Shown: piece by piece, positions 1 through 64,000 of the stretch
Layout: every line of letters begins with the position of its first letter
Position numbering within the stretch: the first letter of the stretch is position 1
Source: an uncultured Anaerobiospirillum sp.
GTDB taxonomy: Bacteria; Pseudomonadota; Gammaproteobacteria; Enterobacterales; Succinivibrionaceae
Assembly (NCBI GenBank): GCA_944390115.1
Contig: CALXOW010000003.1
Span: forward strand, 50,773 to 114,772
Length of the DNA stretch: 64,000 nt
Reading direction: 5' to 3'
Made by a program: the position numbers and the translations under genes
The notes under the pieces: generated by a model
Told to the model about the DNA's origin: nothing
Database searches by the model: none
What the model saw: only the letters and a program-made list of their open reading frames with translations

Positions 1-197
1 CGTTCGAGGAGCTCATTAACTCAGAGAACGAGCAAATCAGAGAATTTGCGGTCTTAGACCAACAGCCTCTGTCGCCTGATTGGATCTGCGTCAAGAACGC
101 CAATCCAGTCACTCCGAGCAACTTTAAGGCAATCACCGGTTTATCCGATGGCCTGATGCTCTCGCAGCGCTTTGCTAACGCGATCTACTCGCAGTAG
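1..197 (+). CDS. C-terminal fragment of an unidentified gene
   Basis: An open frame enters from the left edge (codons in phase with base 3) and ends at TAG 195-197, giving about 64 residues that finish in FANAIYSQ. Codon choice (GCC, CTC, ACC, TTA) resembles the real genes of the window, so I take it as the end of a genuine coding sequence whose start lies outside. I do not recognise the family: the fragment has no metal-binding, nucleotide-binding or membrane motif. Nothing can be said about function. Confidence 0.55.
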   Translation, partial: FEELINSENEQIREFAVLDQQPLSPDWICVKNANPVTPSNFKAITGLSDGLMLSQRFANAIYSQ

Positions 198-545
198 CGC
201 CGTAGGAGTCACAGCGGCAACCAAGCGGCAAAAAGTCGCAGCGGGCAGTGGTGTCACCGGCTGGGTCCGCCCAGCCTGGGACCGCAACTCTCTAAGTGCT
301 CTGAGCTTTTGAGCTTGCAGTGCAAATTTTGCCGGTGTCGCGCTACGCAAAAAAAAATTGCGCCGCCAGCCGCGCTTTTTTATGCAATAAATTAACAAAT
401 ATCTTCCCAGTTTTCTTGAGTGGATCGTCTCACTCACATGAACTTAGCCGACCAAATTTGTGGCAGGGCGTGCCCGCGCCTTGGGGCTTAGGTTATGATG
501 CTCTTAGGCCATATGGCTGCATTGTTCTGAAAAAAGGAGTGAGTT
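198..545. other. Gene-free stretch ahead of the nitroreductase gene
   Basis: About 350 bases with no convincing gene on either strand. It contains an A-run at 349-357 and ends with the strong ribosome-binding site GGAG (536-539) of the next gene. I see no clear promoter hexamer pair or terminator hairpin. Short open frames here have poor codon use and no ribosome-binding site. Confidence 0.4.
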
Positions 546-1193
546 ATGGACTTTGAGCAACTGCTAAAACAGCGCTACACCACCAAGCACTACGACAACA
601 CCCGCAAGGTACCAGACGAGACTATCACCAAGATTTTGGAGTGCGTCCGTCTCACCCCAACCTCGGTTAACGCTCAGCCGTACCACTTCTACGTCTTAAC
701 CGGCGCCGCTAAGGACAGCCTGCGTCCAGCCATTATGGACTTTAACCTGCAACGCTATGATGGCGCCTCGCACGCCATTGTGATTGCGTGCAAGACCGGT
801 ATCGACGAGGAGCACTTAGCTAAGGTGCTCGCCGCTGAAGAGCGTGACGGCCGCTTGCCAACTGCTGACATCAAGGCCGCCCAGGACAAGTCGCGCCATT
901 ACTTCAACAATCTGCACGTCACTAAGGGCGACTACACCACTTGGACTGGCAAGCAGGCCTACAGCGCCTTTGCCACTATGGTCTATGCCGCTGAGAACTA
1001 CGGCGTTGACTCGACTGCCTTAGAGGGCATTGAGTTTGAAAAGGTCGATGAGATCATGAAGCTAGCAGATAAGCAAGAGACCTGCGCCTTAATCGTGGTC
1101 TTGGGCTATCGCGCTGCGGATGACTCGAACCAGCTAACCAAGCGTCCAAAGTCACGCCTTGACTTAGCCGACTTAGTCACTTATTTGAACTAA
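546..1193 (+). CDS. nfsB: Oxygen-insensitive NAD(P)H nitroreductase (NfsB-like)
   Basis: A 215-residue flavoprotein of the nitroreductase family, close to the 217 residues of E. coli NfsB. These cytosolic FMN dimers reduce nitroaromatics, quinones and sometimes dihydropteridine with NAD(P)H. The N-terminal RYTTKHYD (about residues 10-17) matches the FMN-phosphate loop (RHSTKAFD in E. coli), and LTPTSVNAQPYHF (about 36-48) matches the conserved Sx(S/T)xxNxQPWHF segment. The C-terminal end has the family pattern ALIVVLGYRAADD followed by a basic stretch. The start is fixed by AAAAAGGAG seven bases upstream. It appears to be a single-gene unit. The subfamily assignment is firm; the physiological substrate is not visible from sequence. 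Confidence 0.9.
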   Translation: MDFEQLLKQRYTTKHYDNTRKVPDETITKILECVRLTPTSVNAQPYHFYVLTGAAKDSLRPAIMDFNLQRYDGASHAIVIACKTGIDEEHLAKVLAAEERDGRLPTADIKAAQDKSRHYFNNLHVTKGDYTTWTGKQAYSAFATMVYAAENYGVDSTALEGIEFEKVDEIMKLADKQETCALIVVLGYRAADDSNQLTKRPKSRLDLADLVTYLN

Positions 1194-1462
1194 GGATCGC
1201 CCCAGAAGCTGGGGACGTACTTTGGTGATTGCAGGGCAAGCTTGGGATACCGGGCTTGCCCTGTTGCTTTGGGGCGCAGGGCTGGGCGCGCGGCTTTGGG
1301 CGTGGTCTCTATAGTTTAGGGCAGGTCCTGCCGGGGCTTACGCCTTTGGGTCGTGCTGTGTTCGGTGCGGGCGCTTGCGTTATAATTTTTGCCAGCGTGC
1401 AGCTTGTGGGCTGCGCATGGTTTGCTTTGTTATGGAGCAGGTACTCACAAGAGGAAAGTGGC

Positions 1463-2086
1463 ATGACTGCCGAGTTTTTATCCATCCATCCCGATAACCC
1501 TCAACCACGCTTTATCAAGATGGCGTGCAACATCTTGCGTGACGGCGGCGTGGCCGTGGTGCCGACTGATTCGTCCTACGCTCTGTGCTGCATGATGGAG
1601 AAGAAGGATGCAATGGAGCGTATAGCGCGTATTCGCCAGATCAGCAAACGCCACAACTTCACCTTAATCTGCCGCGATTTGTCGGAGCTCTCGACCTACG
1701 CGCGCGTTGAGAATAGCTTTTTCCGCCTGATCAAGAACAATACCCCAGGCCCTTACACCTTCATTCTGCCTGCGACCAAGGACGTACCGCGCCGCGTCAT
1801 GAATGAAAAGCGCCGCACTATCGGCATTCGCGTCCCTAAGTGCAATATCTTAGAGGCCTTGCTTGCGGAGTTAAACGAGCCGTTGATGAGCTGCTCGCTC
1901 ATTTTGCCTGGTGAAGAGGAGGCCGAGTCTGATCCGGTGGAAATCAACCACAAGATCGGCTCGATTGTCGATCTGATCATCGACGGCGGCGAGCTCTACC
2001 CACAGGCCACCACGGTCATCCGCTTTGAGGATGGCGCTCCGATTGTGCGCCGTGTCGGCATTGGCGATCCAACCCCGTTTGAATAG
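1463..2086 (+). CDS. yciO: YciO family protein (Sua5/YrdC/YciO fold)
   Basis: A 207-residue protein, almost the same length as E. coli YciO (206). The Sua5/YrdC/YciO fold binds nucleotides and RNA; YrdC/TsaC and Sua5 make threonylcarbamoyl-adenylate for tRNA t6A, while the role of YciO is less settled. Family signatures visible are PTDSSYALCC near residue 35, HNFTLICRDLSELS, NNTPGPYTFILPATKDVPRR, RTIGIRVP and a final VGDPTPFE-like tail (here GIGDPTPFE). The open frame extends upstream to 1229, but that extension is GC-rich, hydrophobic and unlike the family. The ATG at 1463 has GAGGAAAG in front of it and gives the expected length. Confidence 0.88.
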   Translation: MTAEFLSIHPDNPQPRFIKMACNILRDGGVAVVPTDSSYALCCMMEKKDAMERIARIRQISKRHNFTLICRDLSELSTYARVENSFFRLIKNNTPGPYTFILPATKDVPRRVMNEKRRTIGIRVPKCNILEALLAELNEPLMSCSLILPGEEEAESDPVEINHKIGSIVDLIIDGGELYPQATTVIRFEDGAPIVRRVGIGDPTPFE

Positions 2087-2130
2087 GGACTAGCCCCAGG
2101 CTCAGAGAGCCTCTTCTATACATTATGCGC

Positions 2131-2146
2131 GCGGCCTTCGGGCCGC
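2131..2146 (+). terminator. UUCG-loop hairpin downstream of yciO
   Basis: GCGGCC-TTCG-GGCCGC forms a perfect 6-bp stem closed by a very stable UUCG tetraloop, 45 bases after the yciO stop. There is no T-tract behind it, so it may be an RNA 3'-end stabiliser rather than a classical intrinsic terminator. Confidence 0.35.
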
Positions 2147-2224
2147 GTTGCGTTTCTGGGGCTACGAAGTGTGCTGCGTTGCGCTCTGGTGCCGTGGAGC
2201 GTGCTGCTTTGCGTTTTGGGGGCA

Positions 2225-2257
2225 GCAAAAAGGCATGCCACAGGTGTGGCATGCCTT
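2225..2257 (-). terminator. Intrinsic terminator of the sugar transporter gene
   Basis: A perfect 12-bp stem, AAGGCATGCCAC (2230-2241) and GTGGCATGCCTT (2246-2257), with a 4-base loop. Read on the minus strand it is followed by a T-run (complement of the A-run at 2227-2231), as expected for the end of the minus-strand transporter that stops at 2298. On the plus strand there is no T-tract, so it should act in one direction only. Confidence 0.75.
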
Positions 2258-2297
2258 AAGGAATAGAGGAGGGGGTCCTCAGAATTTTGCTTGTCGT

Positions 2298-3911
2298 TTA
2301 ATCTGTTGCCAGCTCGCGGCTGATGTCCTCTAAGCTGCGGCCTTTGGTCTCAGGCATCATCAGACGGCACCATAATAGTTGCAGAATCATCATGAGGCAG
2401 AAGAAGGCAAAGATATAGCCTGGGTCGAAGTTAGCTAGGGCAATCGGGAATAAGAGGGTAAGCCCGGCGGCAAAAATCCAGTGAGTGGCTGAGCCCAGAG
2501 CCTGGCCCGAGGCACGGAACTCGTTAGGGAAGATCTCCGAAACAAAGACCCAGATAATGGTGCCCGAGCCCACCGCGTGCGCGGCGATAAAGACGATCAT
2601 GCAGACTAAGACCAGCTTGCTCACTAGCCCTAAGTTGGCGCTGGCGGCATCTTGGATGCTTTGAGCGCCTGTCGCGATCGCCGTCAGGTCGTTGAGCGAG
2701 AGCTGGGTTAAGGCGTGAGTCTGCTCAGCGTAGGCACTATCGGCACCAGCGGTGACCAGCTTATCCAAGGCCAGCTGGAAGTTGACCTGAGCCTTGGCTT
2801 GATCTTCTGGCGTGAAGTAGCCTAAGCCTTGCTCCATCTGATGGACCTGAGTAGCGTAGGCCACGGTGTCTTGCGCTGCTGACTCGATCTTAAGATCGTG
2901 ATAGTGGAAGAAAGCAAAGGTGCAGACGGCAAGTGAGATGATTTAGCCGCAGCAGCCGATAAAGAGCAGGGTACGGCGTCCTAAGGCATCGATTAAGCGC
3001 AGGCCAACAAAGGTTGCAATCAGGTTAGTGATGCCTAAGGCAATCGAGGCGGCCACTGGATCGGACATACCCGCTAAGCCCAGAAGACGTGGGGCAAAGT
3101 AGAGAATTATGTTGATGCCCGAGAGCTGGTTGAAGGCGGCAATCAAGAAGGCAAAGAGAATCGGGTAGCGCAGGCGTCGAGTAAAGAACTGGGCGGCACT
3201 GGTCTTGTTTTGGCTTTCCTCTTGGGCACTGCGCTCGACGCTTTGTACCAGCATCTCAATGGCCGCATCATTCATCTCAGGGTTAACCAGAGCAAAGACG
3301 CGCTTGCCTTCCGCACGATTATGGGCCTGGGTAATCAGCCAGCATGGTGACTCCGGCAGGGTAAAGCACAATAAGGTGTAGAGGGCGGCTGGTACCAGTT
3401 GGATACCGAGCATCCAGCGCCATGCGGTCTCTTCTGGTGCTAAGGCCAGAATCACGAAGTTCGAGAAGAAGGCCAGCAAGATGCCGAACACGATGTTGAA
3501 CTGGAACATGCCGGTTAGCTTGCCGCGATGTTGTGCCGGAGAAATCTCCGAGATAAAGAGCGGGGCGGCGATCGTGGAGATACCGATGCCAATGCCGCCG
3601 ATAAAGCGGAAGATGAAGAAGGACCAGACATCCCAAGCAAAGGCGGTACCGGCTGCGCCTACTAAGAAGAGCAGGCCATTGCCGATTAAGACCTTCTTGC
3701 GGCCATATTTGGCAGTAGGGATGCCACCAAAGATGGCACCTAAGACCGTGCCCCATAAGGCGGCGCTAATGGCTAAGCCATGCATGGTGCCGCTTAGAGA
3801 CCAAAGCTGTTGGATTTTGCTCTCGGCTCCTGAGCTCACCGCAGTGTCAAAGCCAAAGAGCAGACCGGCGAGGGCCGAGGTAATGGCCCACAGGACAAGT
3901 CGTTTATTCAT
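2298..3911 (-). pseudogene. Sugar:proton symporter (MFS, XylE/GalP-like) with one in-frame stop
   Basis: Minus-strand MFS sugar transporter of about 537 codons starting at MNKRLVLWAI (ATG at 3911). Family marks include the cytoplasmic GRKK loop, the signature RFIGGIGIGIS...RGKLTG, PESPCWL after TM6, GRR and the C-terminal PETKGRSLEDI. The frame is closed by TAA at plus 2943-2945, in the middle of the segment GCCG-stop-IISLAV. The same frame then continues without a break to the true C-terminus at 2298, so a single codon splits an otherwise intact gene. Between TM9 and TM10 lies an unusual polar insertion of about 75 residues, probably an enlarged periplasmic loop. A terminator follows. The break may be a real nonsense mutation or a sequence error. 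The sugar is unknown. Confidence 0.82.
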
Positions 3912-4059
3912 TTGATTGTTGTTGCTCAGATGGCGCGGGCTTGGGGCCTGCCCCAAGCCTGACGCACAAGTTCACCACGGCAGCCCGCAGCTGCAAGTGA
4001 CTGCGGTGACGCCTGCTGCCTTAAGCCCTAAGAGACTTAGGGCCAACACACCCTTGAGA

Positions 4060-4262
4060 TTGCTGCAAAGATCTTGCAAGGAAATGCAAAACATTGCAAA
4101 AGCGCTGTGCGCTCTATTAAGCGGCGTCATAGCTTGATTTGCGCTTATTTAACCGGATTTTCTTTTACTAAAGTTTTAGCTTAATCAAAGTTTTTTGCAG
4201 CAAAGTTTGGTGAGTGTTTTTGCAAACGTTGCAAAGTAATGCAAAGAATGCAAAATTTTGCA
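4060..4262 (-). promoter_or_regulatory. Cluster of TGCAAA/TTGCA motifs upstream of the sugar transporter
   Basis: About eight copies of TGCAAA or a near variant on the plus strand occur in 200 bases (for example near 4063, 4085, 4094, 4220, 4230, 4239 and 4249). One pair is arranged as GCAAACGTTGC around a central CG, the style of LacI-family operators. The cluster sits in the region that must hold the transporter promoter. Regulation by a sugar-responsive repressor is inference. Confidence 0.35.
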
Positions 4263-4582
4263 GAGCAAAAAGAGGTATCTAGCGGATGGTCGCATGGCGC
4301 TGTGGTAGGGCGGTGACGCTCGGAGGGCCTGGGGGATAACTGGGATATCAGTTAAGGGCGTGCTGGAGCACGGCGGGTTAATTTTTTTTTTGCTGTGAGC
4401 TTGGGCGGAGTCATACCAGGCAGAGAACGGGATAAATTTCACTTCCGTGGTGCGAATGCGCTTTCTTGCTCCAGTATGTAGCACGTACTGCGCTCAATTT
4501 TTGCTCTAAAGTGGTGCGTTTGTTGGGGGCTTGCTGCCAGCTAGTGCAAAAAGGGACGAATGTGCGTGAACTTTTCTTAATC

Positions 4583-4598
4583 TGTGGGCTAGATCACA
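4583..4598 (+). promoter_or_regulatory. Candidate CRP site
   Basis: TGTGG-GCTAGA-TCACA matches the CRP consensus TGTGA-N6-TCACA at 9 of 10 positions. A -10-like CATAAT lies at 4650-4655. If transcription starts near 4663 the site is centred near -72, a typical class I CRP position. Confidence 0.45.
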
Positions 4599-4662
4599 AA
4601 TATTTGTGGTTGTGTAATTAGGTCACTTTTAAGTGTTTTGCCAAAATTGCATAATGCTCGCA

Positions 4663-4895
4663 AGAAAAGCAAAGTATGGTGCAGACTTGTTCACGCCCAA
4701 GCTTGCCTTGGGGCTTGTGCCAACTCAAACCGACAGGAACTGAGAGTGACTCTCTCAGGCGGTCTGAGCTTTTCCTCGAGTGCCTCCACTTCTTTTTGCC
4801 GAGAGGTGCGATGATCTCGAGCATTTCCAATCAGTCAGTTAGATATGTTGCAGCACCTTCTAAACAGTGATGGTTGGAAGGTGCTTTTTTTTTTT
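4663..4895 (+). ncRNA. Possible CRP-controlled small RNA or short transcript
   Basis: A plus-strand interval bounded by a CRP-like site and a CATAAT -10 box on the left and a strong intrinsic terminator with an 11-base T-run on the right. No convincing plus-strand gene lies between: the 64-codon frame starting at 4676 has no ribosome-binding site and an unusual composition. The terminator therefore has no other obvious gene to serve, which suggests a short RNA of about 230 bases. The start point is a guess from the -10 box; no known sRNA family is recognised. Confidence 0.35.
4852..4895 (+). terminator. Intrinsic terminator with 11-T tract
   Basis: AGCACCTTC (4852-4860) pairs perfectly with GAAGGTGCT (4877-4885) across a 16-base loop, and T4885-4895 forms an uninterrupted T-run. 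It points in the plus direction although no clear plus-strand gene precedes it. Confidence 0.75.
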
Positions 4896-5007
4896 CGCGC
4901 ACGATTTTTTAGCCCGCGTTGCGCGCAACTGGGCTTGCTCAAACGTACGCAGCCCCAGGCCATCTGGCCTAGGACTGCGCTCACTGGATTTTTCTTCTGC
5001 TGTGGCC

Positions 5008-5631
5008 TCAATTGGCGGCCGTGACGTTGATGCTGACCTGATGGCAGGTTGGTTTGTCGATCTTAACCGGAGCGCCTGATAAGTGTAGGCCTCGGATCAA
5101 TACCTGGCGCACTGCACTGAGCTCGAGAACGGCGGTAAAGCTCGGGTCACAGCTGATTTCGTTACGCCCTTCTCCGCATAGCTCAACATCGTGCACGCGT
5201 TGGATGCTTAAGGCGCTATCGCTGAGCGCGGATTCTGCTCTGGTGATATGCAGGCACGCACCAGCTAAAAGCTTGAGGCGGATGTTGGAGGGGAGGGCAA
5301 ACTGCAAGCAGGTGTGCTGACCTGCAGGAATAATGACCTCGCAGGCGATTTGAGGGGCTACGGGCGCCTTGCTCGGTGCTTTGCCGTCCACATAGGCAGC
5401 ATGCGCCTGATGGGCGCGCTGTTCGGCCTGGGCTTGCGCCTTTTCTGGAGTGAGGGCGAGGCAGTCTGTGATGTGCTTAGCGTAGAGCGCGGCCGTAATC
5501 ATGCCCTCCACCGAGCGCGCATATTGGGTGGCAGCGGCGAGGGCGGCATTGAGCGCACCTTCCGGTGCGGCTTGATAATCTGTCACGCTAAATGATTTCG
5601 CCACAGGAATCTTGGTGGTATCAAGCTCCAT
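5008..5631 (-). CDS. Uncharacterised 207-residue protein
   Basis: Minus-strand gene starting MELDTTKIPV with a good AAGGAG ribosome-binding site just before the ATG at 5631 and ending in TGA. I do not recognise the family. The N-terminal half is alanine- and glutamine-rich and probably helical. The C-terminal half (about residues 95-207) shows alternating hydrophobic residues, several cysteines and short repeats of the type 'I..V.DVEL.G.GRNEI', a pattern seen in beta-helix or beta-sandwich proteins. There is no signal peptide or membrane segment, so it is probably cytosolic. It stands alone between a candidate sRNA and pgsA. Good codon use supports it as a real gene. Confidence 0.6.
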   Translation of the reverse strand: MELDTTKIPVAKSFSVTDYQAAPEGALNAALAAATQYARSVEGMITAALYAKHITDCLALTPEKAQAQAEQRAHQAHAAYVDGKAPSKAPVAPQIACEVIIPAGQHTCLQFALPSNIRLKLLAGACLHITRAESALSDSALSIQRVHDVELCGEGRNEISCDPSFTAVLELSAVRQVLIRGLHLSGAPVKIDKPTCHQVSINVTAAN

Positions 5632-5819
5632 AGCACGCTCCTTATTTTGTTCGATGATCTCACTTCATTGTATCAGCAAAGAAAGTGCCCAGGCTTACCT
5701 AAAAAGTTCTTGGATGCCGTGCCTACAAATGAGCTGGGGCAGGGCACAGAGGGGGCAATCCTCTCTGAGGGGGTGGGCATTTTTTTGCCCATAGGCCCGC
5801 TATGCACCATGGCGTGGCT

Positions 5820-5918
5820 TATAATGCCTAGAGCGCCCTGAGCGCTTGATGCTTAGGTTTTGTGTTTTTCTTATTTTGTGATTTTTCTAGGTGCTGACGG
5901 TTAACCCCTTGGGTTAAC
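5820..5918 (+). promoter_or_regulatory. pgsA promoter region with a hairpin leader
   Basis: A TATAAT -10 box lies at 5820-5825, and GTTAACCC-CTT-GGGTTAAC forms a perfect 8-bp hairpin at 5900-5918, about 35 bases before the pgsA start. The hairpin has no T-tract; it could be an operator or an RNA stem in the leader. The -35 box is weak. Confidence 0.35.
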
Positions 5919-5952
5919 AGCGGTGGCTTGGGAAGCTAGAAGACCCCTTTCT

Positions 5953-6603
5953 ATGTACAACCTGCCCAATATCCTGACTATTTTGCGCGTCATCCTGATT
6001 CCTGTCTTTGTGGGGCTGTTCTATTATCCGACCCCGAGCAGTAATCTCTATGCTGCGATTGTCTTCGTGATCGCGGCCTTGACCGACCTCTTAGACGGCT
6101 ATTTAGCCCGTAAATTAAAGCAGACCACTAAGTTTGGCGCCTTCTTGGATCCGGTCGCCGATAAGATTATCGTGTGCACGGCCTTAGTGCTGATCGTCGA
6201 ATATTACTCGGTGCACGTGGGCGATTTCTTCCCTCACTTCAACCTCTTGGTATCGATCCCGGCTATGGTCATCATTGCTCGTGAGATTGTGGTTTCGGCC
6301 TTACGCGAGTGGATGGCTGAGATTGGCCAGCGCGCCCAAGTCGCTGTTAACTGGGTGGGCAAGTGGAAAACGACCATTCAGATGTCAGCGATTGCTCTGT
6401 TAGTCTGGCGCGTCAACGAGCCGATTATTTATGCCGCGATTGGCCTGTTGATTTTAGCTACCATCCTGACCATTTGGTCGATGGTGATGTACTTGAAGGT
6501 GGGCTTTGCCCATATGTCCGAGGGTGAGGATATCGCCAAGAGCGCTCCCGGTAGCGCCGCAGTGCCAAGCACTCAGGAGCAGGATACGGACCCTAAGGTC
6601 TAG
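5953..6603 (+). CDS. pgsA: CDP-diacylglycerol--glycerol-3-phosphate 3-phosphatidyltransferase
   Basis: This 216-residue inner-membrane enzyme makes phosphatidylglycerol-phosphate from CDP-diacylglycerol and glycerol-3-phosphate, the committed step to phosphatidylglycerol and cardiolipin. The CDP-alcohol phosphotransferase signature DGx2ARx8Gx3Dx3D is intact: DGYLAR, then G, then DPVAD (about residues 46-70). The family ends EIVVSALREWMAE and WVGKWKTT are also present. Length exceeds E. coli PgsA (182) through a polar C-terminal tail. The open frame begins at 5923, but ATG 5953 gives the standard MYNLPNILT start. A bidirectional terminator separates it from tusE on the other strand. Confidence 0.93.
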   Translation: MYNLPNILTILRVILIPVFVGLFYYPTPSSNLYAAIVFVIAALTDLLDGYLARKLKQTTKFGAFLDPVADKIIVCTALVLIVEYYSVHVGDFFPHFNLLVSIPAMVIIAREIVVSALREWMAEIGQRAQVAVNWVGKWKTTIQMSAIALLVWRVNEPIIYAAIGLLILATILTIWSMVMYLKVGFAHMSEGEDIAKSAPGSAAVPSTQEQDTDPKV

Positions 6604-6626
6604 GATGTGACCTTAAGGTCGCGCAG

Positions 6627-6662
6627 AAAAAAATAAGGCGCTCACAGAGCGCCTTATTTTTT
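6627..6662. terminator. Bidirectional intrinsic terminator between pgsA and tusE
   Basis: AAATAAGGCGCTC and GAGCGCCTTATTT form a perfect stem with a 3-base loop, with A-run on the left and T-run on the right. It can terminate both the plus-strand pgsA and the minus-strand tusE transcripts. Confidence 0.8.
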
Positions 6663-6667
6663 GGGGC

Positions 6668-7000
6668 TTAAATGCATTTAACCGGCTTGGGCAGGCCCGC
6701 AAGCTTAGCGGCGCTTTTGGCGGCGCCCTCAGGGAAGAGTACAGCTAGCTTAATGGAGTCAGCCAGCTCTTCATGGCCTTCTTGGAGTAAGAGCTTGATG
6801 AGACCGCGTATCGGTGGCGTGGTCTCGTACTCATCGTAGTAGCGCTGAACCATGGCAATGATGGTCAGGTGCTCTGGGGTCAGAGTAAGGCCCATCTGTG
6901 CGGCCATAAAGTCTCTAAGCTCCGGGCTCCAGTCACTGCGCTCCTTGAGATAGCCCTCATCATCAGTGGCGATCGTGCGCCCCGCAAATTCCCATGCCAT
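6668..7000 (-). CDS. tusE: Sulfurtransferase TusE (DsrC family)
   Basis: A 110-residue protein with the length and pattern of TusE, which takes sulfur from TusD in the TusBCD complex and passes it to MnmA for 2-thiouridine formation at the tRNA wobble position. The TusE hallmarks are visible: an N-terminal FxGRxIxTDxEGYL, the central TPEHLTIIxxVQRYYxEYxTTPPIR and the exact ending AGLPKPVKCI, with the catalytic penultimate-but-one cysteine (C109). The adjacent minus-strand gene upstream is ribA, 22 bases away, so they may be cotranscribed. No anomaly seen. Confidence 0.93.
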   Translation of the reverse strand: MAWEFAGRTIATDDEGYLKERSDWSPELRDFMAAQMGLTLTPEHLTIIAMVQRYYDEYETTPPIRGLIKLLLQEGHEELADSIKLAVLFPEGAAKSAAKLAGLPKPVKCI

Positions 7001-7022
7001 GATCTAACTTATTCCTATGCGC

Positions 7023-7628
7023 TTAGTCTTGGTGATGGAGCAGGTGGCCCATCCGGTGTTCCTTGGTGCGCAGATAGGCTTCGTTGAACTTGTTCTCACC
7101 GTACTCGAGCGGCTCACGGGCGACTACCTCGATGCCGTGCTGCGAGATGTCGTTGATCTTGGCCGGGTTATTGGTCATGAGGATGATCTTGTCAAAGCCC
7201 ATGGCACGCATCATTTCAGCGCAGATGCTGTAGCTGCGTCCGTCAGCGGGGAAGCCTAAGCGTAAATTGGCGTCGACCGTATCAAGACCACCGTCTTGGA
7301 GCTTGTAGGCTGCAATCTTATTGAAAAGACCAATGCCACGACCTTCTTGGCGCATATACAGTAAGGCGCCGCGCCCGCGCTCGGCGATCTTGCGTAAGGC
7401 AGCCTCCAGCTGGAAGCCACAGTCGCAGCGCAGCGAGCCTAGGGTGTCACCGGTTAAGCACTCAGAGTGAATGCGGGTTAACACGGGCTCAGGGCTAGTC
7501 AGATCGCCAGTGTAAATTACGGCGTGTTCGCGTGCGTGCTTGTCACGAAACACGGTGATGTTGAACATGCCAAAACGACTGGGCAGCAGGGCGCTAGGGC
7601 TCCGATCTAAAATTTCGCTTTCAGCCAC
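7023..7628 (-). CDS. ribA: GTP cyclohydrolase II
   Basis: A 201-residue cytosolic enzyme that opens GTP to 2,5-diamino-6-ribosylamino-pyrimidinone phosphate, the first step of riboflavin synthesis. The zinc ligands are in the motif HSECLTGDTLGSLRCDC, the catalytic region reads MRQEGRGIGLFNKI, and the tail NKFNEAYLRTKEHRMGHLL is typical. It is a stand-alone RibA without a RibB domain, like E. coli. The frame could begin at a TTG (7634), but GTG at 7628 has better spacing from AGG. It precedes tusE on the same strand with a 22-base gap. Confidence 0.93.
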   Translation of the reverse strand: MAESEILDRSPSALLPSRFGMFNITVFRDKHAREHAVIYTGDLTSPEPVLTRIHSECLTGDTLGSLRCDCGFQLEAALRKIAERGRGALLYMRQEGRGIGLFNKIAAYKLQDGGLDTVDANLRLGFPADGRSYSICAEMMRAMGFDKIILMTNNPAKINDISQHGIEVVAREPLEYGENKFNEAYLRTKEHRMGHLLHHQD

Positions 7629-7750
7629 GACCAATTACCTATGTAAACGTAAACTAAACCAAGATGAGGAGCGTGCTCCTACGGGCCCCACATTATACAC
7701 AATGAGGCAAATAATGGGCTTGACCGGTGCTTGCTGCGCTCTCATCTTAA

Positions 7751-7842
7751 AGCGTGAGGTGCCCCTTGAGCACAGCGTGAGGTGTGACTTGAGCACAGCG
7801 TGAGGTGTGGCTTGAGCAAAGCGTGATGCGTGGCTTTGCTAT
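7751..7842. repeat. 23-bp tandem repeat, about four copies
   Basis: Units beginning AGCGTGAGGTG start at 7751, 7774, 7797 and (degenerate) 7820, a period of 23. The repeat lies between the divergent ribA and cmk genes. The copies differ by a few bases; no coding role is likely. Confidence 0.7.
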
Positions 7843-7926
7843 GGTGGGGCAAAGTTGCTAAACTTGCCCCGAGAGTGCCGCTTACTGCGGCCATTGCCAC
7901 ATTTTGTGTAAAGTTAAGGAAGATTC

Positions 7927-8601
7927 ATGGCTAAGGCTTTTGTCATTGCTGTTGATGGTCCTGGTGGTGCCGGTAAGGGTGAATTAACCCGTCGTTTGGC
8001 CAGCGCTTTAGGTTATGACTTGCTCGATTCGGGCGCGATCTATCGCGTCTTAGCATACGCCGCTCGTAAGGCGGGCCTTGCCATGTTCGATGAGGACTCC
8101 TTAGTGCAAGAGGCTCAGGTCTTAAGCTTGAGCTTTAGGGTCGAGTCCGATGGCGTTCACGTGATGTTAGGCGCGGAAGATGTCTCCAAGGCGATCCGCA
8201 CCGAAGAGTGCGGCGTCAATGCCAGCAAGGTCGCTGCGCACCCACTGGTGCGCCAAGCCCTGCTCCAGCGTCAGCGTGATTTCCGCCAAGAGCCGGGCCT
8301 GGTCGCCGACGGCCGCGATATGGGTACTGTGGTATTCCCAGATGCCCAGGTCAAGATTTTCTTAGACGCTTCGGCCGAAGTACGCGCTCAGCGCCGCAAG
8401 CTGCAGCTCGAGCAAGCAGGTAAGGAAGCTGACTTTGACCTCATCTTAAAAGAAATCACCGAGCGCGATGAGCGCGATCGCAACCGCCCAGTCGCCCCAT
8501 TAAAGCCAGCTGAGGATGCCTTAGTGCTCGATTCAACTAATATGAGCATTGAAGAGGTCTTTAATACGGCTATGAACTATATCAAGTCCAAGCAGGCCTA
8601 A
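7927..8601 (+). CDS. cmk: Cytidylate kinase
   Basis: A 224-residue cytosolic kinase that phosphorylates CMP and dCMP with ATP. The P-loop GPGGAGKG (residues 11-18; GPSGAGKG in most homologues) is followed by the DSGAIYR substrate loop, the [12 protein letters not shown] segment and the RDxRDxxRxxxPLKPA motif near residue 185. AAGGA precedes the ATG. In many gammaproteobacteria cmk is followed by rpsA; here it is followed by a repeat and a lipoprotein gene, so the usual neighbour has moved. All key residues appear intact. Confidence 0.94.
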
Positions 8602-8613
8602 GCCTGGCCACAA

Positions 8614-8673
8614 GGCCTCAGCTTTGGCCTCAGCTCTGGCCTCAGCTTTGGCCTCAGCTTTGGCCTCAGCCCG
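8614..8673. repeat. 12-bp tandem repeat, five copies
   Basis: GGCCTCAGCTTT repeats with period 12 from 8614 to 8673 (copies differ in the last three bases), then decays into related CTTCA/CTCTGG words until about 8705. It starts 12 bases after the cmk stop and is not translated in the cmk frame. Confidence 0.7.
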
Positions 8674-8791
8674 GCTTCAACTCTGGCTTCAGCCCTAGCC
8701 TCAAAGCCGCGTCTTAGTGGCCTAAGCCTAGCCTGAGTTTGCGGGCCTATCATAGGCTTTACGTTTATTGTTTAATGTAAGGAGTAAGACG

Positions 8792-9718
8792 ATGCCAGCA
8801 TCACAGTTAGCTCATTCTCAGGATTGCGCCCGTAAGTGTCGCTTGCGTAGACTGGTGCCGGTCTTACTCTTAAGCTGCCTGCCGGTACTGACCACGGGCT
8901 GCGGCGCGCTGCTTTTAGGCGGTGGTGCCGCCGGTGGTGCGGCCGTGGCTCAAGATAGCCGTAGCTTCTCGACCATGGTTTATGACGATGGCATCGAGCA
9001 AAAGGGCTACGAAATCTTAAAGTCCAATAGCCTGCTCTCCAAGCCGGAAGATACCAGCGTCTCGATTACCTGCTTTAACGGCAATGTGCTTATTACCGGT
9101 CAAACGGTCAATCGCGATTACATCAAGTGGGTGGTTAAAGAAATCGAGGGCTTAGAGCACGTCCGTAAGGTCTATAACTACGCGACCTTGCAAAAGCCGG
9201 TACCAGCGAGCGTGGTCTCGAGTGATGCTCTCATCACCTCCAAGGTCAAAACTCAGCTCTTGTTTGGCAAGGACATTTCCTCCAATCGCTTCAAGGTAGT
9301 AACCGAGAACGGCAATGTTTACCTGATGGGCATTGTCACCAAGGATGAAAGCGCCCGTGCCATCAACACTGTGCTGAAGATCAGTGGCGTACGCCGCGTG
9401 TATCACATCTTTGATTACATCGAAGAGCAGAAGTACCAAGGCAATGGCGCCAATGAGGAAGAGAATATCTTAGTCTCGCCGCAAAAGCGCGGGCAAAACA
9501 ATTACAACAAGCCGGTGCGCAGCTCCAATTACCAGGACTACAGCAATTCTGATGGCACCTATGCACCGCAGCAGCGCTACGGCTCGTATGAGCCATCATC
9601 AACCTACGTACCGCCAGTACAGCAACAGCAAAACGGTGGTGCGTACATCATGGATGAGCCAGCGCCACAGCCAACCAGCGGTCCTGCTTCGCTCTTAGTC
9701 CCGGCTGATCAGTACTAA
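8792..9718 (+). CDS. dolP: Dual-BON-domain outer-membrane lipoprotein (DolP/YraP-like)
   Basis: A 308-residue precursor beginning with a signal peptide and lipobox LTTGC (cysteine 37), so it is probably anchored in the outer membrane. Two BON domains follow at roughly residues 70-130 and 145-215, each with the glycine pattern NGNVxxxG and a VRKVYNY/VRRVYHI end. E. coli DolP has this architecture and supports outer-membrane integrity, but is only about 190 residues; the extra 90-residue tail here is rich in Q, Y, N, P and S and looks disordered. AAGGAG precedes ATG 8792. The gene is not beside the usual yraM-diaA neighbours, so orthology is likely rather than proven. Confidence 0.82.
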   Translation: MPASQLAHSQDCARKCRLRRLVPVLLLSCLPVLTTGCGALLLGGGAAGGAAVAQDSRSFSTMVYDDGIEQKGYEILKSNSLLSKPEDTSVSITCFNGNVLITGQTVNRDYIKWVVKEIEGLEHVRKVYNYATLQKPVPASVVSSDALITSKVKTQLLFGKDISSNRFKVVTENGNVYLMGIVTKDESARAINTVLKISGVRRVYHIFDYIEEQKYQGNGANEEENILVSPQKRGQNNYNKPVRSSNYQDYSNSDGTYAPQQRYGSYEPSSTYVPPVQQQQNGGAYIMDEPAPQPTSGPASLLVPADQY

Positions 9719-9721
9719 AGG

Positions 9722-9971
9722 CCTTAACTTCCAGAGATTTTGACCCTTAGTCCCTTAAATTCTTGCTACTTTGACACTCATTTTCTAAGAATGCGATATT
9801 TATGAGGTTTTAATGCTAAAGACGAGTGTCTGACGAGTGTCTTTTGCCTTTAATTCAAGTGGCACTGTTGACCCTTAGTTTAGGCTCTCAAATCAAGCAA
9901 TAAAACCGCATAAATATGACCTTTTCTCAATCAAAGCTACAACTGAGTGTCAACCTTACTGGAAGTTAAGG
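9722..9971. repeat. 250-bp palindromic (MITE-like) element
   Basis: Three nested inverted repeats share one centre: 13 bp perfect (9722-9734 with 9959-9971, CCTTAACTTCCAG), 10 bp perfect (9771-9780 with 9944-9953, TTGACACTCA) and 17 bp with one mismatch (9796-9812 with 9901-9917). TTGACCCTTAG also occurs as a direct repeat inside. There is no gene within. It begins four bases after the dolP-like stop codon. The shape fits a non-autonomous mobile element or a large folded RNA 3' end; AAAG occurs just outside both ends but is too short to prove target duplication. Confidence 0.6.
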
Positions 9972-9997
9972 AAAGGGCTGACCCATTTCAGATTAAG

Positions 9998-10029
9998 AAA
10001 AGCGTGGGGCTTGGGCTCTGCGCTTTTTT
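9998..10029 (+). terminator. Probable intrinsic terminator
   Basis: AAAAGCG (9998-10004) and CGCTTTT (10021-10027) form a stem with a 16-base loop followed by TTT. It lies after the palindromic element and would end transcripts coming from the dolP-like gene. Confidence 0.5.
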
Positions 10030-10056
10030 GTTCTGTGTCTTTCTTGCCATGGTGCG

Positions 10057-10086
10057 AGATCTCATTTTTGTTACAATATGAGATCT
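10057..10086 (+). promoter_or_regulatory. Inverted repeat around a -10 box ahead of the umuD operon
   Basis: AGATCTCAT (10057-10065) and ATGAGATCT (10078-10086) are perfect 9-bp arms with a 12-base spacer that contains TACAAT (10072-10077), a good -10 box. Arms flanking a promoter in this way are typical of a repressor operator. It does not match the LexA box CTGT-N8-ACAG. The operon start codon is about 90 bases downstream. Confidence 0.5.
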
Positions 10087-10172
10087 TATTGGTTCATTGC
10101 TCAAACGGTCAAACTAAGTAGGTAAAGCTTAGTGGGTCTTGGGTAGTGTGGGTTAAAGCGGTAGGGTATGAG

Positions 10173-11858
10173 ATGGCTGTAGATAACGCATTCTATATCG
10201 TTGATGTCTTCGTGCCCAATCGGGGTGAGCCCGAGAGCGCCTTGGAGCTCACGATCTTGCGGGTAGTCGATCCTGAAATCTTGCCCCAGGTCTATGTCCA
10301 CACCTATATCCGCCCTGAGTTAAATATCTTAAGCCGGATTCATTGGAGTTATGCCGCCAGTTACGGCATTAGCCGCGACCAAATCTTAGGCTCGGATTAC
10401 CCCACCTTTCACGAAATCGTCAACGCTGATTATCTGCGCGATAAGAGCGTGGTCTGCTTGTGCGAGAATTTTGAGCCGATCCAAACCTTGGTGGCGCACG
10501 CCCAACAATGCTACAGCCTGCTCAATATGTGGCAGGAGGTGTTCGCCGGGGATGAGGACGCCGGACAAATTGCCGAGCTTGAGCAAATGCTCTCCTATAT
10601 GGGCCTGCCGACTCAAGACGCCAGCAATTGTCATTACACGCCGCTGATGAAGCGCTGCCGGGCCCAGATTGCGGTCTGGATGTACCTCTTTGCCTGCATG
10701 CGCCAAAACAGCCGCCCACCACGGGGCTTTAACGAAAACGCTAAGACTGTGTTCTGGCCTTTAGATAATATTCCTGAGCCGTGGTATGACCCGCAGGCAC
10801 GCGATTTCACCGATATCCCGCCTGAGGCGATTGCGGAGTACTTCTCGGAGCGTTTGCCCGAGTTCGTGCACTGGAGCGCGGTGCGCCTCTATGGCAATGA
10901 TTGGCGTTTTGCGCGCGAGCGCAATTTTGAGGTGAAGATCGTCGATCAAGACGCGATGCTCAACTTTATCTTCTATCGCCTCTTTGATCTGCCCAAGCGT
11001 CTGATGGTGCTGACCTTCTATGCTCTGTGTGAGCAGCGCACTCTTTACGCGCGCCTTATCGCCTTGCATCCAGGGCAGTTCAACACGCTGCAAACTTCGG
11101 TCAAGGAAGATTTTGGTGCTTTTGTCATCTCGCATTTGACCGATTTCTTGCTGACCAAACAAAAGCACGACATTATTCGGGCCTTGGTCGATCAGGTGCT
11201 CCAAGCTAAGTTTGAGCAGCCTCAGACCAATTACGACTTCGATGAGCTTTACAAAAAGCATGAGCTCAACCAGCGCCAGCGCTCCAAAGAGCGCGCCAAG
11301 GGCAGCTACTTTAGTCCTGCTTATGGCACCGATGAGGATTTGATCTTTGTGCGCAAGCACTTAGAGTTAAATCGCAATATCTTCTGGTATCAGGAGTTAC
11401 GGCTCCAAGATGAAGTGCTGCTGAGGCGCTTTATTATCAAGGGCAATGATGCCGAGCGCGACGAGTGTATTGACCATATTAATGCCAAGATTGAAGAGCT
11501 AATTGGCGAGGCCAAAACTCCGCTTGCTTCCTGCTGGCTCAATGCCGGGCTCAAGCAGTGGATCGAATTTATCACCGGCTTTGCTTGGAGTGAACTCTCG
11601 AATGTGCCAAAGCCGGGGGATGCTCCGTCCTTGAGCTCGGCGCGCCGCACGATTCAGGAGATTATCGCGCAGCGCTCACGGCGTTACTATCAAGCGTACA
11701 TCAGTAACCTGCGCAAGGTGACAGCAGGGATTGATGCCACGCAAGAAGGGGAGCACACTATCTTGGCCTTTATGTTCCAAGGTATTGCCTACGAGTTTGA
11801 TGTCGACAAGAGCTCCGATGGTGGCGGTTTGTTTGCTAAGATCCGCCAAATGCTTTAG
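10173..11858 (+). CDS. Uncharacterised 561-residue protein, first gene of the umuD-like operon
   Basis: I do not recognise a full-length family. The first 130 residues (FYIVDVFVPN..., VHTYIRPELNI, GISRDQIL, TFHEIV, DKSVVCLCENF) have the order of hydrophobic strands and loops of DnaQ-like DEDD exonucleases, but the usual DxE after the first strand is DVF, so the site looks degenerate. The rest is helical, tryptophan- and arginine-rich, with a charged stretch near residue 365. There is no signal peptide or membrane segment. ATG 10173 is preferred over the upstream GTG (10146) because GTAGGG precedes it. It ends 14 bases before the umuD-like gene, so the two are likely cotranscribed; a link to DNA repair is inference from that context only. 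Confidence 0.65.
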   Translation: MAVDNAFYIVDVFVPNRGEPESALELTILRVVDPEILPQVYVHTYIRPELNILSRIHWSYAASYGISRDQILGSDYPTFHEIVNADYLRDKSVVCLCENFEPIQTLVAHAQQCYSLLNMWQEVFAGDEDAGQIAELEQMLSYMGLPTQDASNCHYTPLMKRCRAQIAVWMYLFACMRQNSRPPRGFNENAKTVFWPLDNIPEPWYDPQARDFTDIPPEAIAEYFSERLPEFVHWSAVRLYGNDWRFARERNFEVKIVDQDAMLNFIFYRLFDLPKRLMVLTFYALCEQRTLYARLIALHPGQFNTLQTSVKEDFGAFVISHLTDFLLTKQKHDIIRALVDQVLQAKFEQPQTNYDFDELYKKHELNQRQRSKERAKGSYFSPAYGTDEDLIFVRKHLELNRNIFWYQELRLQDEVLLRRFIIKGNDAERDECIDHINAKIEELIGEAKTPLASCWLNAGLKQWIEFITGFAWSELSNVPKPGDAPSLSSARRTIQEIIAQRSRRYYQAYISNLRKVTAGIDATQEGEHTILAFMFQGIAYEFDVDKSSDGGGLFAKIRQML

Positions 11859-11872
11859 CTAGGTGAGGTTCT

Positions 11873-12310
11873 ATGACTCAAGATCGCGTTAAATCCTTTG
11901 GTTTGGTGCCACCAGCCCAGAGCCATTTGGAGCTGCCGGTTGCCTGTGAGAGTATTCCGGCGGGCTTCCCCTCGCCTAATGGCGGTTACATCGACGGCAA
12001 TTTAGATGTCAATCAGTTCTTGGTCAGCCATCCTTCCTCGACCTATGTCTATCAGGTGACGGGCGATTCTATGATTGAGGCGGGTATCATGCCTGACGAC
12101 TTTGTCTTGGTTGACTCCAGCATACAAGTGCGCTCGGGTGATGTGGTGGTAGCCTCGATTGACGGTGAGTTCACCATCAAGAAGCTTGAGGTGGGGCCGC
12201 CGCCGCGCTTGGTGCCGTGCAACAGCCTGTACCAGCCGGTGCAAATCGATGAGGGGGCCGAAGTCACCATTATCGGTCCGGTCATCAGCGTTATCCGCAA
12301 GTACCACTAA
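11873..12310 (+). CDS. umuD: UmuD-like SOS mutagenesis peptidase (S24 family)
   Basis: A 145-residue LexA/UmuD-type autoprotease. Ser66 in GDSM and Lys103 in DGEFTIKKL have the same 37-residue spacing as Ser60 and Lys97 of E. coli UmuD. The cleavage region reads A30-GFPSP instead of C-GFPSP, so self-cleavage should be possible. In E. coli UmuD' joins UmuC to form DNA polymerase V. No umuC lies next to it; instead it is the middle gene of a three-gene operon between two proteins of unknown function, with gaps of 14 and 24 bases. GAGG precedes the ATG. No LexA box is visible upstream. Confidence 0.88.
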   Translation: MTQDRVKSFGLVPPAQSHLELPVACESIPAGFPSPNGGYIDGNLDVNQFLVSHPSSTYVYQVTGDSMIEAGIMPDDFVLVDSSIQVRSGDVVVASIDGEFTIKKLEVGPPPRLVPCNSLYQPVQIDEGAEVTIIGPVISVIRKYH

Positions 12311-12334
12311 GTACCATTAATCCCAGGAGCCACG

Positions 12335-14389
12335 ATGGCAAATCAATCAGTCCACAAGCGCAAGCCCAGCGTGGCCCCCTCAAAGAACAATGATTCCGAT
12401 GTCCCACGCCGGGGACCGGGCCGTCCGCGCAAGGATCCCGGTGAGGTCAAGCGCCAAGTTGCATTTTTCCTCACCGATGAAGAGCGGCGCATGCTCAAAG
12501 AAATGGCGCTGCTCTGGGGCTGTACTGCTTCGCAATTTTTAGCCAACCTCATCCGCGATAACTACAAGTCCAAGCGCTACATGAAGGGCTTTAACCAGTT
12601 AAGCCAAGATGAGCGCGCCGAGCTGGTGTCGCAGCGTCAGACCACTCAGTTTATTACCTCGCGCCGTGAGCAAACGGCGATGCAGCGCAACCTCGACCGG
12701 CGCATGGGAATGGATCGCAGTCTCACCAATGTCATGGTGATTGCCGCGCCTCAGGCCGTGACGCAGAGCGCAGTACGTAACGTGGCGCTGCAAGATGGCA
12801 TCAATGTGCCAGGCATTTACTGCAAGAACTTAGGTGATGTCTGGATTGTGCCGTACGGTCAGCTCTACCGCATCTCGGTGGTGGAGATTATCCAATACCC
12901 ATGCTATGCCTCGGTCTTAGATTACTTTGCCGGTAAGCGCATTGCCCCTGGCTTATTGAGCGACTTTATTGACCGTCAGCATGATTTCAAGCTGTCTTCG
13001 ATGGGTGAGAAGGCGGTGCAAGAGCGCCTAGCTAAGGTCTACGGCACCATTCGCTACCCAGTAAAGGAGAGCTTTGAGTTAAAGCGCCGCGAGCGCATGA
13101 TTGCCGAGTCTCAGCAGACTATGGCGCAGATGCTAGCTGAGCTCTCACCTGAAGCCCGCTCGACCTTAGACCATATCAACCAAAACGCTGCGTACGAAGC
13201 TGAGTCCTATGCCCAAGCAGCCAAGGACGAGGAACCTGTAGCCCCGATGCCCGAGCCGGTCACGCCTAAGACGCAGCGTGCCGCCGTCCAAAAAGACTTA
13301 AGTACCGAGGCCGCTGCCATTATCCCTGAGCCGAACGCCCCTGGGGCCAGCGGCGCGCAGCCTGAGGCCAGCGCCACGCAACCAGATACCAGTGTTGAAC
13401 AAGCTGAAGCCAGCGTCGAACACGTTGAGACCAGCGCCGCGCAGCCAGATGTCAGCGCGCAACCAGAGGTCGACGTTGAACAAACTACGGCCAGTGTTGA
13501 ACCAGCTGAGACCAGCGCCGCACAAGCTGAAGTCAGTGCCGTACAGTCAGATGTCAGCGCCACGCAAGCTGCGGTTAGCACCACTCAGGCTGATGATAGC
13601 GTCGAACACGTTGAGACCAGCGCCGCGCAAGCTGAAGTCAGTGCCGCGCAGCCAGATGTCAGCGCGCAACCAGAGGTCGACGTTGAACAAACTACGGCCA
13701 GTGTTGAACCAGCTGAGACCAGCGCCGCACAAGCTGAAGTCAGTGCCGTACAGTCAGATGTCAGCGCCACGCAAGCTGCGGTTAGCACCACTCAGGCTGA
13801 TGATAGCGGCGAGCAAGCTGAGGCTAGTGCTACGCATCCAGCCTCTGTTCAACCTGACTTGGTGGCAGCACTAGGCTTTAGTGACAGCGCCGCTGACACT
13901 GAGCCTCAGGCAGCTGTGCCATCCTCGGACGTCTTGATGGAGCGCGCTTTTGGCGCCGAGTCACAAGAGCGCGTTGATTCAGAGTTGGGGCTTGATGATA
14001 GCCGGGCAAGGGTTGAACCTCACGTGACAGCTCCTGCTGATGCTGCGCTTGAGCTGGGGGCTGTGGAGAGCAAGGTCGAACCTGCGGTCGATAGGGCGGC
14101 TGCAACTTCATCTGAGGTGCAGTCAGAGGAAGCTGCGCCAGTAGAGGTGCCAGAACCGACTGTACTTCATTGCGCACTGCAAGCTCAGCCTGAGACTAAG
14201 GGGCAAGCTCTAGCTGAATCACGCCCGGCCGCTGAGCGGGGGCGCAGTCGCTTACTGCGGCGCCGTCCGGTGATGCGCCAGCGTCAGCAGCTTGAGGTGG
14301 TATTAGGGCAGGGCCAAGATCCTGACGTCCCATCGGCTCCGTTCTTGGCTGAGCCTGATGAACCGACTCCTGACGATTCGACCTCTTAG
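12335..14389 (+). CDS. AT-hook/ribbon-helix-helix-like protein with a long repetitive tail
   Basis: A 684-residue protein with no family I can name as a whole. Residues 26-35 (RGPGRPRKDP) form a classic AT-hook, and the following 40 residues (KRQVAFFLTDEERRMLKEMA...ASQFLANLIRDN) look like a ribbon-helix-helix-type DNA-binding domain. A middle domain to about residue 270 is globular. Residues about 290-500 are a low-complexity tail of SAAQ/AEVS/VEQ words encoded by a DNA tandem repeat, and the C-terminus is acidic then arginine-rich (RGRSRLLRRRP). AGGAG precedes the ATG. It is the last gene of the umuD-like operon. A nucleoid- or regulator-type role is plausible but unproven. Confidence 0.65.
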   Translation: MANQSVHKRKPSVAPSKNNDSDVPRRGPGRPRKDPGEVKRQVAFFLTDEERRMLKEMALLWGCTASQFLANLIRDNYKSKRYMKGFNQLSQDERAELVSQRQTTQFITSRREQTAMQRNLDRRMGMDRSLTNVMVIAAPQAVTQSAVRNVALQDGINVPGIYCKNLGDVWIVPYGQLYRISVVEIIQYPCYASVLDYFAGKRIAPGLLSDFIDRQHDFKLSSMGEKAVQERLAKVYGTIRYPVKESFELKRRERMIAESQQTMAQMLAELSPEARSTLDHINQNAAYEAESYAQAAKDEEPVAPMPEPVTPKTQRAAVQKDLSTEAAAIIPEPNAPGASGAQPEASATQPDTSVEQAEASVEHVETSAAQPDVSAQPEVDVEQTTASVEPAETSAAQAEVSAVQSDVSATQAAVSTTQADDSVEHVETSAAQAEVSAAQPDVSAQPEVDVEQTTASVEPAETSAAQAEVSAVQSDVSATQAAVSTTQADDSGEQAEASATHPASVQPDLVAALGFSDSAADTEPQAAVPSSDVLMERAFGAESQERVDSELGLDDSRARVEPHVTAPADAALELGAVESKVEPAVDRAAATSSEVQSEEAAPVEVPEPTVLHCALQAQPETKGQALAESRPAAERGRSRLLRRRPVMRQRQQLEVVLGQGQDPDVPSAPFLAEPDEPTPDDSTS
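13415..13807 (+). repeat. In-frame tandem repeat of about 186/207 bp
   Basis: Two nearly identical copies, 13415-13600 (186 bp) and 13601-13807 (207 bp), both starting GTCGAACACGTTGAGACC and ending GATGATAGC. The second has one extra 21-bp unit (7 codons), so the length change keeps the frame. Each copy is itself built from shorter Ala/Gln/Glu/Val/Ser words. High copy identity suggests recent duplication and probable length variation between strains. Confidence 0.85.
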
Positions 14390-14523
14390 CGTCAGCATGC
14401 TATTGTGTTGCTTGCATGTGCCTAGAGTATGAGCAGTTTTGTAGAAAAATTTAACGACGTGGTGATCATTTACAGCTCAAATTTTGCATGCTAACTAACA
14501 GTACTTGATGGGAGGAGAGTGGT

Positions 14524-16374
14524 ATGACAGAGCAATTACTTCGTATGATGCCTGTCGGAGTTTCTGACTGGCGCAGAATTCAGAGAGGGGACAAGTTTTA
14601 TGTCGATAAAACCCCAATTCTGTCCAAATTGGTCAAAGGCCTAGACAAGATTTTTATCGCACGTCCGCGCCGAATGGGCAAGACAACTTTTATTTCTATG
14701 CTTGAAGAGCTTTTCACTAATGGTGATAAGAACTTTGTGGGTACGGCAATATATGGTCAGTGGCCAGAAAAAGATACTTATCCTGTAATTAATCTCAATT
14801 TTATGGAAATCCATGGTATGGCCATGGAGGTTGAGAATCAAAAACATAAAGACTGGGCTAGCACTCAGTCATATGCGGATTCTTTTACTCATACGTTGCG
14901 CAATTCTCTAAAAATAGCCTTTATGCAGGGTGGATTTTTTCAGGCCGAAGAGATTAACAATAAATGTGCCAATTTTGGTGATTTTCTTCAAAATTTAGCA
15001 GCTATCTCGAAAGAGCAAGATCTTGTTTTTCTTATTGATGAATGGGATTTTCCTTTGTCTATTAATCTTGATGATGAGGATAGATTTAAAGCAATTTTAG
15101 TTATTTTGCGAAAATTTTATATTTGGCTTCGCACTCTTAAAAATATTAGATTTATCTTTGTTACTGGTATTATGCGTTACCATGAAACATCACTGTTCAC
15201 TGGTAAAGATATACAAGACATCAGTATGGAACTACGTTGGTCAAACCTTATGGGGGTGACCGAAGATGAGCTTACTTTGTCCTACGAGCCGTACATTGAG
15301 ATTGCGGCTGAGCGTTTACAGTGTAGTAAAGCCGAGCTTGTGGCAAAGCTTAAGCGTCATTATGATGGTTTTTGTTTTGATGACCAAGCCCAGACTAAAT
15401 TATATTGTCCTTTCTCGCTCAATAAGTTTTTTGAAGCGGTGGCATTAGATAACCTGCCAAATGAGTTGCCTGTTTTTGGTGACTATTGGATGAAATGTGC
15501 TGATGCTCTCAGTGCTTTAGGCTATCTGTTGCAAAGCCGTAAAATTGATCTGCCTCAAATGCTGGCGCTCAAAGAGCAAGATGTAACACTCACTTATGAT
15601 GAGTTAAGTGAACCCCAGTATTTTTCGCAAGTTCAAATTTTGCCGCTGTTGGTTGAAGCTGGATACTTATCTATTAAGGAAGTAATTCCTCCTGCGCCTG
15701 ACTCTGATGATGAGCTGTCGTTTCGTTGTGGTATTACCAACCTTGAGGTTGCAACTGATTTTTTAAAAGCGATTAAAAATCATGCTAAAGCTAAGATTAA
15801 AGTCAGCAAGTTAGAGGGCGAAAATTCCCCGTTGAGAAAAGATTTGTGTGATGCCTTAGAGCAAGGTGATATACCACGTTTCTGTTCCCGCCTTAACGAG
15901 TTGCTTTACGACATTTCATATGAAGCTTTCATTAACGAATCTGAGGCTCTTTATCGCGCATTCATACTTATCTATTTGAGGGAAATCTTCTCTAAGGTCC
16001 GCGAGGAAACTCACAACTCCCAAGGGCGTTCAGATATTGAGGTCGAGACTGATCAAGGTCATGTGTACGTCTTCGAGCTCAAATTAATTGAGGGCGGCGC
16101 ACGAGCACGCGACCTCCCAGAAGGTACGCCAGAGATCGACTTGGAGCAGGTTAATGAGCAATGCTTAATTCCTGCAAAAAAGCAAATGCTCAGTCGGGGG
16201 TATGGGGTTAATGCTTACACTCATGGTGCACCAGTCACCGGGGTGGTACTCGCCATAGGAGCAGTCCAGCGACGTATTGTGGCATGGCGCAGTCTTACCC
16301 CGGAAGGTGAGAAATACGATTATGTTTCATCGCCTAATATGATCAATAAACATGTGGCGCCACAACAGGCTTAA
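14524..16374 (+). CDS. AAA-ATPase-like / PD-(D/E)XK nuclease-like protein (DUF1703 family)
   Basis: A 616-residue protein of the widespread family combining an N-terminal AAA-ATPase-like domain with a C-terminal PD-(D/E)XK-fold domain. It begins with the family signature LPVGVSDW-like (MPVGVSDWRRI) and FYVDKTPIL. The Walker A loop is ARPRRMGKTT (about 46-55), and a Walker B-like LVFLIDEWD follows near residue 180. The C-terminal SDIEVE...YVFELKL (about 503-518) gives the D...ExK nuclease-type site. The biological role of these proteins is not established; mobile or defence roles have been suggested. The first 1,300 bases are clearly AT-richer than the neighbours, indicating horizontal acquisition. 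GGAGGAG precedes the ATG. Confidence 0.82.
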   Translation: MTEQLLRMMPVGVSDWRRIQRGDKFYVDKTPILSKLVKGLDKIFIARPRRMGKTTFISMLEELFTNGDKNFVGTAIYGQWPEKDTYPVINLNFMEIHGMAMEVENQKHKDWASTQSYADSFTHTLRNSLKIAFMQGGFFQAEEINNKCANFGDFLQNLAAISKEQDLVFLIDEWDFPLSINLDDEDRFKAILVILRKFYIWLRTLKNIRFIFVTGIMRYHETSLFTGKDIQDISMELRWSNLMGVTEDELTLSYEPYIEIAAERLQCSKAELVAKLKRHYDGFCFDDQAQTKLYCPFSLNKFFEAVALDNLPNELPVFGDYWMKCADALSALGYLLQSRKIDLPQMLALKEQDVTLTYDELSEPQYFSQVQILPLLVEAGYLSIKEVIPPAPDSDDELSFRCGITNLEVATDFLKAIKNHAKAKIKVSKLEGENSPLRKDLCDALEQGDIPRFCSRLNELLYDISYEAFINESEALYRAFILIYLREIFSKVREETHNSQGRSDIEVETDQGHVYVFELKLIEGGARARDLPEGTPEIDLEQVNEQCLIPAKKQMLSRGYGVNAYTHGAPVTGVVLAIGAVQRRIVAWRSLTPEGEKYDYVSSPNMINKHVAPQQA

Positions 16375-17213
16375 ATTTAGCGTGCTTGCGTATTATGCAG
16401 GGAGCGTTTGGGACTTAACTTAGGTGTATGTCTTGGATTAGCACAGCCGAACGGTGTTATGACAATGCTGATCATTAATGCCGGAAAGCTCTTAGATGGT
16501 ACTTGCACTGGTCTTGGGTGAACCTTGGGCATCAGGCGAGCCCACGATCTGAGGCAAAAACGTTACGCAACTAGCATTTTGGCTAAGTTTGCCAGTGTCG
16601 TATCTCTGTCCTGTACTAAAATGGAACTTGTTCAAGCTTGGCTTTTGGCCTGAACTCATACTGCTTGCGTGCAGTGTGCTGACATGAGCTTACGAAGCTC
16701 TGCTCTAGAAAAAATGATCGTTCCCGTCGTGCTTTTCTGTTGAGGGGCGGCTCGGCTCTCGAGGGAAGCGGTGCAATTTCTTGTTCTTGTCGTTATTTTG
16801 CACTAAAGCATCCCTTGATGGAGTCTGGGCGTGCCGCTATGGGGCAAGTGGCACGGGAATAGGTTTGGGCAGTAGTTGCAGTAGGTTTTTGGTGCGTTTT
16901 GTGTGCAATAGTGCAAAATGTGCATTGCGTGCATCTAGCATCTATAATGTCAGTTGGGCAAGACTAGCAGCACAGACATGCGATAGCTTTTTGCGTCCTG
17001 AAGTGCACGGTGTCAACTATCATGGCGCTAGTGCTACAATAGTGCCGTCGCAGGCTGCATCGCTACTTTCGTCTAACTGTTCGAAAAGCTTGCACACTGA
17101 CCATTTTGGTCACACTTTTTGCTTTGGCCTAGGCCAAAGTGGTGGTTACGCTTAGTCGTCAAGAAAAAACAAAGAACAGTCAGACTAAGGTGAAACTTTC
17201 TAAGGAGTCTTCA
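16375..17213. other. 840-bp gene-free region with an inverted-repeat pair and promoter
   Basis: No convincing gene is seen. ATTTTGCACTA (16795-16805) recurs as a perfect 11-bp inverted copy TAGTGCAAAAT (16909-16919), 103 bases away, just upstream of a TATAAT box (16943-16948). Paired operators that loop around a promoter look like this. A 124-codon open frame from 16781 has poor codon use and no ribosome-binding site, so I leave it out. The next gene (dhaM-like) starts at 17214. Confidence 0.4.
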
Positions 17214-17621
17214 ATGATTGGTATTGTGGTCGTATCTCACAGCAGCAAGGTAGCCGAAGGCATTTGCGACATGGTTCAGCAAATTTCCGCCCGTGATGGC
17301 ACCAAGATGCCAATTTTCCCAGCAGGTGGTAATGCCCAAGGCGGCTTAGGCACCGACCCACAGCGTGTCTTAGACGCCATCAAGCGTGCTGACCAAGGCG
17401 AGGGCGTTGTTGTGTTAGCCGACTTAGGCTCGGGCGTTATCAGCTCGCAGGCCGCAATCGCTATGTTAGACGAGCCATTACGCTCGCGCGTAAAGATCGC
17501 TGATGCCCCTATTTTAGAGGGTGCTGTGGGCGCTGGCGTCGAGGCTGCCGCTGATGGTGAGAGCAGCTTAGACTTAGTTATCTCCACCGCTGAGGGTGCT
17601 CGTCAGCTGCACAAGAAGTAA
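17214..17621 (+). CDS. dhaM: DhaM-like PTS phosphotransfer subunit (EIIA-Man fold)
   Basis: A 135-residue protein matching the EIIA-type domain of DhaM, which takes phosphate from HPr and hands it to the ADP bound in DhaL for dihydroxyacetone phosphorylation. The active-site histidine is H9 in IVVVSHSSKVAEG, and the family words GTDPQRVLDAI, VVLADLGSGVISSQAA and APILEGAVGAGVEAA are all present. It is the single-domain form (no HPr or EI extension). AAGGAG precedes ATG 17214 with good spacing. No dhaK or dhaL is adjacent in this window, so it is an orphan here; the partners may be elsewhere. A strong terminator closes the gene. Confidence 0.88.
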   Translation: MIGIVVVSHSSKVAEGICDMVQQISARDGTKMPIFPAGGNAQGGLGTDPQRVLDAIKRADQGEGVVVLADLGSGVISSQAAIAMLDEPLRSRVKIADAPILEGAVGAGVEAAADGESSLDLVISTAEGARQLHKK

Positions 17622-17657
17622 AAGTTTAGCTTAGGCTTTTACGCAGCCATACGGCAC

Positions 17658-17692
17658 AAAAAGGGCTAGCAGATTTTCTGTTAGCCCTTTTT
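17658..17692 (+). terminator. Intrinsic terminator of the dhaM-like gene
   Basis: AAAAAGGGCTAGCAG and CTGTTAGCCCTTTTT pair across the loop ATTTT with one G-T pair, and end in a T-run. Confidence 0.85.
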
Positions 17693-17780
17693 GCTGCGCA
17701 CAGTACGCGGTTTTGGCTGCGCCCGGCATGCCTTTGGGGGCATGCCGTGCTCCCAGCGGGCACCCAAGGTGCCCTCAAGA

Positions 17781-18545
17781 TTAGTCCTTGTCCTTACCAG
17801 CCTTCTCTAAATTGAGGACGACATGAACCGAGGACGAAATGACGGTAGGCTCGATGCTGTAGGTGCTGACCACATTGCTCTCAGGGGCGGCGGCAGCTAA
17901 AGCCATCATGCGTGGAGCGGCGTTACGATAGACCGCGATGCCGTTGTTTTGGAAGGATAAGGTGCATGGAGTGCCCACCTTAACCCCAAAGCCATCGGCT
18001 AAGAGCTTGGCCTTGACCTTGGCATCTTCAATCGCCTTCTTGGCTGCTTCAAGCTCATACTTCTTGCGGTCAGATACCGTGTACTCATAGCCTGCAATCT
18101 GGTTGATACCAGCAGCAATAGCCATATCGTTGATCTTGCCAATTAAGGCAAAGTCGGTGAGCTTGATATCGACGTTACGACGGGCTTCATAGCCTTGCAG
18201 CTCTTGCTTCTTGAGCTTCTCGTTGTACTCGTAGCGTGGGAAGATATTGATCGAGTCGGCGACAAAGGCCTTGTCATCGAGCTTTAAAGCCTTAAAGGCG
18301 TCGGAAAAGGCCGTCACGGTCTTTTCGACTTCACGACGGGCCTCATCAGCGGTTGGCTTGATTGCGCTGACACTGTAGTTGAGGCGCACGCGATCAGGCA
18401 TGACCTTAACTTCACCTTCACCTACTACTTCAACCTTGGCTTTACCCACTTCACATCCTCCTAAGGCTGCTGCTTGTGCTTGCGTTACTCCCAGCATTGG
18501 TACCGCCAGAGCCAGCGCTAAGACAATTTTCTTGAAATTGGTCAT
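17781..18545 (-). CDS. Periplasmic SIMPL-domain (DUF541) protein, YggE-like
   Basis: A 254-residue exported protein. It starts MTNFKKIVLALALAVPML...AQAAA, a clear Sec signal peptide with cleavage after AQA, and the rest matches the SIMPL/DUF541 family (VVGEGEVKVMPDRVRLNYSV near the N-terminus, GYEARRNVDIKL in the middle, AAKKAIEDAKVKAKLLADGFGVKVG towards the end). E. coli YggE of this family lowers oxidative stress, but the molecular function is unclear. The frame runs upstream to 18743, but GAGG in front of ATG 18545 and the signal peptide fix the start. Two cysteines (C28-type and C220-type) might form a disulfide. Confidence 0.85.
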   Translation of the reverse strand: MTNFKKIVLALALAVPMLGVTQAQAAALGGCEVGKAKVEVVGEGEVKVMPDRVRLNYSVSAIKPTADEARREVEKTVTAFSDAFKALKLDDKAFVADSINIFPRYEYNEKLKKQELQGYEARRNVDIKLTDFALIGKINDMAIAAGINQIAGYEYTVSDRKKYELEAAKKAIEDAKVKAKLLADGFGVKVGTPCTLSFQNNGIAVYRNAAPRMMALAAAAPESNVVSTYSIEPTVISSSVHVVLNLEKAGKDKD

Positions 18546-18893
18546 ATCGATTACCTCGCAACAAATCCGGTAGTGGCACTGTGCAGTGCACCAAATGTTG
18601 GGCCCTGGATGCGGCATAGCTGGTGCGTACCATCGGTGTAGTACAGCCGGTGCGTACCACCGGTACAGAGTACCTTGTGCTGCGCACCTTGGGTCATAGG
18701 CTTGACCTGGTGCCATGCGCTCAGGGCGTGTCTTGAGTTCCATCTTAGGGCAAGATAATTAGGCTAGCCTTGGGACTGTCTTGAGCCAAACTTAGCGCTG
18801 CATCGGCGCTCAGGGTGCTAAGGCCGGGAAAAGGCTTGTTTTTGCCGGGCAGTCACGGCAAGATAGGGGCCCCATTCACCTTGAGGATACGTT

Positions 18894-20969
18894 ATGGCAG
18901 AGCAAAGCTTTTCCCATGATTACCACGCCGCTCCGGGGCGGGCGCTGGAGCTGTTAGCCCCAGCCAAAAACCTCGAGGTAGGTACAGCGGCCCTGCTGGC
19001 CGGAGCCGATGCTATCTACATTGGTGGCTCAGGCTTTGGTGCGCGGGCGGCGGCGGGCAACAGTATGGCCGATATCGCCTCCTTATGTACGCTCGCCCAT
19101 CGCTTGGGGGCACGCGTCTATCTCACCGTCAATACCTTGCTCTATGACGATGAGCTGACGCAGGTTGCGGCGATGCTCAAGGAGGCTCAAGCGGCGGGAG
19201 TCGATGCCTTAATTGTCCAGGACTTGGCGCTGCTGACGATGTCTGAAGTGCAGGGCTTTGAGCTGCATGCCAGCACCCAGATGAATATCAATAGCCTAGA
19301 TAAGATTGCGTGGTGTCGCGCGCTGGGTATGGCGCAGGTGGTGCTGCCGCGCGAGTTTTCACTGGAGCAAATCAGGCAGTGTACGCAGGCCTTCCCTCAG
19401 ACTCGCTTTGAGGTCTTTGTTTCAGGCGCGATGTGCGTGAGCGTCTCAGGTGAATGCTTTATCTCGGAGTACATGACTGGTCGTAGCGCCAATCGTGGTG
19501 CCTGTGCGCAAATCTGCCGCTTGCCGATGGAGCTCTACCATAAAGAAAGCACGGGAGATGCCCTCATTGCCTCAGGGCATTTGCTCTCGATGAAGGATAA
19601 TCTGCGCTTAACTGGGCTTGAGGCCTTAGTGGCCGCTGGCGCCAGCTCCTTTAAGATTGAGGGACGACTCAAAGAGCGTGACTACGTGGTCAACCAAGTC
19701 ACGGCTTTTCGCCAAAAGCTCGATGCCATCATTGCGCACAGTGCGGGTAAGTATCGCCGCGCGGCCTTGGGGGTAGCGCACGCTGCCTTTGTCCCTGATG
19801 TTACTAAGACCTTTAATCGCGGCTTTACCAGCGTCTATCTGCAAGGTGATAACAAGGATTTGGTCGACATCCGTACTCCAAAGAGCTTAGGCGAGCGCAT
19901 GGGCACGGTCGTCTCCATAGCCGGATTAACGGTGGGGCTTAAGCTCTCGGCTTCCGCGACCATCGCCAATGGTGATAGCTTTACCTTCTTTGATGCCAAG
20001 GGCGAGCTTACCGGCTTTCGCTGCAATAAGGTCAGTGCCGAAATGCCGCGCGGTAGTAAGGGCAAGAAAAATGTGGGTAAAAGATCTGACGGGCACAGCT
20101 CAGAGAGTAAGGGCAGCGTAAGTGCTGCCAAGGACGCCACGGTCTATTTGACCTTAGCGCAGGCTCTGCCTGCACTCAAGGTGGGCCAAACGCTCCAGCG
20201 CAATGTCGACAGCCTCTTTATCAAGGCCATCAACCAGCCTAAGGCTTTAAGTTGCAAAGTCATGCTCCATGCGACGTTAAGTGCTGATGCCCCAGGCCTG
20301 ACAGTACGTTTTACCGATGACTGGGGACGGACGGGAACGTCTCAAGCGCAGTGGTCTTCAGATGAAGGGGTACCGGTACTCAAGACCGAGGTGGCCTTAA
20401 GCAAGCTCAATAAGCTGGGCGATGAGCTCTTAAGCCTTAAGGAGACTCAGGTCGAACATGAGGAGTTGATGGGGCGCATGCCGCTCTCGGCTTTTAATGC
20501 CTTACGGCGCGAGGCTTTAGAGTGCTATCAAGCTCAGGCCGCGCTCACTTGGGCGCAAACTTCGGACTATTTAGATCCCAACAATCCGCGCCTGCCGTAT
20601 CAAGGCTTGCCTGAAAAGGTGCCAACCTTAGAGATGCTCAAGGCCGAGCTGCACGGCATCACTGAGCCTGATCTGCCGCCTGAGCAAACGGTGGCGGTCT
20701 TTACCGAGGCTAAGATTGATCGACGTCTGATTACCAATGCCCAAGCGCGTGCGTTCTTAACTGATGTTAACGGAGACTTACCGCCTGAGCCGAACAAACT
20801 CGTAGCTCACGCGGTTATGACCTGCCGTCATTGCTTGGTCAAGAGCCATGCGCGCTGCAAAAAGGATGGGGGCTCGACTAGCGGCTTCTACCTTAAGATC
20901 GGTAAACACCAATTTGATGTGGTCACCGATTGCCGCAAGTGCTACATGTACTTAGTGCCTAAGGCCTAA
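18894..20969 (+). CDS. rlhA: U32-family 23S rRNA C2501 hydroxylase RlhA-like
   Basis: A 691-residue U32 'peptidase'-family protein; E. coli RlhA (YdcP, 667 residues) adds the hydroxyl of 5-hydroxycytidine 2501 in 23S rRNA. The N-terminal TIM-like domain starts ELLAPAKNLEVGTAALLAGADAIYIGG. The U32 signature FVSGAMCVSVSGECFISEYMTGRSANRG with the cysteines thought to hold an iron-sulfur cluster lies near residues 180-205, and SFKIEGRLKERDYV follows. The C-terminal HCLVKSHARCKK...CRKCYMYLV is cysteine-rich as in RlhA. GAGG precedes ATG 18894. The segment near residue 390 carries a lysine-rich insertion (RGSKGKKNVGK). Confidence 0.85.
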   Translation: MAEQSFSHDYHAAPGRALELLAPAKNLEVGTAALLAGADAIYIGGSGFGARAAAGNSMADIASLCTLAHRLGARVYLTVNTLLYDDELTQVAAMLKEAQAAGVDALIVQDLALLTMSEVQGFELHASTQMNINSLDKIAWCRALGMAQVVLPREFSLEQIRQCTQAFPQTRFEVFVSGAMCVSVSGECFISEYMTGRSANRGACAQICRLPMELYHKESTGDALIASGHLLSMKDNLRLTGLEALVAAGASSFKIEGRLKERDYVVNQVTAFRQKLDAIIAHSAGKYRRAALGVAHAAFVPDVTKTFNRGFTSVYLQGDNKDLVDIRTPKSLGERMGTVVSIAGLTVGLKLSASATIANGDSFTFFDAKGELTGFRCNKVSAEMPRGSKGKKNVGKRSDGHSSESKGSVSAAKDATVYLTLAQALPALKVGQTLQRNVDSLFIKAINQPKALSCKVMLHATLSADAPGLTVRFTDDWGRTGTSQAQWSSDEGVPVLKTEVALSKLNKLGDELLSLKETQVEHEELMGRMPLSAFNALRREALECYQAQAALTWAQTSDYLDPNNPRLPYQGLPEKVPTLEMLKAELHGITEPDLPPEQTVAVFTEAKIDRRLITNAQARAFLTDVNGDLPPEPNKLVAHAVMTCRHCLVKSHARCKKDGGSTSGFYLKIGKHQFDVVTDCRKCYMYLVPKA

Positions 20970-20974
20970 CGACC

Positions 20975-21008
20975 ACGACCGCGCAGGCAAAGTAGTCTGC
21001 ACGGTCGT
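20975..21008. terminator. Hairpin between convergent rlhA and aldo/keto reductase genes
   Basis: ACGACCGCGCAG (20975-20986) and CTGCACGGTCGT (20997-21008) pair at 11 of 12 positions with a 10-base loop. There is no T-tract on either side, so termination is uncertain, but the place between convergent genes fits. Confidence 0.4.
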
Positions 21009-21074
21009 AAAGTCCAGCCCTCAAGGGGCGACTATGAAGTGTGAGCTCTGTACCTCTAGGGGATAGAGTAGCAC

Positions 21075-22175
21075 TTAGCGGCCAAAGTAGGCGGCGATTT
21101 CGTGCATACGTGCGATTTGGTCGCACTTGAATGGGCAGCGCTTGACGCAGTGACCACAGTCATTGCACTCACTGGCATGGTGCTCTAAGTTCAGATAGTG
21201 CTCGCGCGCTAAGTTATCGCCCATCAGCGCTAAGTCGTAATACTTGTTGATGAGGCCGACGTTGAGCTTCTTCGGGCACGGAGCGCAGTGGTTGCAGTAG
21301 ACGCAGCGCTTGAGGTTCGGGGCTTGCGTGGCGTGGGCCATGACCGCGCCATAGTCGAGCTCTTCCTCGCTGGCGGTAAAGAGCTTGAGGTAATCGTCGA
21401 GCTCTTCTACCTTGGCCGCACCAGCAATAGCAGTCACGACCGCTGGACGGTCTAACACGTACTTGAGGCATTGCACCACACTGAGCGCTACGCCAATCGG
21501 CGAGCTCTGCGCCTTGAGCAGCTGGCCACCGGCAAATGGCTTCATGACGCTGATCGCGACTTTCTTGGCCTCAGCTAAGCGATAGAGCTCCTCACGCTCA
21601 GAGGTCTCGCCTAAGGCGAGCTCACCGTCTTGCTGGAAGTCAAAGGCGGCGTTGAGGCTGAACATGAAGAGGTCAAAGCCACCTAACTCCAAGAGCTTGC
21701 GCGCAATGGCCGGGTTGTGGGTGGAAAAGCCTAAGTGGCGGATAATGCCTTGGGTCTTGAGGTCTTGGGCTAATTGGTAGATACCCTTAGTTAGGACATA
21801 ATCGAGATCCTTCTCCTCGTCGATGCAGTGGAGCATGCCAAAGTCGGTGTAGCCAATACCGGTAATCTCAAGCTCACGCATAAAGGTATCGCGGATCTTT
21901 TCGAGCTTGCGGCTAAAGGCGTAGTCGCCGTTCTTATAAGTGGCGCCTAAGTGCAGCTGGGTAAAGAAGGAGGAACGTGGAACCTCCGCAAACGGAGCCT
22001 CAAGCAGGGCATATGAGCCCTCATAGGCGCAGCACAGGTCAAAGTAGTTGATGCCGCGCTCCAAAGCGCCCGCAACTAAGCCGCTGACATCGTCCACTCC
22101 CGGCTTGGCAATACCTAGACCTAAGCCAATCACGCTGATTTGTTCATCGCCCTGAGGCAATTTGCGCATTTGCAT
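21075..22175 (-). CDS. Aldo/keto reductase with a C-terminal 4Fe-4S ferredoxin domain
   Basis: A 366-residue protein with an aldo/keto reductase TIM barrel (residues about 5-275: GLGLGIAKPG, GINYFDLCCAYEGS in place of the usual DTAxxYG, LGFSTHNP, ISVMKPFAGG) fused to a ferredoxin-like domain. The iron-sulfur ligands are CVYCNHCAPCPK and CNDCGHCVKRCPF, giving two 4Fe-4S clusters. Such fusions (COG1453 type) are common in anaerobes and are predicted oxidoreductases; the substrate is unknown. Several ATG/TTG choices exist; ATG 22175 (MQMRKLPQG) has GGAG eight bases before it. It is divergent from the methyltransferase operon. Confidence 0.85.
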   Translation of the reverse strand: MQMRKLPQGDEQISVIGLGLGIAKPGVDDVSGLVAGALERGINYFDLCCAYEGSYALLEAPFAEVPRSSFFTQLHLGATYKNGDYAFSRKLEKIRDTFMRELEITGIGYTDFGMLHCIDEEKDLDYVLTKGIYQLAQDLKTQGIIRHLGFSTHNPAIARKLLELGGFDLFMFSLNAAFDFQQDGELALGETSEREELYRLAEAKKVAISVMKPFAGGQLLKAQSSPIGVALSVVQCLKYVLDRPAVVTAIAGAAKVEELDDYLKLFTASEEELDYGAVMAHATQAPNLKRCVYCNHCAPCPKKLNVGLINKYYDLALMGDNLAREHYLNLEHHASECNDCGHCVKRCPFKCDQIARMHEIAAYFGR

Positions 22176-22307
22176 GATAACAATCTCCAAATCCTAACTT
22201 GCCCCACTATAGCGCGAAATATGATCCGAAGTGAGGCAGTGAGAGCCATAGGCAAAAAATGGAGAAAAGGACAGATCACCCATTTGCTCTGATGCCAGAT
22301 AATTTGT

Positions 22308-24182
22308 ATGCTGGCGCCCGCAAATGGAGAGAAGATTGTGCGCACAGATAAGCTGATATGTGAGGCCTTAAATTCAGCCCCCGCTCCGGCGCTGCCTGAG
22401 CTCTTGGCCGCCCGCCACCAAGCAGGCTTGGCGATTTTCGATGCTACGGGGCGCTATCGGCCAAGTGATGAGCCTTACCTCAATTGGCCCGGTAAAGCTC
22501 AAGCCTGGACTCAGGCTATCAGTCCTACTACGGCGCGCTGGGAAGAGAACTTGACGCAAGATGGGAACCATCTCTACCTTGAGGGCGATAACCTCTCTGT
22601 GCTCAAGCTCTTGCTGCCGCAGCTGCAAGGTAAGGTGCAAGTCGTTTACGCAGATCCACCTTATAACACGGGCAAGGACTTTGTTTACGCTGATAACTTC
22701 GTTTTAAGCTCCAGTGCTTATGAGCGCCGCTATGGCACGGCAGAGCGTTGCTACGGCGGCGCAGAGCCCTGTTCAGGTGCGGTTTCAGAGGCGGGGCGTT
22801 GGCATGCGCAGTGGTGCTCCTTTATTTATCCGCGCTTGCTGTTGGCTCGCGAGCTGATGGCTGAAAACGCCGTTATCTTCTTGTCCATTGATGACCATGA
22901 GTGCCACAACCTCAAGTTGATCTTAGATGAGGTCTTTGGCGCTGCGAACTTCGTCACTCAATTGGTGTGGCAGCGTGCCTATGCTGCTAAAAACGATACC
23001 AAGACAGTTCCGGTGAGCCACGACTATGTGCTGATGTATGCCAAGAACAAGACCTGCTGGGAAGAGGCAACTCAACCCAACCTCGGGCGGCAGCTCTTAC
23101 GACGTACCTTAGTTGGGGATAGCCAAGAAGGCACCCAAGAGCTCAAACGCCTCCTGCAAAAGGGCGTGTTCGATGGACCTAAGCCGGTACGCCTCATCAA
23201 GTACTTACTGGAGCTGGCCGGTGCGCCTAAGAACGGTATCGTGCTCGATTTCTTTGCTGGTTCAGCGACCACCGGTCAAGCGGTGCTCGAGCTTAACGCT
23301 GCCGATGGTGGTAGCCGCAGCTTTATCTTGGTGCAAGCTCCCGAGCCCTGTGCTGCTAAATCACCGGCATGTCGAGCTGGTTTTAGTGATATCGCCCAGA
23401 TTGGACTTGAGCGCCTGAACGCAGTCAGTGCCCAATTGCGAGCCTCGTCGGGCTTTCCAAGGTCAACTGCCTTGCTTGTGAACAAGTTTGATCATAATAA
23501 AGATGCTGTTGGGGGGGGGGGTATAGATCAAAATATATCTGTTAATAATTATGTTGGGCTGCCTAAACTGGGCATCAGGGTAGTGCACATCACGTCCGCT
23601 CCTAATCCTTCTAATGAATCCGAGCTCACTTTCAGGCCAGTAGAGCGTTACGAACTCTGCCTCCCCAATGCTGAAATGGCCCAGCCCCATATGTTCGCGA
23701 CAGGATTACAACTGGCCTATTGGGCATTGTCTGAGAAGGACGTGCACACGCTAAATGCGCAGCTGAGTACCATCAAGGCGCACTTGCTCAATCGCGGTGT
23801 ATGCTACCTACATTGTCCCAACGCTCAGGTTCTGGCGTGCGCGCATATTTGTGCTGATAACGTGCTGGGCGCAGATAATTTCATTGCGACCTTGGTCGAT
23901 GCCTCGCAGACGCAAATGCCATCCCAAGGACGCCGAGGGCGCAACCAAGCTGTTCCGCAAGAGCAGCTTGCTTACATCTTAATGTTAGCGCCTTTAAGCT
24001 TGGCCGTTTGCCTAGGACTGCGGCAGCCGATGGTCGTTCCCGCAATTACGACAATGACCCACGTGGCCCCTGGACCTCGGGCGACCTCTCGGTTAAGACT
24101 TATAAAGCTGAGTGCGATTATCCCATTACTACACCTTCAGGACGGGTGGTTAATCCGCCGCCGGGCTTATGCTGGCGCCTGA
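22308..24182 (+). CDS. Mod1: type III DNA-adenine methyltransferase lacking its recognition block, fused to a second Mod-like segment
   Basis: A beta-class N6-adenine methyltransferase: the region SWPGK-like, YLEGDNLSVLKLL, then DPPYNTG (motif IV, 116-122) precedes FFAGSATTGQAV (motif I, about 315-326). In ordinary type III Mod proteins roughly 100-130 residues of target recognition separate HDYVLMYAK from VGxxQE; here the two words are joined by only about 20 residues, so the recognition block is missing. After motif I comes an 11-G tract in frame, then a C-terminal domain (LGIRVVHI) that runs into a second Mod-like stretch (CYLHCPN..ICADNVLGADNFIATLV). From about 23990 the homology moves to another frame (next entry). 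The start may also be GTG 22338, which has GGAGAG before it. Last 60 residues in this frame look like out-of-frame translation. Confidence 0.8.
   Translation: MLAPANGEKIVRTDKLICEALNSAPAPALPELLAARHQAGLAIFDATGRYRPSDEPYLNWPGKAQAWTQAISPTTARWEENLTQDGNHLYLEGDNLSVLKLLLPQLQGKVQVVYADPPYNTGKDFVYADNFVLSSSAYERRYGTAERCYGGAEPCSGAVSEAGRWHAQWCSFIYPRLLLARELMAENAVIFLSIDDHECHNLKLILDEVFGAANFVTQLVWQRAYAAKNDTKTVPVSHDYVLMYAKNKTCWEEATQPNLGRQLLRRTLVGDSQEGTQELKRLLQKGVFDGPKPVRLIKYLLELAGAPKNGIVLDFFAGSATTGQAVLELNAADGGSRSFILVQAPEPCAAKSPACRAGFSDIAQIGLERLNAVSAQLRASSGFPRSTALLVNKFDHNKDAVGGGGIDQNISVNNYVGLPKLGIRVVHITSAPNPSNESELTFRPVERYELCLPNAEMAQPHMFATGLQLAYWALSEKDVHTLNAQLSTIKAHLLNRGVCYLHCPNAQVLACAHICADNVLGADNFIATLVDASQTQMPSQGRRGRNQAVPQEQLAYILMLAPLSLAVCLGLRQPMVVPAITTMTHVAPGPRATSRLRLIKLSAIIPLLHLQDGWLIRRRAYAGA
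23511..23521 (+). repeat. Poly-G tract G11 in Mod1
   Basis: Eleven consecutive G bases, read as four glycines in the current frame (AVGGGGID). Such tracts slip during replication and switch genes on and off. With 11 G the downstream C-terminal domain is in frame; 10 or 12 G would end the protein early. Confidence 0.9.
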
Positions 24183-24520
24183 CGCGTAAAGGCTTGGAGC
24201 GGGCGCTCAGCGAGCAGCGCATCTGGTTTGGTGCCAATGGTAATAATCGGCCGCGTCTTAAGCGCTTCTTAAGTGAGCTCAAGCACGAGGGCATGGTGCC
24301 TTTATCCTTGATTTTGCCTGAGAACTTGCAGGAGGCATCAAGCCCAGAACTAGGCCTGGCCACGCGCCTTATTCATATGGCCAATTTGGACCAAGCAAAG
24401 CACAGTGCGACCTGCTTGTTGTTAGGAGATAGGGAGCGTTGTGCCGTTATGGCACAAGTCTTATCAAGTAGCCAGGTTGCAACCCAATACCAGCCACAGA
24501 TCTTGTGGCCGCAGCACTAA
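24008..24520 (+). pseudogene. Target-recognition segment displaced behind Mod1, out of frame
   Basis: This frame encodes the recognition block absent from Mod1: PRTAAADGRSRNYDNDPRGPW, SVKTYKAECDYPITTPSGR, then RIWFGANGNNRPRLKRFLSEL, followed by a ruined motif I (CLLLGDRERCAVMAQ). It is closely related to Mod4 and Mod5. The matching upstream part lies in the Mod1 frame, so one base has been lost or two gained near 23990 (after YILMLA). This frame is closed upstream by TAA at 23876-23878, so changing the G-tract alone cannot restore it. It has no good start codon or ribosome-binding site of its own. It may be inactive in this copy or joined in other strains. Confidence 0.7.
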
Positions 24521-24637
24521 GAAAAGCATTTGCCAAAAGCCCAAATTGGCGTTAAATGCCGGAAGCATGGGGATTTGAGGAAGAGCTTCCGGCGCATAAT
24601 TGTGGTATCTTCCGGTCTCAGTCAATGAGGTCACGAT

Positions 24638-26587
24638 ATGCAAGCTGCGCAAGTTTACCGTTCGAAGTCTGAAGATACGATGCCTATCTTGCAGGAGGTA
24701 GGCTCAAAGTCGGGTGCCCAGCTCACTGCCCGCAATATCTTGCGTTTAGCCCAGCTTTTTCCTGATTGCGTACAGGTCTCAGCGCAGCAAGAGTTTACGG
24801 TCGATGTGCCGCGACTGTTTGCTCACTTAGGTGTAAATGCCCATGCTGAGCCCATAGCGCTCGGGCTTAAGAGCGAGCGCTTTGAGCTGAGCTGGCCGGG
24901 GAAGGCCGCTGCCCGGCGCAGCGCCATGGTGCCCTTAGATCCGGTACGCTTGAGCTTAGATGAGGAGCGCAGCCTTGAGGTAGCGCAGACGAAAAATCTG
25001 TTCTTTGAGGGTGATAACCTCACGGTACTCAAGCTCCTCCAATCCAGTTATCAATGCGCTATCAAGTTCGTGTATTTGGATCCTCCTTATAACTCCGGTA
25101 GTGGGGAGTTGGTCTATCACGACAAATTTCGCACGCGCAAAGAACGCTTAGGGCCTGATGACAGCGGTCATGTCCATGGACCGTGGTGCTCGATGATCTA
25201 TCAGCGCCTGCTCCTGGTGCGTCAACTGATCGCCGCCAACGGCGCTATTTTCGCCTCGATTGATGAGCGTGAGTATGCCAATTTGCGTCAGATTATGGAC
25301 GAAGTAATGGGGGCGGCCAACTTCGTCAGCACCTTGGTCTGGAAAAAGAAGCAGGGTGGCTCCAATGACTCAGGTTATGTGGTCACCGACCACGAGTACA
25401 TCCTGGTCTATGCCAAGGACATAACGCAGGTCGACCTGGGCTTAGACTTGGGGGCCATGCCTGAGGTGCGCGACTACAATTACTGCGATGAGCATGGGCG
25501 CTACAACCTCATTACTTTAGATAAGTCCTCGATCCGTTTTAGTCCGGCCTTGGTGTATGACATCGTAGGCCCGGATGGTACGGTCTATCGCCCGCGTCTG
25601 ATTAAGGGCAAGCAGTCGTGCTGGCGCTGGAGCGCCGAGCATGTGGCCAAGGACTACGACCAATTGGTGTTCAAGGACGGTAAGGTCTATACCAAAAATT
25701 ACCTCAAGCAAGGAGAAAAGCCGCGTAGCCTCTTAATTGACTCGGAGCGCTTTGGCCGTACCAGCTTTGGCAAGGCTGACTTACAAGAGCTCTTTGCCTG
25801 CTGTCCCTTTAGCTATCCTAAGCCAGTACGCCTCATCTCCTATCTCATCGGCCTGATGCAAGGCACAGACTTCACGGTCCTGGACCTCTTTGCCGGTTCG
25901 GGCACCACCGCACAAGCAGTTATGGAATGCAATGCCAAGGATGGCGGTACGCGCAAATTCATTCTGGTCCAGCGTCCCGAGCCGCTTACTGCCAAGGGCA
26001 TGAGTGCTGACCTTAATTGCAGCACTTTGAGCGAGCTTGCGATCGAGCGTATTCGCCGTGCCGGGCTAAAACTAAGTTGTTGCACCAAAACTGTGCGGGG
26101 AGGGGGTACGCAATTTTGGGCGGATAAACCTGATGTTTACGCCGAAAATAGTGGGCCAAACGATCTGTTGTCTGGCCTGGAGGTTCCGCCTGAATTGCCT
26201 CAAGATAGGGCAAATTTAGACCTTGGCGTACGGGTCTTAAGCTTAGAGCGCAGTGCTCAGTCTGAGCTATCTCAGCTCTTTACGGTTCTGGCGCAGCTAG
26301 ACTTGCCCTTTGATTGGAGCTTTGAGCGCAAGGAGCAGGGCGGGTTTACGGTTTACGATTACGGTCATGGGGCTGTGTTGGTCTGTCTTGAGCCCAAGCT
26401 CAGCGATAGTCTGCTCGCGGCCTTGGCTAGCTCCACGCAAGAACCTCATTACCTCATCTTGCGCCAGGACGCCTTTGTCACTGAGCAAGAGCGCCATGAT
26501 TATCTGGAGCTGTGCGCGGTACTCTTGCCGCATACACAGGTACAGTTGGTGGCAGCAGAGTCGCATAGCTCGCGCGAAGCGACCTAA
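24638..26587 (+). CDS. mod: Mod2: complete type III DNA-adenine methyltransferase
   Basis: A 649-residue Mod subunit with all parts in the normal order: ELSWPGKAAAR and FFEGDNLTVLKLL, DPPYNSG (148-154), HEYILVYAKD, a central recognition region of about 150 residues (NYCDEHGRYNLITLDKSS..., a different recognition type from Mod4/Mod5), YPKPVRLI, FAGSGTTAQAV (418-428) and a C-terminal domain (LDLGVRVLSLE). It should methylate adenine on one strand of an asymmetric site and supply specificity to Res. At the place where Mod1 and Mod3 have poly-G, Mod2 has G4AG5 in frame. GAGG lies about ten bases before ATG 24638. Spacing to Mod3 suggests one operon. Confidence 0.88.
   Translation: MQAAQVYRSKSEDTMPILQEVGSKSGAQLTARNILRLAQLFPDCVQVSAQQEFTVDVPRLFAHLGVNAHAEPIALGLKSERFELSWPGKAAARRSAMVPLDPVRLSLDEERSLEVAQTKNLFFEGDNLTVLKLLQSSYQCAIKFVYLDPPYNSGSGELVYHDKFRTRKERLGPDDSGHVHGPWCSMIYQRLLLVRQLIAANGAIFASIDEREYANLRQIMDEVMGAANFVSTLVWKKKQGGSNDSGYVVTDHEYILVYAKDITQVDLGLDLGAMPEVRDYNYCDEHGRYNLITLDKSSIRFSPALVYDIVGPDGTVYRPRLIKGKQSCWRWSAEHVAKDYDQLVFKDGKVYTKNYLKQGEKPRSLLIDSERFGRTSFGKADLQELFACCPFSYPKPVRLISYLIGLMQGTDFTVLDLFAGSGTTAQAVMECNAKDGGTRKFILVQRPEPLTAKGMSADLNCSTLSELAIERIRRAGLKLSCCTKTVRGGGTQFWADKPDVYAENSGPNDLLSGLEVPPELPQDRANLDLGVRVLSLERSAQSELSQLFTVLAQLDLPFDWSFERKEQGGFTVYDYGHGAVLVCLEPKLSDSLLAALASSTQEPHYLILRQDAFVTEQERHDYLELCAVLLPHTQVQLVAAESHSSREAT
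26097..26106 (+). repeat. Interrupted poly-G (G4AG5) in Mod2
   Basis: The motif GCGGGGAGGGGGTAC sits at the position homologous to the G9 tract of Mod3: both follow TGCACCAAAA and GTGCG and both read ...GGGT in the open frame. The A interrupts the run and should stop slippage, leaving Mod2 permanently in frame. Confidence 0.7.
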
Positions 26588-26652
26588 AAGTGTACACTCG
26601 CTGCTTGGGAGAAAAATCACAGTTTTTTGCAAAAAGTTATTGCGAGGACAGC

Positions 26653-27906
26653 ATGCCGCCATTATCACTGCGCTCACCCAGCGGGACTGAGATTATCCGA
26701 ACACGCTTGCTCAAGCGTCTGCACGAGTGTATGGCGGCACAGCCCCAGTCCGCAGCCGATCTAGGCGGCATTAGTGCCGAGAACTTAGCTCAAGCCTTGG
26801 GGCTCAGCTCCCAAGAGCAGAAACCACAAGCCGTACTGAGCTGGCCGGGTAAGCGTGAGGCACTGCAAAAGGCGCTGGAGCCCTGCCTCAAAACGTTCCA
26901 GCCGCGTCCTGAGTTGAGCTGGGGGAGCTTCAGTGAAAACCTGTACCTTGAAGGCGATAACCTCGAGGTCTTAAAGCTCCTGGGCTTAAGCTACAACTGC
27001 GCAGTTAAGGTTATCTACATTGACCCGCCTTACAACACGGGCAAGGACTTCGTTTACAACGACAATTTCACCCAAAGTCGCGATGATTATGAGGTCAGTG
27101 CTGGTGTGCGTTCTCAGGACGCAGACAACTTAAGTCTACGGCTGCGCACCAACAAGGAGACGGATGGCCGCTATCACTCCAATTGGTGCTCGCTCATTTA
27201 TCCGCGCTTGCTGCTGGCTCGTCAGCTCTTGCGTGACGATGGCGTTATCTTCATTTCGATTGACGACTATGAGCAGCACAACCTCAAGCTCATCTGTGAT
27301 GAAATCTTTGGAGCGGCCAACTTGGTCACGCAATTGGTGTGGCAGCGCGCCTACTCGCCCAAGAATGACGCTAAGTTTGTCTCCACGAGCCATGACTACG
27401 TATTGATGTACGCCTACGATAAGGTGGCGTTTGAGTAAGCCTTAAGCGCCCAAGGCTTAAGTTGCGATTTTAGTCAGGGGCAGCTGCTCAAATATGACCA
27501 GGTGGGTCATAGCCAAGAGGGCACCCAAGAGCTCAAGGAGCTGCTGCATGAGGGCGTGTTTGATGGTCCTAAGCCGGTACGCCTGATCAAGCATTTGCTC
27601 AATCTGTCCGGTCTTAAGGCTGATGGCCGCGAGTTGGTGCTCGACTTCTTCTCGGGCTCTGCTACTACCGCGCAAGCGGTCATGGAGCTTAATGCCGCCG
27701 ATGGCGGCACGCGCCGTTTTATCATGGTGCAGCTGCCTGAAGCCTGCAATGAAAAGAAGCGTGCTACGCACGACTTTGCCACGATTTGCGATATTGGTCG
27801 GGCTCGCATTCGCGCCGTGGCCGCGAAAATTGCCACCCAGCTAAACTGGGCCTTACCTCCGCTTAATTTGCACCAAAATAGTGCGAAAAAAGGGGGGGGG
27901 TACTGA
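26653..27906 (+). pseudogene. Mod3: recognition-less methyltransferase with an in-frame TAA and an OFF poly-G tract
   Basis: A second catalytic-type Mod closely resembling Mod1: YLEGDNLEVLKLL, DPPYNTGKDF (124-133), LVWQRAYSPKNDAKF, HDYVLMYAYDK, then VGHSQEGTQELKELL, FDGPKPVRLI and FFSGSATTAQAV. As in Mod1 the central recognition block is absent. In the short joint, TAA at 27436-27438 interrupts the frame (VAFE-stop-ALSAQG), but the same frame continues with full homology to 27906. There the A6G9 tract leads to GGGY and a TGA stop. Eight or eleven G would join the C-terminal domain of the next entry. ATG 26653 has GAGG upstream. Whether the TAA is real decides if any Mod3 is made. Confidence 0.75.
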
Positions 27907-28459
27907 TGATGTCAACGCATCCTCGAAGCCGATAACTAAGCCGTTTGCTCAAGATATAATTTCTGCCCAAAATGGTGCAAATGCGCTACTTGAGACCTCT
28001 CTTGATCTTGGTTTACAGGTTTTAGCGCTGGAGCAATTGCCGCCGCTCGAAGCGCGCCAGCTGTCATTAGCTGAGCTCCAAGCCCATGCTAAGGCTCATC
28101 AAGGCGAGCTGTTAGCGCCAGCCCCCATCGACCAAAATAACTTAGAGTACCAAGCTCCGGCGTGGCTGTATTGCGTGGCTGCGCAGCTTAAGCTGCCGCT
28201 CCATCTTACTATTAGCACCAAGTTGGTTGCAGGCTTTAAAGTCTGGTGTTACGGACCTGATCTGCTTTGGCTCTGTCCTCAAGGTAATTTAGTGCTTAGT
28301 CAAGCTTGGCTTGACGCGTTAGGTCAGGAGCCAACTTGGCCTCAATACTTTGCTCTGCGCGCTCGGGTCTTGCGCAAGTACCAGGACACTGAATTCTTAT
28401 TAGGCGAGCTTTTTAAGGCCATCACATTAGTGCCGCTCACCTCTGAGGAGGGCGCATGA
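27881..28459 (+). pseudogene. C-terminal domain of Mod3, disconnected by the poly-G tract
   Basis: The frame after the G9 tract encodes the Mod C-terminal domain: ...ETSLDLGLQVLALEQLPP, HLTISTKLVAGFKVW, LLWLCPQGNLVLSQ, with similarity to the end of Mod2. It reads KKGGGTDDVN across the tract, equivalent to VRGGGTQFW in Mod2. It is one base out of phase with the upstream part of Mod3. Its TGA stop overlaps the ATGATG start of Mod4, so translation is probably coupled when the tract is in the ON state. Confidence 0.65.
27892..27900 (+). repeat. Poly-G tract G9 (preceded by A6) in Mod3
   Basis: Six A then nine G bases, ending the current frame at TAC TGA. Loss of one G or gain of two (G8 or G11) would put the C-terminal domain in frame. 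Mod1, which is in frame at its tract, has G11, consistent with a shared ON length. Confidence 0.9.
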
Positions 28460-30072
28460 TGGCTGTGCTAGCAAATGAACTCATCGCCGCTTTTCCTGAT
28501 TGTGTGACTGCTGATGGCTCCTTGGATTTGGCCAAGTTAACAGGAGCACTGGAGACGGGAATTGATGGGCAGCATAGTGCAAACGCGGTCTTAGAGGCTG
28601 AAATCGAGAGTTATGAGCTCACCTGGTCCACCAAGGCCCAAACCAAGCAGGAAGTGCGACGCGACGCAGGCTTAACCTTAGCCCCGGTCAATGGCACTGA
28701 GAGTTCTTTTGCCCAGGCCCGTAACTTGGTCATTGCAGGTGACCAAGTGTCGGCGCTTAAGGTCTTGCAGCGCCCGGTACTGGGTATGGGCGGGGTTAAG
28801 GCGGTGTACTGTCATTTGAGCCCGGACTTAGACCAATGCTATGCCACGCTCAGTTTAGTGCGGCCGTTATTGCGTGATGACGGTTGCTGCTTTGTTTTCT
28901 GCGATGATGCCGCCGCCTTAGCTTATCAGCGCAAGCTCTGCGATGAGGTCTTAGGCAGTAATAATTTCCTTGCGACCTTGGTGTGGCAGCCCGATGAGAG
29001 AGCGTCACTTAAGTACATTCTGCTCTATGCGCGCGCCAATTATGACTTCACTATTGGTCTGTTACCACGTACGGCTGAAGCTAATCAGCGCTACAAAAAT
29101 CCCGACAACGACCCGCGCGGTTTATGGCAGTCTGACAATCTTTCAGTTAAGACCTATTCTCGGAGCTGTGATTACCCTATAACTACACCTGCTGGTCGAG
29201 TAGTTAATCCACCAAAAGGATCGTGCTGGCGCTTAAGCAAGGAAAGCTTTGCGCGGGCGGTAGCTGATAACCGCATTTGGTTTGGTGCCGATGGCAATAA
29301 TGTACCAAGAATCAAGCGCTTTTTGTCTGAGGTTAAAGATGGTTTAGTACCTACCTCAATCTTATTGCCTAAGGAAATGGGCTCATTAGCAGCTACGCAA
29401 GCTGAGCAGGGGGCTGAGCTTACCCTTACCGCTGCATTGGCTCAGCACTTATTGACTCTGGCCAATCTCACTACGAAGGCTGATGCTGACCCCAATGATG
29501 TCGTGCTGCTGCTGGGTGAGTGTTCTGCTTGTGCGCAAATGGCGACAAGCCTGACCGCACTCAATCTGGAGCGTGAGGCTCAGTACCGCTTTATCTGGCT
29601 TGCCTCTGATCAAGGTTTAACTTGGCTTTATGACTTACAGCGCGCGCGGGAGCTTACTGCGCCTGCGTTGCGTCGTCTGGAGCTGGTGTCTAATGCGCGT
29701 GCGCATGTGGCCGTACCTCTTAACTCATATCGCCAAGATATGTTATGGGCTTTACTTGAGACCCCACAACATGATGCGCTCGCCCAACTCTATGCCTATT
29801 TGGTTGAGAGCGGCAAGGACTTGAGTGCTCGCATTGAGCGTTTGGAGCTCGGGAGGTATCAGCTGCTCAACTATGACCACAACCACATCTGGTTTTGTGC
29901 CGAGCCTGACATCGATGTGGAGCTTATTCGTGCTGTGGCGTCTTGCCCCCAAGAGCAGCGCCCACAGCGCTTGTTATGCTCCGAGGATAGCTTTGCTTCG
30001 GATAGCGCCAAAATCAATTGCTGTGAGCATGCGGCGCTGCTGTTAGGGCCTGACGTTTTGACCATCGTTTAG
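28456..30072 (+). CDS. Mod4: catalytically dead Mod paralogue carrying a target-recognition block
   Basis: A 538-residue Mod relative. The fold order is kept: ELTWSTKAQTK, NLVIAGDQVSALKVLQ, LLRDDGCCFVFCDD, CDEVLGSNNFLATLVW, YILLYARANYDF. But motif IV DPPY is HLSP (120-123), and motif I FAGSATT is LGECSAC (about 353-359), so neither methyl transfer nor AdoMet binding is expected. The recognition block is intact at about 213-300 (YKNPDNDPRGLW, YPITTPAGR, RIWFGADGNNVPRIKRFLSEV). A 180-residue C-terminal domain follows. Its start overlaps the end of Mod3. I infer a specificity subunit that dimerises with Mod1, Mod2 or Mod3. The alternative is a decaying copy, but the long intact frame argues against it. 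Confidence 0.8.
   Translation: MMAVLANELIAAFPDCVTADGSLDLAKLTGALETGIDGQHSANAVLEAEIESYELTWSTKAQTKQEVRRDAGLTLAPVNGTESSFAQARNLVIAGDQVSALKVLQRPVLGMGGVKAVYCHLSPDLDQCYATLSLVRPLLRDDGCCFVFCDDAAALAYQRKLCDEVLGSNNFLATLVWQPDERASLKYILLYARANYDFTIGLLPRTAEANQRYKNPDNDPRGLWQSDNLSVKTYSRSCDYPITTPAGRVVNPPKGSCWRLSKESFARAVADNRIWFGADGNNVPRIKRFLSEVKDGLVPTSILLPKEMGSLAATQAEQGAELTLTAALAQHLLTLANLTTKADADPNDVVLLLGECSACAQMATSLTALNLEREAQYRFIWLASDQGLTWLYDLQRARELTAPALRRLELVSNARAHVAVPLNSYRQDMLWALLETPQHDALAQLYAYLVESGKDLSARIERLELGRYQLLNYDHNHIWFCAEPDIDVELIRAVASCPQEQRPQRLLCSEDSFASDSAKINCCEHAALLLGPDVLTIV
28612..29050 (+). repeat. Mod4 copy of a 439-bp near-identical duplication
   Basis: This segment is almost identical to 30240-30678 in Mod5 (constant offset 1,628 bases), covering the dead catalytic part. 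Identity drops in the recognition and C-terminal regions, as in diversifying specificity genes. The identity should allow recombination between the copies. Confidence 0.85.
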
Positions 30073-30092
30073 TAGGAAAGGATAAGTTAGCA

Positions 30093-31670
30093 ATGACTGT
30101 TGCAAGTACCAATTCGAGCTTGCTGTACGAGCTGGCTTTAGCCTTCCCTGAGGGGCTCGCTGGGCAAGGTACATTTTGCTTAGATCAGAGAGCGGGGGAT
30201 GTTGCAGTAGAGCTTCCGTCACAGGTGGAGCCGGAGCACTATGAGCTCACCTGGTCCACCAAGGCGCAAACCAAGCAGGAAGTGCGACGCGATGCAGGCT
30301 TAACCTTAGCCCCAGTCAATGGCTCTGAGAGTTCTTTTGCCCAGGCCCGTAACTTGGTCATTGCAGGTGACCAAGTGTCGGCGCTTAAGGTCTTACAGCG
30401 CCCGGTACTGGGTATGGGCGGGGTTAAGGCGGTGTATTGCCATTTGAGCTCTGATTTAGACCAATGTTATGCCACGCTCAGTTTAGTGCGGCCGTTACTG
30501 CGTGATGACGGCTGCTGCTTTGTTTTCTGCGATGATGCTGCCGCTTTGGCTTATCAGCGCAAGCTCTGCGATGAGGTCTTAGGCAGTAACAATTTCCTTG
30601 CGACCTTGGTGTGGCAACCCGATGAAAGGGCGCCACTTAAGTACATCCTGCTCTATGCGCGCGCCAATTACGATTTCTCTATTGGGCGCTTACCGCGTAC
30701 TGCCAAGACCGATGAACGCTACAAGAATCCTGACAATGACCCGCGTGGTCCATGGACGTCAAGCGATATCTCGGTTAAGACTTACAGCGCATCATGCGAT
30801 TATCCTATCACCACGCCTTCGGGGCGGCAGGTTTGGCCCGCTAAAGGGCGCGCTTGGAGTTTGAGTAAGGAGAGCTTGGCGCGGGCGCTGGCCGATAATC
30901 GCATTTGGTTCGGTGCTGATGGCAATAATACGCCGCGTTTAAAGCGCTTTTTGTCTGAGGTCAAAGAGGGTCTGGTGCCTACCTCGATTCTCTTGCCGGA
31001 GGAAATGGGCTCATTAGCACGCGAGCCGGGGCTTACCTCGGCTTTAGCTCTGCGTCTGTTGATTCTGGCCAATCTCAGCGTACAAGCTGACGCTCAGTCC
31101 GATGATGCCGTGCTGCTGGTAGGCGCGGGAGCGGACTGTGCTCAAATGGCGACGGCCCTGAGTGGGCTCAATCAAGAGCGCGGGACTCAATACCGCTTTA
31201 TCTGGCTGTCCTCGCCTGAGAGCTTAACCGAGCTTGATGAGCTCCACCGGGCCCGAGACCTTTCTATGCCTACGCTGCGCCAGCTTAAGTTGGTGCCCAG
31301 CGCGCATTGGGCGCTGCCGCTTAGTGCCTATAGTCAAGAGTTGCTGGTAACCTTAGTTGAGGCACCAGCTGGTGATGCGCTCGCTCGGTTCTATGCCTAT
31401 TTGGTGGCTACGGGTAAGGACTTAAGCGCTCCTATCGAGTGCTTAGAGCTTAAGGGCTATCAGCTGCTCAACTACGCTCAGAACCAAATCTGGTTTTGTG
31501 CTGAACCTGGGATTGGGGTTGAGCTTATTTATGCGGTGGCAACGGGGCATAAGCGGCCCCAGCAGCTCATCTGCCCTGATGCCTGTTTTGCTACTGATAG
31601 CGCCAAAATTAACTGTTGTGAGCATGCCACTATGCTCTTAGGCCCGGAAGTTTTAGTCGTTGTGTCGTAG
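30093..31670 (+). CDS. Mod5: second catalytically dead Mod paralogue with a different recognition block
   Basis: A 525-residue paralogue of Mod4. The N-terminal 40 residues differ, then about 145 residues are almost the same, including HLSS (117-120) in place of DPPY. The recognition block (YKNPDNDPRGPW, SASCDYPITTPSGRQVWPAKGRAWSL, RIWFGADGNNTPRLKRFLSEV) differs from Mod4 mainly in the middle (QVWPAKGRAW against VVNPPKGSCW), suggesting another DNA target. Motif I is replaced by VGAGADC. The end resembles Mod4. A 20-base gap separates it from Mod4 and an 8-base gap from Res, so all are in one operon. Function as a specificity partner is inference. Confidence 0.8.
   Translation: MTVASTNSSLLYELALAFPEGLAGQGTFCLDQRAGDVAVELPSQVEPEHYELTWSTKAQTKQEVRRDAGLTLAPVNGSESSFAQARNLVIAGDQVSALKVLQRPVLGMGGVKAVYCHLSSDLDQCYATLSLVRPLLRDDGCCFVFCDDAAALAYQRKLCDEVLGSNNFLATLVWQPDERAPLKYILLYARANYDFSIGRLPRTAKTDERYKNPDNDPRGPWTSSDISVKTYSASCDYPITTPSGRQVWPAKGRAWSLSKESLARALADNRIWFGADGNNTPRLKRFLSEVKEGLVPTSILLPEEMGSLAREPGLTSALALRLLILANLSVQADAQSDDAVLLVGAGADCAQMATALSGLNQERGTQYRFIWLSSPESLTELDELHRARDLSMPTLRQLKLVPSAHWALPLSAYSQELLVTLVEAPAGDALARFYAYLVATGKDLSAPIECLELKGYQLLNYAQNQIWFCAEPGIGVELIYAVATGHKRPQQLICPDACFATDSAKINCCEHATMLLGPEVLVVVS
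30240..30678 (+). repeat. Mod5 copy of the 439-bp duplication
   Basis: Near-identical partner of 28612-29050. The conserved part covers the degenerate catalytic half and stops just before the recognition block. Confidence 0.85.
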
Positions 31671-31678
31671 GTGGTGCC

Positions 31679-34600
31679 ATGCAAAATCTTCAATTTAAGC
31701 AACAAGCTTTTCAGCAAGAGGCGGCACAGGCCGTGGTCGATGTCTTCTTAGGGCAGCCTAAGCTTGCAGACTCCTTTGCCCTGGAAAATATGGGCAGCTA
31801 CGTGCCGAACGCACCCATTAGCCTGAGCCCAGAGCAGCTCTTGGCGCACATCAATGCACGCCAAAGTAAGGCACACCTTGAGCTTACGCATGATCTGTCC
31901 GATGTGTACAATCTCTCCATTGAGATGGAGACGGGCGTGGGCAAGACCTACACCTACATCAAGACTATTCATGAGCTGTGCGCTCACTACGGCTGGCGCA
32001 AGTTCATTATCGTGGTGCCGTCGGTCGCGGTGCGCGAAGGCGTCATGAAGAGCTTTGAGAGCACGCGTGCGCACTTTTTGGAGCTCTATCCTGAGCAGCG
32101 CTTGCACGCTTTCGTTTACAACTCCGAGCAAACTGCCGATATTGCTGCTTTTGCCTCCTCGCTCGACATTGAGGTCATGATCATCAATGTCCAGGCTTTT
32201 AATGTAAAGCTCAAGCTCGACGAGATTGAGGCGCAAGAGCGTGCCGTTGAGCAAGGCTTGACGGTCTCGGGCAATGACTCGGGCGACTTGCGTCGTATGT
32301 TTCGTCGCCTTGATAGCCTGCAATCGCAGCGCATGATCGATGTCTTAGCTCAGACCAATCCTATTGTCATTATCGATGAGCCTCAGTCTGTCGAAGGCGC
32401 ATCGGCCAGTGTCAATGCCCGCCAGAATCTGCCGTACTTCAACCCGCTCTTTACCTTGCGTTACTCGGCGACTCACCGCAAGGGCGATGAGCACAATATG
32501 CTGTTTAAGCTCGATGCACTGGACGCTTATAACCAGCAGCTGGTAAAGAAGATTACGGTTAAGGGTATCTCGGTTGCAGGCAACAAGTCCTCGTCTGCTT
32601 TTGTTTATTTAGAGCGCATCATTCTGTCGCCCGATGCCGCGCCGGTTGCGGTGGTGCATTTTAATCAGCTCAACCAGAATAACGCCCAGAATCCAGTACG
32701 CAAGGTGGTACGCAAGTTAGGTGCGGGCGCCGATCTCTATGCTGAGTCGGGTGGGATTGAGGCTTACCGCGATCGCTTTGTGCTCTCTGAAATTCGTGGC
32801 GATATTGATGCCATCGAACTGCTCAACGGTACCAAGCTTGCCGTAGGTGAGGCGATTGGTGCACTTGAAGATGATGCTTTGCGCCGGATTCAAATTCGTG
32901 AGACCATCTTGTCGCATTTAGAGCGCGAAAAGACCTTATTTGCCCAGAATATCAAGGTCTTGTCGCTGTTTTTCATCGATGAGGTCAAGCTCTACCGCGA
33001 ATATGGTGAGGACGGTGCGGCTCACAATGGACGTTATGCTCAGATGTTCGAGGAAGAGTACGCTGCGCTCAAAGACGAAATGATTGCGCAGTGTAAGGCT
33101 GAGTTACCACCTTTGGTCATGCAGGCTGGGAGCTATAGCGACCATGACCAAGGTCTGTTGCGCTATATCAAGTACTTGGAGTCTATTGACGTTGAACGCA
33201 CCCACTCGGGCTATTTCTCGATTGACAAGAAGAGCAATCAGCTTAAAGATCCTGAGGCGCCGAAGCGCGGTCAAGTTGGTTCAAGCGATGTCAGCGCCTA
33301 TGATCTGATCATGCGCTCTAAGGAGCGTCTGCTCGATTTAGATCCCGTGCGCAGCCCGGTGCGTTTTATCTTCTCGCACAGTGCCTTACGTGAGGGCTGG
33401 GACAATCCCAACGTGTTCCAAATCTGCACCCTCAAGCAAAGCTCCAGCGATATCAGAAAGCGCCAAGAAGTCGGACGAGGCCTACGTTTGTGCGTTAATA
33501 ACTTCGGCATACGCCAAGACAGCTCGGTCTTAGGCAGCATGGTGCACGACATTAACGTGCTCACCATTGTGGCCTCCGAAAGCTATGAGAGCTTTGCCCA
33601 AGGTCTCCAGCAAGAGTTGGTTGAGGAGCTCAATGGTGCACGCAGCGCTTTTGATGATAATTTCTTCAAGGGCCAATCATTGCGTGATAGTGCGGGCAAG
33701 GTCCATAAGGTCACTGCCGCTGAGGCCAAGAAGCTCAGCGCCCACTTGGTCGAGCAAGGCTACGTTGACAAGAAGGGCCAGTTAACCGCCAGCGGTCGCA
33801 CAGTGCTGGCCGCAGGTGAGCTTCAGGTGCCTGATACTTTGCCTAAACTTCAGGCTTGTGCTGCCGCCCTCAATGCGTTGCTCAAGCCTCAAGCGCAGCT
33901 GCCACGTGAGCCCCGCCGCTCCGAGATTGTCTCCAATAGCCGTAAGCAAAAACGTTTACAGCCGAAGGCTGAGCTCATGCAAAGCCGCGAGTTCAAGGAG
34001 CTATGGCAACGTATTAGCCCTAAGACTATCTACTCGGTTGACTTTGACTCGAGCGAGTTGGTGCGCGCGGCGGTAAGCCAGATTGATCAGCATTTGCAGG
34101 TCAATCAGCTCATCTACACCGTGGAGCAAGGCTCGATGGCGGCGGGGATGAAGAAGAAAGCTTTGGAGCAGGGCGCTGCCTTCAAGGACGAGAAGAGTAA
34201 GGTCATAACCGAGGGCATGTTGACCAAGACCGTCACGCCCGGAGCAGCCAGCTCTACCCCTTATGATTTAGTGGGACGCTTGGTCGAGCTTACCAAGCTC
34301 ACGCGCCGCACCATTGTGGCTATCTTGCAGCACATCCGCACAGATAAGTTTGACTTGTTCAAGCGCAATCCTGAGGAGTTCATCGTCAAGGTGGCTAAAC
34401 TCATCAACGAAGCCAAGTCCCAGACTATCGTGGCACATATCAGCTATAACTTGATTGATGAGCGCTATGATCAGAGCATCTTCTACGACAACTCCCCGGT
34501 GCTTGCGAGCATCTTAACCGAGGCAAAAAAGCACCTGTACTCTGGTATCGCTTGTGACTCTCAGGTCGAGCAAAAGCTGGCCTCTGACTTAGATCATTCC

Positions 34601-34882
34601 GATCAAGTCTGCTTTTACATCAAGCTACCGAAGGTCTTTAGCATCCGCACCCCGCTGGGCAATTACAGCCCAGACTGGGCCATCGTCTTTAAAGAGGACA
34701 GCGGTATCAAGCATTGCTATTTTGTGGCCGAAACCAAGGGCAATCTCAGTTCCTTGGCGTTACGCCCCGTCGAGCAAGGCAAGATTGCGTGTGCGCAAAA
34801 GCATTTTGAGGCCTTAGGACCAGATGTCACTTACCACGCTATCACCAGCTTTAGTGAGCTGATGCAGCTAGTTACCGCTTAA
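31679..34882 (+). CDS. res: Type III restriction subunit Res (DEAD-family helicase plus nuclease)
   Basis: A 1,067-residue Res subunit. It has the superfamily 2 motor: METGVGKTYT (Walker A, about 83-92), IIDEPQSV (DExx box, about 231-238), SATHR (motif III, about 262), and QEVGRGLRL (motif VI, about 595-603). The C-terminal endonuclease domain shows the PD-(D/E)XK pattern with PDW near residue 999 and AETKG near 1020. In known type III systems Res binds a Mod dimer, slides along DNA after ATP hydrolysis and cuts when two complexes meet. It is the last gene of the operon, eight bases after Mod5, and looks intact, so unmethylated targets should be attacked whenever a compatible Mod pair is made. 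Confidence 0.93.
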   Translation: MQNLQFKQQAFQQEAAQAVVDVFLGQPKLADSFALENMGSYVPNAPISLSPEQLLAHINARQSKAHLELTHDLSDVYNLSIEMETGVGKTYTYIKTIHELCAHYGWRKFIIVVPSVAVREGVMKSFESTRAHFLELYPEQRLHAFVYNSEQTADIAAFASSLDIEVMIINVQAFNVKLKLDEIEAQERAVEQGLTVSGNDSGDLRRMFRRLDSLQSQRMIDVLAQTNPIVIIDEPQSVEGASASVNARQNLPYFNPLFTLRYSATHRKGDEHNMLFKLDALDAYNQQLVKKITVKGISVAGNKSSSAFVYLERIILSPDAAPVAVVHFNQLNQNNAQNPVRKVVRKLGAGADLYAESGGIEAYRDRFVLSEIRGDIDAIELLNGTKLAVGEAIGALEDDALRRIQIRETILSHLEREKTLFAQNIKVLSLFFIDEVKLYREYGEDGAAHNGRYAQMFEEEYAALKDEMIAQCKAELPPLVMQAGSYSDHDQGLLRYIKYLESIDVERTHSGYFSIDKKSNQLKDPEAPKRGQVGSSDVSAYDLIMRSKERLLDLDPVRSPVRFIFSHSALREGWDNPNVFQICTLKQSSSDIRKRQEVGRGLRLCVNNFGIRQDSSVLGSMVHDINVLTIVASESYESFAQGLQQELVEELNGARSAFDDNFFKGQSLRDSAGKVHKVTAAEAKKLSAHLVEQGYVDKKGQLTASGRTVLAAGELQVPDTLPKLQACAAALNALLKPQAQLPREPRRSEIVSNSRKQKRLQPKAELMQSREFKELWQRISPKTIYSVDFDSSELVRAAVSQIDQHLQVNQLIYTVEQGSMAAGMKKKALEQGAAFKDEKSKVITEGMLTKTVTPGAASSTPYDLVGRLVELTKLTRRTIVAILQHIRTDKFDLFKRNPEEFIVKVAKLINEAKSQTIVAHISYNLIDERYDQSIFYDNSPVLASILTEAKKHLYSGIACDSQVEQKLASDLDHSDQVCFYIKLPKVFSIRTPLGNYSPDWAIVFKEDSGIKHCYFVAETKGNLSSLALRPVEQGKIACAQKHFEALGPDVTYHAITSFSELMQLVTA

Positions 34883-35033
34883 GGACCGCTTTTCATCATG
34901 CCTCCCAGGGACTAAAGTCCCCTTAACTGTGTAAGAACCGTAGCCTTAAACTTCAGGTCACCACGCGCAGCGCCGCTAGCAAGCGCTGCACGCAATGGCC
35001 TTAAGTTGCGGGCTTAAGTTCCCGGCTTAGCCT

Positions 35034-36719
35034 CTACTTGCGGGCGCGGCGTTGCGCCTTGCGCTGCTTGCGCACGCTTTTGAGGTAACGCTTGTTGAGC
35101 TTGCGCTCCAAATGACGCTTCTGGCACTTGTCCAGGGACTGAGGCGCGGGCGCTGGGACATCATCAGCAGCAGCGTCGTCGTCATCCTCCTCGTCCTCGT
35201 CGTCAGGCTCATCATCCGCATCGTCCTCGATCGGGGCAAAGGCCGGATCGAGTGCCCAATCGGCAGTGTCTGCAACGGCGCGCTGAGATTCAGTCTCGGA
35301 CTGAACCAAATCTGGAGCGAGCGCGGCTGGTTCTGCTAAGGAAGTCTCTTGGGGAGCTACCTGCGCTTGAGGGTCGAGCGAAGCGGGAGCTTCGGGCGCG
35401 ACCTCAGCTGAGGAAGCGGCGGAAGCAGCGTTTTGGGGCGCTGTGGCCGCCGCAACCGGGGCGGGCGCTTCAGGTGCGGCCGCAACCTGCGGCTCACTAC
35501 CAGGTGCAGCTGAGGCTGTCACTCCAGCCTCAGATGTGGCGCCTGGCGCGGGGTCAAACTCCGCAAGTTGCAGCAGGTCGTACTGCTGAGGCTGAACTTG
35601 AGCCTTAGTCGTGCGGCTCTTGCGCGTTACCGTAGAGGCTGTAGCCGTCGTGGCTGCCTTCTTGGTGCTCTTGCGAGCCTTGGTTGGGCGCTTGCCCTTA
35701 GGGGTGAGCAGGGTGGCCTTAAGGTACTGGTGAATATCACCGTTGGCGGCCTTAAAGCCTTCTGGGTCCAACATCGCAAGCGGTGCGAAGTCCTCAGGCA
35801 GGCCTTGCCCCAAATCCATGACGTCGTCCAAGAAGCCCTTAGCACTCTGGCTTAAGCTGTGCTGGAGCTTGAGCAGGTAGGGTTTTGAGTCCTTGGCATT
35901 GAAGTTGGTGATCGTCAGGCTCAGATCGTCGATCACGAGGCGAATGCCCTCAGAAAAGAGGGGACGGATCTCTTGGAGCGCGTTATAGGCGAGCTTGGCA
36001 TGCTCGGCCTTAGGACGCTCCGGCAACTCACAGGTGAGGAAGTCGAGGCAGGCAGCTGGGGGCGTATCCCAAGCGTGCTCGTTTTCTCGGAGCAGGTCCT
36101 GCACAAACGCCTCATCGCGGTGCTGCACCAGGGCCATCAGATGCTTGGGGTTAAATTGGTTGAGGTGCTCACGCTGGCTTTGGTAAAAGCCTTTGTCTAA
36201 GCCCAGCGGGGCAAACAGGGCATCGCGCAGCTCATTGGCGATCACCTCGCGCTTGCTGAGCTTGAGTATCTCCAAGTAGCGGGCGGCGGCCAAGTTGGTT
36301 TCTTGGGCCAGTGGCTTGAACTTTAGGACAATGGTGCTGCCATCGTCGTTGGTGATGGTCTGCACGGTTGGGGTGCGCGCGGTCTTTTTGAGGGCCGTCA
36401 GTCCTGGTCCCTTGATCACGGAGGTGGCAAAGATGCGCTCGCGTGCCGACTCAGAGAGCACTGGGATGGCGTCGCGTCCAGCGGCGACCGCATGGTACTG
36501 AGCGCAGACGCCATGGGTGGCGTGGCCTTGTTGGCGCAGCTTGGCTGCTTGACGCTGGGCGCGCTGCTGGGCCTTGAGAGCCACTAAGACCGTGGCATCT
36601 TGAGCCGCCTCGTGCTCGCCCGTGAGGGGCTTCATTGGGGGCACGTTAGGCGCCGCGTCGTGGGAGGCTTGAGGCTCAGGATTGAGTGGGGTCGGGGTGA
36701 AATTCGACTCGGATGACAT
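35034..36719 (-). CDS. Uncharacterised 561-residue protein with acidic and basic tails
   Basis: Minus-strand gene from MSSESNFTP (ATG 36719, GAGGACAAAATT before it) to a very basic end (KRHLERKLNKRYLKSVRKQRKAQRRARK-like; basic from about residue 530). I recognise no family. Residues about 50-340 look globular and helical, about 350-480 are alanine- and proline-rich, and about 490-515 are an acidic run of D and E. There is no signal peptide. The acidic-then-basic ending is typical of RNA- or nucleic-acid-binding tails. The next gene upstream on the same strand, the TpsB-like transporter, ends 31 bases before this start, so both may share a transcript. A functional link is not evident. Confidence 0.6.
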   Translation of the reverse strand: MSSESNFTPTPLNPEPQASHDAAPNVPPMKPLTGEHEAAQDATVLVALKAQQRAQRQAAKLRQQGHATHGVCAQYHAVAAGRDAIPVLSESARERIFATSVIKGPGLTALKKTARTPTVQTITNDDGSTIVLKFKPLAQETNLAAARYLEILKLSKREVIANELRDALFAPLGLDKGFYQSQREHLNQFNPKHLMALVQHRDEAFVQDLLRENEHAWDTPPAACLDFLTCELPERPKAEHAKLAYNALQEIRPLFSEGIRLVIDDLSLTITNFNAKDSKPYLLKLQHSLSQSAKGFLDDVMDLGQGLPEDFAPLAMLDPEGFKAANGDIHQYLKATLLTPKGKRPTKARKSTKKAATTATASTVTRKSRTTKAQVQPQQYDLLQLAEFDPAPGATSEAGVTASAAPGSEPQVAAAPEAPAPVAAATAPQNAASAASSAEVAPEAPASLDPQAQVAPQETSLAEPAALAPDLVQSETESQRAVADTADWALDPAFAPIEDDADDEPDDEDEEDDDDAAADDVPAPAPQSLDKCQKRHLERKLNKRYLKSVRKQRKAQRRARK

Positions 36720-36750
36720 AATTTTGTCCTCTGGTTGGTTAGAAGGTGTG

Positions 36751-38703
36751 TTAGAAGGTGAAACTGAGAGCAAAGGAGATACGGCCTTCCTTTGCGGCAT
36801 AGTTCGGGCTCTTGCCGATGCCGTGACTTAAGTCGAGCTCGGCATTGAGGCCGTGGCCGTGGTAGCTCAGGGTGATACCGGCGCTGGCGCCACTGTCACT
36901 TGAGTAGATGCGGTCATAGACCTTGGCGTACTCAAAATGCGGGCTTAAGGTCAGCTCTTCGTAGCTGTCATAGCTGCGGGTGCTGTCGGTGGTGCCGTGC
37001 GTGGTGCGCTCATTGGTGTAGAGGCGCAAGTTGAGCGCGTTGCTCCAGACGATGCCGCTATCGCCCACTAAGGCTGAGCTGGAGTAGGCACGCAGGCCCC
37101 GGCTACCGCCTGCTTGCATCTGCTCGGAGCTATCGAGCGCGGTGTTGGCAAATTGCAGCGTAAGGCCCGTGCTGTAGCTCACGGTGTCGCTCCACCACTG
37201 GTTAAAGCCGAGCTCGACGTTGGCTAAGAAGAAGTTCTTTTCCTCAGTCAGCTCAAACTCGTCATCGCAGTACATGGCGCCATAGGAGAGGCGGCCGCGA
37301 TAGGAAAAGACGGTGTGATCTTCAGGGTAGGACTTGTAGCCCGAGAGCTCGGTGTAGCCTGCGATGGAGTGCTTTTGAAACTCGAGATCAAAGGCGCTGA
37401 ACTCATCGGTCAAGTCGCGATAGCGCAGGCCGCTGCGCCACATAGTCTTAGCCGTAGCGCTGCGGTAGATCGGCTCCTTGAGGTAGAGCTCGCCGTTGTA
37501 CTCGTGGCCCTTAGCTCCTAAGACCTCATAGGCTTGGCTCAGCTCGTAATTGCTATAGCAAAAGTCCAGGCCCAAGACCGTCGGGTGCGAGTTGATTGGC
37601 AGCTCGTAGGTCAGGCTGTAATTGTTTTGCTGCTCGTTGGTGCGGGCGTAAAAGAACGCTAAGCGGTCGGCACTGCCGGTGACGTTGATGAAGTCGGCCA
37701 TGGCACCAAAGCGATAGCGCCCTGAGCTCTCGGTGCCTTCGTTATCGGCAAAGAGCGAGAACTCAAAGTTATCGCGCTGGGGTGCGGCGACCAAATCAAG
37801 ATCGTGGTGTAAACCGTGAACATCGGTGGCGCTAAACTCACCACTTAAGGAAAAGATGCCGAGGTCAGTGAGCTTGAGCAGCTGGTTATTGAGCTTTTCA
37901 TGCTCAATGGGCAGGCCCACTTGCTCCTCAATGCCTCCTAATAAGTACTTGAGGTAGCTATCACGGACGCCTGAGGTGTTCTCAGTGGAAACGCCATTTA
38001 AGGTTGGCGCGGCCACCACCATCGAGAGCACGCCGTCATCGACTGCCTGCACTGGGAAGTAGGCTTGCGCTCCGATAAAGCCTTGGTCACGGTAGTAGCG
38101 CGTGACCTCGCTTAAGGCCCGCTGCAAGAGCGCGGCGCTCACCGCACGCCCACCTAAGGCCGCAAGCTTGTCTTGCGCGCCCTGAGTTAAAGCAGCGTGC
38201 TCAGGCTCGGTCAGGTATGGCGCGGCGATGAGCTTAATGCCATTTAAGGTGCGCGTCTGCTGCTGCGCCCCGGCATAAGCAGCCGAGGCCTGAGCGTTGC
38301 GCGTGAAGGCACGAGCCCGCGTACCAGCCGGAACCTGAGTGGTCGCTGCGCTGGTGGAGGCGGTCAGCTGCGCCTCAGGGGCGGCACTAAGGTGCGTGCT
38401 CTGAGCAGCGCTACTGCGGATCCTGCTTTGAGTGGCACTATTGCTCTGAGCGGTGTGGCCTGCATTAGAGCTGGCACTGAGGTCGGCGCTTGGGGCTGGG
38501 GACAGCGTGACCTTTTGGTCCACGATGGTGAACTTGCTGCGGGCCTGGGCTACAGCTGCTGGGATTGCGGCTTGGACGGCGCTGGGCTCAGCAGGCACCG
38601 AGTGCGTGCTGGTGCTGTCTGCTTGGACAGCGCCGGACAAGACCGCAGTGACGAGCAAGGCGGCCATGGCGTGACCGAGCTTGCTAACGGCGGAAAGATT
38701 CAT
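36751..38703 (-). CDS. Outer-membrane TpsB transporter (ShlB/FhaC/HecB family)
   Basis: A 650-residue precursor with a Sec signal (MNLSAVSKLGHAMAALLVTAVLSGAVQA). A low-complexity A/S/T/Q segment follows to about residue 150, then POTRA-type periplasmic domains (NGIKLIAAPYLTEPE..., RYYRDQGFIGAQAYFP, GVLSMVV) and a C-terminal 16-strand barrel ending in SFALSFTF with the terminal phenylalanine of outer-membrane proteins. GGSRGLRAY corresponds to the conserved VRGY/F loop of the Omp85-TpsB family. Such proteins export a large TpsA partner, usually encoded beside them. None is present here; the downstream gene lacks a signal peptide. AAGGAACC precedes ATG 38703. A terminator-like hairpin lies in the leader. 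Confidence 0.85.
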   Translation of the reverse strand: MNLSAVSKLGHAMAALLVTAVLSGAVQADSTSTHSVPAEPSAVQAAIPAAVAQARSKFTIVDQKVTLSPAPSADLSASSNAGHTAQSNSATQSRIRSSAAQSTHLSAAPEAQLTASTSAATTQVPAGTRARAFTRNAQASAAYAGAQQQTRTLNGIKLIAAPYLTEPEHAALTQGAQDKLAALGGRAVSAALLQRALSEVTRYYRDQGFIGAQAYFPVQAVDDGVLSMVVAAPTLNGVSTENTSGVRDSYLKYLLGGIEEQVGLPIEHEKLNNQLLKLTDLGIFSLSGEFSATDVHGLHHDLDLVAAPQRDNFEFSLFADNEGTESSGRYRFGAMADFINVTGSADRLAFFYARTNEQQNNYSLTYELPINSHPTVLGLDFCYSNYELSQAYEVLGAKGHEYNGELYLKEPIYRSATAKTMWRSGLRYRDLTDEFSAFDLEFQKHSIAGYTELSGYKSYPEDHTVFSYRGRLSYGAMYCDDEFELTEEKNFFLANVELGFNQWWSDTVSYSTGLTLQFANTALDSSEQMQAGGSRGLRAYSSSALVGDSGIVWSNALNLRLYTNERTTHGTTDSTRSYDSYEELTLSPHFEYAKVYDRIYSSDSGASAGITLSYHGHGLNAELDLSHGIGKSPNYAAKEGRISFALSFTF

Positions 38704-38735
38704 GAAAGGTTCCTTTAAAAAGTTCCAGAAACAAA

Positions 38736-38767
38736 AACGCCGTAACATCAGATGACGTTACGGCGTT
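38736..38767 (-). terminator. Terminator-shaped hairpin in the leader of the TpsB gene
   Basis: AACGCCGTAAC (38736-38746) and GTTACGGCGTT (38757-38767) form a perfect 11-bp stem; on the minus strand it is followed by TTTTTGT. It lies only 33 bases upstream of the TpsB start codon, and no minus-strand gene precedes it. It could be an attenuator controlling that gene. Confidence 0.6.
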
Positions 38768-39963
38768 ATCACTACAAAACCCTATGACTGAAATTTAGCA
38801 TGCGATTTTTTTGGAGCTTTTTACTTAGGGAGCACCTTCTTCTAAGGAGAAAGTCCGCATAAAGCCCATAAAATCGGGCTTTTCGAGCAATGTCATCCGC
38901 GTCAAGTACACGTACCCCTCATTTCAGCCCGAGCTCGTTGTGTGCTCAAGTATCTAGTAAAAAAGCAAAAATAATTTTTGCGACCTGTTTGGCCTAACTT
39001 CGCTCACGCTCAGAGCAAGACTTTATCGGGCTTTAAGTCGCACTGGTATTCCAGCTTAAAACACGTTTTTCTGTAACTAGTTTGTACCTAGAGCAAAAAT
39101 ACCCTCAATGCAGCTTCCGCATAAATAAGCCACAAAGCACACTTTGGAATAAGCCTCACACTTTGTGACGACAGGCTTATTTAAGCCAGGCAAAAGCTGC
39201 CCAAACTAACAAAAAACGCAAAGCCACTTTTGGAGAAATTTGCCTCCTGACAGCGCCGAGTTGTGGCCAAAATCGGCCCGTCTATGGAGCGCAAAGCCTG
39301 ATAAACAGCGGCCCTCACTCTTGTATAAGCTTACATACCAGTTACATGCGTCTAATTTTTCGTGTTTTAACCACCCCGTCCCAGCCTCTCATTCTAGATA
39401 CACAAGTTGCAACGCATGTAGACGGGAAAATTTAAGTTGAGCCAGGCAGTTTTGCCTCAGCAGCTTGCTAAGATGGTGACAAGAAGGTGATTTTTATCAG
39501 GAATCTTGATGCTCCAAATCTTCAGCTTGGCACTTTTAGGAGCTGCAACGACTAGCTCACACCAAATTTTCCCGTCTACATGGTTGCAACGGCATAAAAC
39601 CTGATAAATACGGTCTTTGTTGACAGAATGGGGCGGTGCGGGCCTGCCCTGGTCTTGGTTTAAGGGGGCGCGCAGCTCAGCGAGCTGGGGCATACGCTCA
39701 GCAGGGACTGCTGAGGTCGAGTTCTGGTAGGGTGGTTTTGGCCTGCTGATGCGGCTTGAAGAGTGGTTCGCATTCGGAATAGGGGGCGGTCGGAGCTTAC
39801 TTGCGCTAAATTGCTAGGGCGGTTAGTTTTTTCTCACAGATTAATGTGTTTTGTGCAAAGAAAATGATATACTAAATTGACTAGCCCAAAGGCGTGGTGT
39901 GCAGAGGGCTGTGGTGTGCCGCTCCAAGCGGGATGCTGATTGTTGAGAAAAGGAATAGTGGAC
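38768..39963. other. 1.2-kb gene-free region
   Basis: I find no convincing gene on either strand. The content is AT-rich near the left end and mixed further right. It holds an inverted-repeat element (39406-39590, separate entry) and, near the right end, TATACT (39868-39873), a possible -10 box for the exonuclease gene. CCTGATAAA occurs twice (near 39297 and 39599) with different flanks. A TpsA remnant is not recognisable. Confidence 0.5.
39406..39590. repeat. 185-bp element with 27-bp inverted ends
   Basis: GTTGCAAC(G)CATGTAGACGGG continuing to 39433 is repeated in inverse orientation at 39564-39590, 27 matching bases with one extra G in the left arm. The 130-bp core has no gene. This fits a short non-autonomous mobile element or a long RNA hairpin. 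Confidence 0.65.
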
Positions 39964-40851
39964 ATGTTTCCTTTAGAGCGAATCGAGGATATCAAGAATC
40001 ATCCTAACGATTTCATGTTGTTAGAGCGCGTTCCTCTTACTCGTGACGACGTGTTAGAGCGCTTGCCACTTAAATTAGCCGATAGCGTGCCCGGCGAGCG
40101 CTTGTGCGCTGTGGTGTTCTTAGATACCGAGACCACCGGTATGTCGGCGCTCAGCGATAAGATTATCGAATTGGGTATGGTGCGCTGCACCTTCTCGTTA
40201 GACCGCAAAATCATCTTATCGGTCGATCGTTATTACGATGCCTACGAAGACCCAGGCTGCCCGATTCCGCCAGAGATTACCGTGCTCACCGGTATCAGCG
40301 ATGAAATGGTGCGTGGTAAGCACTTTGATGACAGCACGATCTTGAATTTCTTCGTCGACCATCCTTTAGTGGTGGCGCACAATGCCCGCTTTGATCGACC
40401 TTTTGTCGACCGCCGCTTTGGCGCGATCGCTGATAACGCTTGGGCTTGCAGTCAGCGTGAAATCAAGTGGTCGAAGCTGGGCTTCAACGGCGCTAAGCTT
40501 GAGTTCTTGCTCCAAGCCTCGGGCTACTTCTACGATGCCCACCGCGCCTGCAACGATACCCTGGCCCTGTGCCATTTGATGCATCTGTACCCTGATGCCT
40601 TTGCCCAGCTCATCGACAGCTCACTCAGTGTCACCTACCGCATTGATGCTTATCGCTCGCCTTTTAGCTCCAAGGACGTGTTAAAGGAGCACAGCTACCG
40701 CTGGGATTCAGACAAAAAGGTCTGGTACATCCAGGTCAACGGCGAGCAAGAAGCCATCGACCAAGTGCGCTTCTTAGAGACGATCTACCCTGAGGCCAAG
40801 CAGGAAGTGCAGATCACTGCCTTTACCGCTAAGGAGCGTTATCGCTCTTAG
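39964..40851 (+). CDS. DnaQ-like 3'-5' exonuclease domain protein
   Basis: A 295-residue protein with a DEDDh exonuclease domain: FLDTETTGM (ExoI, DxE, about residue 55), KIIELGMVRC, LTGISDEMV, VAHNARFDRPFVDRRF (ExoII) and a final HRACNDTLALCHLM (ExoIII, H...D). About 60 N-terminal residues and a 100-residue C-terminal domain (YRWDSDKKVWYIQV, then LETIYPEA) frame it. This is not the polymerase III epsilon subunit itself, because the tail lacks its polymerase-binding helix; it resembles stand-alone exonucleases with a DNA-binding-like tail. ATG 39964 is preferred over the upstream TTG because AAAGGA lies before it. It is followed by a terminator and stands alone. Confidence 0.82.
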   Translation: MFPLERIEDIKNHPNDFMLLERVPLTRDDVLERLPLKLADSVPGERLCAVVFLDTETTGMSALSDKIIELGMVRCTFSLDRKIILSVDRYYDAYEDPGCPIPPEITVLTGISDEMVRGKHFDDSTILNFFVDHPLVVAHNARFDRPFVDRRFGAIADNAWACSQREIKWSKLGFNGAKLEFLLQASGYFYDAHRACNDTLALCHLMHLYPDAFAQLIDSSLSVTYRIDAYRSPFSSKDVLKEHSYRWDSDKKVWYIQVNGEQEAIDQVRFLETIYPEAKQEVQITAFTAKERYRS

Positions 40852-40961
40852 CCGAGGCTTAAGGCGCGCCGTAGGGGGCGACGCGCCTGATAGCCTGATG
40901 TGAGTGCGTCACTGATTGACTACGTGCTTTAGGGCAGGAGTCCTGGACGGATGAGACGACG

Positions 40962-40991
40962 GAGAGCTGAGTGCTCTCTTTTTTTTTTTTT
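40962..40991 (+). terminator. Intrinsic terminator with a 13-T tract
   Basis: GAGAGC-TGAGT-GCTCTC followed by thirteen T bases (40979-40991), about 110 bases behind the exonuclease gene. Confidence 0.75.
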
Positions 40992-41110
40992 GCTCGCAAA
41001 ATGTGCGCTTGCTCCCCCTCAGTGCGCGCCGATGGGGCGGGAAAATTACGGTGGAGTGAGTTACGAAATAAGTTGTCTATCAGCCTTTTAGGAAAAATGT
41101 GACCTAACTA

Positions 41111-41124
41111 ACATACTTGTATGT
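41111..41124. promoter_or_regulatory. Palindromic operator candidate upstream of the GntP permease
   Basis: ACATAC-TT-GTATGT is a perfect dyad, framed by CTAAC on the left and GTTAG on the right. It lies about 300 bases before the permease start and looks like a binding site of a dimeric regulator. The regulator is unknown. Confidence 0.4.
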
Positions 41125-41428
41125 AAGTGTTAGCAAGGCGCCCCTGCGTTTGCTACCATGATTCCAGTTTTAAGCCTTGGGGGTGAGCTGAGCTTTATCG
41201 GTTGAGCTTGTCCTGTTTTCTTGTTTGCGGGCTTAAGACTGGGCAGCTAACGCTGCCGCCGCCTCGGAGGTGTGAGACAAGGCGGTAAATCTGTCTTGGT
41301 TTAGCAAAGATTGAATTGCGTTCACCGCGCAGCTTAAGAGGAGATCGTGCGTCGCTCTTAAGCTTCAGTCAGCGTGGTGAGCGCAATTTGTTTTTGCTGC
41401 TCCATTTGCTGTTTTGGATGTTGTGACT

Positions 41429-42763
41429 ATGGAACATTGGATACCAGTGCTCTGGGTAGCGCTCTCGATTGTAGTGCTGCTCTTCTTGACTATTTATGTC
41501 AAGCTTCACTCCTTTGTCGCACTGCTGATCGTGGCCGTGCTGGTGGCATTCCTGACCGGTTTGCCAATGGATCAACTCGTCAGCGCGATTTCTAAGGGCG
41601 CGGGCAATACCCTAGCGGGAGTGGGACTAATCGTCGTGCTCGGTGCGGCGTTAGGTCAGCTCATGACCGACTGTGGTGCGTCCAAACGCGTGGCCGATGT
41701 CATCTTAAAGACCTGCGGTACTAAGTTCTTGAAGTGGGGCCTGTTATTTATCGGCTCGATCTTCGGTACTGCCATGTTCTTTGAGGTCGGCTTCGTTATC
41801 ATGATGCCATTGGTTATCGGCATTGCCCGTGAGGCCAAGGTCCCTTACATGTACTTGGTAATCCCATCCTTGGCTGCTTTGGCACAAGCTCACTCCTTGC
41901 TGCCTCCTCAGCCAGGTCCGGTTGCCTTAATGACCTCGCTCAACGCTGATTCGGGCTTAGTCTATATCTTCGGCATTATTACCTTAATCCCATCGATTAT
42001 CGCCGCCGGTATCATTCTGCCTCGCTTCTTAGGTGGTCTTGACCAGTTCAAGATGCCTTTGATCGGCAACATCGATGACAATGCCTATGAAAAGCTCAAG
42101 GTTCCAAACTTTGCCGTTAGCCTGTTAATTCCACTCTTACCTGCCTTCTTAATGGTTGGTCACACGGTGGCTGCTGCCTTCTTACCTAAGGAGCACCCAG
42201 TCGTTTACGTGCTCAACTTCTTAGGCAGCCCAATCATTTCGCTCTTCTTAGCGCTGTTAGTGGCTCTGTACGTTTTTGGTATCCGTGCCGGTCGTACTTT
42301 TGCTGAGGCTTCTAACTCGATCTCGTCCGCGATTAAGGGCATTTCGGTGGTCGTACTGATTATCGGTGCTGGTGGTGTCTTCAAGGAAGTCATCATCACC
42401 GCTGGTGTCGGCGATCACATTGCCGCTGCGGTTAAGGGTGTCAACCTCAACCCACTTATCCTGGCTTGGATTATCACCGCTGTCATTCGCTGGGCAACCG
42501 GCCAAGGCGCGGTCTCGGCAATTACCGCTGCAGGCTTAGTCGCACCATTGCTTGGTGTTTACGATATCGATCCAGTGCTCTTGATGTTGGCCTGCGCTGC
42601 CGGTTCCAACACCATCACTATGCCTAACGATGCTGCCTTCTGGCTGATGAAGGAAACCTTCAACCTTTCGATGGCCCAGACCTTCAAGACCTGGGGTCTG
42701 TTAGAGTTGGTCAACTCGCTCGTTGGCTTAGGTATCGTGCTGATCCTGTCCTTATTCATCTAA
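41429..42763 (+). CDS. GntP-family gluconate/sugar-acid:proton symporter
   Basis: A 444-residue inner-membrane protein with 12-14 hydrophobic segments and the GntP signatures: ISKGAGNTLAGVGLIVVLGAALGQLMTDCG-type opening (short words GNTLAGVG and GAALGQL), FGTAMFFEVGFVI, LPPQPGPVA and AITAAGLVAP. GntP proteins import gluconate, idonate, fructuronate or related acids with protons; which one cannot be read from sequence. ATG 41429 starts the standard N-terminus; an alternative TTG lies 15 bases upstream, and the ribosome-binding site is weak. A clear terminator follows. It is a single-gene unit with a palindromic operator candidate upstream. Confidence 0.9.
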   Translation: MEHWIPVLWVALSIVVLLFLTIYVKLHSFVALLIVAVLVAFLTGLPMDQLVSAISKGAGNTLAGVGLIVVLGAALGQLMTDCGASKRVADVILKTCGTKFLKWGLLFIGSIFGTAMFFEVGFVIMMPLVIGIAREAKVPYMYLVIPSLAALAQAHSLLPPQPGPVALMTSLNADSGLVYIFGIITLIPSIIAAGIILPRFLGGLDQFKMPLIGNIDDNAYEKLKVPNFAVSLLIPLLPAFLMVGHTVAAAFLPKEHPVVYVLNFLGSPIISLFLALLVALYVFGIRAGRTFAEASNSISSAIKGISVVVLIIGAGGVFKEVIITAGVGDHIAAAVKGVNLNPLILAWIITAVIRWATGQGAVSAITAAGLVAPLLGVYDIDPVLLMLACAAGSNTITMPNDAAFWLMKETFNLSMAQTFKTWGLLELVNSLVGLGIVLILSLFI

Positions 42764-42803
42764 CCCCTAACTCACTCACACCAGAGGTTAACTAAAGCGT
42801 CTT

Positions 42804-42837
42804 AAGCCGGAGGGTCTCACAGCCTTCCGGCTTTTTT
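42804..42837 (+). terminator. Intrinsic terminator of the GntP-family gene
   Basis: AAGCCGGAGGG and CCTTCCGGCTT pair with one G-T, followed by six T bases. Confidence 0.85.
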
Positions 42838-43124
42838 GTCGCAAGCGCCGCTACTTCATGCCGTAGCGTTTGGCGCAGGGGCGTAGCTTTTGCGCGTTGC
42901 CGCCGTAGCTTGGGTCTATTTTTGCCCTAATTTGGTTCAATCGCTCGGGGTGGCGATCCAGATTGGTGCTGGGGACGAATTTTGGTCCCAGGGATCCACT
43001 AAGCCTTAATTTGAGGCGCTTGCGGTAGCTAGTATGGTAGCAAAGGTGGGCTCAAGGCGCATTTTAGTGCGCTTGCTCTGGGCTTGTGCCCCGGTTTTTA
43101 CTAGGCATATGGGGCTTGGTGGTC

Positions 43125-43250
43125 TATAATATCGCGACTTTTCGTGACGCTCACTTTTGGTGAACACTTCTGCGAGGTCAAGATGCCCCTAAGGTTTTGC
43201 ATCCTGGTGGAGCCTTAGGTTTGGGAGCTGCAAGCTGTAGCCGCTTGCAG
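43125..43250 (+). promoter_or_regulatory. Promoter and structured leader of gltS
   Basis: TATAAT at 43125-43130 is followed by a leader of about 275 bases. It contains two perfect 7-bp hairpins: CCTAAGG (43188-43194) with CCTTAGG (43213-43219), and CTGCAAG (43228-43234) with CTTGCAG (43244-43250). The leader is long for a simple transporter gene and may be regulatory; no known riboswitch class is recognised. Confidence 0.35.
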
Positions 43251-43412
43251 GGTGTCAGAACCCAGGACGAGGGCTGGAGTTTTAGCTCGGGCTTTTGGTT
43301 GTGTTGTTTGATGCGCTTTACGTCCTAAGGCAGGCTTAGCCCTGTTAGGCTTGGCGCGCCTGCGGTCCTGATGCCGTTTTGGATCAACCCCGGCTTAGAA
43401 GGTAACTTGCTA

Positions 43413-44621
43413 ATGTTTGAATATTCTTTTGGTGCGGAGGAGACGCTAGCGATCGCGGTGGTGCTGCTGCTCTTAGGTCGCTGGATTAAGGAAATCTTTA
43501 CAATCCTCAAACGCTTCTTCATCCCTGCCCCAGTGATTGGCGGTATTGTGTTCTCGCTGGTCACCTTGATTGGTCACGAAACCCAAACTTTCCAGTTTAC
43601 TTTCGATAGCCTGCTCAAAGACCTCTTGATGCTCGCCTTCTTTACCACCATCGGTTATGCCGCATCCTTCCGTATGCTGATGCGCGGTGGTTTAGCAGTG
43701 GGCTTATTCTTAGGCTGCTCCATTGCCTTAATCTTCATCCAGAACTTCGTGGGTATCGGTATCTCGCTGCTCTTTGGCTTAAACCCATTTATGGGTTTAG
43801 CCACGGGCTCGATTGCCTTGACCGGCGGTCACGGTACCTCGGCCGCCTTCGGTCCATTGCTGGTAAACCACGGCTTGGAGGCTGGTCTCACCGTCTCGAT
43901 TGCTTCGGCTACCTTCGGTTTAGTCGCAGGCTGAGTCATTGGTGGTCCTATCGGCAAGCGTCTGATGCAACGCCATCATCTGCAAGCTTCACAAGAGCGT
44001 ATCACCCGTGCGGTGGAAAATGCCGAAATCGTGGAAGGCAAGCTCACCAAGGAGCAAAAGAATATTGATGAGCGCTTGCTCTTTAATGCCGCTTGCTACA
44101 TCATCATCGCAATGGGTATCGGCCACTTCATTATCTTAGGCTTAAATGCCTTAAACATCGTCATTCCGGCCTACTTAGGCCCAATGATTGTGGCTGCGAT
44201 CATCCGTAACTATCTGGATGTCACGAAGCATCCTATTCCGCTGCACTCGATCAACGTTATCGGCTCCTTATCGCTCCAGCTGTTCTTAGCTATCGCCTTA
44301 ATGACGATGAACCTGTGGGAGCTGGCAGCGCTGGCGATTCCGCTTATCACTATCTTATTAGTGCAGACCGTGGTCATGGGCCTGTACGCCTACTTCGTCA
44401 CCTTCCGGGTCATGGGTGCTGACTACGACGCTGCGGTAATCGCCACCGGTCACTGTGGTTTTGGTATGGGCGCAACGCCAAACGCTATGGCTAATATGGA
44501 GACCTTTACTGGCGCTAATGGTCAGTCGCCAAAGGCCTTCTTCGTCGTGCCAATTGTCGGTGCCTTGTTCATCGACTTCTGTAACTCGGCGATCTTAGGC
44601 GGTTTCCTCGCCTGGTTATAG
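43413..44621 (+). pseudogene. gltS: Sodium:glutamate symporter GltS with one in-frame TGA
   Basis: A GltS-type transporter of about 402 codons. Family words are all present: PAPVIGGI, LMLAFFTTIGYAASF, the two GGHGTSAA / GHCGFGMGATPNA pore loops, SLSLQLFLAIALMTMNLWELA and FFVVPIVGALFIDFCN. The frame is closed by TGA at 43932-43934 within TFGLVAG-stop-VIGGPIG; E. coli GltS has glycine here (TFGLVLGGLIGGP), so a GGA-to-TGA change explains it. The same frame then continues to the normal end at 44621. TGA serves as a normal stop elsewhere in the window, so recoding is unlikely. ATG 43413 has AGAAGG upstream. The break is either a recent null mutation or a sequence error. Confidence 0.85.
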
Positions 44622-44660
44622 TGCCTAAAGCCCGCAGGCTACGGCGGGCTTGACGCCAAG

Positions 44661-44695
44661 AAAAAGGAGCAGTTTCGGCTGCTCTTTTTTTTTTT
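44661..44695 (+). terminator. Intrinsic terminator of gltS
   Basis: A-run, GAGCAG (44667-44672), loop TTTCGG, CTGCTC (44679-44684) and an 11-T tract. Confidence 0.85.
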
Positions 44696-45033
44696 GCCGC
44701 GAAAAAATGTAATGAGCCGACTTGGCATATCAAATCAAAGATGAATCCAAGATGGCAGCTGACGCAGCTATGAACCACAGTGCGTGTAATAATTACGCTA
44801 GCAGCAACCCCAAGGATTCAAGATAAAAGAAGAGCAAGGTCGAGATCTCCCCAATCTGGTTCAGAGCCGGAGGTGGCACGCGGCAGTTTACGGGCAAATT
44901 TCGCAATTGTGATCAAAGTCTGATGACAAAAAGGGGGATTATGCTGATTTGGGGCTAAGATAGCTCACATCATCCTAGGCTTATTAGGTCTTGGGGCTGA
45001 GCTTCAAGTCCTGGGGAAAGAGGTGTAGTTGCT

Positions 45034-46689
45034 ATGTTTGGATGGTTCTATAACTTAAATACGCGGGTCAAGTTGATGATCTTGTCATCAACGCTGTTGC
45101 TCATGATCGTGGTGGTGGCTGCGACCAGCTATTTCTCGAGTTTGATGAGCATCAATGCGGCCCACGATATCAACACGATTTTAACCCGCTCGTACATCCG
45201 CATTAATCAACTTCACGTCGATCTGCGCTCCTTTGATAACGCCAATGTCAACTTCTTTACCGAGCAAGCCTCGGCTAACATGGAAAATGACCAATTTAGG
45301 CAGCAGATGCGCGCTCAGTTGTCTCAGGTGCAAGAAGATATCGCGACCATTAATCCCGAGCGTATTGGCGACTTACAGTCGTCGCCGGAGTACGCTGAGC
45401 ATGCCCGTGCGATTAAGCGTTTGATTGATGATGTGCCTAGTGAGTATGAGAATTGCCTTGAGGCCTTGGCTACCAGTAAGTATGAAGCACTGTACTACTA
45501 CTTCTCTAAGGTCCGTCCGAGCATCGGCCAGATTTATGAGCACTGTTTTGCCATGGTCGATGGCCAAACTCAGCTGGTGATTAAGCTGGCCATCGAAGGC
45601 ACCGATATGACTATGGCCTATATTGGCTGCCTGATTGCCGCGCTTGCGGTGTTTGTGGGCTTGAGTGTCGCCTATGTCACCAGCAAGTACATTACCAAAA
45701 CCCTGGGGCATCAGAATAGCTATATCTCGGAGATGGCGGCTGGCAACTTCACCTTTGAGATCAAGCGCTACTATCGGGACGACCTGGGCTTGATGATCGA
45801 GCGCATCATGGAGCTGCGCGATAATATGAACAAGGCGCTAGATGAGGTGCAGCATACCGCTTCTGCGACCCAGCGTTCCTTGGGCCAAATCGTTGAGTTA
45901 GCGCGCGGCATTGGTGAGAAGGTCGAGGATTGTGAAGGTAAGTCGGTCAATGTCGCAGCCGCATCCGAGCAAATGCTCTCGACCACCCAAGATATTGCTA
46001 AGAACTGTGATGAAGCCTCGACCTTATCCGGTCAGACCAAGGAGATCATCGATACTGGTGTTAGCCACATTGAGGACACCATTGCCGAGATTCGCCGTCA
46101 GAGTGATTTAATTCATACCAATTCCTTGGCGGTAGCTAAGGTCGCCAAGCGCTCGATGGAAATTAACTCGATCGTCAGCACGATTGACGAAATCGCAGCG
46201 CAAACCAATCTGCTGGCCTTGAATGCAGCAATTGAGGCGGCCCGTGCTGGTGAGGCCGGACGTGGCTTTGCGGTGGTTGCCGATGAAGTACGTGCTTTAG
46301 CCTCGCGTACTGCTTCCTCGACCCAAGAGATTGCCGACATGGTGGCCGATATCCAAAAGGACGCCAATAATGCCTCAGCTTCGATCAATGACTCGGTCAC
46401 CTCGATGCAGCAGACCAGTGAGGGCACGGTCGAAGTTGAAAATACCATGCACGACATGCTGGAGCATGTAAATCAGGTGACGATGCAGATCACGCAGATT
46501 GCCTCGGCAGCTGAAGAGCAGACGGCAGCCACTAACGAGATCTCGATGCATATTCACGACATTACGGGTATTACCCAAAATGTTAATGCGGAGGCGCATA
46601 GCACTCAGAGCATTATCAATGAGACCGTGCAGAACTTGTCGGATTTACACAAGTCCTTGTCCTACTTTAAGGTCAAGCCGCTGGCTTAA
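45034..46689 (+). CDS. Methyl-accepting chemotaxis protein 1
   Basis: A 551-residue inner-membrane chemoreceptor. TM1 is about residues 11-31, a periplasmic four-helix ligand domain spans about 35-190, TM2 about 191-213, then a HAMP domain and a long signalling coiled coil. The conserved hairpin tip [23 protein letters not shown] lies near residues 400-422 and binds CheA/CheW. No NWETF-like CheR/CheB tether ends the protein (it ends FKVKPLA). The ligand is unknown. AGAGG precedes the ATG. A paralogue follows 720 bases later with nearly the same signalling half, so the pair arose by duplication. No other chemotaxis genes lie in the window. Confidence 0.93.
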
Positions 46690-46709
46690 AGTCTAATTTC
46701 ATTGACCCC

Positions 46710-46745
46710 AAAAGCCTGGGATGGAGTGCCGTTCCAGGCTTTTTT
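46710..46745 (+). terminator. Intrinsic terminator of the first chemoreceptor gene
   Basis: AAAAGCCTGG (46710-46719) pairs with CCAGGCTTTT starting at 46734, followed by further T bases. Confidence 0.85.
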
Positions 46746-46760
46746 GTTCGTGGCAGGCAC

Positions 46761-46889
46761 AGCGCCACTGGGGAAGCGTGGCTGGCGCGGCGCTGCTGGG
46801 TATAGTGCCACTGAGGAAGCGTGGCTGGTACGGCGCCGCTGGGTATAGTGCCACTGGGGAAGCGTGGCTGGTACGGCGCTGCGGGGTAC
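46761..46889. repeat. 43-bp tandem repeat, three copies
   Basis: Copies start at 46761, 46804 and 46847, each beginning AGYGCCACTG and containing GGAAGCGTGGCTGG. They differ at a few positions. The array lies between the two chemoreceptor genes; open frames across it are only reflections of the repeat. Confidence 0.85.
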
Positions 46890-47041
46890 GGCGCCGTGGG
46901 CCCAAAAGCGCAGGGACCAGAGGGCAAGTTGTTAATTATAGCGGGTTTTGCTGGCCTTGGAGTGCCTTAATCTAAGTCAATGATGATGATTGTGCGTTCA
47001 TCAGCAATTTTGGTAAATTCCTTTTGGCAAGAGCACTTACG

Positions 47042-47282
47042 GCGTCTTAGTTTAGCCTGTAAGACGCTTTGAGGGCATTAAGCTTGCTTACGTCAGAGCG
47101 TTGCGCTTCATTACATCAAGCCTTATTGCTATTAAGTAGGAGAGCGACCGCAGTGGTCGTCTCGCAATCAAGGCTGTAAGTAGTACCCTCTAACCAAGGG
47201 CTTATCTTACTCATAATGGAACCTCTGCCTGTGGGAACGTCTCGTTTCACGGGACTACTCGCTTTTAGGTGGCACTTCCATT
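47042..47282 (+). ncRNA. Highly structured RNA element upstream of the second chemoreceptor
   Basis: Four consecutive stems: GCGTCTTA 47042-47049 with TAAGACGC 47060-47067; AGCCTT 47119-47124 with AAGGCT 47170-47175, enclosing TTGC/GCAA (47126-47129/47164-47167) and an inner hairpin 47140-47163; GTAAG 47176-47180 with CTTAC 47206-47210, enclosing CCCT/AGGG; and AATGGAA 47215-47221 with TTCCATT 47276-47282, enclosing GTCTCG-TTTCA-CGGGAC (47239-47255). Stems are perfect or have single bulges and G-T pairs. It ends 130 bases before the chemoreceptor start, so it may be a regulatory leader or a separate small RNA. I do not match it to any known class. Confidence 0.5.
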
Positions 47283-47412
47283 AAAAGGTGTGAGCCTCAT
47301 GGTCATCAGCTGGTTCAAGCTTTATTTGAGTGTAGCGTTGCTGTATTTTAGCTAGATGCTCCTGCCGAGGTGATAATCTGGTGCAAGAGTGCAGGGATAA
47401 GAGGTAGAGATA

Positions 47413-49065
47413 ATGGGATGGTTTTATAACTTGCAAACCAAGGTGAAGTTGATGATTTTGAGCTTCACCTTACTGATTATGACCGTAGTGGTTGCGGCTA
47501 CCAGCTACTATTCCAACTTGATGAGTATCAATGCCGCTCAGGAAATCAATACCATCCTTACGCGCTCGTACACGCGCGTGAACCACTTACACGTTGCGCT
47601 GCGTGATTTTGATAACGCTAACGTCAACTTCTTTGCGAGTCTGTCTGAAACGGGCATGAGCGATGAGCAATTCCGCAGGGAAATGCAGGCGCGCTTAAAA
47701 GAGGTGGCCGATTCTATTGCAGTCATGAATCCTAATAAGATTGGTGACCTGCCTTCAAGCCCTGCCTACGCTCAGACGATCAATGATATTAAGCGCTTGG
47801 CGGCCAACGCTCCAGAAATTTATGGGAATTGCCTTAACTCTTTAGCTGACGGCAAGTACGAGGCATTACGGGACTATTTTGCTAATGTCCGCCCAAGCGT
47901 GGCGCAAATTTACTCGCACTGCTTTAGCTTAGTTGATGAGCAGACGAAAACCGTCATTAAGCTGGCGATCGAAGGCACCGATATGACTATGGCCTATATC
48001 GGCTGTGCTATCGCGGCGGTTGCGATCGTGATTGGCGTGATTATGTCGATGTTTATCAGCAATTACATCACCACCACGATCACCCGTCAGCGTAACTTCG
48101 TGCACGAGATGGCCAATGGTAACTTTGATTTTGAAATTCAAGCTTACTACAAGGACGATCTGGGCCTGATGATTGGGCGCATGAAGGATCTGCGCGACAA
48201 TATGAACAAGGCTCTGTACGAGGTGCAGCATACTGCTTCTGCGACCCAGGCGTCCTTAGGTCAAATCATTTCCTTGTCGCAAGGTATTGCTAATAAGGTC
48301 GGTGAGTGCGAAGGCAAGACCATTAACGTCTCGGCGGCCTCCGAGCAAATGCTCTCGACGACGCAAGATATCGCCAAGAATTGCGAGGATGCCTCGAGCC
48401 TCTCCAATCAAACCAAGGATATTATCTCCAACGGCGTTAACCACATTAAGGACACTATCGCTGAGATTCGCCGCCAGAGCGATTTAATTCATACCAATTC
48501 CTTAGCGGTGGAAAAGGTGGCCAAGCGCTCCTTGGACATTAACTCGATCGTTAACACGATTGAGGACATTGCCGGTCAAACCAACCTCTTAGCCTTAAAT
48601 GCCGCAATTGAGGCCGCCCGTGCCGGTGAAGCCGGACGCGGCTTTGCGGTGGTCGCCGATGAAGTACGTGCCTTAGCCTCACGTACCAGCGCTTCGACCC
48701 AAGAGATTGCCGACATGGTGGCCGATATTCAAAAGGATGCCAAGAGTGCAGCCGCCTCGATTAACGACTCAGTATCTTCGATGGAGCAGACCAGCGAAGG
48801 CACAGTCGAAGTCGAGAACACGATGCATGAAATGCTCGAGCATGTTAACCAGGTTAATATGCAGATCACGCAAATTGCTTCGGCCGCTGAAGAGCAGACC
48901 GCTGCCACGAACGAGATCTCGATGCATATCCATGACATTACTGATATGACGCAGCAGGTCAATAACGAGGCCCAAAGCACCGAGGATATTATCAAAGACA
49001 CGGTGCAGAACCTCAATGCGCTGCATGACTCCTTGTCTTACTTTAAGGTCAAGAGCCTCGCCTAA
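47413..49065 (+). CDS. Methyl-accepting chemotaxis protein 2
   Basis: A 550-residue paralogue of the receptor at 45034. The N-terminal TM, TM2/HAMP region and the signalling coiled coil are nearly collinear; the tip [29 protein letters not shown] is near residue 400. The periplasmic four-helix domain (about 35-190) is the most diverged part, so the two receptors probably sense related but different signals. GAGGTAGAGATA precedes the ATG. The gene has its own structured leader and its own terminator, indicating separate expression from the first receptor. It also lacks a C-terminal pentapeptide (ends FKVKSLA). Confidence 0.93.
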
Positions 49066-49109
49066 TTTCTCTACCTCGAGGCAAGCCTAGCTTGCCCCAA
49101 GTATTTCTC

Positions 49110-49145
49110 AAGTCCTGGACTGGGTTACTGGTTCAGGACTTTTTT
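49110..49145 (+). terminator. Intrinsic terminator of the second chemoreceptor gene
   Basis: AAGTCCTG (49110-49117) pairs with CAGGACTT (49134-49141), then TTTT. Confidence 0.8.
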
Positions 49146-49306
49146 AGTTGCACTTTACTTGTGCGTCCCAAGGAGCCCTTGGGCCTTACTAGGGCAAGAT
49201 GCTTGCGCTTTGAGCGCGCGTGCTAGCATGGTGAGCCTAAATGGTTAGGGGCGCGCCTATGGGGCTTATCCCTTAACTGGGGCTTAATGATCAACAGGAG
49301 TGATAT

Positions 49307-50842
49307 ATGGGCGAAGAGAATCAGTTGAGCGGACAAGAGTACTTGCGCAAGATCTTGCTGGCTCGCATTTACCCAGTAGCGCGCTTAACTCCAGTGCACA
49401 AGCTGGACAATCTAGCCGAGAAGCTGGGCGTGGGTAAGATTTTCTTAAAGCGCGAAGATTATCAGACGGTTCATTCCTTCAAGATTCGCGGCGCCTATAA
49501 CAAGATTCGCCAGCTCTCCCAAGATCAATTAGCGTGCGGTGTGGTGACTGCTTCGGCCGGTAACCACGCGCAGGGCGTAGCCTTGTCCGCTAAGGACTTA
49601 GGCATTCGCGCGGTGATCGTGATGCCAACCACCACCCCAGACCTTAAGGTCAACGCGGTCCGTCGTTTTGGGGCAGAAATTGAGCTCTACGGTGAGAGCT
49701 TTGATGAGGCCTATGCTCATGCTAAGGAATTAGCTCGGGCTCAAGGTCTGACTATGATTCCACCTTTTGATGATCCTGATGTGATCGCCGGTCAAGGCAC
49801 CATCGCTCATGAGCTCTTGGGCCAAATCAACGACATCGATACCGTCTTTGTCCAAATTGGTGGCGGTGGCTTAGCCGCTGGTGTCGCGGTCTATATCAAG
49901 AATTTAGTACCGCGCATCAAAGTGATCGGTGTCGAGGCCGAGGGCTCAGCTTCGATGAAGGCCGCCCGCGAGCACGGTACTCCAACCGATATCGGTTTTG
50001 TCTCGCACTTTGCTGACGGTGTGGCGGTGAGCCGCGCTGGTGATGAGACCTTTAGACTGTGCAATCAGTACTTAGATGACATCATCACCTGCTCCAACGA
50101 CGAAATCTGTGCCGCGATGAAGGATATCTTCGATGATACCCGTGCCGTTGCTGAGCCAAGCGGTGCCCTGTCCCTCGCCGGTCTGAAGAAGTACGTACGT
50201 GAGCATCAGATCAAGGGCGGTAATCACGTCGCGATCTTGTCTGGTGCCAACGTCAAGTTCCACACCTTACGTATGGTCGCTGAGCGCTGCGACGTCGGTG
50301 AGATGACCGAGGGTATTGTCTCGGTAGAAATCCCAGAGGTTAAGGGCTCGTTCTTAAAGTTCTGCGAGACGATTGGCAACCGTCACGTCACTGAGTTCAG
50401 CTACCGTGTGCACCACGCCGATCGCGCCCGCATCTTTGCCTCGATCGAGTTGACCAATGGTGAGCGTGAGCTCAAGGAAATTTCGGCTTCGCTCGAGAAT
50501 GCAGGCTACAAGGTCACGGACTTAACTAAGGATGCCTTAGCTAAGGATCATATCCGCTATATGATCGGCGGTCACTTGAACCCAGGTGAGGCAGAGCGCT
50601 TGATCTTATTTGAGTTCCCAGAGACCAAGAATGCCTTAAACGACTTCTTAACCAAGTTAGGTGGTATCTTCTCGATTTCGCTGTTCCACTTCCGTATCAG
50701 TGGTCTCGAGTACTGCTCGGTTCTGTGCGGCTTTGATATCTCCAAGGGCGACCCAGCTCAGCTTGATAATTTCTTACAAGATATCAAGTACCCATATCTT
50801 GATGTCACGGACAATGTCGCATACCAGCAGTTCATGTGCTAG
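49307..50842 (+). CDS. ilvA: Threonine ammonia-lyase (biosynthetic threonine deaminase)
   Basis: A 511-residue PLP enzyme that converts threonine to 2-oxobutanoate, the first step of isoleucine synthesis. The PLP lysine is in HSFKIRGAYNK (about residue 58), the phosphate-binding loop is GGGGLAAG, and SAGNHAQG contacts the cofactor. The C-terminal 180 residues form the two ACT-like regulatory domains (EGIVSVEIPEVKGSFLKFCETIG and LILFEFPETKNALNDFLTKLG) that give isoleucine feedback inhibition, so it is the biosynthetic form and not the catabolic TdcB. AGGAG precedes the ATG. No other ilv genes are adjacent. Confidence 0.95.
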   Translation: MGEENQLSGQEYLRKILLARIYPVARLTPVHKLDNLAEKLGVGKIFLKREDYQTVHSFKIRGAYNKIRQLSQDQLACGVVTASAGNHAQGVALSAKDLGIRAVIVMPTTTPDLKVNAVRRFGAEIELYGESFDEAYAHAKELARAQGLTMIPPFDDPDVIAGQGTIAHELLGQINDIDTVFVQIGGGGLAAGVAVYIKNLVPRIKVIGVEAEGSASMKAAREHGTPTDIGFVSHFADGVAVSRAGDETFRLCNQYLDDIITCSNDEICAAMKDIFDDTRAVAEPSGALSLAGLKKYVREHQIKGGNHVAILSGANVKFHTLRMVAERCDVGEMTEGIVSVEIPEVKGSFLKFCETIGNRHVTEFSYRVHHADRARIFASIELTNGERELKEISASLENAGYKVTDLTKDALAKDHIRYMIGGHLNPGEAERLILFEFPETKNALNDFLTKLGGIFSISLFHFRISGLEYCSVLCGFDISKGDPAQLDNFLQDIKYPYLDVTDNVAYQQFMC

Positions 50843-50879
50843 TTGCCACTAAAGAAAAACAAATAAAGCTTAGAGCGCG

Positions 50880-50912
50880 CGCGGGCCCAACCTTGCTGAG
50901 GTTGGGCCCGCG
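50880..50912 (+). terminator. Very stable hairpin downstream of ilvA
   Basis: CGCGGGCCCAACCT and AGGTTGGGCCCGCG form a perfect 14-bp stem with loop TGCTG, 38 bases after the ilvA stop. There is no T-tract, so it may be a convergent-gene barrier or RNA stabiliser more than a classical terminator. Confidence 0.5.
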
Positions 50913-50995
50913 TCGTATGAGCTTAAGTAGGCGTGTGCTCTAAGTAGGGCAGTGCGCCTGGGCTGCAAGTAGGCCGTTACGTGGGCGCGCTCTTG

Positions 50996-51553
50996 CTAGA
51001 ACGAGCAGCGGCGCCAAGTGCGGCTTAAGCGCCAACTATTGCCCTCGGTGTCTTGCAGGACGGTGGCGGCGGTACTAAGACCAGAGCGCGTGCCCAGCGG
51101 AATCAAGGTAATGCGTCCCCGCCCCCAGTTAATGAGTACGTGCAGCTCATCTAAACTGTTGCTGGGGGCTCTGATGCCCATCTGGCCTAGGCCATAGCCG
51201 TCATAGAGGGTGACGCGCACCGGCTCATCTGGGCCCCAGCGGCCATTTTGATCTTGGGCGCTGATGCAGGCCCCAATCGTGCCGGACATAGCCCCGCCTA
51301 CTCCAGGGCGGTGAGCGTAGCCCGGGCGTCCTAAGCGCTCTTCTTGGGCCGAGCCATAGCCTGCGGCCCAAGTCTGAGCTAACTCTTGGTTGAAGTCCTC
51401 GTAAAAGGCCGCATCGTACAAATCAGCTTCGTCAGGATCGCTGTACAGGGTGCGATCGTAATAATGGCCATGACCATGGTGGCCGTAAGTGTGACAGCCC
51501 GTCAAAACCAAGCTCAGGCCCACCACTATAAGGGCCTTTAGTGCTAATCTCAT
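50996..51553 (-). CDS. Small secreted lipoprotein of unknown function
   Basis: A 185-residue precursor with an N-terminal signal MRLALKALIVVGLSLVLTGC; the lipobox LTGC places the lipidated cysteine at residue 20. The mature part starts with a histidine- and tyrosine-rich HTYGHHGHGHYYD, then an acidic helix, a glycine-rich GVGGAMSGTIGACIS resembling surface-antigen or glycine-zipper segments, and a C-terminal region of beta type ending WRLSRTWRRCSF. I do not recognise the family. GGGAG with good spacing supports ATG 51553; two further upstream starts are possible. The histidine cluster might bind metal. Confidence 0.7.
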   Translation of the reverse strand: MRLALKALIVVGLSLVLTGCHTYGHHGHGHYYDRTLYSDPDEADLYDAAFYEDFNQELAQTWAAGYGSAQEERLGRPGYAHRPGVGGAMSGTIGACISAQDQNGRWGPDEPVRVTLYDGYGLGQMGIRAPSNSLDELHVLINWGRGRITLIPLGTRSGLSTAATVLQDTEGNSWRLSRTWRRCSF

Positions 51554-51754
51554 CTCCATCTCCCAAAAAAGCACGCTGTTGTGTAGTGTAGTGCAGCACA
51601 AGGAAAAGTGGAACTGGATCACGTATATCTAGATCTTAGCCGAAACGGGCCTTAGTCCTATTTACAGGCGTGCCCCCACATGGTAATTTAGCCAATCGGC
51701 TGTGATAAGTTTGCCCCGTTTGTGAGCATGGCGCAACCTAAATCGGATTAAATT

Positions 51755-54700
51755 ATGTACGAAATTGAGAAATTAAGAATTGAGGCGCCCGATTTGCCGC
51801 TTCAATACTTGAAAGAAACATTTCCGGAACTGAAAGTTGCTTTCTTTAGAAAGGCCTTGGATGGCATGGTGCGCGATTATGTGATTCGCTCGCTTTATGG
51901 CATTCATGGCAAGAAGAAGCCTAAGAAGGCCAAAGATCGCAAGCCTGAACAGCGCCGTAAGCTGGAATATGAGCGTTTAGCTCCAACGCTGAAGAAAATT
52001 AAGACGCAAGTGGATCAATTGCGCGGGTTAAGTCTGCCCCCAACTGAGTTTGTGGCTCAGTTTAAGGAATTAGCCCTGCAACTAACGCGCGAATTTTTTG
52101 ATTGCTGCGTGCAGCCTAATCTGGAAGCCAAGCTGAAAGATTTGCGGGCTACGGTCGCTAAGCCTTTGCGTCTTGAGAATCATGCTCCGCTCACCAATAC
52201 CATCTTAGGCCAGTATTTCGGTACTTATGGTCGTGATGTGCCGCTGAGATGGATGCTCGAAGACTATTCATTAGTGCAGATTGATGACTATCTCTCCTAT
52301 CACAATCGTGATGTCCACCTTGAGCAAGCGCTGGTTAACTTTATCTCGACTTTTGGCGATGCCATTGATGAGGATAGCCCCACCGACTTTGTGGCTTTCC
52401 GTCTGACCCAATTGTTAAGTCAGCGCGGTATCAATCGCGCCGATGCCCAAGCCCTGATGGAGCGTTGTCTGTTGCCTAAGGCCTCCGAACCGATTGCGCA
52501 GAAGCTGCGGGCAGCGCAAGCCTTAGCCTTCCAGGACGAGGACTATCGCAGTGCGCTGGAGGCCATGCTGCAACAGGGCGTGCCGCAGGATAATATCTAC
52601 GACCTACAGTCAGACCGCAAAGAGGAAGGCCAGCTCTTCTGGTCCGATCGTGTTATCCCCATGATCAACCTCATTATGCATCCCTTCGTGCAGTATGATT
52701 TGCAAGGTCAGCTCCACGCCGGTTTTGCCTATATCGTGGTGGGTCTAGATTACTTCCATGAGCGCTGCTATCCGATCTTAACCTTGGTCAAGTTATTAGG
52801 CCAAGAAAGTGGCGGTAGTCCGATTATGATTCCAGGTGGAGTCAGAAGCGCGGTAAACAGTCTTGAGGATGTGATTTCCCAAGTCGTGGCCCACTTAGGT
52901 CCAGTGTTAACGGATGCTAAGGAGCGGGCTCGCGCGGGGCAAAATGCACTGGAGCTGCCCCAGTCTCAGATTAAATCCAATGATTTTGCACGCGCTTTGA
53001 CCCAAGGGGCCGAAGTGGTCAAGGATATTTACTACCGTCGACAGCGCTTTGCGGTCAAGGGCGTGACCTATAGCTCGTTCTCGGAGCTTGAGATCTTATC
53101 CTCGTGCTTTGGACTTAACTTTGAGCATTTAATTAGCCCAGAGCTGTTAGCTGAGGCGCGTGCCAATGCCGGTGATGTCTGCTTTGAGCCTGATCTCACC
53201 ACGGAGGAGGGTCGCAATTTAGCCCCAGGTGCGATCTACTTCCACCCTTACTACAAGCTGCTCTTTGAGCAGATGACCGAGCAGGCCTTTAAGCTCTTAC
53301 CACAGTACTTAGAGCTCAACGAGCTGAGCTATATCTCGGTGCATTCGCTCACGGCTGAAATTCGCCCATTATGCGCTAAGTACTTGCCATTTACGGTGAT
53401 TGTGCCGCAGTGCTTGAGCGAGCTGTTTATGTTGATGCACTTTTATCCGGAGACGATTTTCCGCTCCGAGAACGATATGGTGCAGAACTCGTCTTACACC
53501 GTCAAGATTTATGAGCATTGGCTGGAGGATGATGACACCTACACCAATCACGGTCTCAACTCCCACTTAGAGCAATTGCTCGATAACCAAGTGGTACCGA
53601 GCCTGGCGCAATACTTAAAGCGGCGCATCAAGGAGCGTTTTGATCCGCTCGCGCTCGCGGCTGATTGCTCGATCTACACCTTGTCGTGCCCATTTGAGAT
53701 GCTCGCTGATAGCAAAAATTGGCTCGATAGCATGTTGCGTCCTGAGTTAGCCGACCCGCAGCAGGCGGCCAATGCCTTAACTTACTTAGGCAACCTCATG
53801 TCCGATTCGATGTGCTTTTATGCGCTGCATAAGTTCATCCCTTCGCTTGACAATACGCTCGAGGCCGTTGACCATTTTGGCGATAAGATCAAGCTGATGC
53901 GCGTGCGCCTGGGCCAGACTCAGTACAAGGTCGAGGAGCTGCGTCAGGAGATTGAGCCAGATCAAATCAACTACGTACCAGCGCAATTGGGCCAGTTTGA
54001 CGAGAGCTATGGCGGATACGAGGATTTACAGCAGCTAAGTGCTCAATTCCAAGATTGGCAGGATAGTTTCCAGCTGACCTTCTACGATGTTGAGTTCCAG
54101 CCAACGGTCGATGTGTGGGACGATGCAGCTTTTATCGCCAAAGTAGAAGAGTTCAAGGCCGCGCTCGACGCAGGCACGCTCAAGCGTGAGCTGCCAGACT
54201 TCAATGTTAAAGAGCGCTTAGCTGAAGACCGGGGCGAGTTAGACGATGATTTCAGTGACGAGTTGAATTTCACGGACGACGCTTCCGATTTCAGCTTTGA
54301 AGACGACGACGATGATGTCTCGGACTTTAGCTTCGACGATGACGACGAGGAAGTCACCAAGGCACAACCTGACTTGGAGCAGAAGGCCGAGGACGACGAT
54401 GATGTCTCAGACTTCAGCTTCGACGATGACGACGAGGAAACAGCCCAACCTGAGTCAGAGCAGAAGGCCGAGGACGACGACGATGTTTCGGACTTCAGCT
54501 TTGACGATGACGACGAGGAAACCTCCAAGAAACAAACTGATTCAGAGCAAAAGGACGACGATGATGGCGCGGACTTGAGCTTTGACGATGAGGAAGTAAC
54601 CGAGGCACAAGCTGACTCAGAGCAGAAGGTCGAGGACGATGATGCCTCTGACTTCAGCGACGATGATGACGCAGACGACCGGGCCAAATTTAGCTTTGCT

Positions 54701-55630
54701 GACGACGAAGCTGACGTCAAGGCGACTCAGATTGAGGCCGAGTCGGAGCCAGCTGAGCAAGATGCTCCAGCTGAGCAGTCAACTCCAGTTGAGCAGGCTG
54801 CGGTAGCTGAGCTGTCCCCAGCCGAGCAATCTGAAGAAGCGGCCCAACCAAGTGAGCCGCTGATTGCGGCCCATGAGCCGAACACAGAGCAGGCTTCTGT
54901 AGAACAGAGCTCTCAGCTTGAGGGGGCTGAACCTAAGACGGAGCATCAGGCTCACGCCGAGGAAGTGTTAGGTCAGCTCACGGCCCATATGGGCGATGCT
55001 AAGGTGCTTAAGGCCGACGATATCAAGTTCTTGGTCAAGGAGTGCGCCCCTGGCAGCGCTCTTGATAAGGCCAAGCTGTGCGATGAAGTCGATTACTTGA
55101 GCAGCCCTTATCAGACTGACTTCCAGGACTGCTTCACCGCTACGGTCGTGCTCTTTAGCCTGCTCATGGTCAAGGACTTTACCCTTGAGGATTGCTGCGA
55201 GGCGCTCTTACGCAAGGAGCTGTTCTTTAGCGCTCAGACGCAAGACCCTGAGGCTATCGAGTCCTTTGGCTTTGCCGGTAATGAGCCGCGCCTTAAGGTT
55301 CTGGTTGCCGCAGCCTTGCTGGCTAAGTGCCAGACCCCAGCTGATGTCCGCATGATCTGGACGTGCTTAGCGCACAAGGGCTTAGTTGCGTTTGACGGTG
55401 ATAACAACACCATCGAGGAGCACTCAGTGCGGGACGTCCAGCAGGTGGTGCAGGAGATCTTTGAGCTCAGTGCTGAGGACTTGGACGATGCCATTGACAT
55501 CAGCGAGAGCTTGTCCGAGGACTTAACCACCTACCAAAGCGCCATTGCTACGGTGAAGGCAAACCAGGAGTCACGCTTAGAGAAGCGCCTCCATCAAATC
55601 ATTGCCCACACCATGGGCCAAGAAGCCTAA
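51755..55630 (+). CDS. Very large uncharacterised protein with acidic DDDDVSDFSFDD repeats
   Basis: A 1,291-residue protein without a family I can name. Residues 1-840 look globular and mostly helical, with a lysine-rich patch near 50-65 (HGKKKPKKAKDRKPEQRR) and no signal peptide. Residues about 842-985 are a strongly acidic repeat region in which EDDDDVSDFSFDDDDEE recurs every 27-29 residues. A Glu/Ala/Pro/Gln linker follows to about 1070, and then a second globular domain of about 220 residues (HMGDAKVLKADDIKFLVKECAPG..., cysteine-containing) ends the protein. Helical composition fits TerB-like or scaffolding proteins but this is not shown. The ribosome-binding site is weak. A terminator follows. 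Confidence 0.65.
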   Translation: MYEIEKLRIEAPDLPLQYLKETFPELKVAFFRKALDGMVRDYVIRSLYGIHGKKKPKKAKDRKPEQRRKLEYERLAPTLKKIKTQVDQLRGLSLPPTEFVAQFKELALQLTREFFDCCVQPNLEAKLKDLRATVAKPLRLENHAPLTNTILGQYFGTYGRDVPLRWMLEDYSLVQIDDYLSYHNRDVHLEQALVNFISTFGDAIDEDSPTDFVAFRLTQLLSQRGINRADAQALMERCLLPKASEPIAQKLRAAQALAFQDEDYRSALEAMLQQGVPQDNIYDLQSDRKEEGQLFWSDRVIPMINLIMHPFVQYDLQGQLHAGFAYIVVGLDYFHERCYPILTLVKLLGQESGGSPIMIPGGVRSAVNSLEDVISQVVAHLGPVLTDAKERARAGQNALELPQSQIKSNDFARALTQGAEVVKDIYYRRQRFAVKGVTYSSFSELEILSSCFGLNFEHLISPELLAEARANAGDVCFEPDLTTEEGRNLAPGAIYFHPYYKLLFEQMTEQAFKLLPQYLELNELSYISVHSLTAEIRPLCAKYLPFTVIVPQCLSELFMLMHFYPETIFRSENDMVQNSSYTVKIYEHWLEDDDTYTNHGLNSHLEQLLDNQVVPSLAQYLKRRIKERFDPLALAADCSIYTLSCPFEMLADSKNWLDSMLRPELADPQQAANALTYLGNLMSDSMCFYALHKFIPSLDNTLEAVDHFGDKIKLMRVRLGQTQYKVEELRQEIEPDQINYVPAQLGQFDESYGGYEDLQQLSAQFQDWQDSFQLTFYDVEFQPTVDVWDDAAFIAKVEEFKAALDAGTLKRELPDFNVKERLAEDRGELDDDFSDELNFTDDASDFSFEDDDDDVSDFSFDDDDEEVTKAQPDLEQKAEDDDDVSDFSFDDDDEETAQPESEQKAEDDDDVSDFSFDDDDEETSKKQTDSEQKDDDDGADLSFDDEEVTEAQADSEQKVEDDDASDFSDDDDADDRAKFSFADDEADVKATQIEAESEPAEQDAPAEQSTPVEQAAVAELSPAEQSEEAAQPSEPLIAAHEPNTEQASVEQSSQLEGAEPKTEHQAHAEEVLGQLTAHMGDAKVLKADDIKFLVKECAPGSALDKAKLCDEVDYLSSPYQTDFQDCFTATVVLFSLLMVKDFTLEDCCEALLRKELFFSAQTQDPEAIESFGFAGNEPRLKVLVAAALLAKCQTPADVRMIWTCLAHKGLVAFDGDNNTIEEHSVRDVQQVVQEIFELSAEDLDDAIDISESLSEDLTTYQSAIATVKANQESRLEKRLHQIIAHTMGQEA
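54311..54680 (+). repeat. In-frame repeats encoding acidic DVSDFSF units
   Basis: The core GATGTCTCGGACTT-type word starts at 54314, 54401 and 54482, spacing 87 and 81 bases, with decayed copies to about 54680. All spacings are multiples of three, so copy number could change without breaking the frame. Confidence 0.8.
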
Positions 55631-55687
55631 CGGCCAATTAGCCAAGGGCTAACTAGCCTTACGTAGGCTTAAGCGCAGTGGCGCTCT

Positions 55688-55730
55688 AAGGCCACACTCC
55701 TTTTGCAAGCTGGGAGCGTGGCCTTTTGTT
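55688..55730 (+). terminator. Intrinsic terminator of the large acidic-repeat gene
   Basis: AAGGCCACACTCC (55688-55700) pairs with GGAGCGTGGCCTT (55713-55725) with one mismatch, then TTGTT. It touches the end of the convergent minus-strand gene. Confidence 0.7.
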
Positions 55731-57276
55731 ATGAGCGCCAAGGATAGTCAAAGATAGGGCAGGTATCTAAGGTCATGACCTTAGGGGCAAAGAGGGGCGC
55801 GATGCTTAAGTCAGAGTGCTTGAGCTTAGGCGGCAGCTGCTGGAGGCTCACCTCTAAGGCGGCACTGTCATAGACCACTAGGTCTAAGTAATGGTATTCA
55901 TCGCCTAAGCTGTAGCCTAAGAGCTCAGAGCTCGGCATTAGCTGCTCGCTGAGATCCTGCACCCAGCGGTAGAACGAAGTGTGACCGTAGCTGCCGGTAG
56001 TACGGGGCGCACCATCAGGTCGCGCAAAATCATGGGCGTTCACGCGGATGGTGACTAATTGCAGGCCTAAACGCGCGGCGGCCGTAAGCTCCCTAAATGG
56101 GATAGTAAAACAGCATGCATCTTTTGAGAGGTAGCGCGTATTGTAAGTGACGGCGTCCTTTAAGACCTCGTAAGGGATACGCAAGGCAAAGAAGTAGTCC
56201 TCAAGTACATTGAGCTGAAGCGACGAGAACAGCGCACACAGGGCGCAAGTGTTGCTCCACTGCGTGTGGCTAAAGCAATCAAGACGAGGGACACTGAGCT
56301 TAGGGTGTTTCTCCTTAAGCCAAGTTGTCAGGTGCAGAGCGCTCAGCTCGGGCGGCGTAGGGGTTGTCACGGTGGCGTGAAACAGGGCATGATTTTGGTA
56401 GAGCGCCGTGGCGCACAGCTCGTCGATAAGCTTGCGCTCAAGGGTGCTGGCAGTTGTGACCTCAAACGCGATGACGCCTTGCTCATTGAGCCAAAAGCCC
56501 TCCGGTAGCGAGCCTTTGATGCTTGGATCTAAAGTGCCGCGCAGGCCCCAGTCCTTACTTGGGAAGGGAGTAGGGCTCAGTTTGACCCCTGGGAGATACC
56601 ACGCAAATAAGTCCTGGAGCAGCTTTTGGTGGGCCTCAACTAAGGGCTCCGCTTGGCCTTCGTGGTAGCGCTTGAGGCGGCGCGTTAAGTCTTGCACGCG
56701 CTCTTGCAGCTCATTGCGGCGCGCGCTGCGCTCCAGGTGCGCGGCTTGAGTCAAGTGCTGGGTAATGCGCTGGTAGCTGGTCTTAATCTGGCTTAAGTAG
56801 TCGTCATGGCAGCCTTCACAGCGTTCATCGACTGCCGCCATGTAGTACCACCAAGCTAACAGCGGCTGTTCTTTAAGCTCTAAGAGGCGCGCTTGGACAA
56901 AGTTCCACTCTAAGGATTCATCGTGTCCGGGGGCGCTGTAATACAGACACTCTTCGATGAGAGCTGGATCCACAGCGGCACGGGCAAATGGATCGCCGCT
57001 TAATTTGAGCACCGATAAATCGATAATATCTTGATTCAGCAGCTTGCGCTCGTTAGCACACACCATGGCAACCAAATAGGCCGCCATCGCATAGTAAGGG
57101 GCACAATTGAGGGAGCGTACTTCCTCAAAGGCTTTGAGCAAATTAGTTTTGCTGGCTTTAGAGAAATGGTGCAGGTCACGGGCACGCTGTAAGTTTTGCG
57201 CTAAGCGCTGCGCCTTGCGCCTAGCGGCCGCCAATTGCTCATCCATGAGCTCAGTGCTCTCGACAATATCTGTCAT
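55729..57276 (-). CDS. Uncharacterised 515-residue protein
   Basis: Minus-strand gene starting MTDIVESTELMDEQ with a near-perfect AGGAGG site before ATG 57276. I recognise no family. Residues about 10-45 and 160-215 (RITQHLTQAAHLERSARRNELQERVQDLTRRLKRY) are likely coiled coils; the section between contains a tryptophan-rich WWYYMAAVDERCEGCHDDY helix pair that resembles TPR/Sel1-type packing. The C-terminal 300 residues are mixed alpha/beta with no recognisable active site. No signal peptide or membrane segment. It is convergent with the giant acidic-repeat gene and divergent from the GtrA-like gene. Confidence 0.6.
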   Translation of the reverse strand: MTDIVESTELMDEQLAAARRKAQRLAQNLQRARDLHHFSKASKTNLLKAFEEVRSLNCAPYYAMAAYLVAMVCANERKLLNQDIIDLSVLKLSGDPFARAAVDPALIEECLYYSAPGHDESLEWNFVQARLLELKEQPLLAWWYYMAAVDERCEGCHDDYLSQIKTSYQRITQHLTQAAHLERSARRNELQERVQDLTRRLKRYHEGQAEPLVEAHQKLLQDLFAWYLPGVKLSPTPFPSKDWGLRGTLDPSIKGSLPEGFWLNEQGVIAFEVTTASTLERKLIDELCATALYQNHALFHATVTTPTPPELSALHLTTWLKEKHPKLSVPRLDCFSHTQWSNTCALCALFSSLQLNVLEDYFFALRIPYEVLKDAVTYNTRYLSKDACCFTIPFRELTAAARLGLQLVTIRVNAHDFARPDGAPRTTGSYGHTSFYRWVQDLSEQLMPSSELLGYSLGDEYHYLDLVVYDSAALEVSLQQLPPKLKHSDLSIAPLFAPKVMTLDTCPIFDYPWRS

Positions 57277-57363
57277 AATTTCCTCCTAAAGCTTGCCCCA
57301 CGCTTGGCTATTCTCAGTGTATCATTACGGGCGACGATTTGACGGGATGTAGCGAGGTAGCCC

Positions 57364-57924
57364 ATGGCCTTTGATCGTGCAATGTTGCAGCTTTTGGCTT
57401 TTTTGCCTAAACCACTGCGTACCTGGCTGATGAAGCCTTTGATGCTGCAAATCATGCGCTTTGCGGTGGTGGGCGGTTTAGCCTTTGTGGTGGACTTTGG
57501 CTTGCTCCTGCTCCTTACCGAGGTGGTAGGCTTAAATTACCTGGTGTCGGCCACGATCTCCTTTATCGTTGCGGTCTTGTTCAACTATGTGTTGAGCATC
57601 ATGTGGGTCTTTACCAGCAAGCCCCAAGCGCAGCACTCGAAGGTCTACGCCACCTTTAAGATGGTGCTGTTCTTTGTCCTCTCCACCTGTGGCCTGCTCA
57701 TTAACAACGCCATTATGTGGGCCTTTGTTGAGCTCTTTGCCCTCAGCTATATCCTGGGCAAATTAGTGGCCACCTTTGTCGTCATGGTCTTCAACTTCGT
57801 CACGCGCAAGATCTTAATCGAGGGCTGGAAGCGCAATCACCAATCAGAGCAAGAGGGCGCTCCCAACACTGCTCAAACCGCAGAGCAAGCAACACCCCCA
57901 TCATCTGAGCACGATGCCCAATAG
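57364..57924 (+). CDS. GtrA-like membrane protein
   Basis: A 186-residue inner-membrane protein of the GtrA family: four transmembrane segments at about residues 33-52, 58-80, 97-117 and 125-148, starting with the family motif FAVVGGLAFVVDFGLLLLL, with FNYVLSIMWVF in TM2 and FVVMVFNFVTRKILIF-type end. GtrA proteins are thought to flip polyprenyl-linked sugars across the membrane, usually next to a glycosyltransferase. None is adjacent here. The C-terminal 35 residues are a polar, proline- and glutamine-rich tail. Start at the ATG 57364; the upstream ribosome-binding site (GAGG) is good. Confidence 0.82.
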   Translation: MAFDRAMLQLLAFLPKPLRTWLMKPLMLQIMRFAVVGGLAFVVDFGLLLLLTEVVGLNYLVSATISFIVAVLFNYVLSIMWVFTSKPQAQHSKVYATFKMVLFFVLSTCGLLINNAIMWAFVELFALSYILGKLVATFVVMVFNFVTRKILIEGWKRNHQSEQEGAPNTAQTAEQATPPSSEHDAQ

Positions 57925-58154
57925 CTACAGCATAAAGCCCGGTGCTCCAGTAGGAAAAGGTTAATCCAGCGTATTTTGGTCAAAAAAGATTCAGTGGTGA
58001 TAGGGCTTTTATGCACTGTAATTGTGCCTTGTGCCTAGTTACGTTACTTGATGTTAAGCCAAGTGTGCACTTTGCGCCCAAAGCACGTTACGTAATGTGA
58101 TACTGATCAAGCTTTTGGGAGCCTAGGTCAAAATAGTGTAATCATGAGCACGCA

Positions 58155-58189
58155 GCGGCGACATATCGCCGCGCCTGCTTCCCTATAAT
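58155..58189 (+). promoter_or_regulatory. Promoter with dyad operator upstream of the GPH symporter
   Basis: TATAAT at 58184-58189 is preceded by a perfect 7-bp dyad GCGGCGA-CATA-TCGCCGC (58155-58172) that covers the place of the -35 box, which itself is weak. This suggests control by a DNA-binding regulator. A CRP-like half site TGTGA lies at 58096-58100. Confidence 0.45.
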
Positions 58190-58202
58190 GCGCGCCATGT
58201 TC

Positions 58203-58308
58203 ATTCATTCCAGAGCAAGAAAATAACAACCGTAAGCCCATGTGGGACCTCGGCAGGCCTGTGGCCGGTGGACCTGGTATTTATGTACGGTCAAATTATG
58301 GAATGAAT
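58203..58308 (+). promoter_or_regulatory. Structured, riboswitch-like leader of the GPH symporter gene
   Basis: ATTCATTCCA (58203-58212) pairs perfectly with TGGAATGAAT (58299-58308), closing a 106-base domain that begins about seven bases after the predicted transcription start. Inside, ACCGTA (58229-58234) pairs with TACGGT (58286-58291), and smaller stems CCC-ATGT-GGG... (58237-58246) and GGCC-TGT-GGCC (58257-58267 region) fill the interior. The nested order looks like a multi-branched aptamer. The start codon is 31 bases beyond. No known riboswitch consensus is recognised. Confidence 0.5.
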
Positions 58309-58339
58309 CGGGATTGACTGATTGTGTGGAGGGGAAGGC

Positions 58340-59752
58340 ATGGCCTTTGTGATCAAAGCGTTCGTGAACCGCGCTGATAAGGACCCCAATATTGGGCTCA
58401 TCGAAAAAATCTCTTACGGCTTGGGCGACTTTTCGTCGCAGCTCTTACTGACGCCAGTATCGATGCTGTTCATGTACTACGCCACGGAGTACGTGGACAT
58501 CGGTATGGCTGAAGTCGGCTTCATTATGATGATTTCGCGTGTGTTCGATGGTATCTCTGACCTCTTGGTCGGCTATCTCATTGAGCGCACTAAGAGCCCA
58601 TACGGCAAGACCCGCGCTTGGATCTTGCGCATGATCATTCCTTACTTTGTCTGCGGTGTCGCCATCTTCTCGGTGCCGACCAATATGTCAGACATGCTCA
58701 AGTACATCTACATCTTCTTGGTCTATAACCTGACCATCACTGTGGTGTACACCTCCATTAACCTGCCTTATGGTGCGCTTTCGACCTTAATGACCCAGGA
58801 CTCGTACCAGCGTTCGGTCTTGGTGATCTTCCGCATGTTAGGCGCTACCGCTGGTGGTACCTTGGTCATGATGGGCGTATTGCCAATGGTGCACTACCTG
58901 GGCAATGACCAAATGGCCTGGACCATTACCGCAGCCATTATTTCGGCTATCGCTTGCTTAGGCTTCTTCTGCACCTTCTTCTTCTGCCACGAGCGTGTTG
59001 TTTCCGCTCCTATGACTGAGGCCAAGGGCAATACCCTCAAGGCGATCAAGAAGATCATGATGAACAAGTACTGGGTGATGCTGACCATCGCTATGCTGTT
59101 CGTCTGTGCCGCTGATATCGTTTCGGGCAATGCTTCGGCCTACTACTGCCGCTATTACCTGCAAGATGACACCTTGATCGGCACTTTGTCGGCGATCTCC
59201 AATGTGTGCAAGGTAGCAGGCATGATCTTGGTCGTACCAATCATGCTCAAGAAGTTAGGCAAACGCAACAGCCTCATGATTGCAGCAGCCTTGATTGTCG
59301 CCGCTAACTTAAGCCGTACCTTGGCCCCTTACAGCGTTGAGCTCAATTACGTTATTTCGGCAATCTGCGGTTTTGGCTCGGGCTTTACCTACACCTGCCT
59401 CTTTGCCATGATTCCAGACTGCGTCGAGTATAGTGAGTACCGCGATTACGAGCGCCACGAAGGCTTGGTTTATTCTTCGGTTTCCTTTGCCTCGAAGGTT
59501 GCCGGTGGCTTAGGTGTCTTAGTTTCCTCCTTTGTCATGAATTTTGGTGGCTACGTCAACGGCGCCGAGAGCCAATCGGAGCAGGCGATGAACGCCATCT
59601 TAGCCGCGCACACCATCATTCCACCACTCATGTTCATTGTGGCGATCGTGGCTTTAAGCTGCTACAAGCTCGATAAGATCTACGATGATGTGATTCGTGA
59701 GCTCAAGCTCCGTCACCTCAAGGACGAAACTGCGGCTGAAGCTAAGGCCTAA
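58340..59752 (+). CDS. Glycoside-pentoside-hexuronide (GPH) family cation symporter
   Basis: A 470-residue, 12-TM inner-membrane transporter of the MelB/YicJ/GPH group. Signatures include EKISYGLGDFSSQL near the N-terminus, DxxSDLLVGYLIERTKSPYGKTRAWILRM (the conserved D..D and R.R.W cation/sugar region, residues about 60-95), NLPYGALSTLMT, and in the second half IPDCVEYSEYRDYERHEGLVYSS. Substrate is probably a glycoside, pentoside or hexuronide; no sugar-degradation gene is adjacent to tell which. GGAGGGGAAGG before ATG 58340 fixes the start, 18 bases inside the open frame. Expression is probably controlled by the structured leader. Confidence 0.9.
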   Translation: MAFVIKAFVNRADKDPNIGLIEKISYGLGDFSSQLLLTPVSMLFMYYATEYVDIGMAEVGFIMMISRVFDGISDLLVGYLIERTKSPYGKTRAWILRMIIPYFVCGVAIFSVPTNMSDMLKYIYIFLVYNLTITVVYTSINLPYGALSTLMTQDSYQRSVLVIFRMLGATAGGTLVMMGVLPMVHYLGNDQMAWTITAAIISAIACLGFFCTFFFCHERVVSAPMTEAKGNTLKAIKKIMMNKYWVMLTIAMLFVCAADIVSGNASAYYCRYYLQDDTLIGTLSAISNVCKVAGMILVVPIMLKKLGKRNSLMIAAALIVAANLSRTLAPYSVELNYVISAICGFGSGFTYTCLFAMIPDCVEYSEYRDYERHEGLVYSSVSFASKVAGGLGVLVSSFVMNFGGYVNGAESQSEQAMNAILAAHTIIPPLMFIVAIVALSCYKLDKIYDDVIRELKLRHLKDETAAEAKA

Positions 59753-59774
59753 GCTTAGTCCCGCTTGAAAAGCA

Positions 59775-59824
59775 AAGCCCCAAACTCTGCCGTGACGCCA
59801 GCACCACGGTAGAGTTTTGGGCTT
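59775..59824 (+). terminator. Long terminator hairpin of the GPH symporter gene
   Basis: Arms 59775-59794 and 59805-59824 pair at 19 of 20 positions (one G-T), loop ACGCCAGCAC, followed by CTTTG. The stem is unusually long for a terminator. Confidence 0.7.
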
Positions 59825-59952
59825 CTTTGTGATCGCCCTCAAGAAAAGAGCGCTGCAAGTTAAAATCGTGCCATTTCAGGCTGGGTTTGCTCATAGTGGG
59901 GCGGTAGTGCCCCGCTATAATCAAGTTTTCACTGAGTTTAGAGGAAGAAACC

Positions 59953-60096
59953 ATGACCCCACAAGCCATTATGGGACTTATCATGCTGCTGGTTGCTCCA
60001 GCTATCTTGGTCTATGCCTTAGACGAGAGCTGGTACTGGTACCCAGTGTTAGTCTTGGTCTGCTTTCTCTTTGGCTTTAAGCGCGGGCGCAAGTAA
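59953..60096 (+). CDS. Small 47-residue membrane protein
   Basis: ATG 59953 with GAGGAAGAAACC before it opens a 47-residue protein, MTPQAIMGLIMLLVAPAIL at the start and FLFGFKRGRK at the end. Two hydrophobic helices (about residues 5-20 and 30-42) are separated by the polar turn DESWYWYP, with a positive cytoplasmic end. Small hairpin membrane proteins of this kind are often missed by gene finders. I do not recognise it. Spacing to the upstream GPH gene includes a terminator, so it probably has its own promoter. Good ribosome-binding site and codon use support it. Confidence 0.6.
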   Translation: MTPQAIMGLIMLLVAPAILVYALDESWYWYPVLVLVCFLFGFKRGRK

Positions 60097-60101
60097 CGGA
60101 G

Positions 60102-60129
60102 AAAAAGCAGGCGACAGGGCCGCCTGCTT
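60102..60129 (-). terminator. Intrinsic terminator of the giant minus-strand gene
   Basis: AAGCAGGCG (60105-60113) and CGCCTGCTT (60121-60129) pair perfectly with a 7-base loop; on the minus strand TTT follows. The minus-strand gene ends at 60134. Confidence 0.75.
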
Positions 60130-60133
60130 AAGG

Positions 60134-63100
60134 CTACTTGCGCTTTATGAAGCGCCCGAACAGGTCTGAGACCTTGGAGCTGCCGCTATCTAAGAGGTCC
60201 TTGACCTTAGCCCCGACCTCACCTGAGAGATCCTTGACCTTAACGTCGAGCAGGTTCTCGTCGACGTACTTGAGGACGCGATTGCCCACATCGGTGGTCA
60301 TCTCAAGACCCAGATCCAGCGTGCTCTTGAGCACCGACTCGACGCTCGTAGGGGCACTGCCGTAGAGTACAGCCTGTTCTTGGTCCTCACCGCGATTGCG
60401 CGCCAAGGTACGCGCCAGCTCTTGGTCGTAGCGCTGTGCGTGCTCCTGCAAGGCTTTCAACACTGCGCGCTCATCGGCCTCAGCGGGCAGACCTAACTTG
60501 CGCGCCTCATAGCGATAGCGGTTTTGGATGAAGCGCTCATTGTCCTCAGGCGTCATCTGAGCGATCAGGCGCTGCTGCGGCAAAGTAGGGAGCTTGCCAA
60601 AGTCACAGCTGCACTTCCCTGCAAGCAGTTGCACGTGACGTTCGTACTCATACTGCAGGCCTAAGCAGCTATGAGAATCCTCGGCCACTTTAGGCAGTGG
60701 TACCTCAGCCTTAGCTAAGCACGAGACCATCGCCTGATACCAGTGCTTAGCGACCAGAGCCGCGCGGCGTGCGGTGAACAGCTGCCAGCGCTGAGCGCGG
60801 TTAGCGACCCAATCGCACTGCAAGATATCAGGGTTAACCTGACGTTCTTGCATGGTGCCGTTAGTGAGAGTGCAACTGGCCTGGAAGGACAAGGTGCTAT
60901 CAGCGAGCCAAGCCACCCGAGGTGCGCTCTCCTGTAACAGCGTTTCGATCCGATCGAGCTGAGGTTGCAGTTGCTTCTTACGGTCCGGACCACAGCACGG
61001 GTCGGCCATCATAAACTCGGTGATAATGGTCACCGCATTGATGACGCCAGGGAAGGCCACATGCACGACCGGGCTGTAATAACACCCAGGACGCGGCTCC
61101 AGGGGAGCGGCGTAGATCTGCTCGAGCGTCAAGCGATCAAAGTAGATAAGACCGGTCCCCGGCACCACGGCTCCTTGGCGCTGGCACTGAGCGTTGTAGG
61201 TCTCAATCTGGGGATCGGTCAGTCCCAAGCCGAAATGATCGACGTCGGCGTGGGTGAGCGATCCTAAGGCATCAGAGAAGCCGTAGAACTCCGGCAAAGC
61301 TGGGTCAGTTGCGACCTTAAAACCCTGTCCTGCGTTGTTATCGAGCCAATCGCGCTCAAAGTTAGCGCGCAGCTGGGCCGCAAGTTCTGCGCTCACCAGC
61401 TGAGCGTTAAGCTCGGAGGACTTGGCCCCTAACAGCTGAGCCACCAAAGGCTTAGGAACCTTAGGGTCATAACTGCTCCCGGCTACCACTAAGGCATTAG
61501 GGACGCCCGCTGCACCAAAGCTCCTAATCTCTTCAGGAACAATGACGGAGCCCGGATCGCGGCCGGGGAAGGCGCCGTACCAGCACTTAGGGTCGACCTC
61601 ATTGGTCAAAACCGGGCGTACTAAGGAAATACAAGCACCTTGCGTCCTAGTGCCGTAGCTTTGAGCCACGTGCTCGGACCAATGGGCATCATTGGTCATA
61701 ATGCCGCGTTGCAGGTCGATAAGTAACGGCTTCGGAGCTAATGGCTGCGTCTTACGCGTCAGATAGAGCGGCGTGACGCAATCGTAGTTCATGAAGTCAT
61801 AGTTGCGCGGCAAGGGCATGAGTACATTAAGGCCACTTGGGTAGTGTTGACCGACAAAACGCTTGCGATTACGGCGTAAGAGCGCATCCCAGCCCGCATT
61901 TAACATGGGCGGCAGCTTGTCTTGCGGCATCAACTGCTGATAGTTAAAGGCGGCCTTACCTGCGCGTAACTGCTGATGCTGGAGTAAAGCTATCGCCTTA
62001 CCCCAGGTCTCCGTGAGCTGCAAGCGTGGCTCATAATACGGCTGGTTCTTGCACAGAGTCTGCAAGTCCTTAAGGTCACGCTGCACGTCAAAGGCGGCAG
62101 AGCGGGCCTCAAGTAAGAAGTTCAGCTGAGCCTTATTGGCTACCCAGTCACAGGAACTCAGGTCGCGCTGAACCTTACGCTCAACGTAACCGGAATTGAC
62201 GATATCGCAGCTAATCTCAAAGTTGAGACGGCGATTAGCGTAGCGCTGCAGGTCAATTGCAGTCACCTCCAGCTTGTCTTGCACCGCCGCAATCAGTTGC
62301 TGATAGCGCTCAAATTGCGTGGATGCCTGTGGGTACTGGCAAGCCTTGGCCTTGAGGTAATTGAGGACGTTGACGTAACCGGTAAGCCCCACCTCGGCCA
62401 CCAGACCGTATGGATGGGCGGTCGTTGGCGTGGTGCTGGCGACCACGATCTGCTCTAAGCTCAGCTGGTCAAAAGCCAGTGGCTCGTACTCGACGGCCAA
62501 GTCCTCAGCGCTGAGCTCGACGCGGGCCAAGGCTTCAGGCGTATCGTAGCCGTAGTAGGCGCCATCATGCGGATCGGAGCTGATGCTAAAGCCTGCACCT
62601 ACGTTGGTATCAAGCCAATTATCGCGGAAGAAAGCCTGCTCGGCTTTGACCACCTCAGGGCTTAAGAAGTGCTCTGAGAGCTGAGCGCGCTTCAGAGTCT
62701 CTTCGATAAACCACTCCACGCGTGGCGTAGTACCCAGCTCATCCATGCCGATGATTTGCGCTAAAGGCACGCCCTGGGCATCACATTGCGTGATCGCCTC
62801 AGGATAGACGTAGGTGTAAGCGATAGTGCCACGGCGGCAGCCGTACCAGCACAGAGGGTTTAAGCCATTGACGAAAACTGGACGAGTCAGATCAGCTGAG
62901 AAGACTCCCATTTGACGGGTGCCGTAACGTTGCGCGCCCACGACCCGCCAAACGGAAATACGATTGCGATCCTGCCAAGTCTCAGCGTCATTAAGACAGA
63001 AGCCAGGCAGCGGGGCAATATCTGCCTTGCCAAATTCCTGGTGCACCTGCTCCGGGATTACCAGCTTAAGTCCCATCCGAGCATAGGCCTCAGGTAAGCC

Positions 63101-64000
63101 CTGATGGTTGTAAGGCCTGAGCGTCGCTATGAGCTCAGTCAGCGTCTTCTGCTTAGCCTTGACCTCAGCCTGAGCTGTGGCCTCGGACTGAGCCGAGGTC
63201 TCGGACTCAGTCGTAGCCTCAGCTGACTCATCAGTCTGAGCTGTTGCCTCAGTGGCCTCCTCAGGCTGCTCTGTAGCCTCGGACTCAGCCGTGGTCTCAG
63301 GGGCATCCTCAGACTGCTCTGTGGCCTCAGACTCAGTCGTGGTCTCAGCTTCGGCCGCGCAATCAGCCTCAGTCTCCGACTCGTCATCAGCATCGGAGCT
63401 TGAGCAGTCATCAGGGGCATCCTCAGGTTGCTCTGTGGCCTCAGACTCAGTTGTGGCCTCAGCTTCGTCCTTGTCATCAGCCTCAGCCTCAGCTTCCGGT
63501 TCGTCATCATCGTCGGAGCTGGCGCCGTCATCATAAGATGACTCGCAATCTTCGGGATCCTCAGGAATATCAGGATCGTAGCCGTAGCCGTAGTCGCTCG
63601 CCGCTAAGTCTTCGGAAGAGGAAGCAACTTCCTCTTCATCGGTGCTCTCAGGAGCAACTTGGGCAGCGCACTCAGCCTCTGCTAGTTCTTGCGCCCAGCG
63701 CTCATCGTTGAGCTTGGCCAGCTTACGCAGCGCGCCCTTGAGGGGACGCTCGCTCTGGTGCAGGAACTCCTCGACTTGCTCCGGCTCAGCGTCGGCATCC
63801 AAAGCTAACAGATTAACTAAGGAATAGTCACTGTCAGCCATGGAGCAACCTAGCTCCGCAAAGCCTTCCACGAAGCCGTTGCTATCGCGGGCAAAGAGCG
63901 GCTGGAGCTTGTGCAAGATAGGGGCGCAAGCACGCGGATTGAGGCTAGTGAGCAATTGGCAGGTGGAACTTAAAGCTGGTAACAGCTCTAAGGTTAAGTT
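60134..64000 (-). CDS. Giant uncharacterised protein with an internal duplication (5' end outside the window)
   Basis: A minus-strand frame open from the right edge to the stop at 60134, at least 1,288 residues; no clear start is visible, so the gene begins beyond 64000. Residues near the visible N-terminus are globular, then a 150-residue acidic E/T/A/S repeat region (TESEATEQ words) follows. The main body consists of two related copies of about 430 residues: YGTRQMGVFSADLTRPVF...CWYG pairs with YGTRTQGACISLVRPVL...CWYG, NWLDTNVGAGF with DWLDNNAGQGF, FDQLSLEQI with FDRLTLEQI, and CDWVANKAQ with CDWVANRAQ. The C-terminus has helices with VKDL repeats. I recognise no family; no signal peptide is visible. 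Confidence 0.7.
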   Translation of the reverse strand, partial: NLTLELLPALSSTCQLLTSLNPRACAPILHKLQPLFARDSNGFVEGFAELGCSMADSDYSLVNLLALDADAEPEQVEEFLHQSERPLKGALRKLAKLNDERWAQELAEAECAAQVAPESTDEEEVASSSEDLAASDYGYGYDPDIPEDPEDCESSYDDGASSDDDDEPEAEAEADDKDEAEATTESEATEQPEDAPDDCSSSDADDESETEADCAAEAETTTESEATEQSEDAPETTAESEATEQPEEATEATAQTDESAEATTESETSAQSEATAQAEVKAKQKTLTELIATLRPYNHQGLPEAYARMGLKLVIPEQVHQEFGKADIAPLPGFCLNDAETWQDRNRISVWRVVGAQRYGTRQMGVFSADLTRPVFVNGLNPLCWYGCRRGTIAYTYVYPEAITQCDAQGVPLAQIIGMDELGTTPRVEWFIEETLKRAQLSEHFLSPEVVKAEQAFFRDNWLDTNVGAGFSISSDPHDGAYYGYDTPEALARVELSAEDLAVEYEPLAFDQLSLEQIVVASTTPTTAHPYGLVAEVGLTGYVNVLNYLKAKACQYPQASTQFERYQQLIAAVQDKLEVTAIDLQRYANRRLNFEISCDIVNSGYVERKVQRDLSSCDWVANKAQLNFLLEARSAAFDVQRDLKDLQTLCKNQPYYEPRLQLTETWGKAIALLQHQQLRAGKAAFNYQQLMPQDKLPPMLNAGWDALLRRNRKRFVGQHYPSGLNVLMPLPRNYDFMNYDCVTPLYLTRKTQPLAPKPLLIDLQRGIMTNDAHWSEHVAQSYGTRTQGACISLVRPVLTNEVDPKCWYGAFPGRDPGSVIVPEEIRSFGAAGVPNALVVAGSSYDPKVPKPLVAQLLGAKSSELNAQLVSAELAAQLRANFERDWLDNNAGQGFKVATDPALPEFYGFSDALGSLTHADVDHFGLGLTDPQIETYNAQCQRQGAVVPGTGLIYFDRLTLEQIYAAPLEPRPGCYYSPVVHVAFPGVINAVTIITEFMMADPCCGPDRKKQLQPQLDRIETLLQESAPRVAWLADSTLSFQASCTLTNGTMQERQVNPDILQCDWVANRAQRWQLFTARRAALVAKHWYQAMVSCLAKAEVPLPKVAEDSHSCLGLQYEYERHVQLLAGKCSCDFGKLPTLPQQRLIAQMTPEDNERFIQNRYRYEARKLGLPAEADERAVLKALQEHAQRYDQELARTLARNRGEDQEQAVLYGSAPTSVESVLKSTLDLGLEMTTDVGNRVLKYVDENLLDVKVKDLSGEVGAKVKDLLDSGSSKVSDLFGRFIKRK

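Follow-up and report, generated by a model that had tools for sequence, protein, structure and literature searches.

Whether the two jobs of a type III methylase, reading the DNA site and methylating it, can be carried by separate Mod subunits is the question raised by a cluster of five Mod-related genes followed by one Res gene at positions 22308-34882 of the window, by which we mean the whole 64-kb stretch of gut-bacterial DNA analysed. In EcoP15I, ModA reads the site via its TRD (residues 263-384) and contacts Res via its CTD, ModB methylates, and from this structure it was proposed that beta-class methylases use one subunit as reader and the other as writer (PMC4490356). The discussion of that paper raises the possibility that RNA methylation in mammals is divided in the same way (PMC4490356). 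A sequence-only reading of the window had claimed that recognition and catalysis lie on separate Mods at this locus, Mod1 and Mod3 being catalytic and TRD-less, Mod4 and Mod5 recognition-only, and Mod2 complete. The features of the locus are listed in Table 1.

Table 1 Features of the Mod-Res locus, in window positions
Feature	Position	Strand	Remark
Mod1 catalytic half, TRD-less (methylase core bearing DPPYNTG and FFAGSATT, preceded by N-terminal region)	22308..23510	+	
Mod1 G11 tract, between catalytic and recognition halves	23511..23521	+	Frame open into recognition half in present assembly
Mod1 recognition (dead) half, Mod4 homologue	23522..24520	+	Frameshift between about 23985 and 24008
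Mod1 TRD block	ORF 24008-24520	+	Different frame from catalytic half
Mod2, complete Mod of the beta class (TRD its own and distinct)	24638..26587	+	N6_N4_Mtase match
Mod3 catalytic gene without TRD	26653..27891	+	In-frame TAA at 27436-27438
Mod3 G9 tract, after methylase core	27892..27900	+	Out of frame with C-terminal part
Mod3 C-terminal part, divergent	27901..28459	+	ORF 27881-28459, frame differs
Mod4, recognition-only Mod (retains TRD and CTD, has lost the SAM motif and the DPPY and orphan-base loops)	28456..30072	+	
Mod5, second recognition-only Mod	30093..31670	+	
Res, type III restriction subunit (ResIII helicase and RE_endonuc domain)	31679..34882	+	

Catalytic and recognition features of the Mods

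The locus has the components of a type III restriction-modification system. Res matched PF04851 and PF19778, both above cut-offs, and hit the NCBIfam type III endonuclease model with an E value of 9e-98, yet under the curated cut-off (328 vs 564 bits). Mod2 showed the beta-class order of DPPY, inserted TRD and FxGS SAM motif, and has counterparts in two other species of the genus, G005 and G009 (cut by the contig end in the latter). Within the locus, Mod2 carried TRD and catalytic motifs on the same protein, while Mod3, Mod4 and Mod5 did not. The Mod3 stop codon overlaps the Mod4 start (ATGA). Only the Mod1 catalytic half, Mod2, Mod4, Mod5 and Res are intact in the window genome.

Mod1 and Mod3 retain the catalytic motifs, DPPYNTG being accompanied by FFAGSATT in the former and by FFSGSATT in the latter. 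In Mod1, HDYVLMYA leads into VGDSQEGTQ, the corresponding junction in Mod3 is HDYVLMYA...VGHSQEGTQ, and alignment with L118, an ordinary Mod of the same genus, showed that the DNDPRG...KRFLSE block is absent from both. The EcoP15I Mod aligned with Mod1 over residues 52-253 and 386-503, with the TRD skipped, and the Pfam family N6_N4_Mtase matched Mod1, Mod2 and the first part of Mod3. A structural model of the catalytic type did not separate the two EcoP15I Mod chains (Foldseek TM 0.66 for chain A vs 0.67 for chain B). Past its catalytic half, Mod1 continues into a half resembling Mod4, the TRD of which is in a different frame, so Mod1 is a frameshifted fusion of a catalytic and a recognition Mod. 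The C-terminal part of Mod3 was unmatched by the CTD profile of ordinary Mods in a search of three sequences. Because of the Mod1 frameshift and the Mod3 stop, the locus of the window genome may be partly decayed, barring assembly errors.

Mod4 and Mod5 have lost the opposite set of features. They keep the DNDPRG...KRFLSE block, with HLSP/HLSS where DPPY is expected and LGECSAC/VGAGADC in place of FxGSATT, and a Pfam search of both returned zero matches, no methylase family being hit. All 15 TRD columns that are invariant in 55 ordinary Mods, a set from which Mod4 and Mod5 were left out, are kept in both proteins; only 4 of the 17 invariant core columns before the TRD are kept in each, and after the TRD the count is 0/4 for Mod4 and 1/4 for Mod5. 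Relative to an ordinary Mod, 47 residues are lost from DPPY onward, together with the SAM motif and the loop that aligns with EcoP15I residues 231-233. The two proteins are 97% identical over the dead scaffold, 79% over the TRD and 29% over the N-terminal 50 residues. The CTD of Mod4 was matched by the ordinary-Mod CTD profile (E 2.9e-15, search of three sequences). The predicted structure of Mod4 (pLDDT 86.5) matched chain A of the EcoP15I Mod (4zcf) better than chain B in Foldseek, with TM 0.72 and 0.55, a comparison with no ordinary-Mod control; we infer that chain B is ModB from its modelled residues, which begin before 13. The motifs and the Mod4 model show one kind of Mod with the catalytic motifs and another with a methylase fold lacking them, as in an active/dead pair. 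Structure matches to METTL3/14 were generic, and an apparent preference for METTL14 was dropped because it was seen for both the catalytic and the Mod4 models.

The sequence-only reading was correct on the number and order of the genes, on the completeness of Mod2 and, by motifs and absent Pfam matches, on Mod4 and Mod5. Its description of Mod1 and Mod3 as TRD-less catalytic genes needs amending: the catalytic half of Mod1 does skip the TRD, but the gene runs on into a recognition half, broken here and intact in relatives; Mod3 has the motifs and lacks the block, but is interrupted by a stop and has its C-terminal part in another frame behind G9.

Relatives and selection

Intact single-frame fusions of a catalytic and a recognition Mod are present in G005 (L114, 769 aa) and G009 (L122, 826 aa), in the same chromosomal location and, as in the window, next to an aldo/keto reductase gene. 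These fused proteins contain both TRD and catalytic motifs, but on separate halves. Besides the fusion, G005 encodes an uninterrupted TRD-less Mod3, a dead Mod4 and Res. The search of related genomes that the sequence-only reading had proposed found the split in two other species. That reading would have been contradicted by relatives with full-TRD Mod1 and Mod3 beside frameshifted Mod4 and Mod5; the opposite was seen in G005 and, for Mod1, also in G009.

A profile search (E 1e-8) found the TRD-less junction contiguous in five genes from 3 of 57 family genomes, and all three (the window genome G000, G005 and G009) also encode a dead TRD module. Dead Mods are not always accompanied by a TRD-less Mod, since in G008 a dead TRD Mod immediately precedes a complete one and the search turned up no TRD-less Mod in that genome. 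Co-occurrence of the two modules gave Fisher p values of 0.00014 in the family and 0.024 in the genus, with kin genomes counted as independent and two genomes with off-contig matches scored as without dead Mods, and for these reasons it was not used as proof. Matches in G011:C24 and G021:C26 run off contig ends. The junction profile was also run on samples of larger groups, 369 class genomes (E 1e-15) and 398 phylum genomes (E 1e-10), with about ten candidates per genome scored, and among the matches listed none beyond the window genome covered the full junction. Two near-spanning matches, G511 (profile positions 2-94) and G583 (38-130), were rejected as TRD-less, both having TRDs. A motif scan of 79 genome-collection loci (from the best 80 of 579 relatives) covered DNDPRG-type TRDs and HDYxLxY anchors; the sole locus that it flagged, L068, proved to be a complete Mod containing an additional DPR motif and was rejected. 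Viral contigs yielded 10 further relatives, outside the scanned set. The best tree of TRD-less Mods required two changes, and one or two origins of the TRD-less form in the three species are possible. No natural split type III Mod was found in the titles and abstracts of the open-access literature, REBASE lying outside that search; the expression 'TRD-less' is used in PMC8125046 for an engineered antigen.

The dead scaffold is under purifying selection. Between Mod4 and Mod5, the dead methylase region differs by 20 synonymous and 5 nonsynonymous substitutions (dN/dS 0.065; Fisher p 4e-10, the site counts having been back-calculated from rounded rates). Gene conversion between the two genes could have inflated their similarity, and the synonymous bias of the differences is unaffected by it. 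Between G000 and G005, with dS near saturation, dN/dS was 0.115 for Mod4 and 0.079 for the Mod1 TRD segment, compared with 0.143 for Mod2 and 0.093 for Res. The fused dead half is less tightly constrained than other regions (0.28 between G000 and G005 for the first part, which is in frame, and 0.23 between G005 and G009 for the half as a whole). For the Mod1 TRD segment, G000 vs G009 gave a pn/ps of 0.36, with dS saturated.

Poly-G tracts

The tracts of Mod1 (G11) and Mod3 (G9) are the only two G runs of at least 7 on the + strand of the window, which has no C run of that length on this strand. In sixty first-order Markov simulations, G or C runs of at least 9 averaged 0.15 per window. These tracts, the fused nature of Mod1 and the stop in Mod3 did not figure in the sequence-only reading. 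The position after the methylase core is used by 18 tracts in the Mods of the genus, each species being represented by a single assembly. Because of this position, a shift of frame at the tract leaves the N-terminal region and the methylase in the product, and in ordinary Mods the TRD as well. As coding-region repeats whose length sets the frame, the runs look like on-off switches of the phasevarion kind. The phasevarion genes modA, modH and modS likewise have simple repeats predicted to switch by slippage; the difference is that slippage there is described as turning Mod expression off, the modS tract lying at the 5' end, whereas the tracts of the window Mods follow the methylase core.

Explanations and comparison with known systems

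A separation of catalysis and recognition is supported because the losses are complementary, match the ModA and ModB roles, are conserved across species and are joined in a natural fusion; the claim is weakened by the Mod1 gene carrying its own recognition half, broken here, and by the interruption of Mod3 in the window genome. We think it probable that the EcoP15I division of labour has become permanent here, in the form of asymmetric heterodimers of Mods or of pseudo-dimers on a single chain. Asymmetric partners would then replace the Mod homodimer for part of the system, with the N-terminal half of Mod1 and Mod3 contributing ModB features only, and Mod4, Mod5 and the C-terminal half of Mod1 contributing ModA features only. 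A TRD-less catalytic Mod would dimerise with a dead recognition Mod, which would pick the DNA site and, in the case of Mod4 and Mod5, which have the CTD, also dock Res. The fused Mod1 would hold both jobs on one chain and, as its domain content includes no CTD, is probably a modification-only enzyme; Mod2 would act as a conventional Mod. Through slippage, presumably reversible, the junction poly-G tracts would control translation of the recognition half in Mod1, and of the C-terminal part in Mod3 and the ordinary Mods of the genus. The fusions in G005 and G009 lend indirect support to a physical, obligate heterodimer.

The locus could alternatively be a degenerating array, in which domains were lost after duplication, the odd copies are non-functional fragments and only Mod2 and Res work. 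The frameshift in Mod1 and the stop in Mod3 fit such decay, and broken copies arise easily in paralogue arrays. This account appears unlikely, as the same losses occur in intact long ORFs of two other species, the dead scaffolds and TRDs are under purifying selection, and random decay would not keep every invariant TRD column while most core ones were lost. If the dead Mods were instead regulators or decoys that form dimers with complete Mods, Mod2 for example, and weaken or redirect methylation and restriction, the loss of the TRD from the TRD-less Mods would be an unrelated event, and the gene order in G008 would be readily understood. We give this little credence, since G000, G005 and G009 pair dead with TRD-less modules, the fusion joins exactly those two, and a conserved TRD is not obviously needed by a pure decoy. 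Multi-Mod arrays with poly-G tracts are present in several genomes of the genus, and Mod4 and Mod5 share a 300-nt block that is 95% identical, both of which are consistent with a conventional phasevarion array of homodimeric in-frame Mods and storage cassettes for TRD shuffling by recombination. A TRD-less homodimer could not read DNA under the EcoP15I scheme, and cassettes have no need for the Shine-Dalgarno-like sequences and start codons seen here, the ATGA overlap or fusion to a catalytic half, which makes this very improbable.

Beyond the asymmetric Mod pairs that we favour, a wider scheme, tentative and to us somewhat short of an even chance, is a mix-and-match type III system. TRD-less catalytic Mods would be combined with interchangeable dead specificity and Res-docking Mods, single-chain pseudo-dimers would exist beside them, and poly-G tracts after the methylase core would turn on and off either the recognition half or the CTD that docks Res, while the methylase stays. 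In that case several specificities could share one Res, and modification could proceed uncoupled from restriction.

EcoP15I (Mod2Res1) and the window locus have homologous Mod and Res, the same domain order and the same two roles; the difference lies in the use of two copies of one gene product by EcoP15I and of different paralogues, or two halves of one chain, here. The m6A writers METTL3-METTL14 and ciliate MTA1-MTA9 also combine two partners with a methylase fold, one active and the other catalytically dead, by analogy and not kinship: METTL3-METTL14 is eukaryotic, stands outside restriction and has no type III TRD, whereas the dead partner in the window derives from a bacterial Mod. Type I systems place catalysis on HsdM and specificity on HsdS, with exchangeable specificity subunits and a shared catalytic subunit. 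The modular logic is alike by analogy only; in the window the part of HsdS falls to a dead Mod. The division of labour is hard to test in homodimers, whose two subunits do not differ; pairs of the kind described here, if they work, would allow a clean genetic test of reader and writer, of which a locus with each role apparently stripped to one paralogue is the natural version. Working pairs would also be a counterpart in bacteria of METTL3-METTL14, and would make a type III enzyme whose specificity can be exchanged as in type I systems. The position of the tracts raises the idea of a phase switch acting on recognition or Res coupling, not on the methylase.

Layout of the locus and complementary losses in its Mods

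The window lies in contig C3 of a 3.64-Mb draft genome (G000; 92.85% complete). By its Res gene and the complete Mod2, the locus is identified as a type III restriction-modification system. The array of Mod genes and Res is bounded by an aldo/keto reductase gene and an open reading frame at 35034-36800, and gene spacing is tight from Mod2 to Res: the stop codon of the Mod3 C-terminal part overlaps the Mod4 start (ATGA), and the intergenic gaps are 20 bases between Mod4 and Mod5 and 8 bases between Mod5 and Res. The bounding frame, right after Res on the opposite strand, encodes 588 aa of repetitive-looking sequence in which no Pfam family was matched. An outer-membrane secretion protein of the ShlB/FhaC type with a POTRA domain is encoded at 36751-38748 (-).

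Genes of the type III locus in the window
Gene	Position	Strand	Assignment
Mod1	from 22308	+	type III Mod locus
Mod2	24638-26587	+	type III Mod locus
Mod3	from 26653	+	type III Mod locus
Mod4	28456-30072	+	type III Mod locus
Mod5	30093-31670	+	type III Mod locus
Res	31679-34882	+	type III Mod locus

Aligned with L118, which is an ordinary genus Mod, both Mod1 and Mod3, as well as related genes at loci L114 (genome G005) and L122 (genome G009), pass directly from HDYxLMxA to VGxSQEGTxE, and the target-recognition domain (TRD) is missing. Among solved structures, EcoP15I Mod was matched by Mod1 at 52-253 and 386-503; the EcoP15I TRD comprises residues 263-384 (PMC4490356). Mod4 and Mod5 lack 47 residues of L118 from DPPY onward, carry LGECSAC or VGAGADC in place of the SAM motif, and are missing the loop that lines up with EcoP15I 231-233 (residue numbers counted from alignments). 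In EcoP15I, the thymine left unpaired across from the flipped adenine is stabilised by Asn232 and Asn233 of ModB, the methyl-transferring subunit (PMC4490356). A Pfam search placed N6_N4_Mtase in Mod1, in Mod2 and in the initial part of Mod3; it matched no family in the TRD segment of Mod1, nor in Mod4 and Mod5.

For the most stringent test, invariant columns were taken from 55 ordinary Mods (two from the same genus), chosen by DPPY-like and SAM motifs and drawn from the best 80 of 579 relatives' loci. Mod4 and Mod5 each keep 15/15 such columns in the TRD and 4/17 in the methylase core before it; after the TRD, Mod4 keeps 0/4 and Mod5 1/4. At the 95% conservation level, the columns kept were 22/23 in the TRD, 10/28 in the core before it and 1/6 in the core after it. 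In these dead Mods, loss falls on the catalytic parts, and the part for recognition has escaped it. The sequence-only reading had claimed such complementary losses, and alignments, Pfam matches and invariant columns all bore it out.

Fused and separate forms in relatives

At the same place in G005, a single 769-aa open frame encodes Mod1, with DPPY, SQEGTQE and FFAGSATT followed by DPRG, IWFG and KRFLSE. After it come Mod2, a Mod3 without TRD whose frame stays open for 443 aa until the tract, a dead Mod4 with a 548-aa open frame that shares 64% identity with the window Mod4, and finally Res. G009 carries an intact fused-type frame of 826 aa, and its locus is visible only as far as Mod2, which is cut by the contig end. 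An aldo/keto reductase gene adjoins Mod1 in all three genomes (3/3). Given these one-frame counterparts, the window Mod1 is a frameshifted fusion of catalytic and recognition halves. The earlier description of Mod1 as TRD-less thus held for its catalytic half; a recognition half follows, frameshifted in the window and in frame in G005 and G009. The gene order sought in relatives was recovered in G005, with one dead Mod before Res, and, up to the contig end, in G009. The contrary evidence named beforehand, relatives with full TRDs in Mod1 and Mod3 and a frameshifted Mod4 or Mod5, was contradicted in G005 and, for Mod1, in G009: in G005 the catalytic part of Mod1 and Mod3 are TRD-less and Mod4 is open, and in G009 the catalytic part of Mod1 is TRD-less too. 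The catalytic/recognition split is a conserved state.

A profile of the TRD-less junction was matched contiguously in five genes only (Mod1 and Mod3 of the window and of G005, and Mod1 of G009), that is, in 3/57 family genomes; the remaining listed matches cover part of the junction. In G008, a complete Mod with an 812-aa open frame comes immediately after a dead TRD Mod (672-aa open frame), and the junction profile revealed no TRD-less gene in that genome. At L120 (5355-9792), a dead TRD Mod has a G11 tract near its N-terminus, and its open frame adjoins that of a complete Mod. Such an arrangement may represent a transitional stage, or dead Mods put to a different use.

Selection on the dead halves and a proposed pairing

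Across 140 codons of the dead methylase region, Mod4 and Mod5 differ by 20 synonymous and 5 nonsynonymous changes (dN/dS 0.065), compared with 56 and 42 in the TRD; their first 50 residues share 29% identity across 42 aligned codons. Between G000 and G005, Mod4 had a dN/dS of 0.115, the catalytic half of Mod1 had 0.146 and the Mod1 TRD segment had 0.079, with Mod2 (0.143) and Res (0.093) as comparison genes; these cross-species values are rough because synonymous changes are near saturation. The Mod1 dead half was looser, both in its in-frame first part (0.283, G000 vs G005) and as the whole fused half (0.232, G005 vs G009), and its TRD segment gave pn/ps 0.36 between G000 and G009, where dS is saturated. 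Since the scaffold appears constrained yet unable to catalyse, a structural role best explains it.

An EcoP15I subunit relies on its partner's TRD, and geometry bars one subunit from doing both jobs (PMC4490356). A TRD-less Mod would not read DNA and a dead Mod would not methylate; a heterodimer of the two would restore one full enzyme, and a fusion would be the same enzyme in one chain. The fusions, intact in two species, join exactly these two halves. Mod4 could dock Res, as its C-terminal domain (CTD) was recognised by the CTD profile of ordinary Mods; Mod5 aligned along its length. In the alignment, the G005 and G009 fusions terminate level with Mod4 residue 384, ahead of the CTD, and so may be modification-only. 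The intact set in G000 consists of the Mod1 catalytic half, Mod2, Mod4, Mod5 and Res, which makes Mod1 with Mod4 or Mod5 in trans the foremost candidate pairing. Judged from sequence, the split Mods probably work in such pairs. An asymmetric type III Mod pair was not described in the open-access literature covered (titles, abstracts and some passages). The pairing of an active with a dead methylase is already known as an idea from METTL3-METTL14 and MTA1-MTA9.

Poly-G tracts

Mod1 and Mod3 carry G11 and G9, respectively, at the same place past the methylase core. Tracts of at least 7 G were scanned on both strands of the window and 11 genus loci, and 18 of the 24 found lie at the junction after the core. 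At all 18, one frame is open for at least 158 residues, and 34/36 alternative frames reach a stop no more than 25 codons from where the tract begins. Of the downstream segments, 15/18 were matched by the CTD profile from the 55 ordinary Mods (E 2.4e-7 or better, 18-sequence search); the unmatched ones belong to window Mod1, in which the dead half comes next, and to Mod3 of the window and of G005. Tract length keeps the long frame at 5 of the 18 junctions and breaks it at 13, close to the one-third share that unconstrained length would give. The fused genes of G005 and G009 contained no tract of at least 7 G.

Loci L115, L116, L118, L119, L121 and L124 hold 14 tracts of 7-11 G past the methylase core, often in several consecutive Mods (five within 12.7 kb in L116), which looks like a multi-Mod phase-variable system across much of the genus. 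The CTD of EcoP15I ModA is in extensive contact with Res (PMC4490356), so an ordinary Mod whose tract is out of frame would lose the part that docks Res, with its N-terminal region, methylase and TRD all retained; by this analogy, we infer that an out-of-frame tract would uncouple restriction from modification.

Of the other six tracts, L117 has three, all upstream of Mods, L123 and L120 have one each, and L116 has one outside any open frame. Those of L117 (8301, 10746 and 13275) lie ~40 bases, and that of L123 (6116) ~80 bases, upstream of Mod open frames (stop-to-stop), which suggests that switching in G003 and G004 acts through the promoter or leader. Runs of 10-13 T occur in the window at 4382, 4885, 40979 and 44685, the 13-T run lying ~130 bases past the end (40851) of an exonuclease-like ORF.
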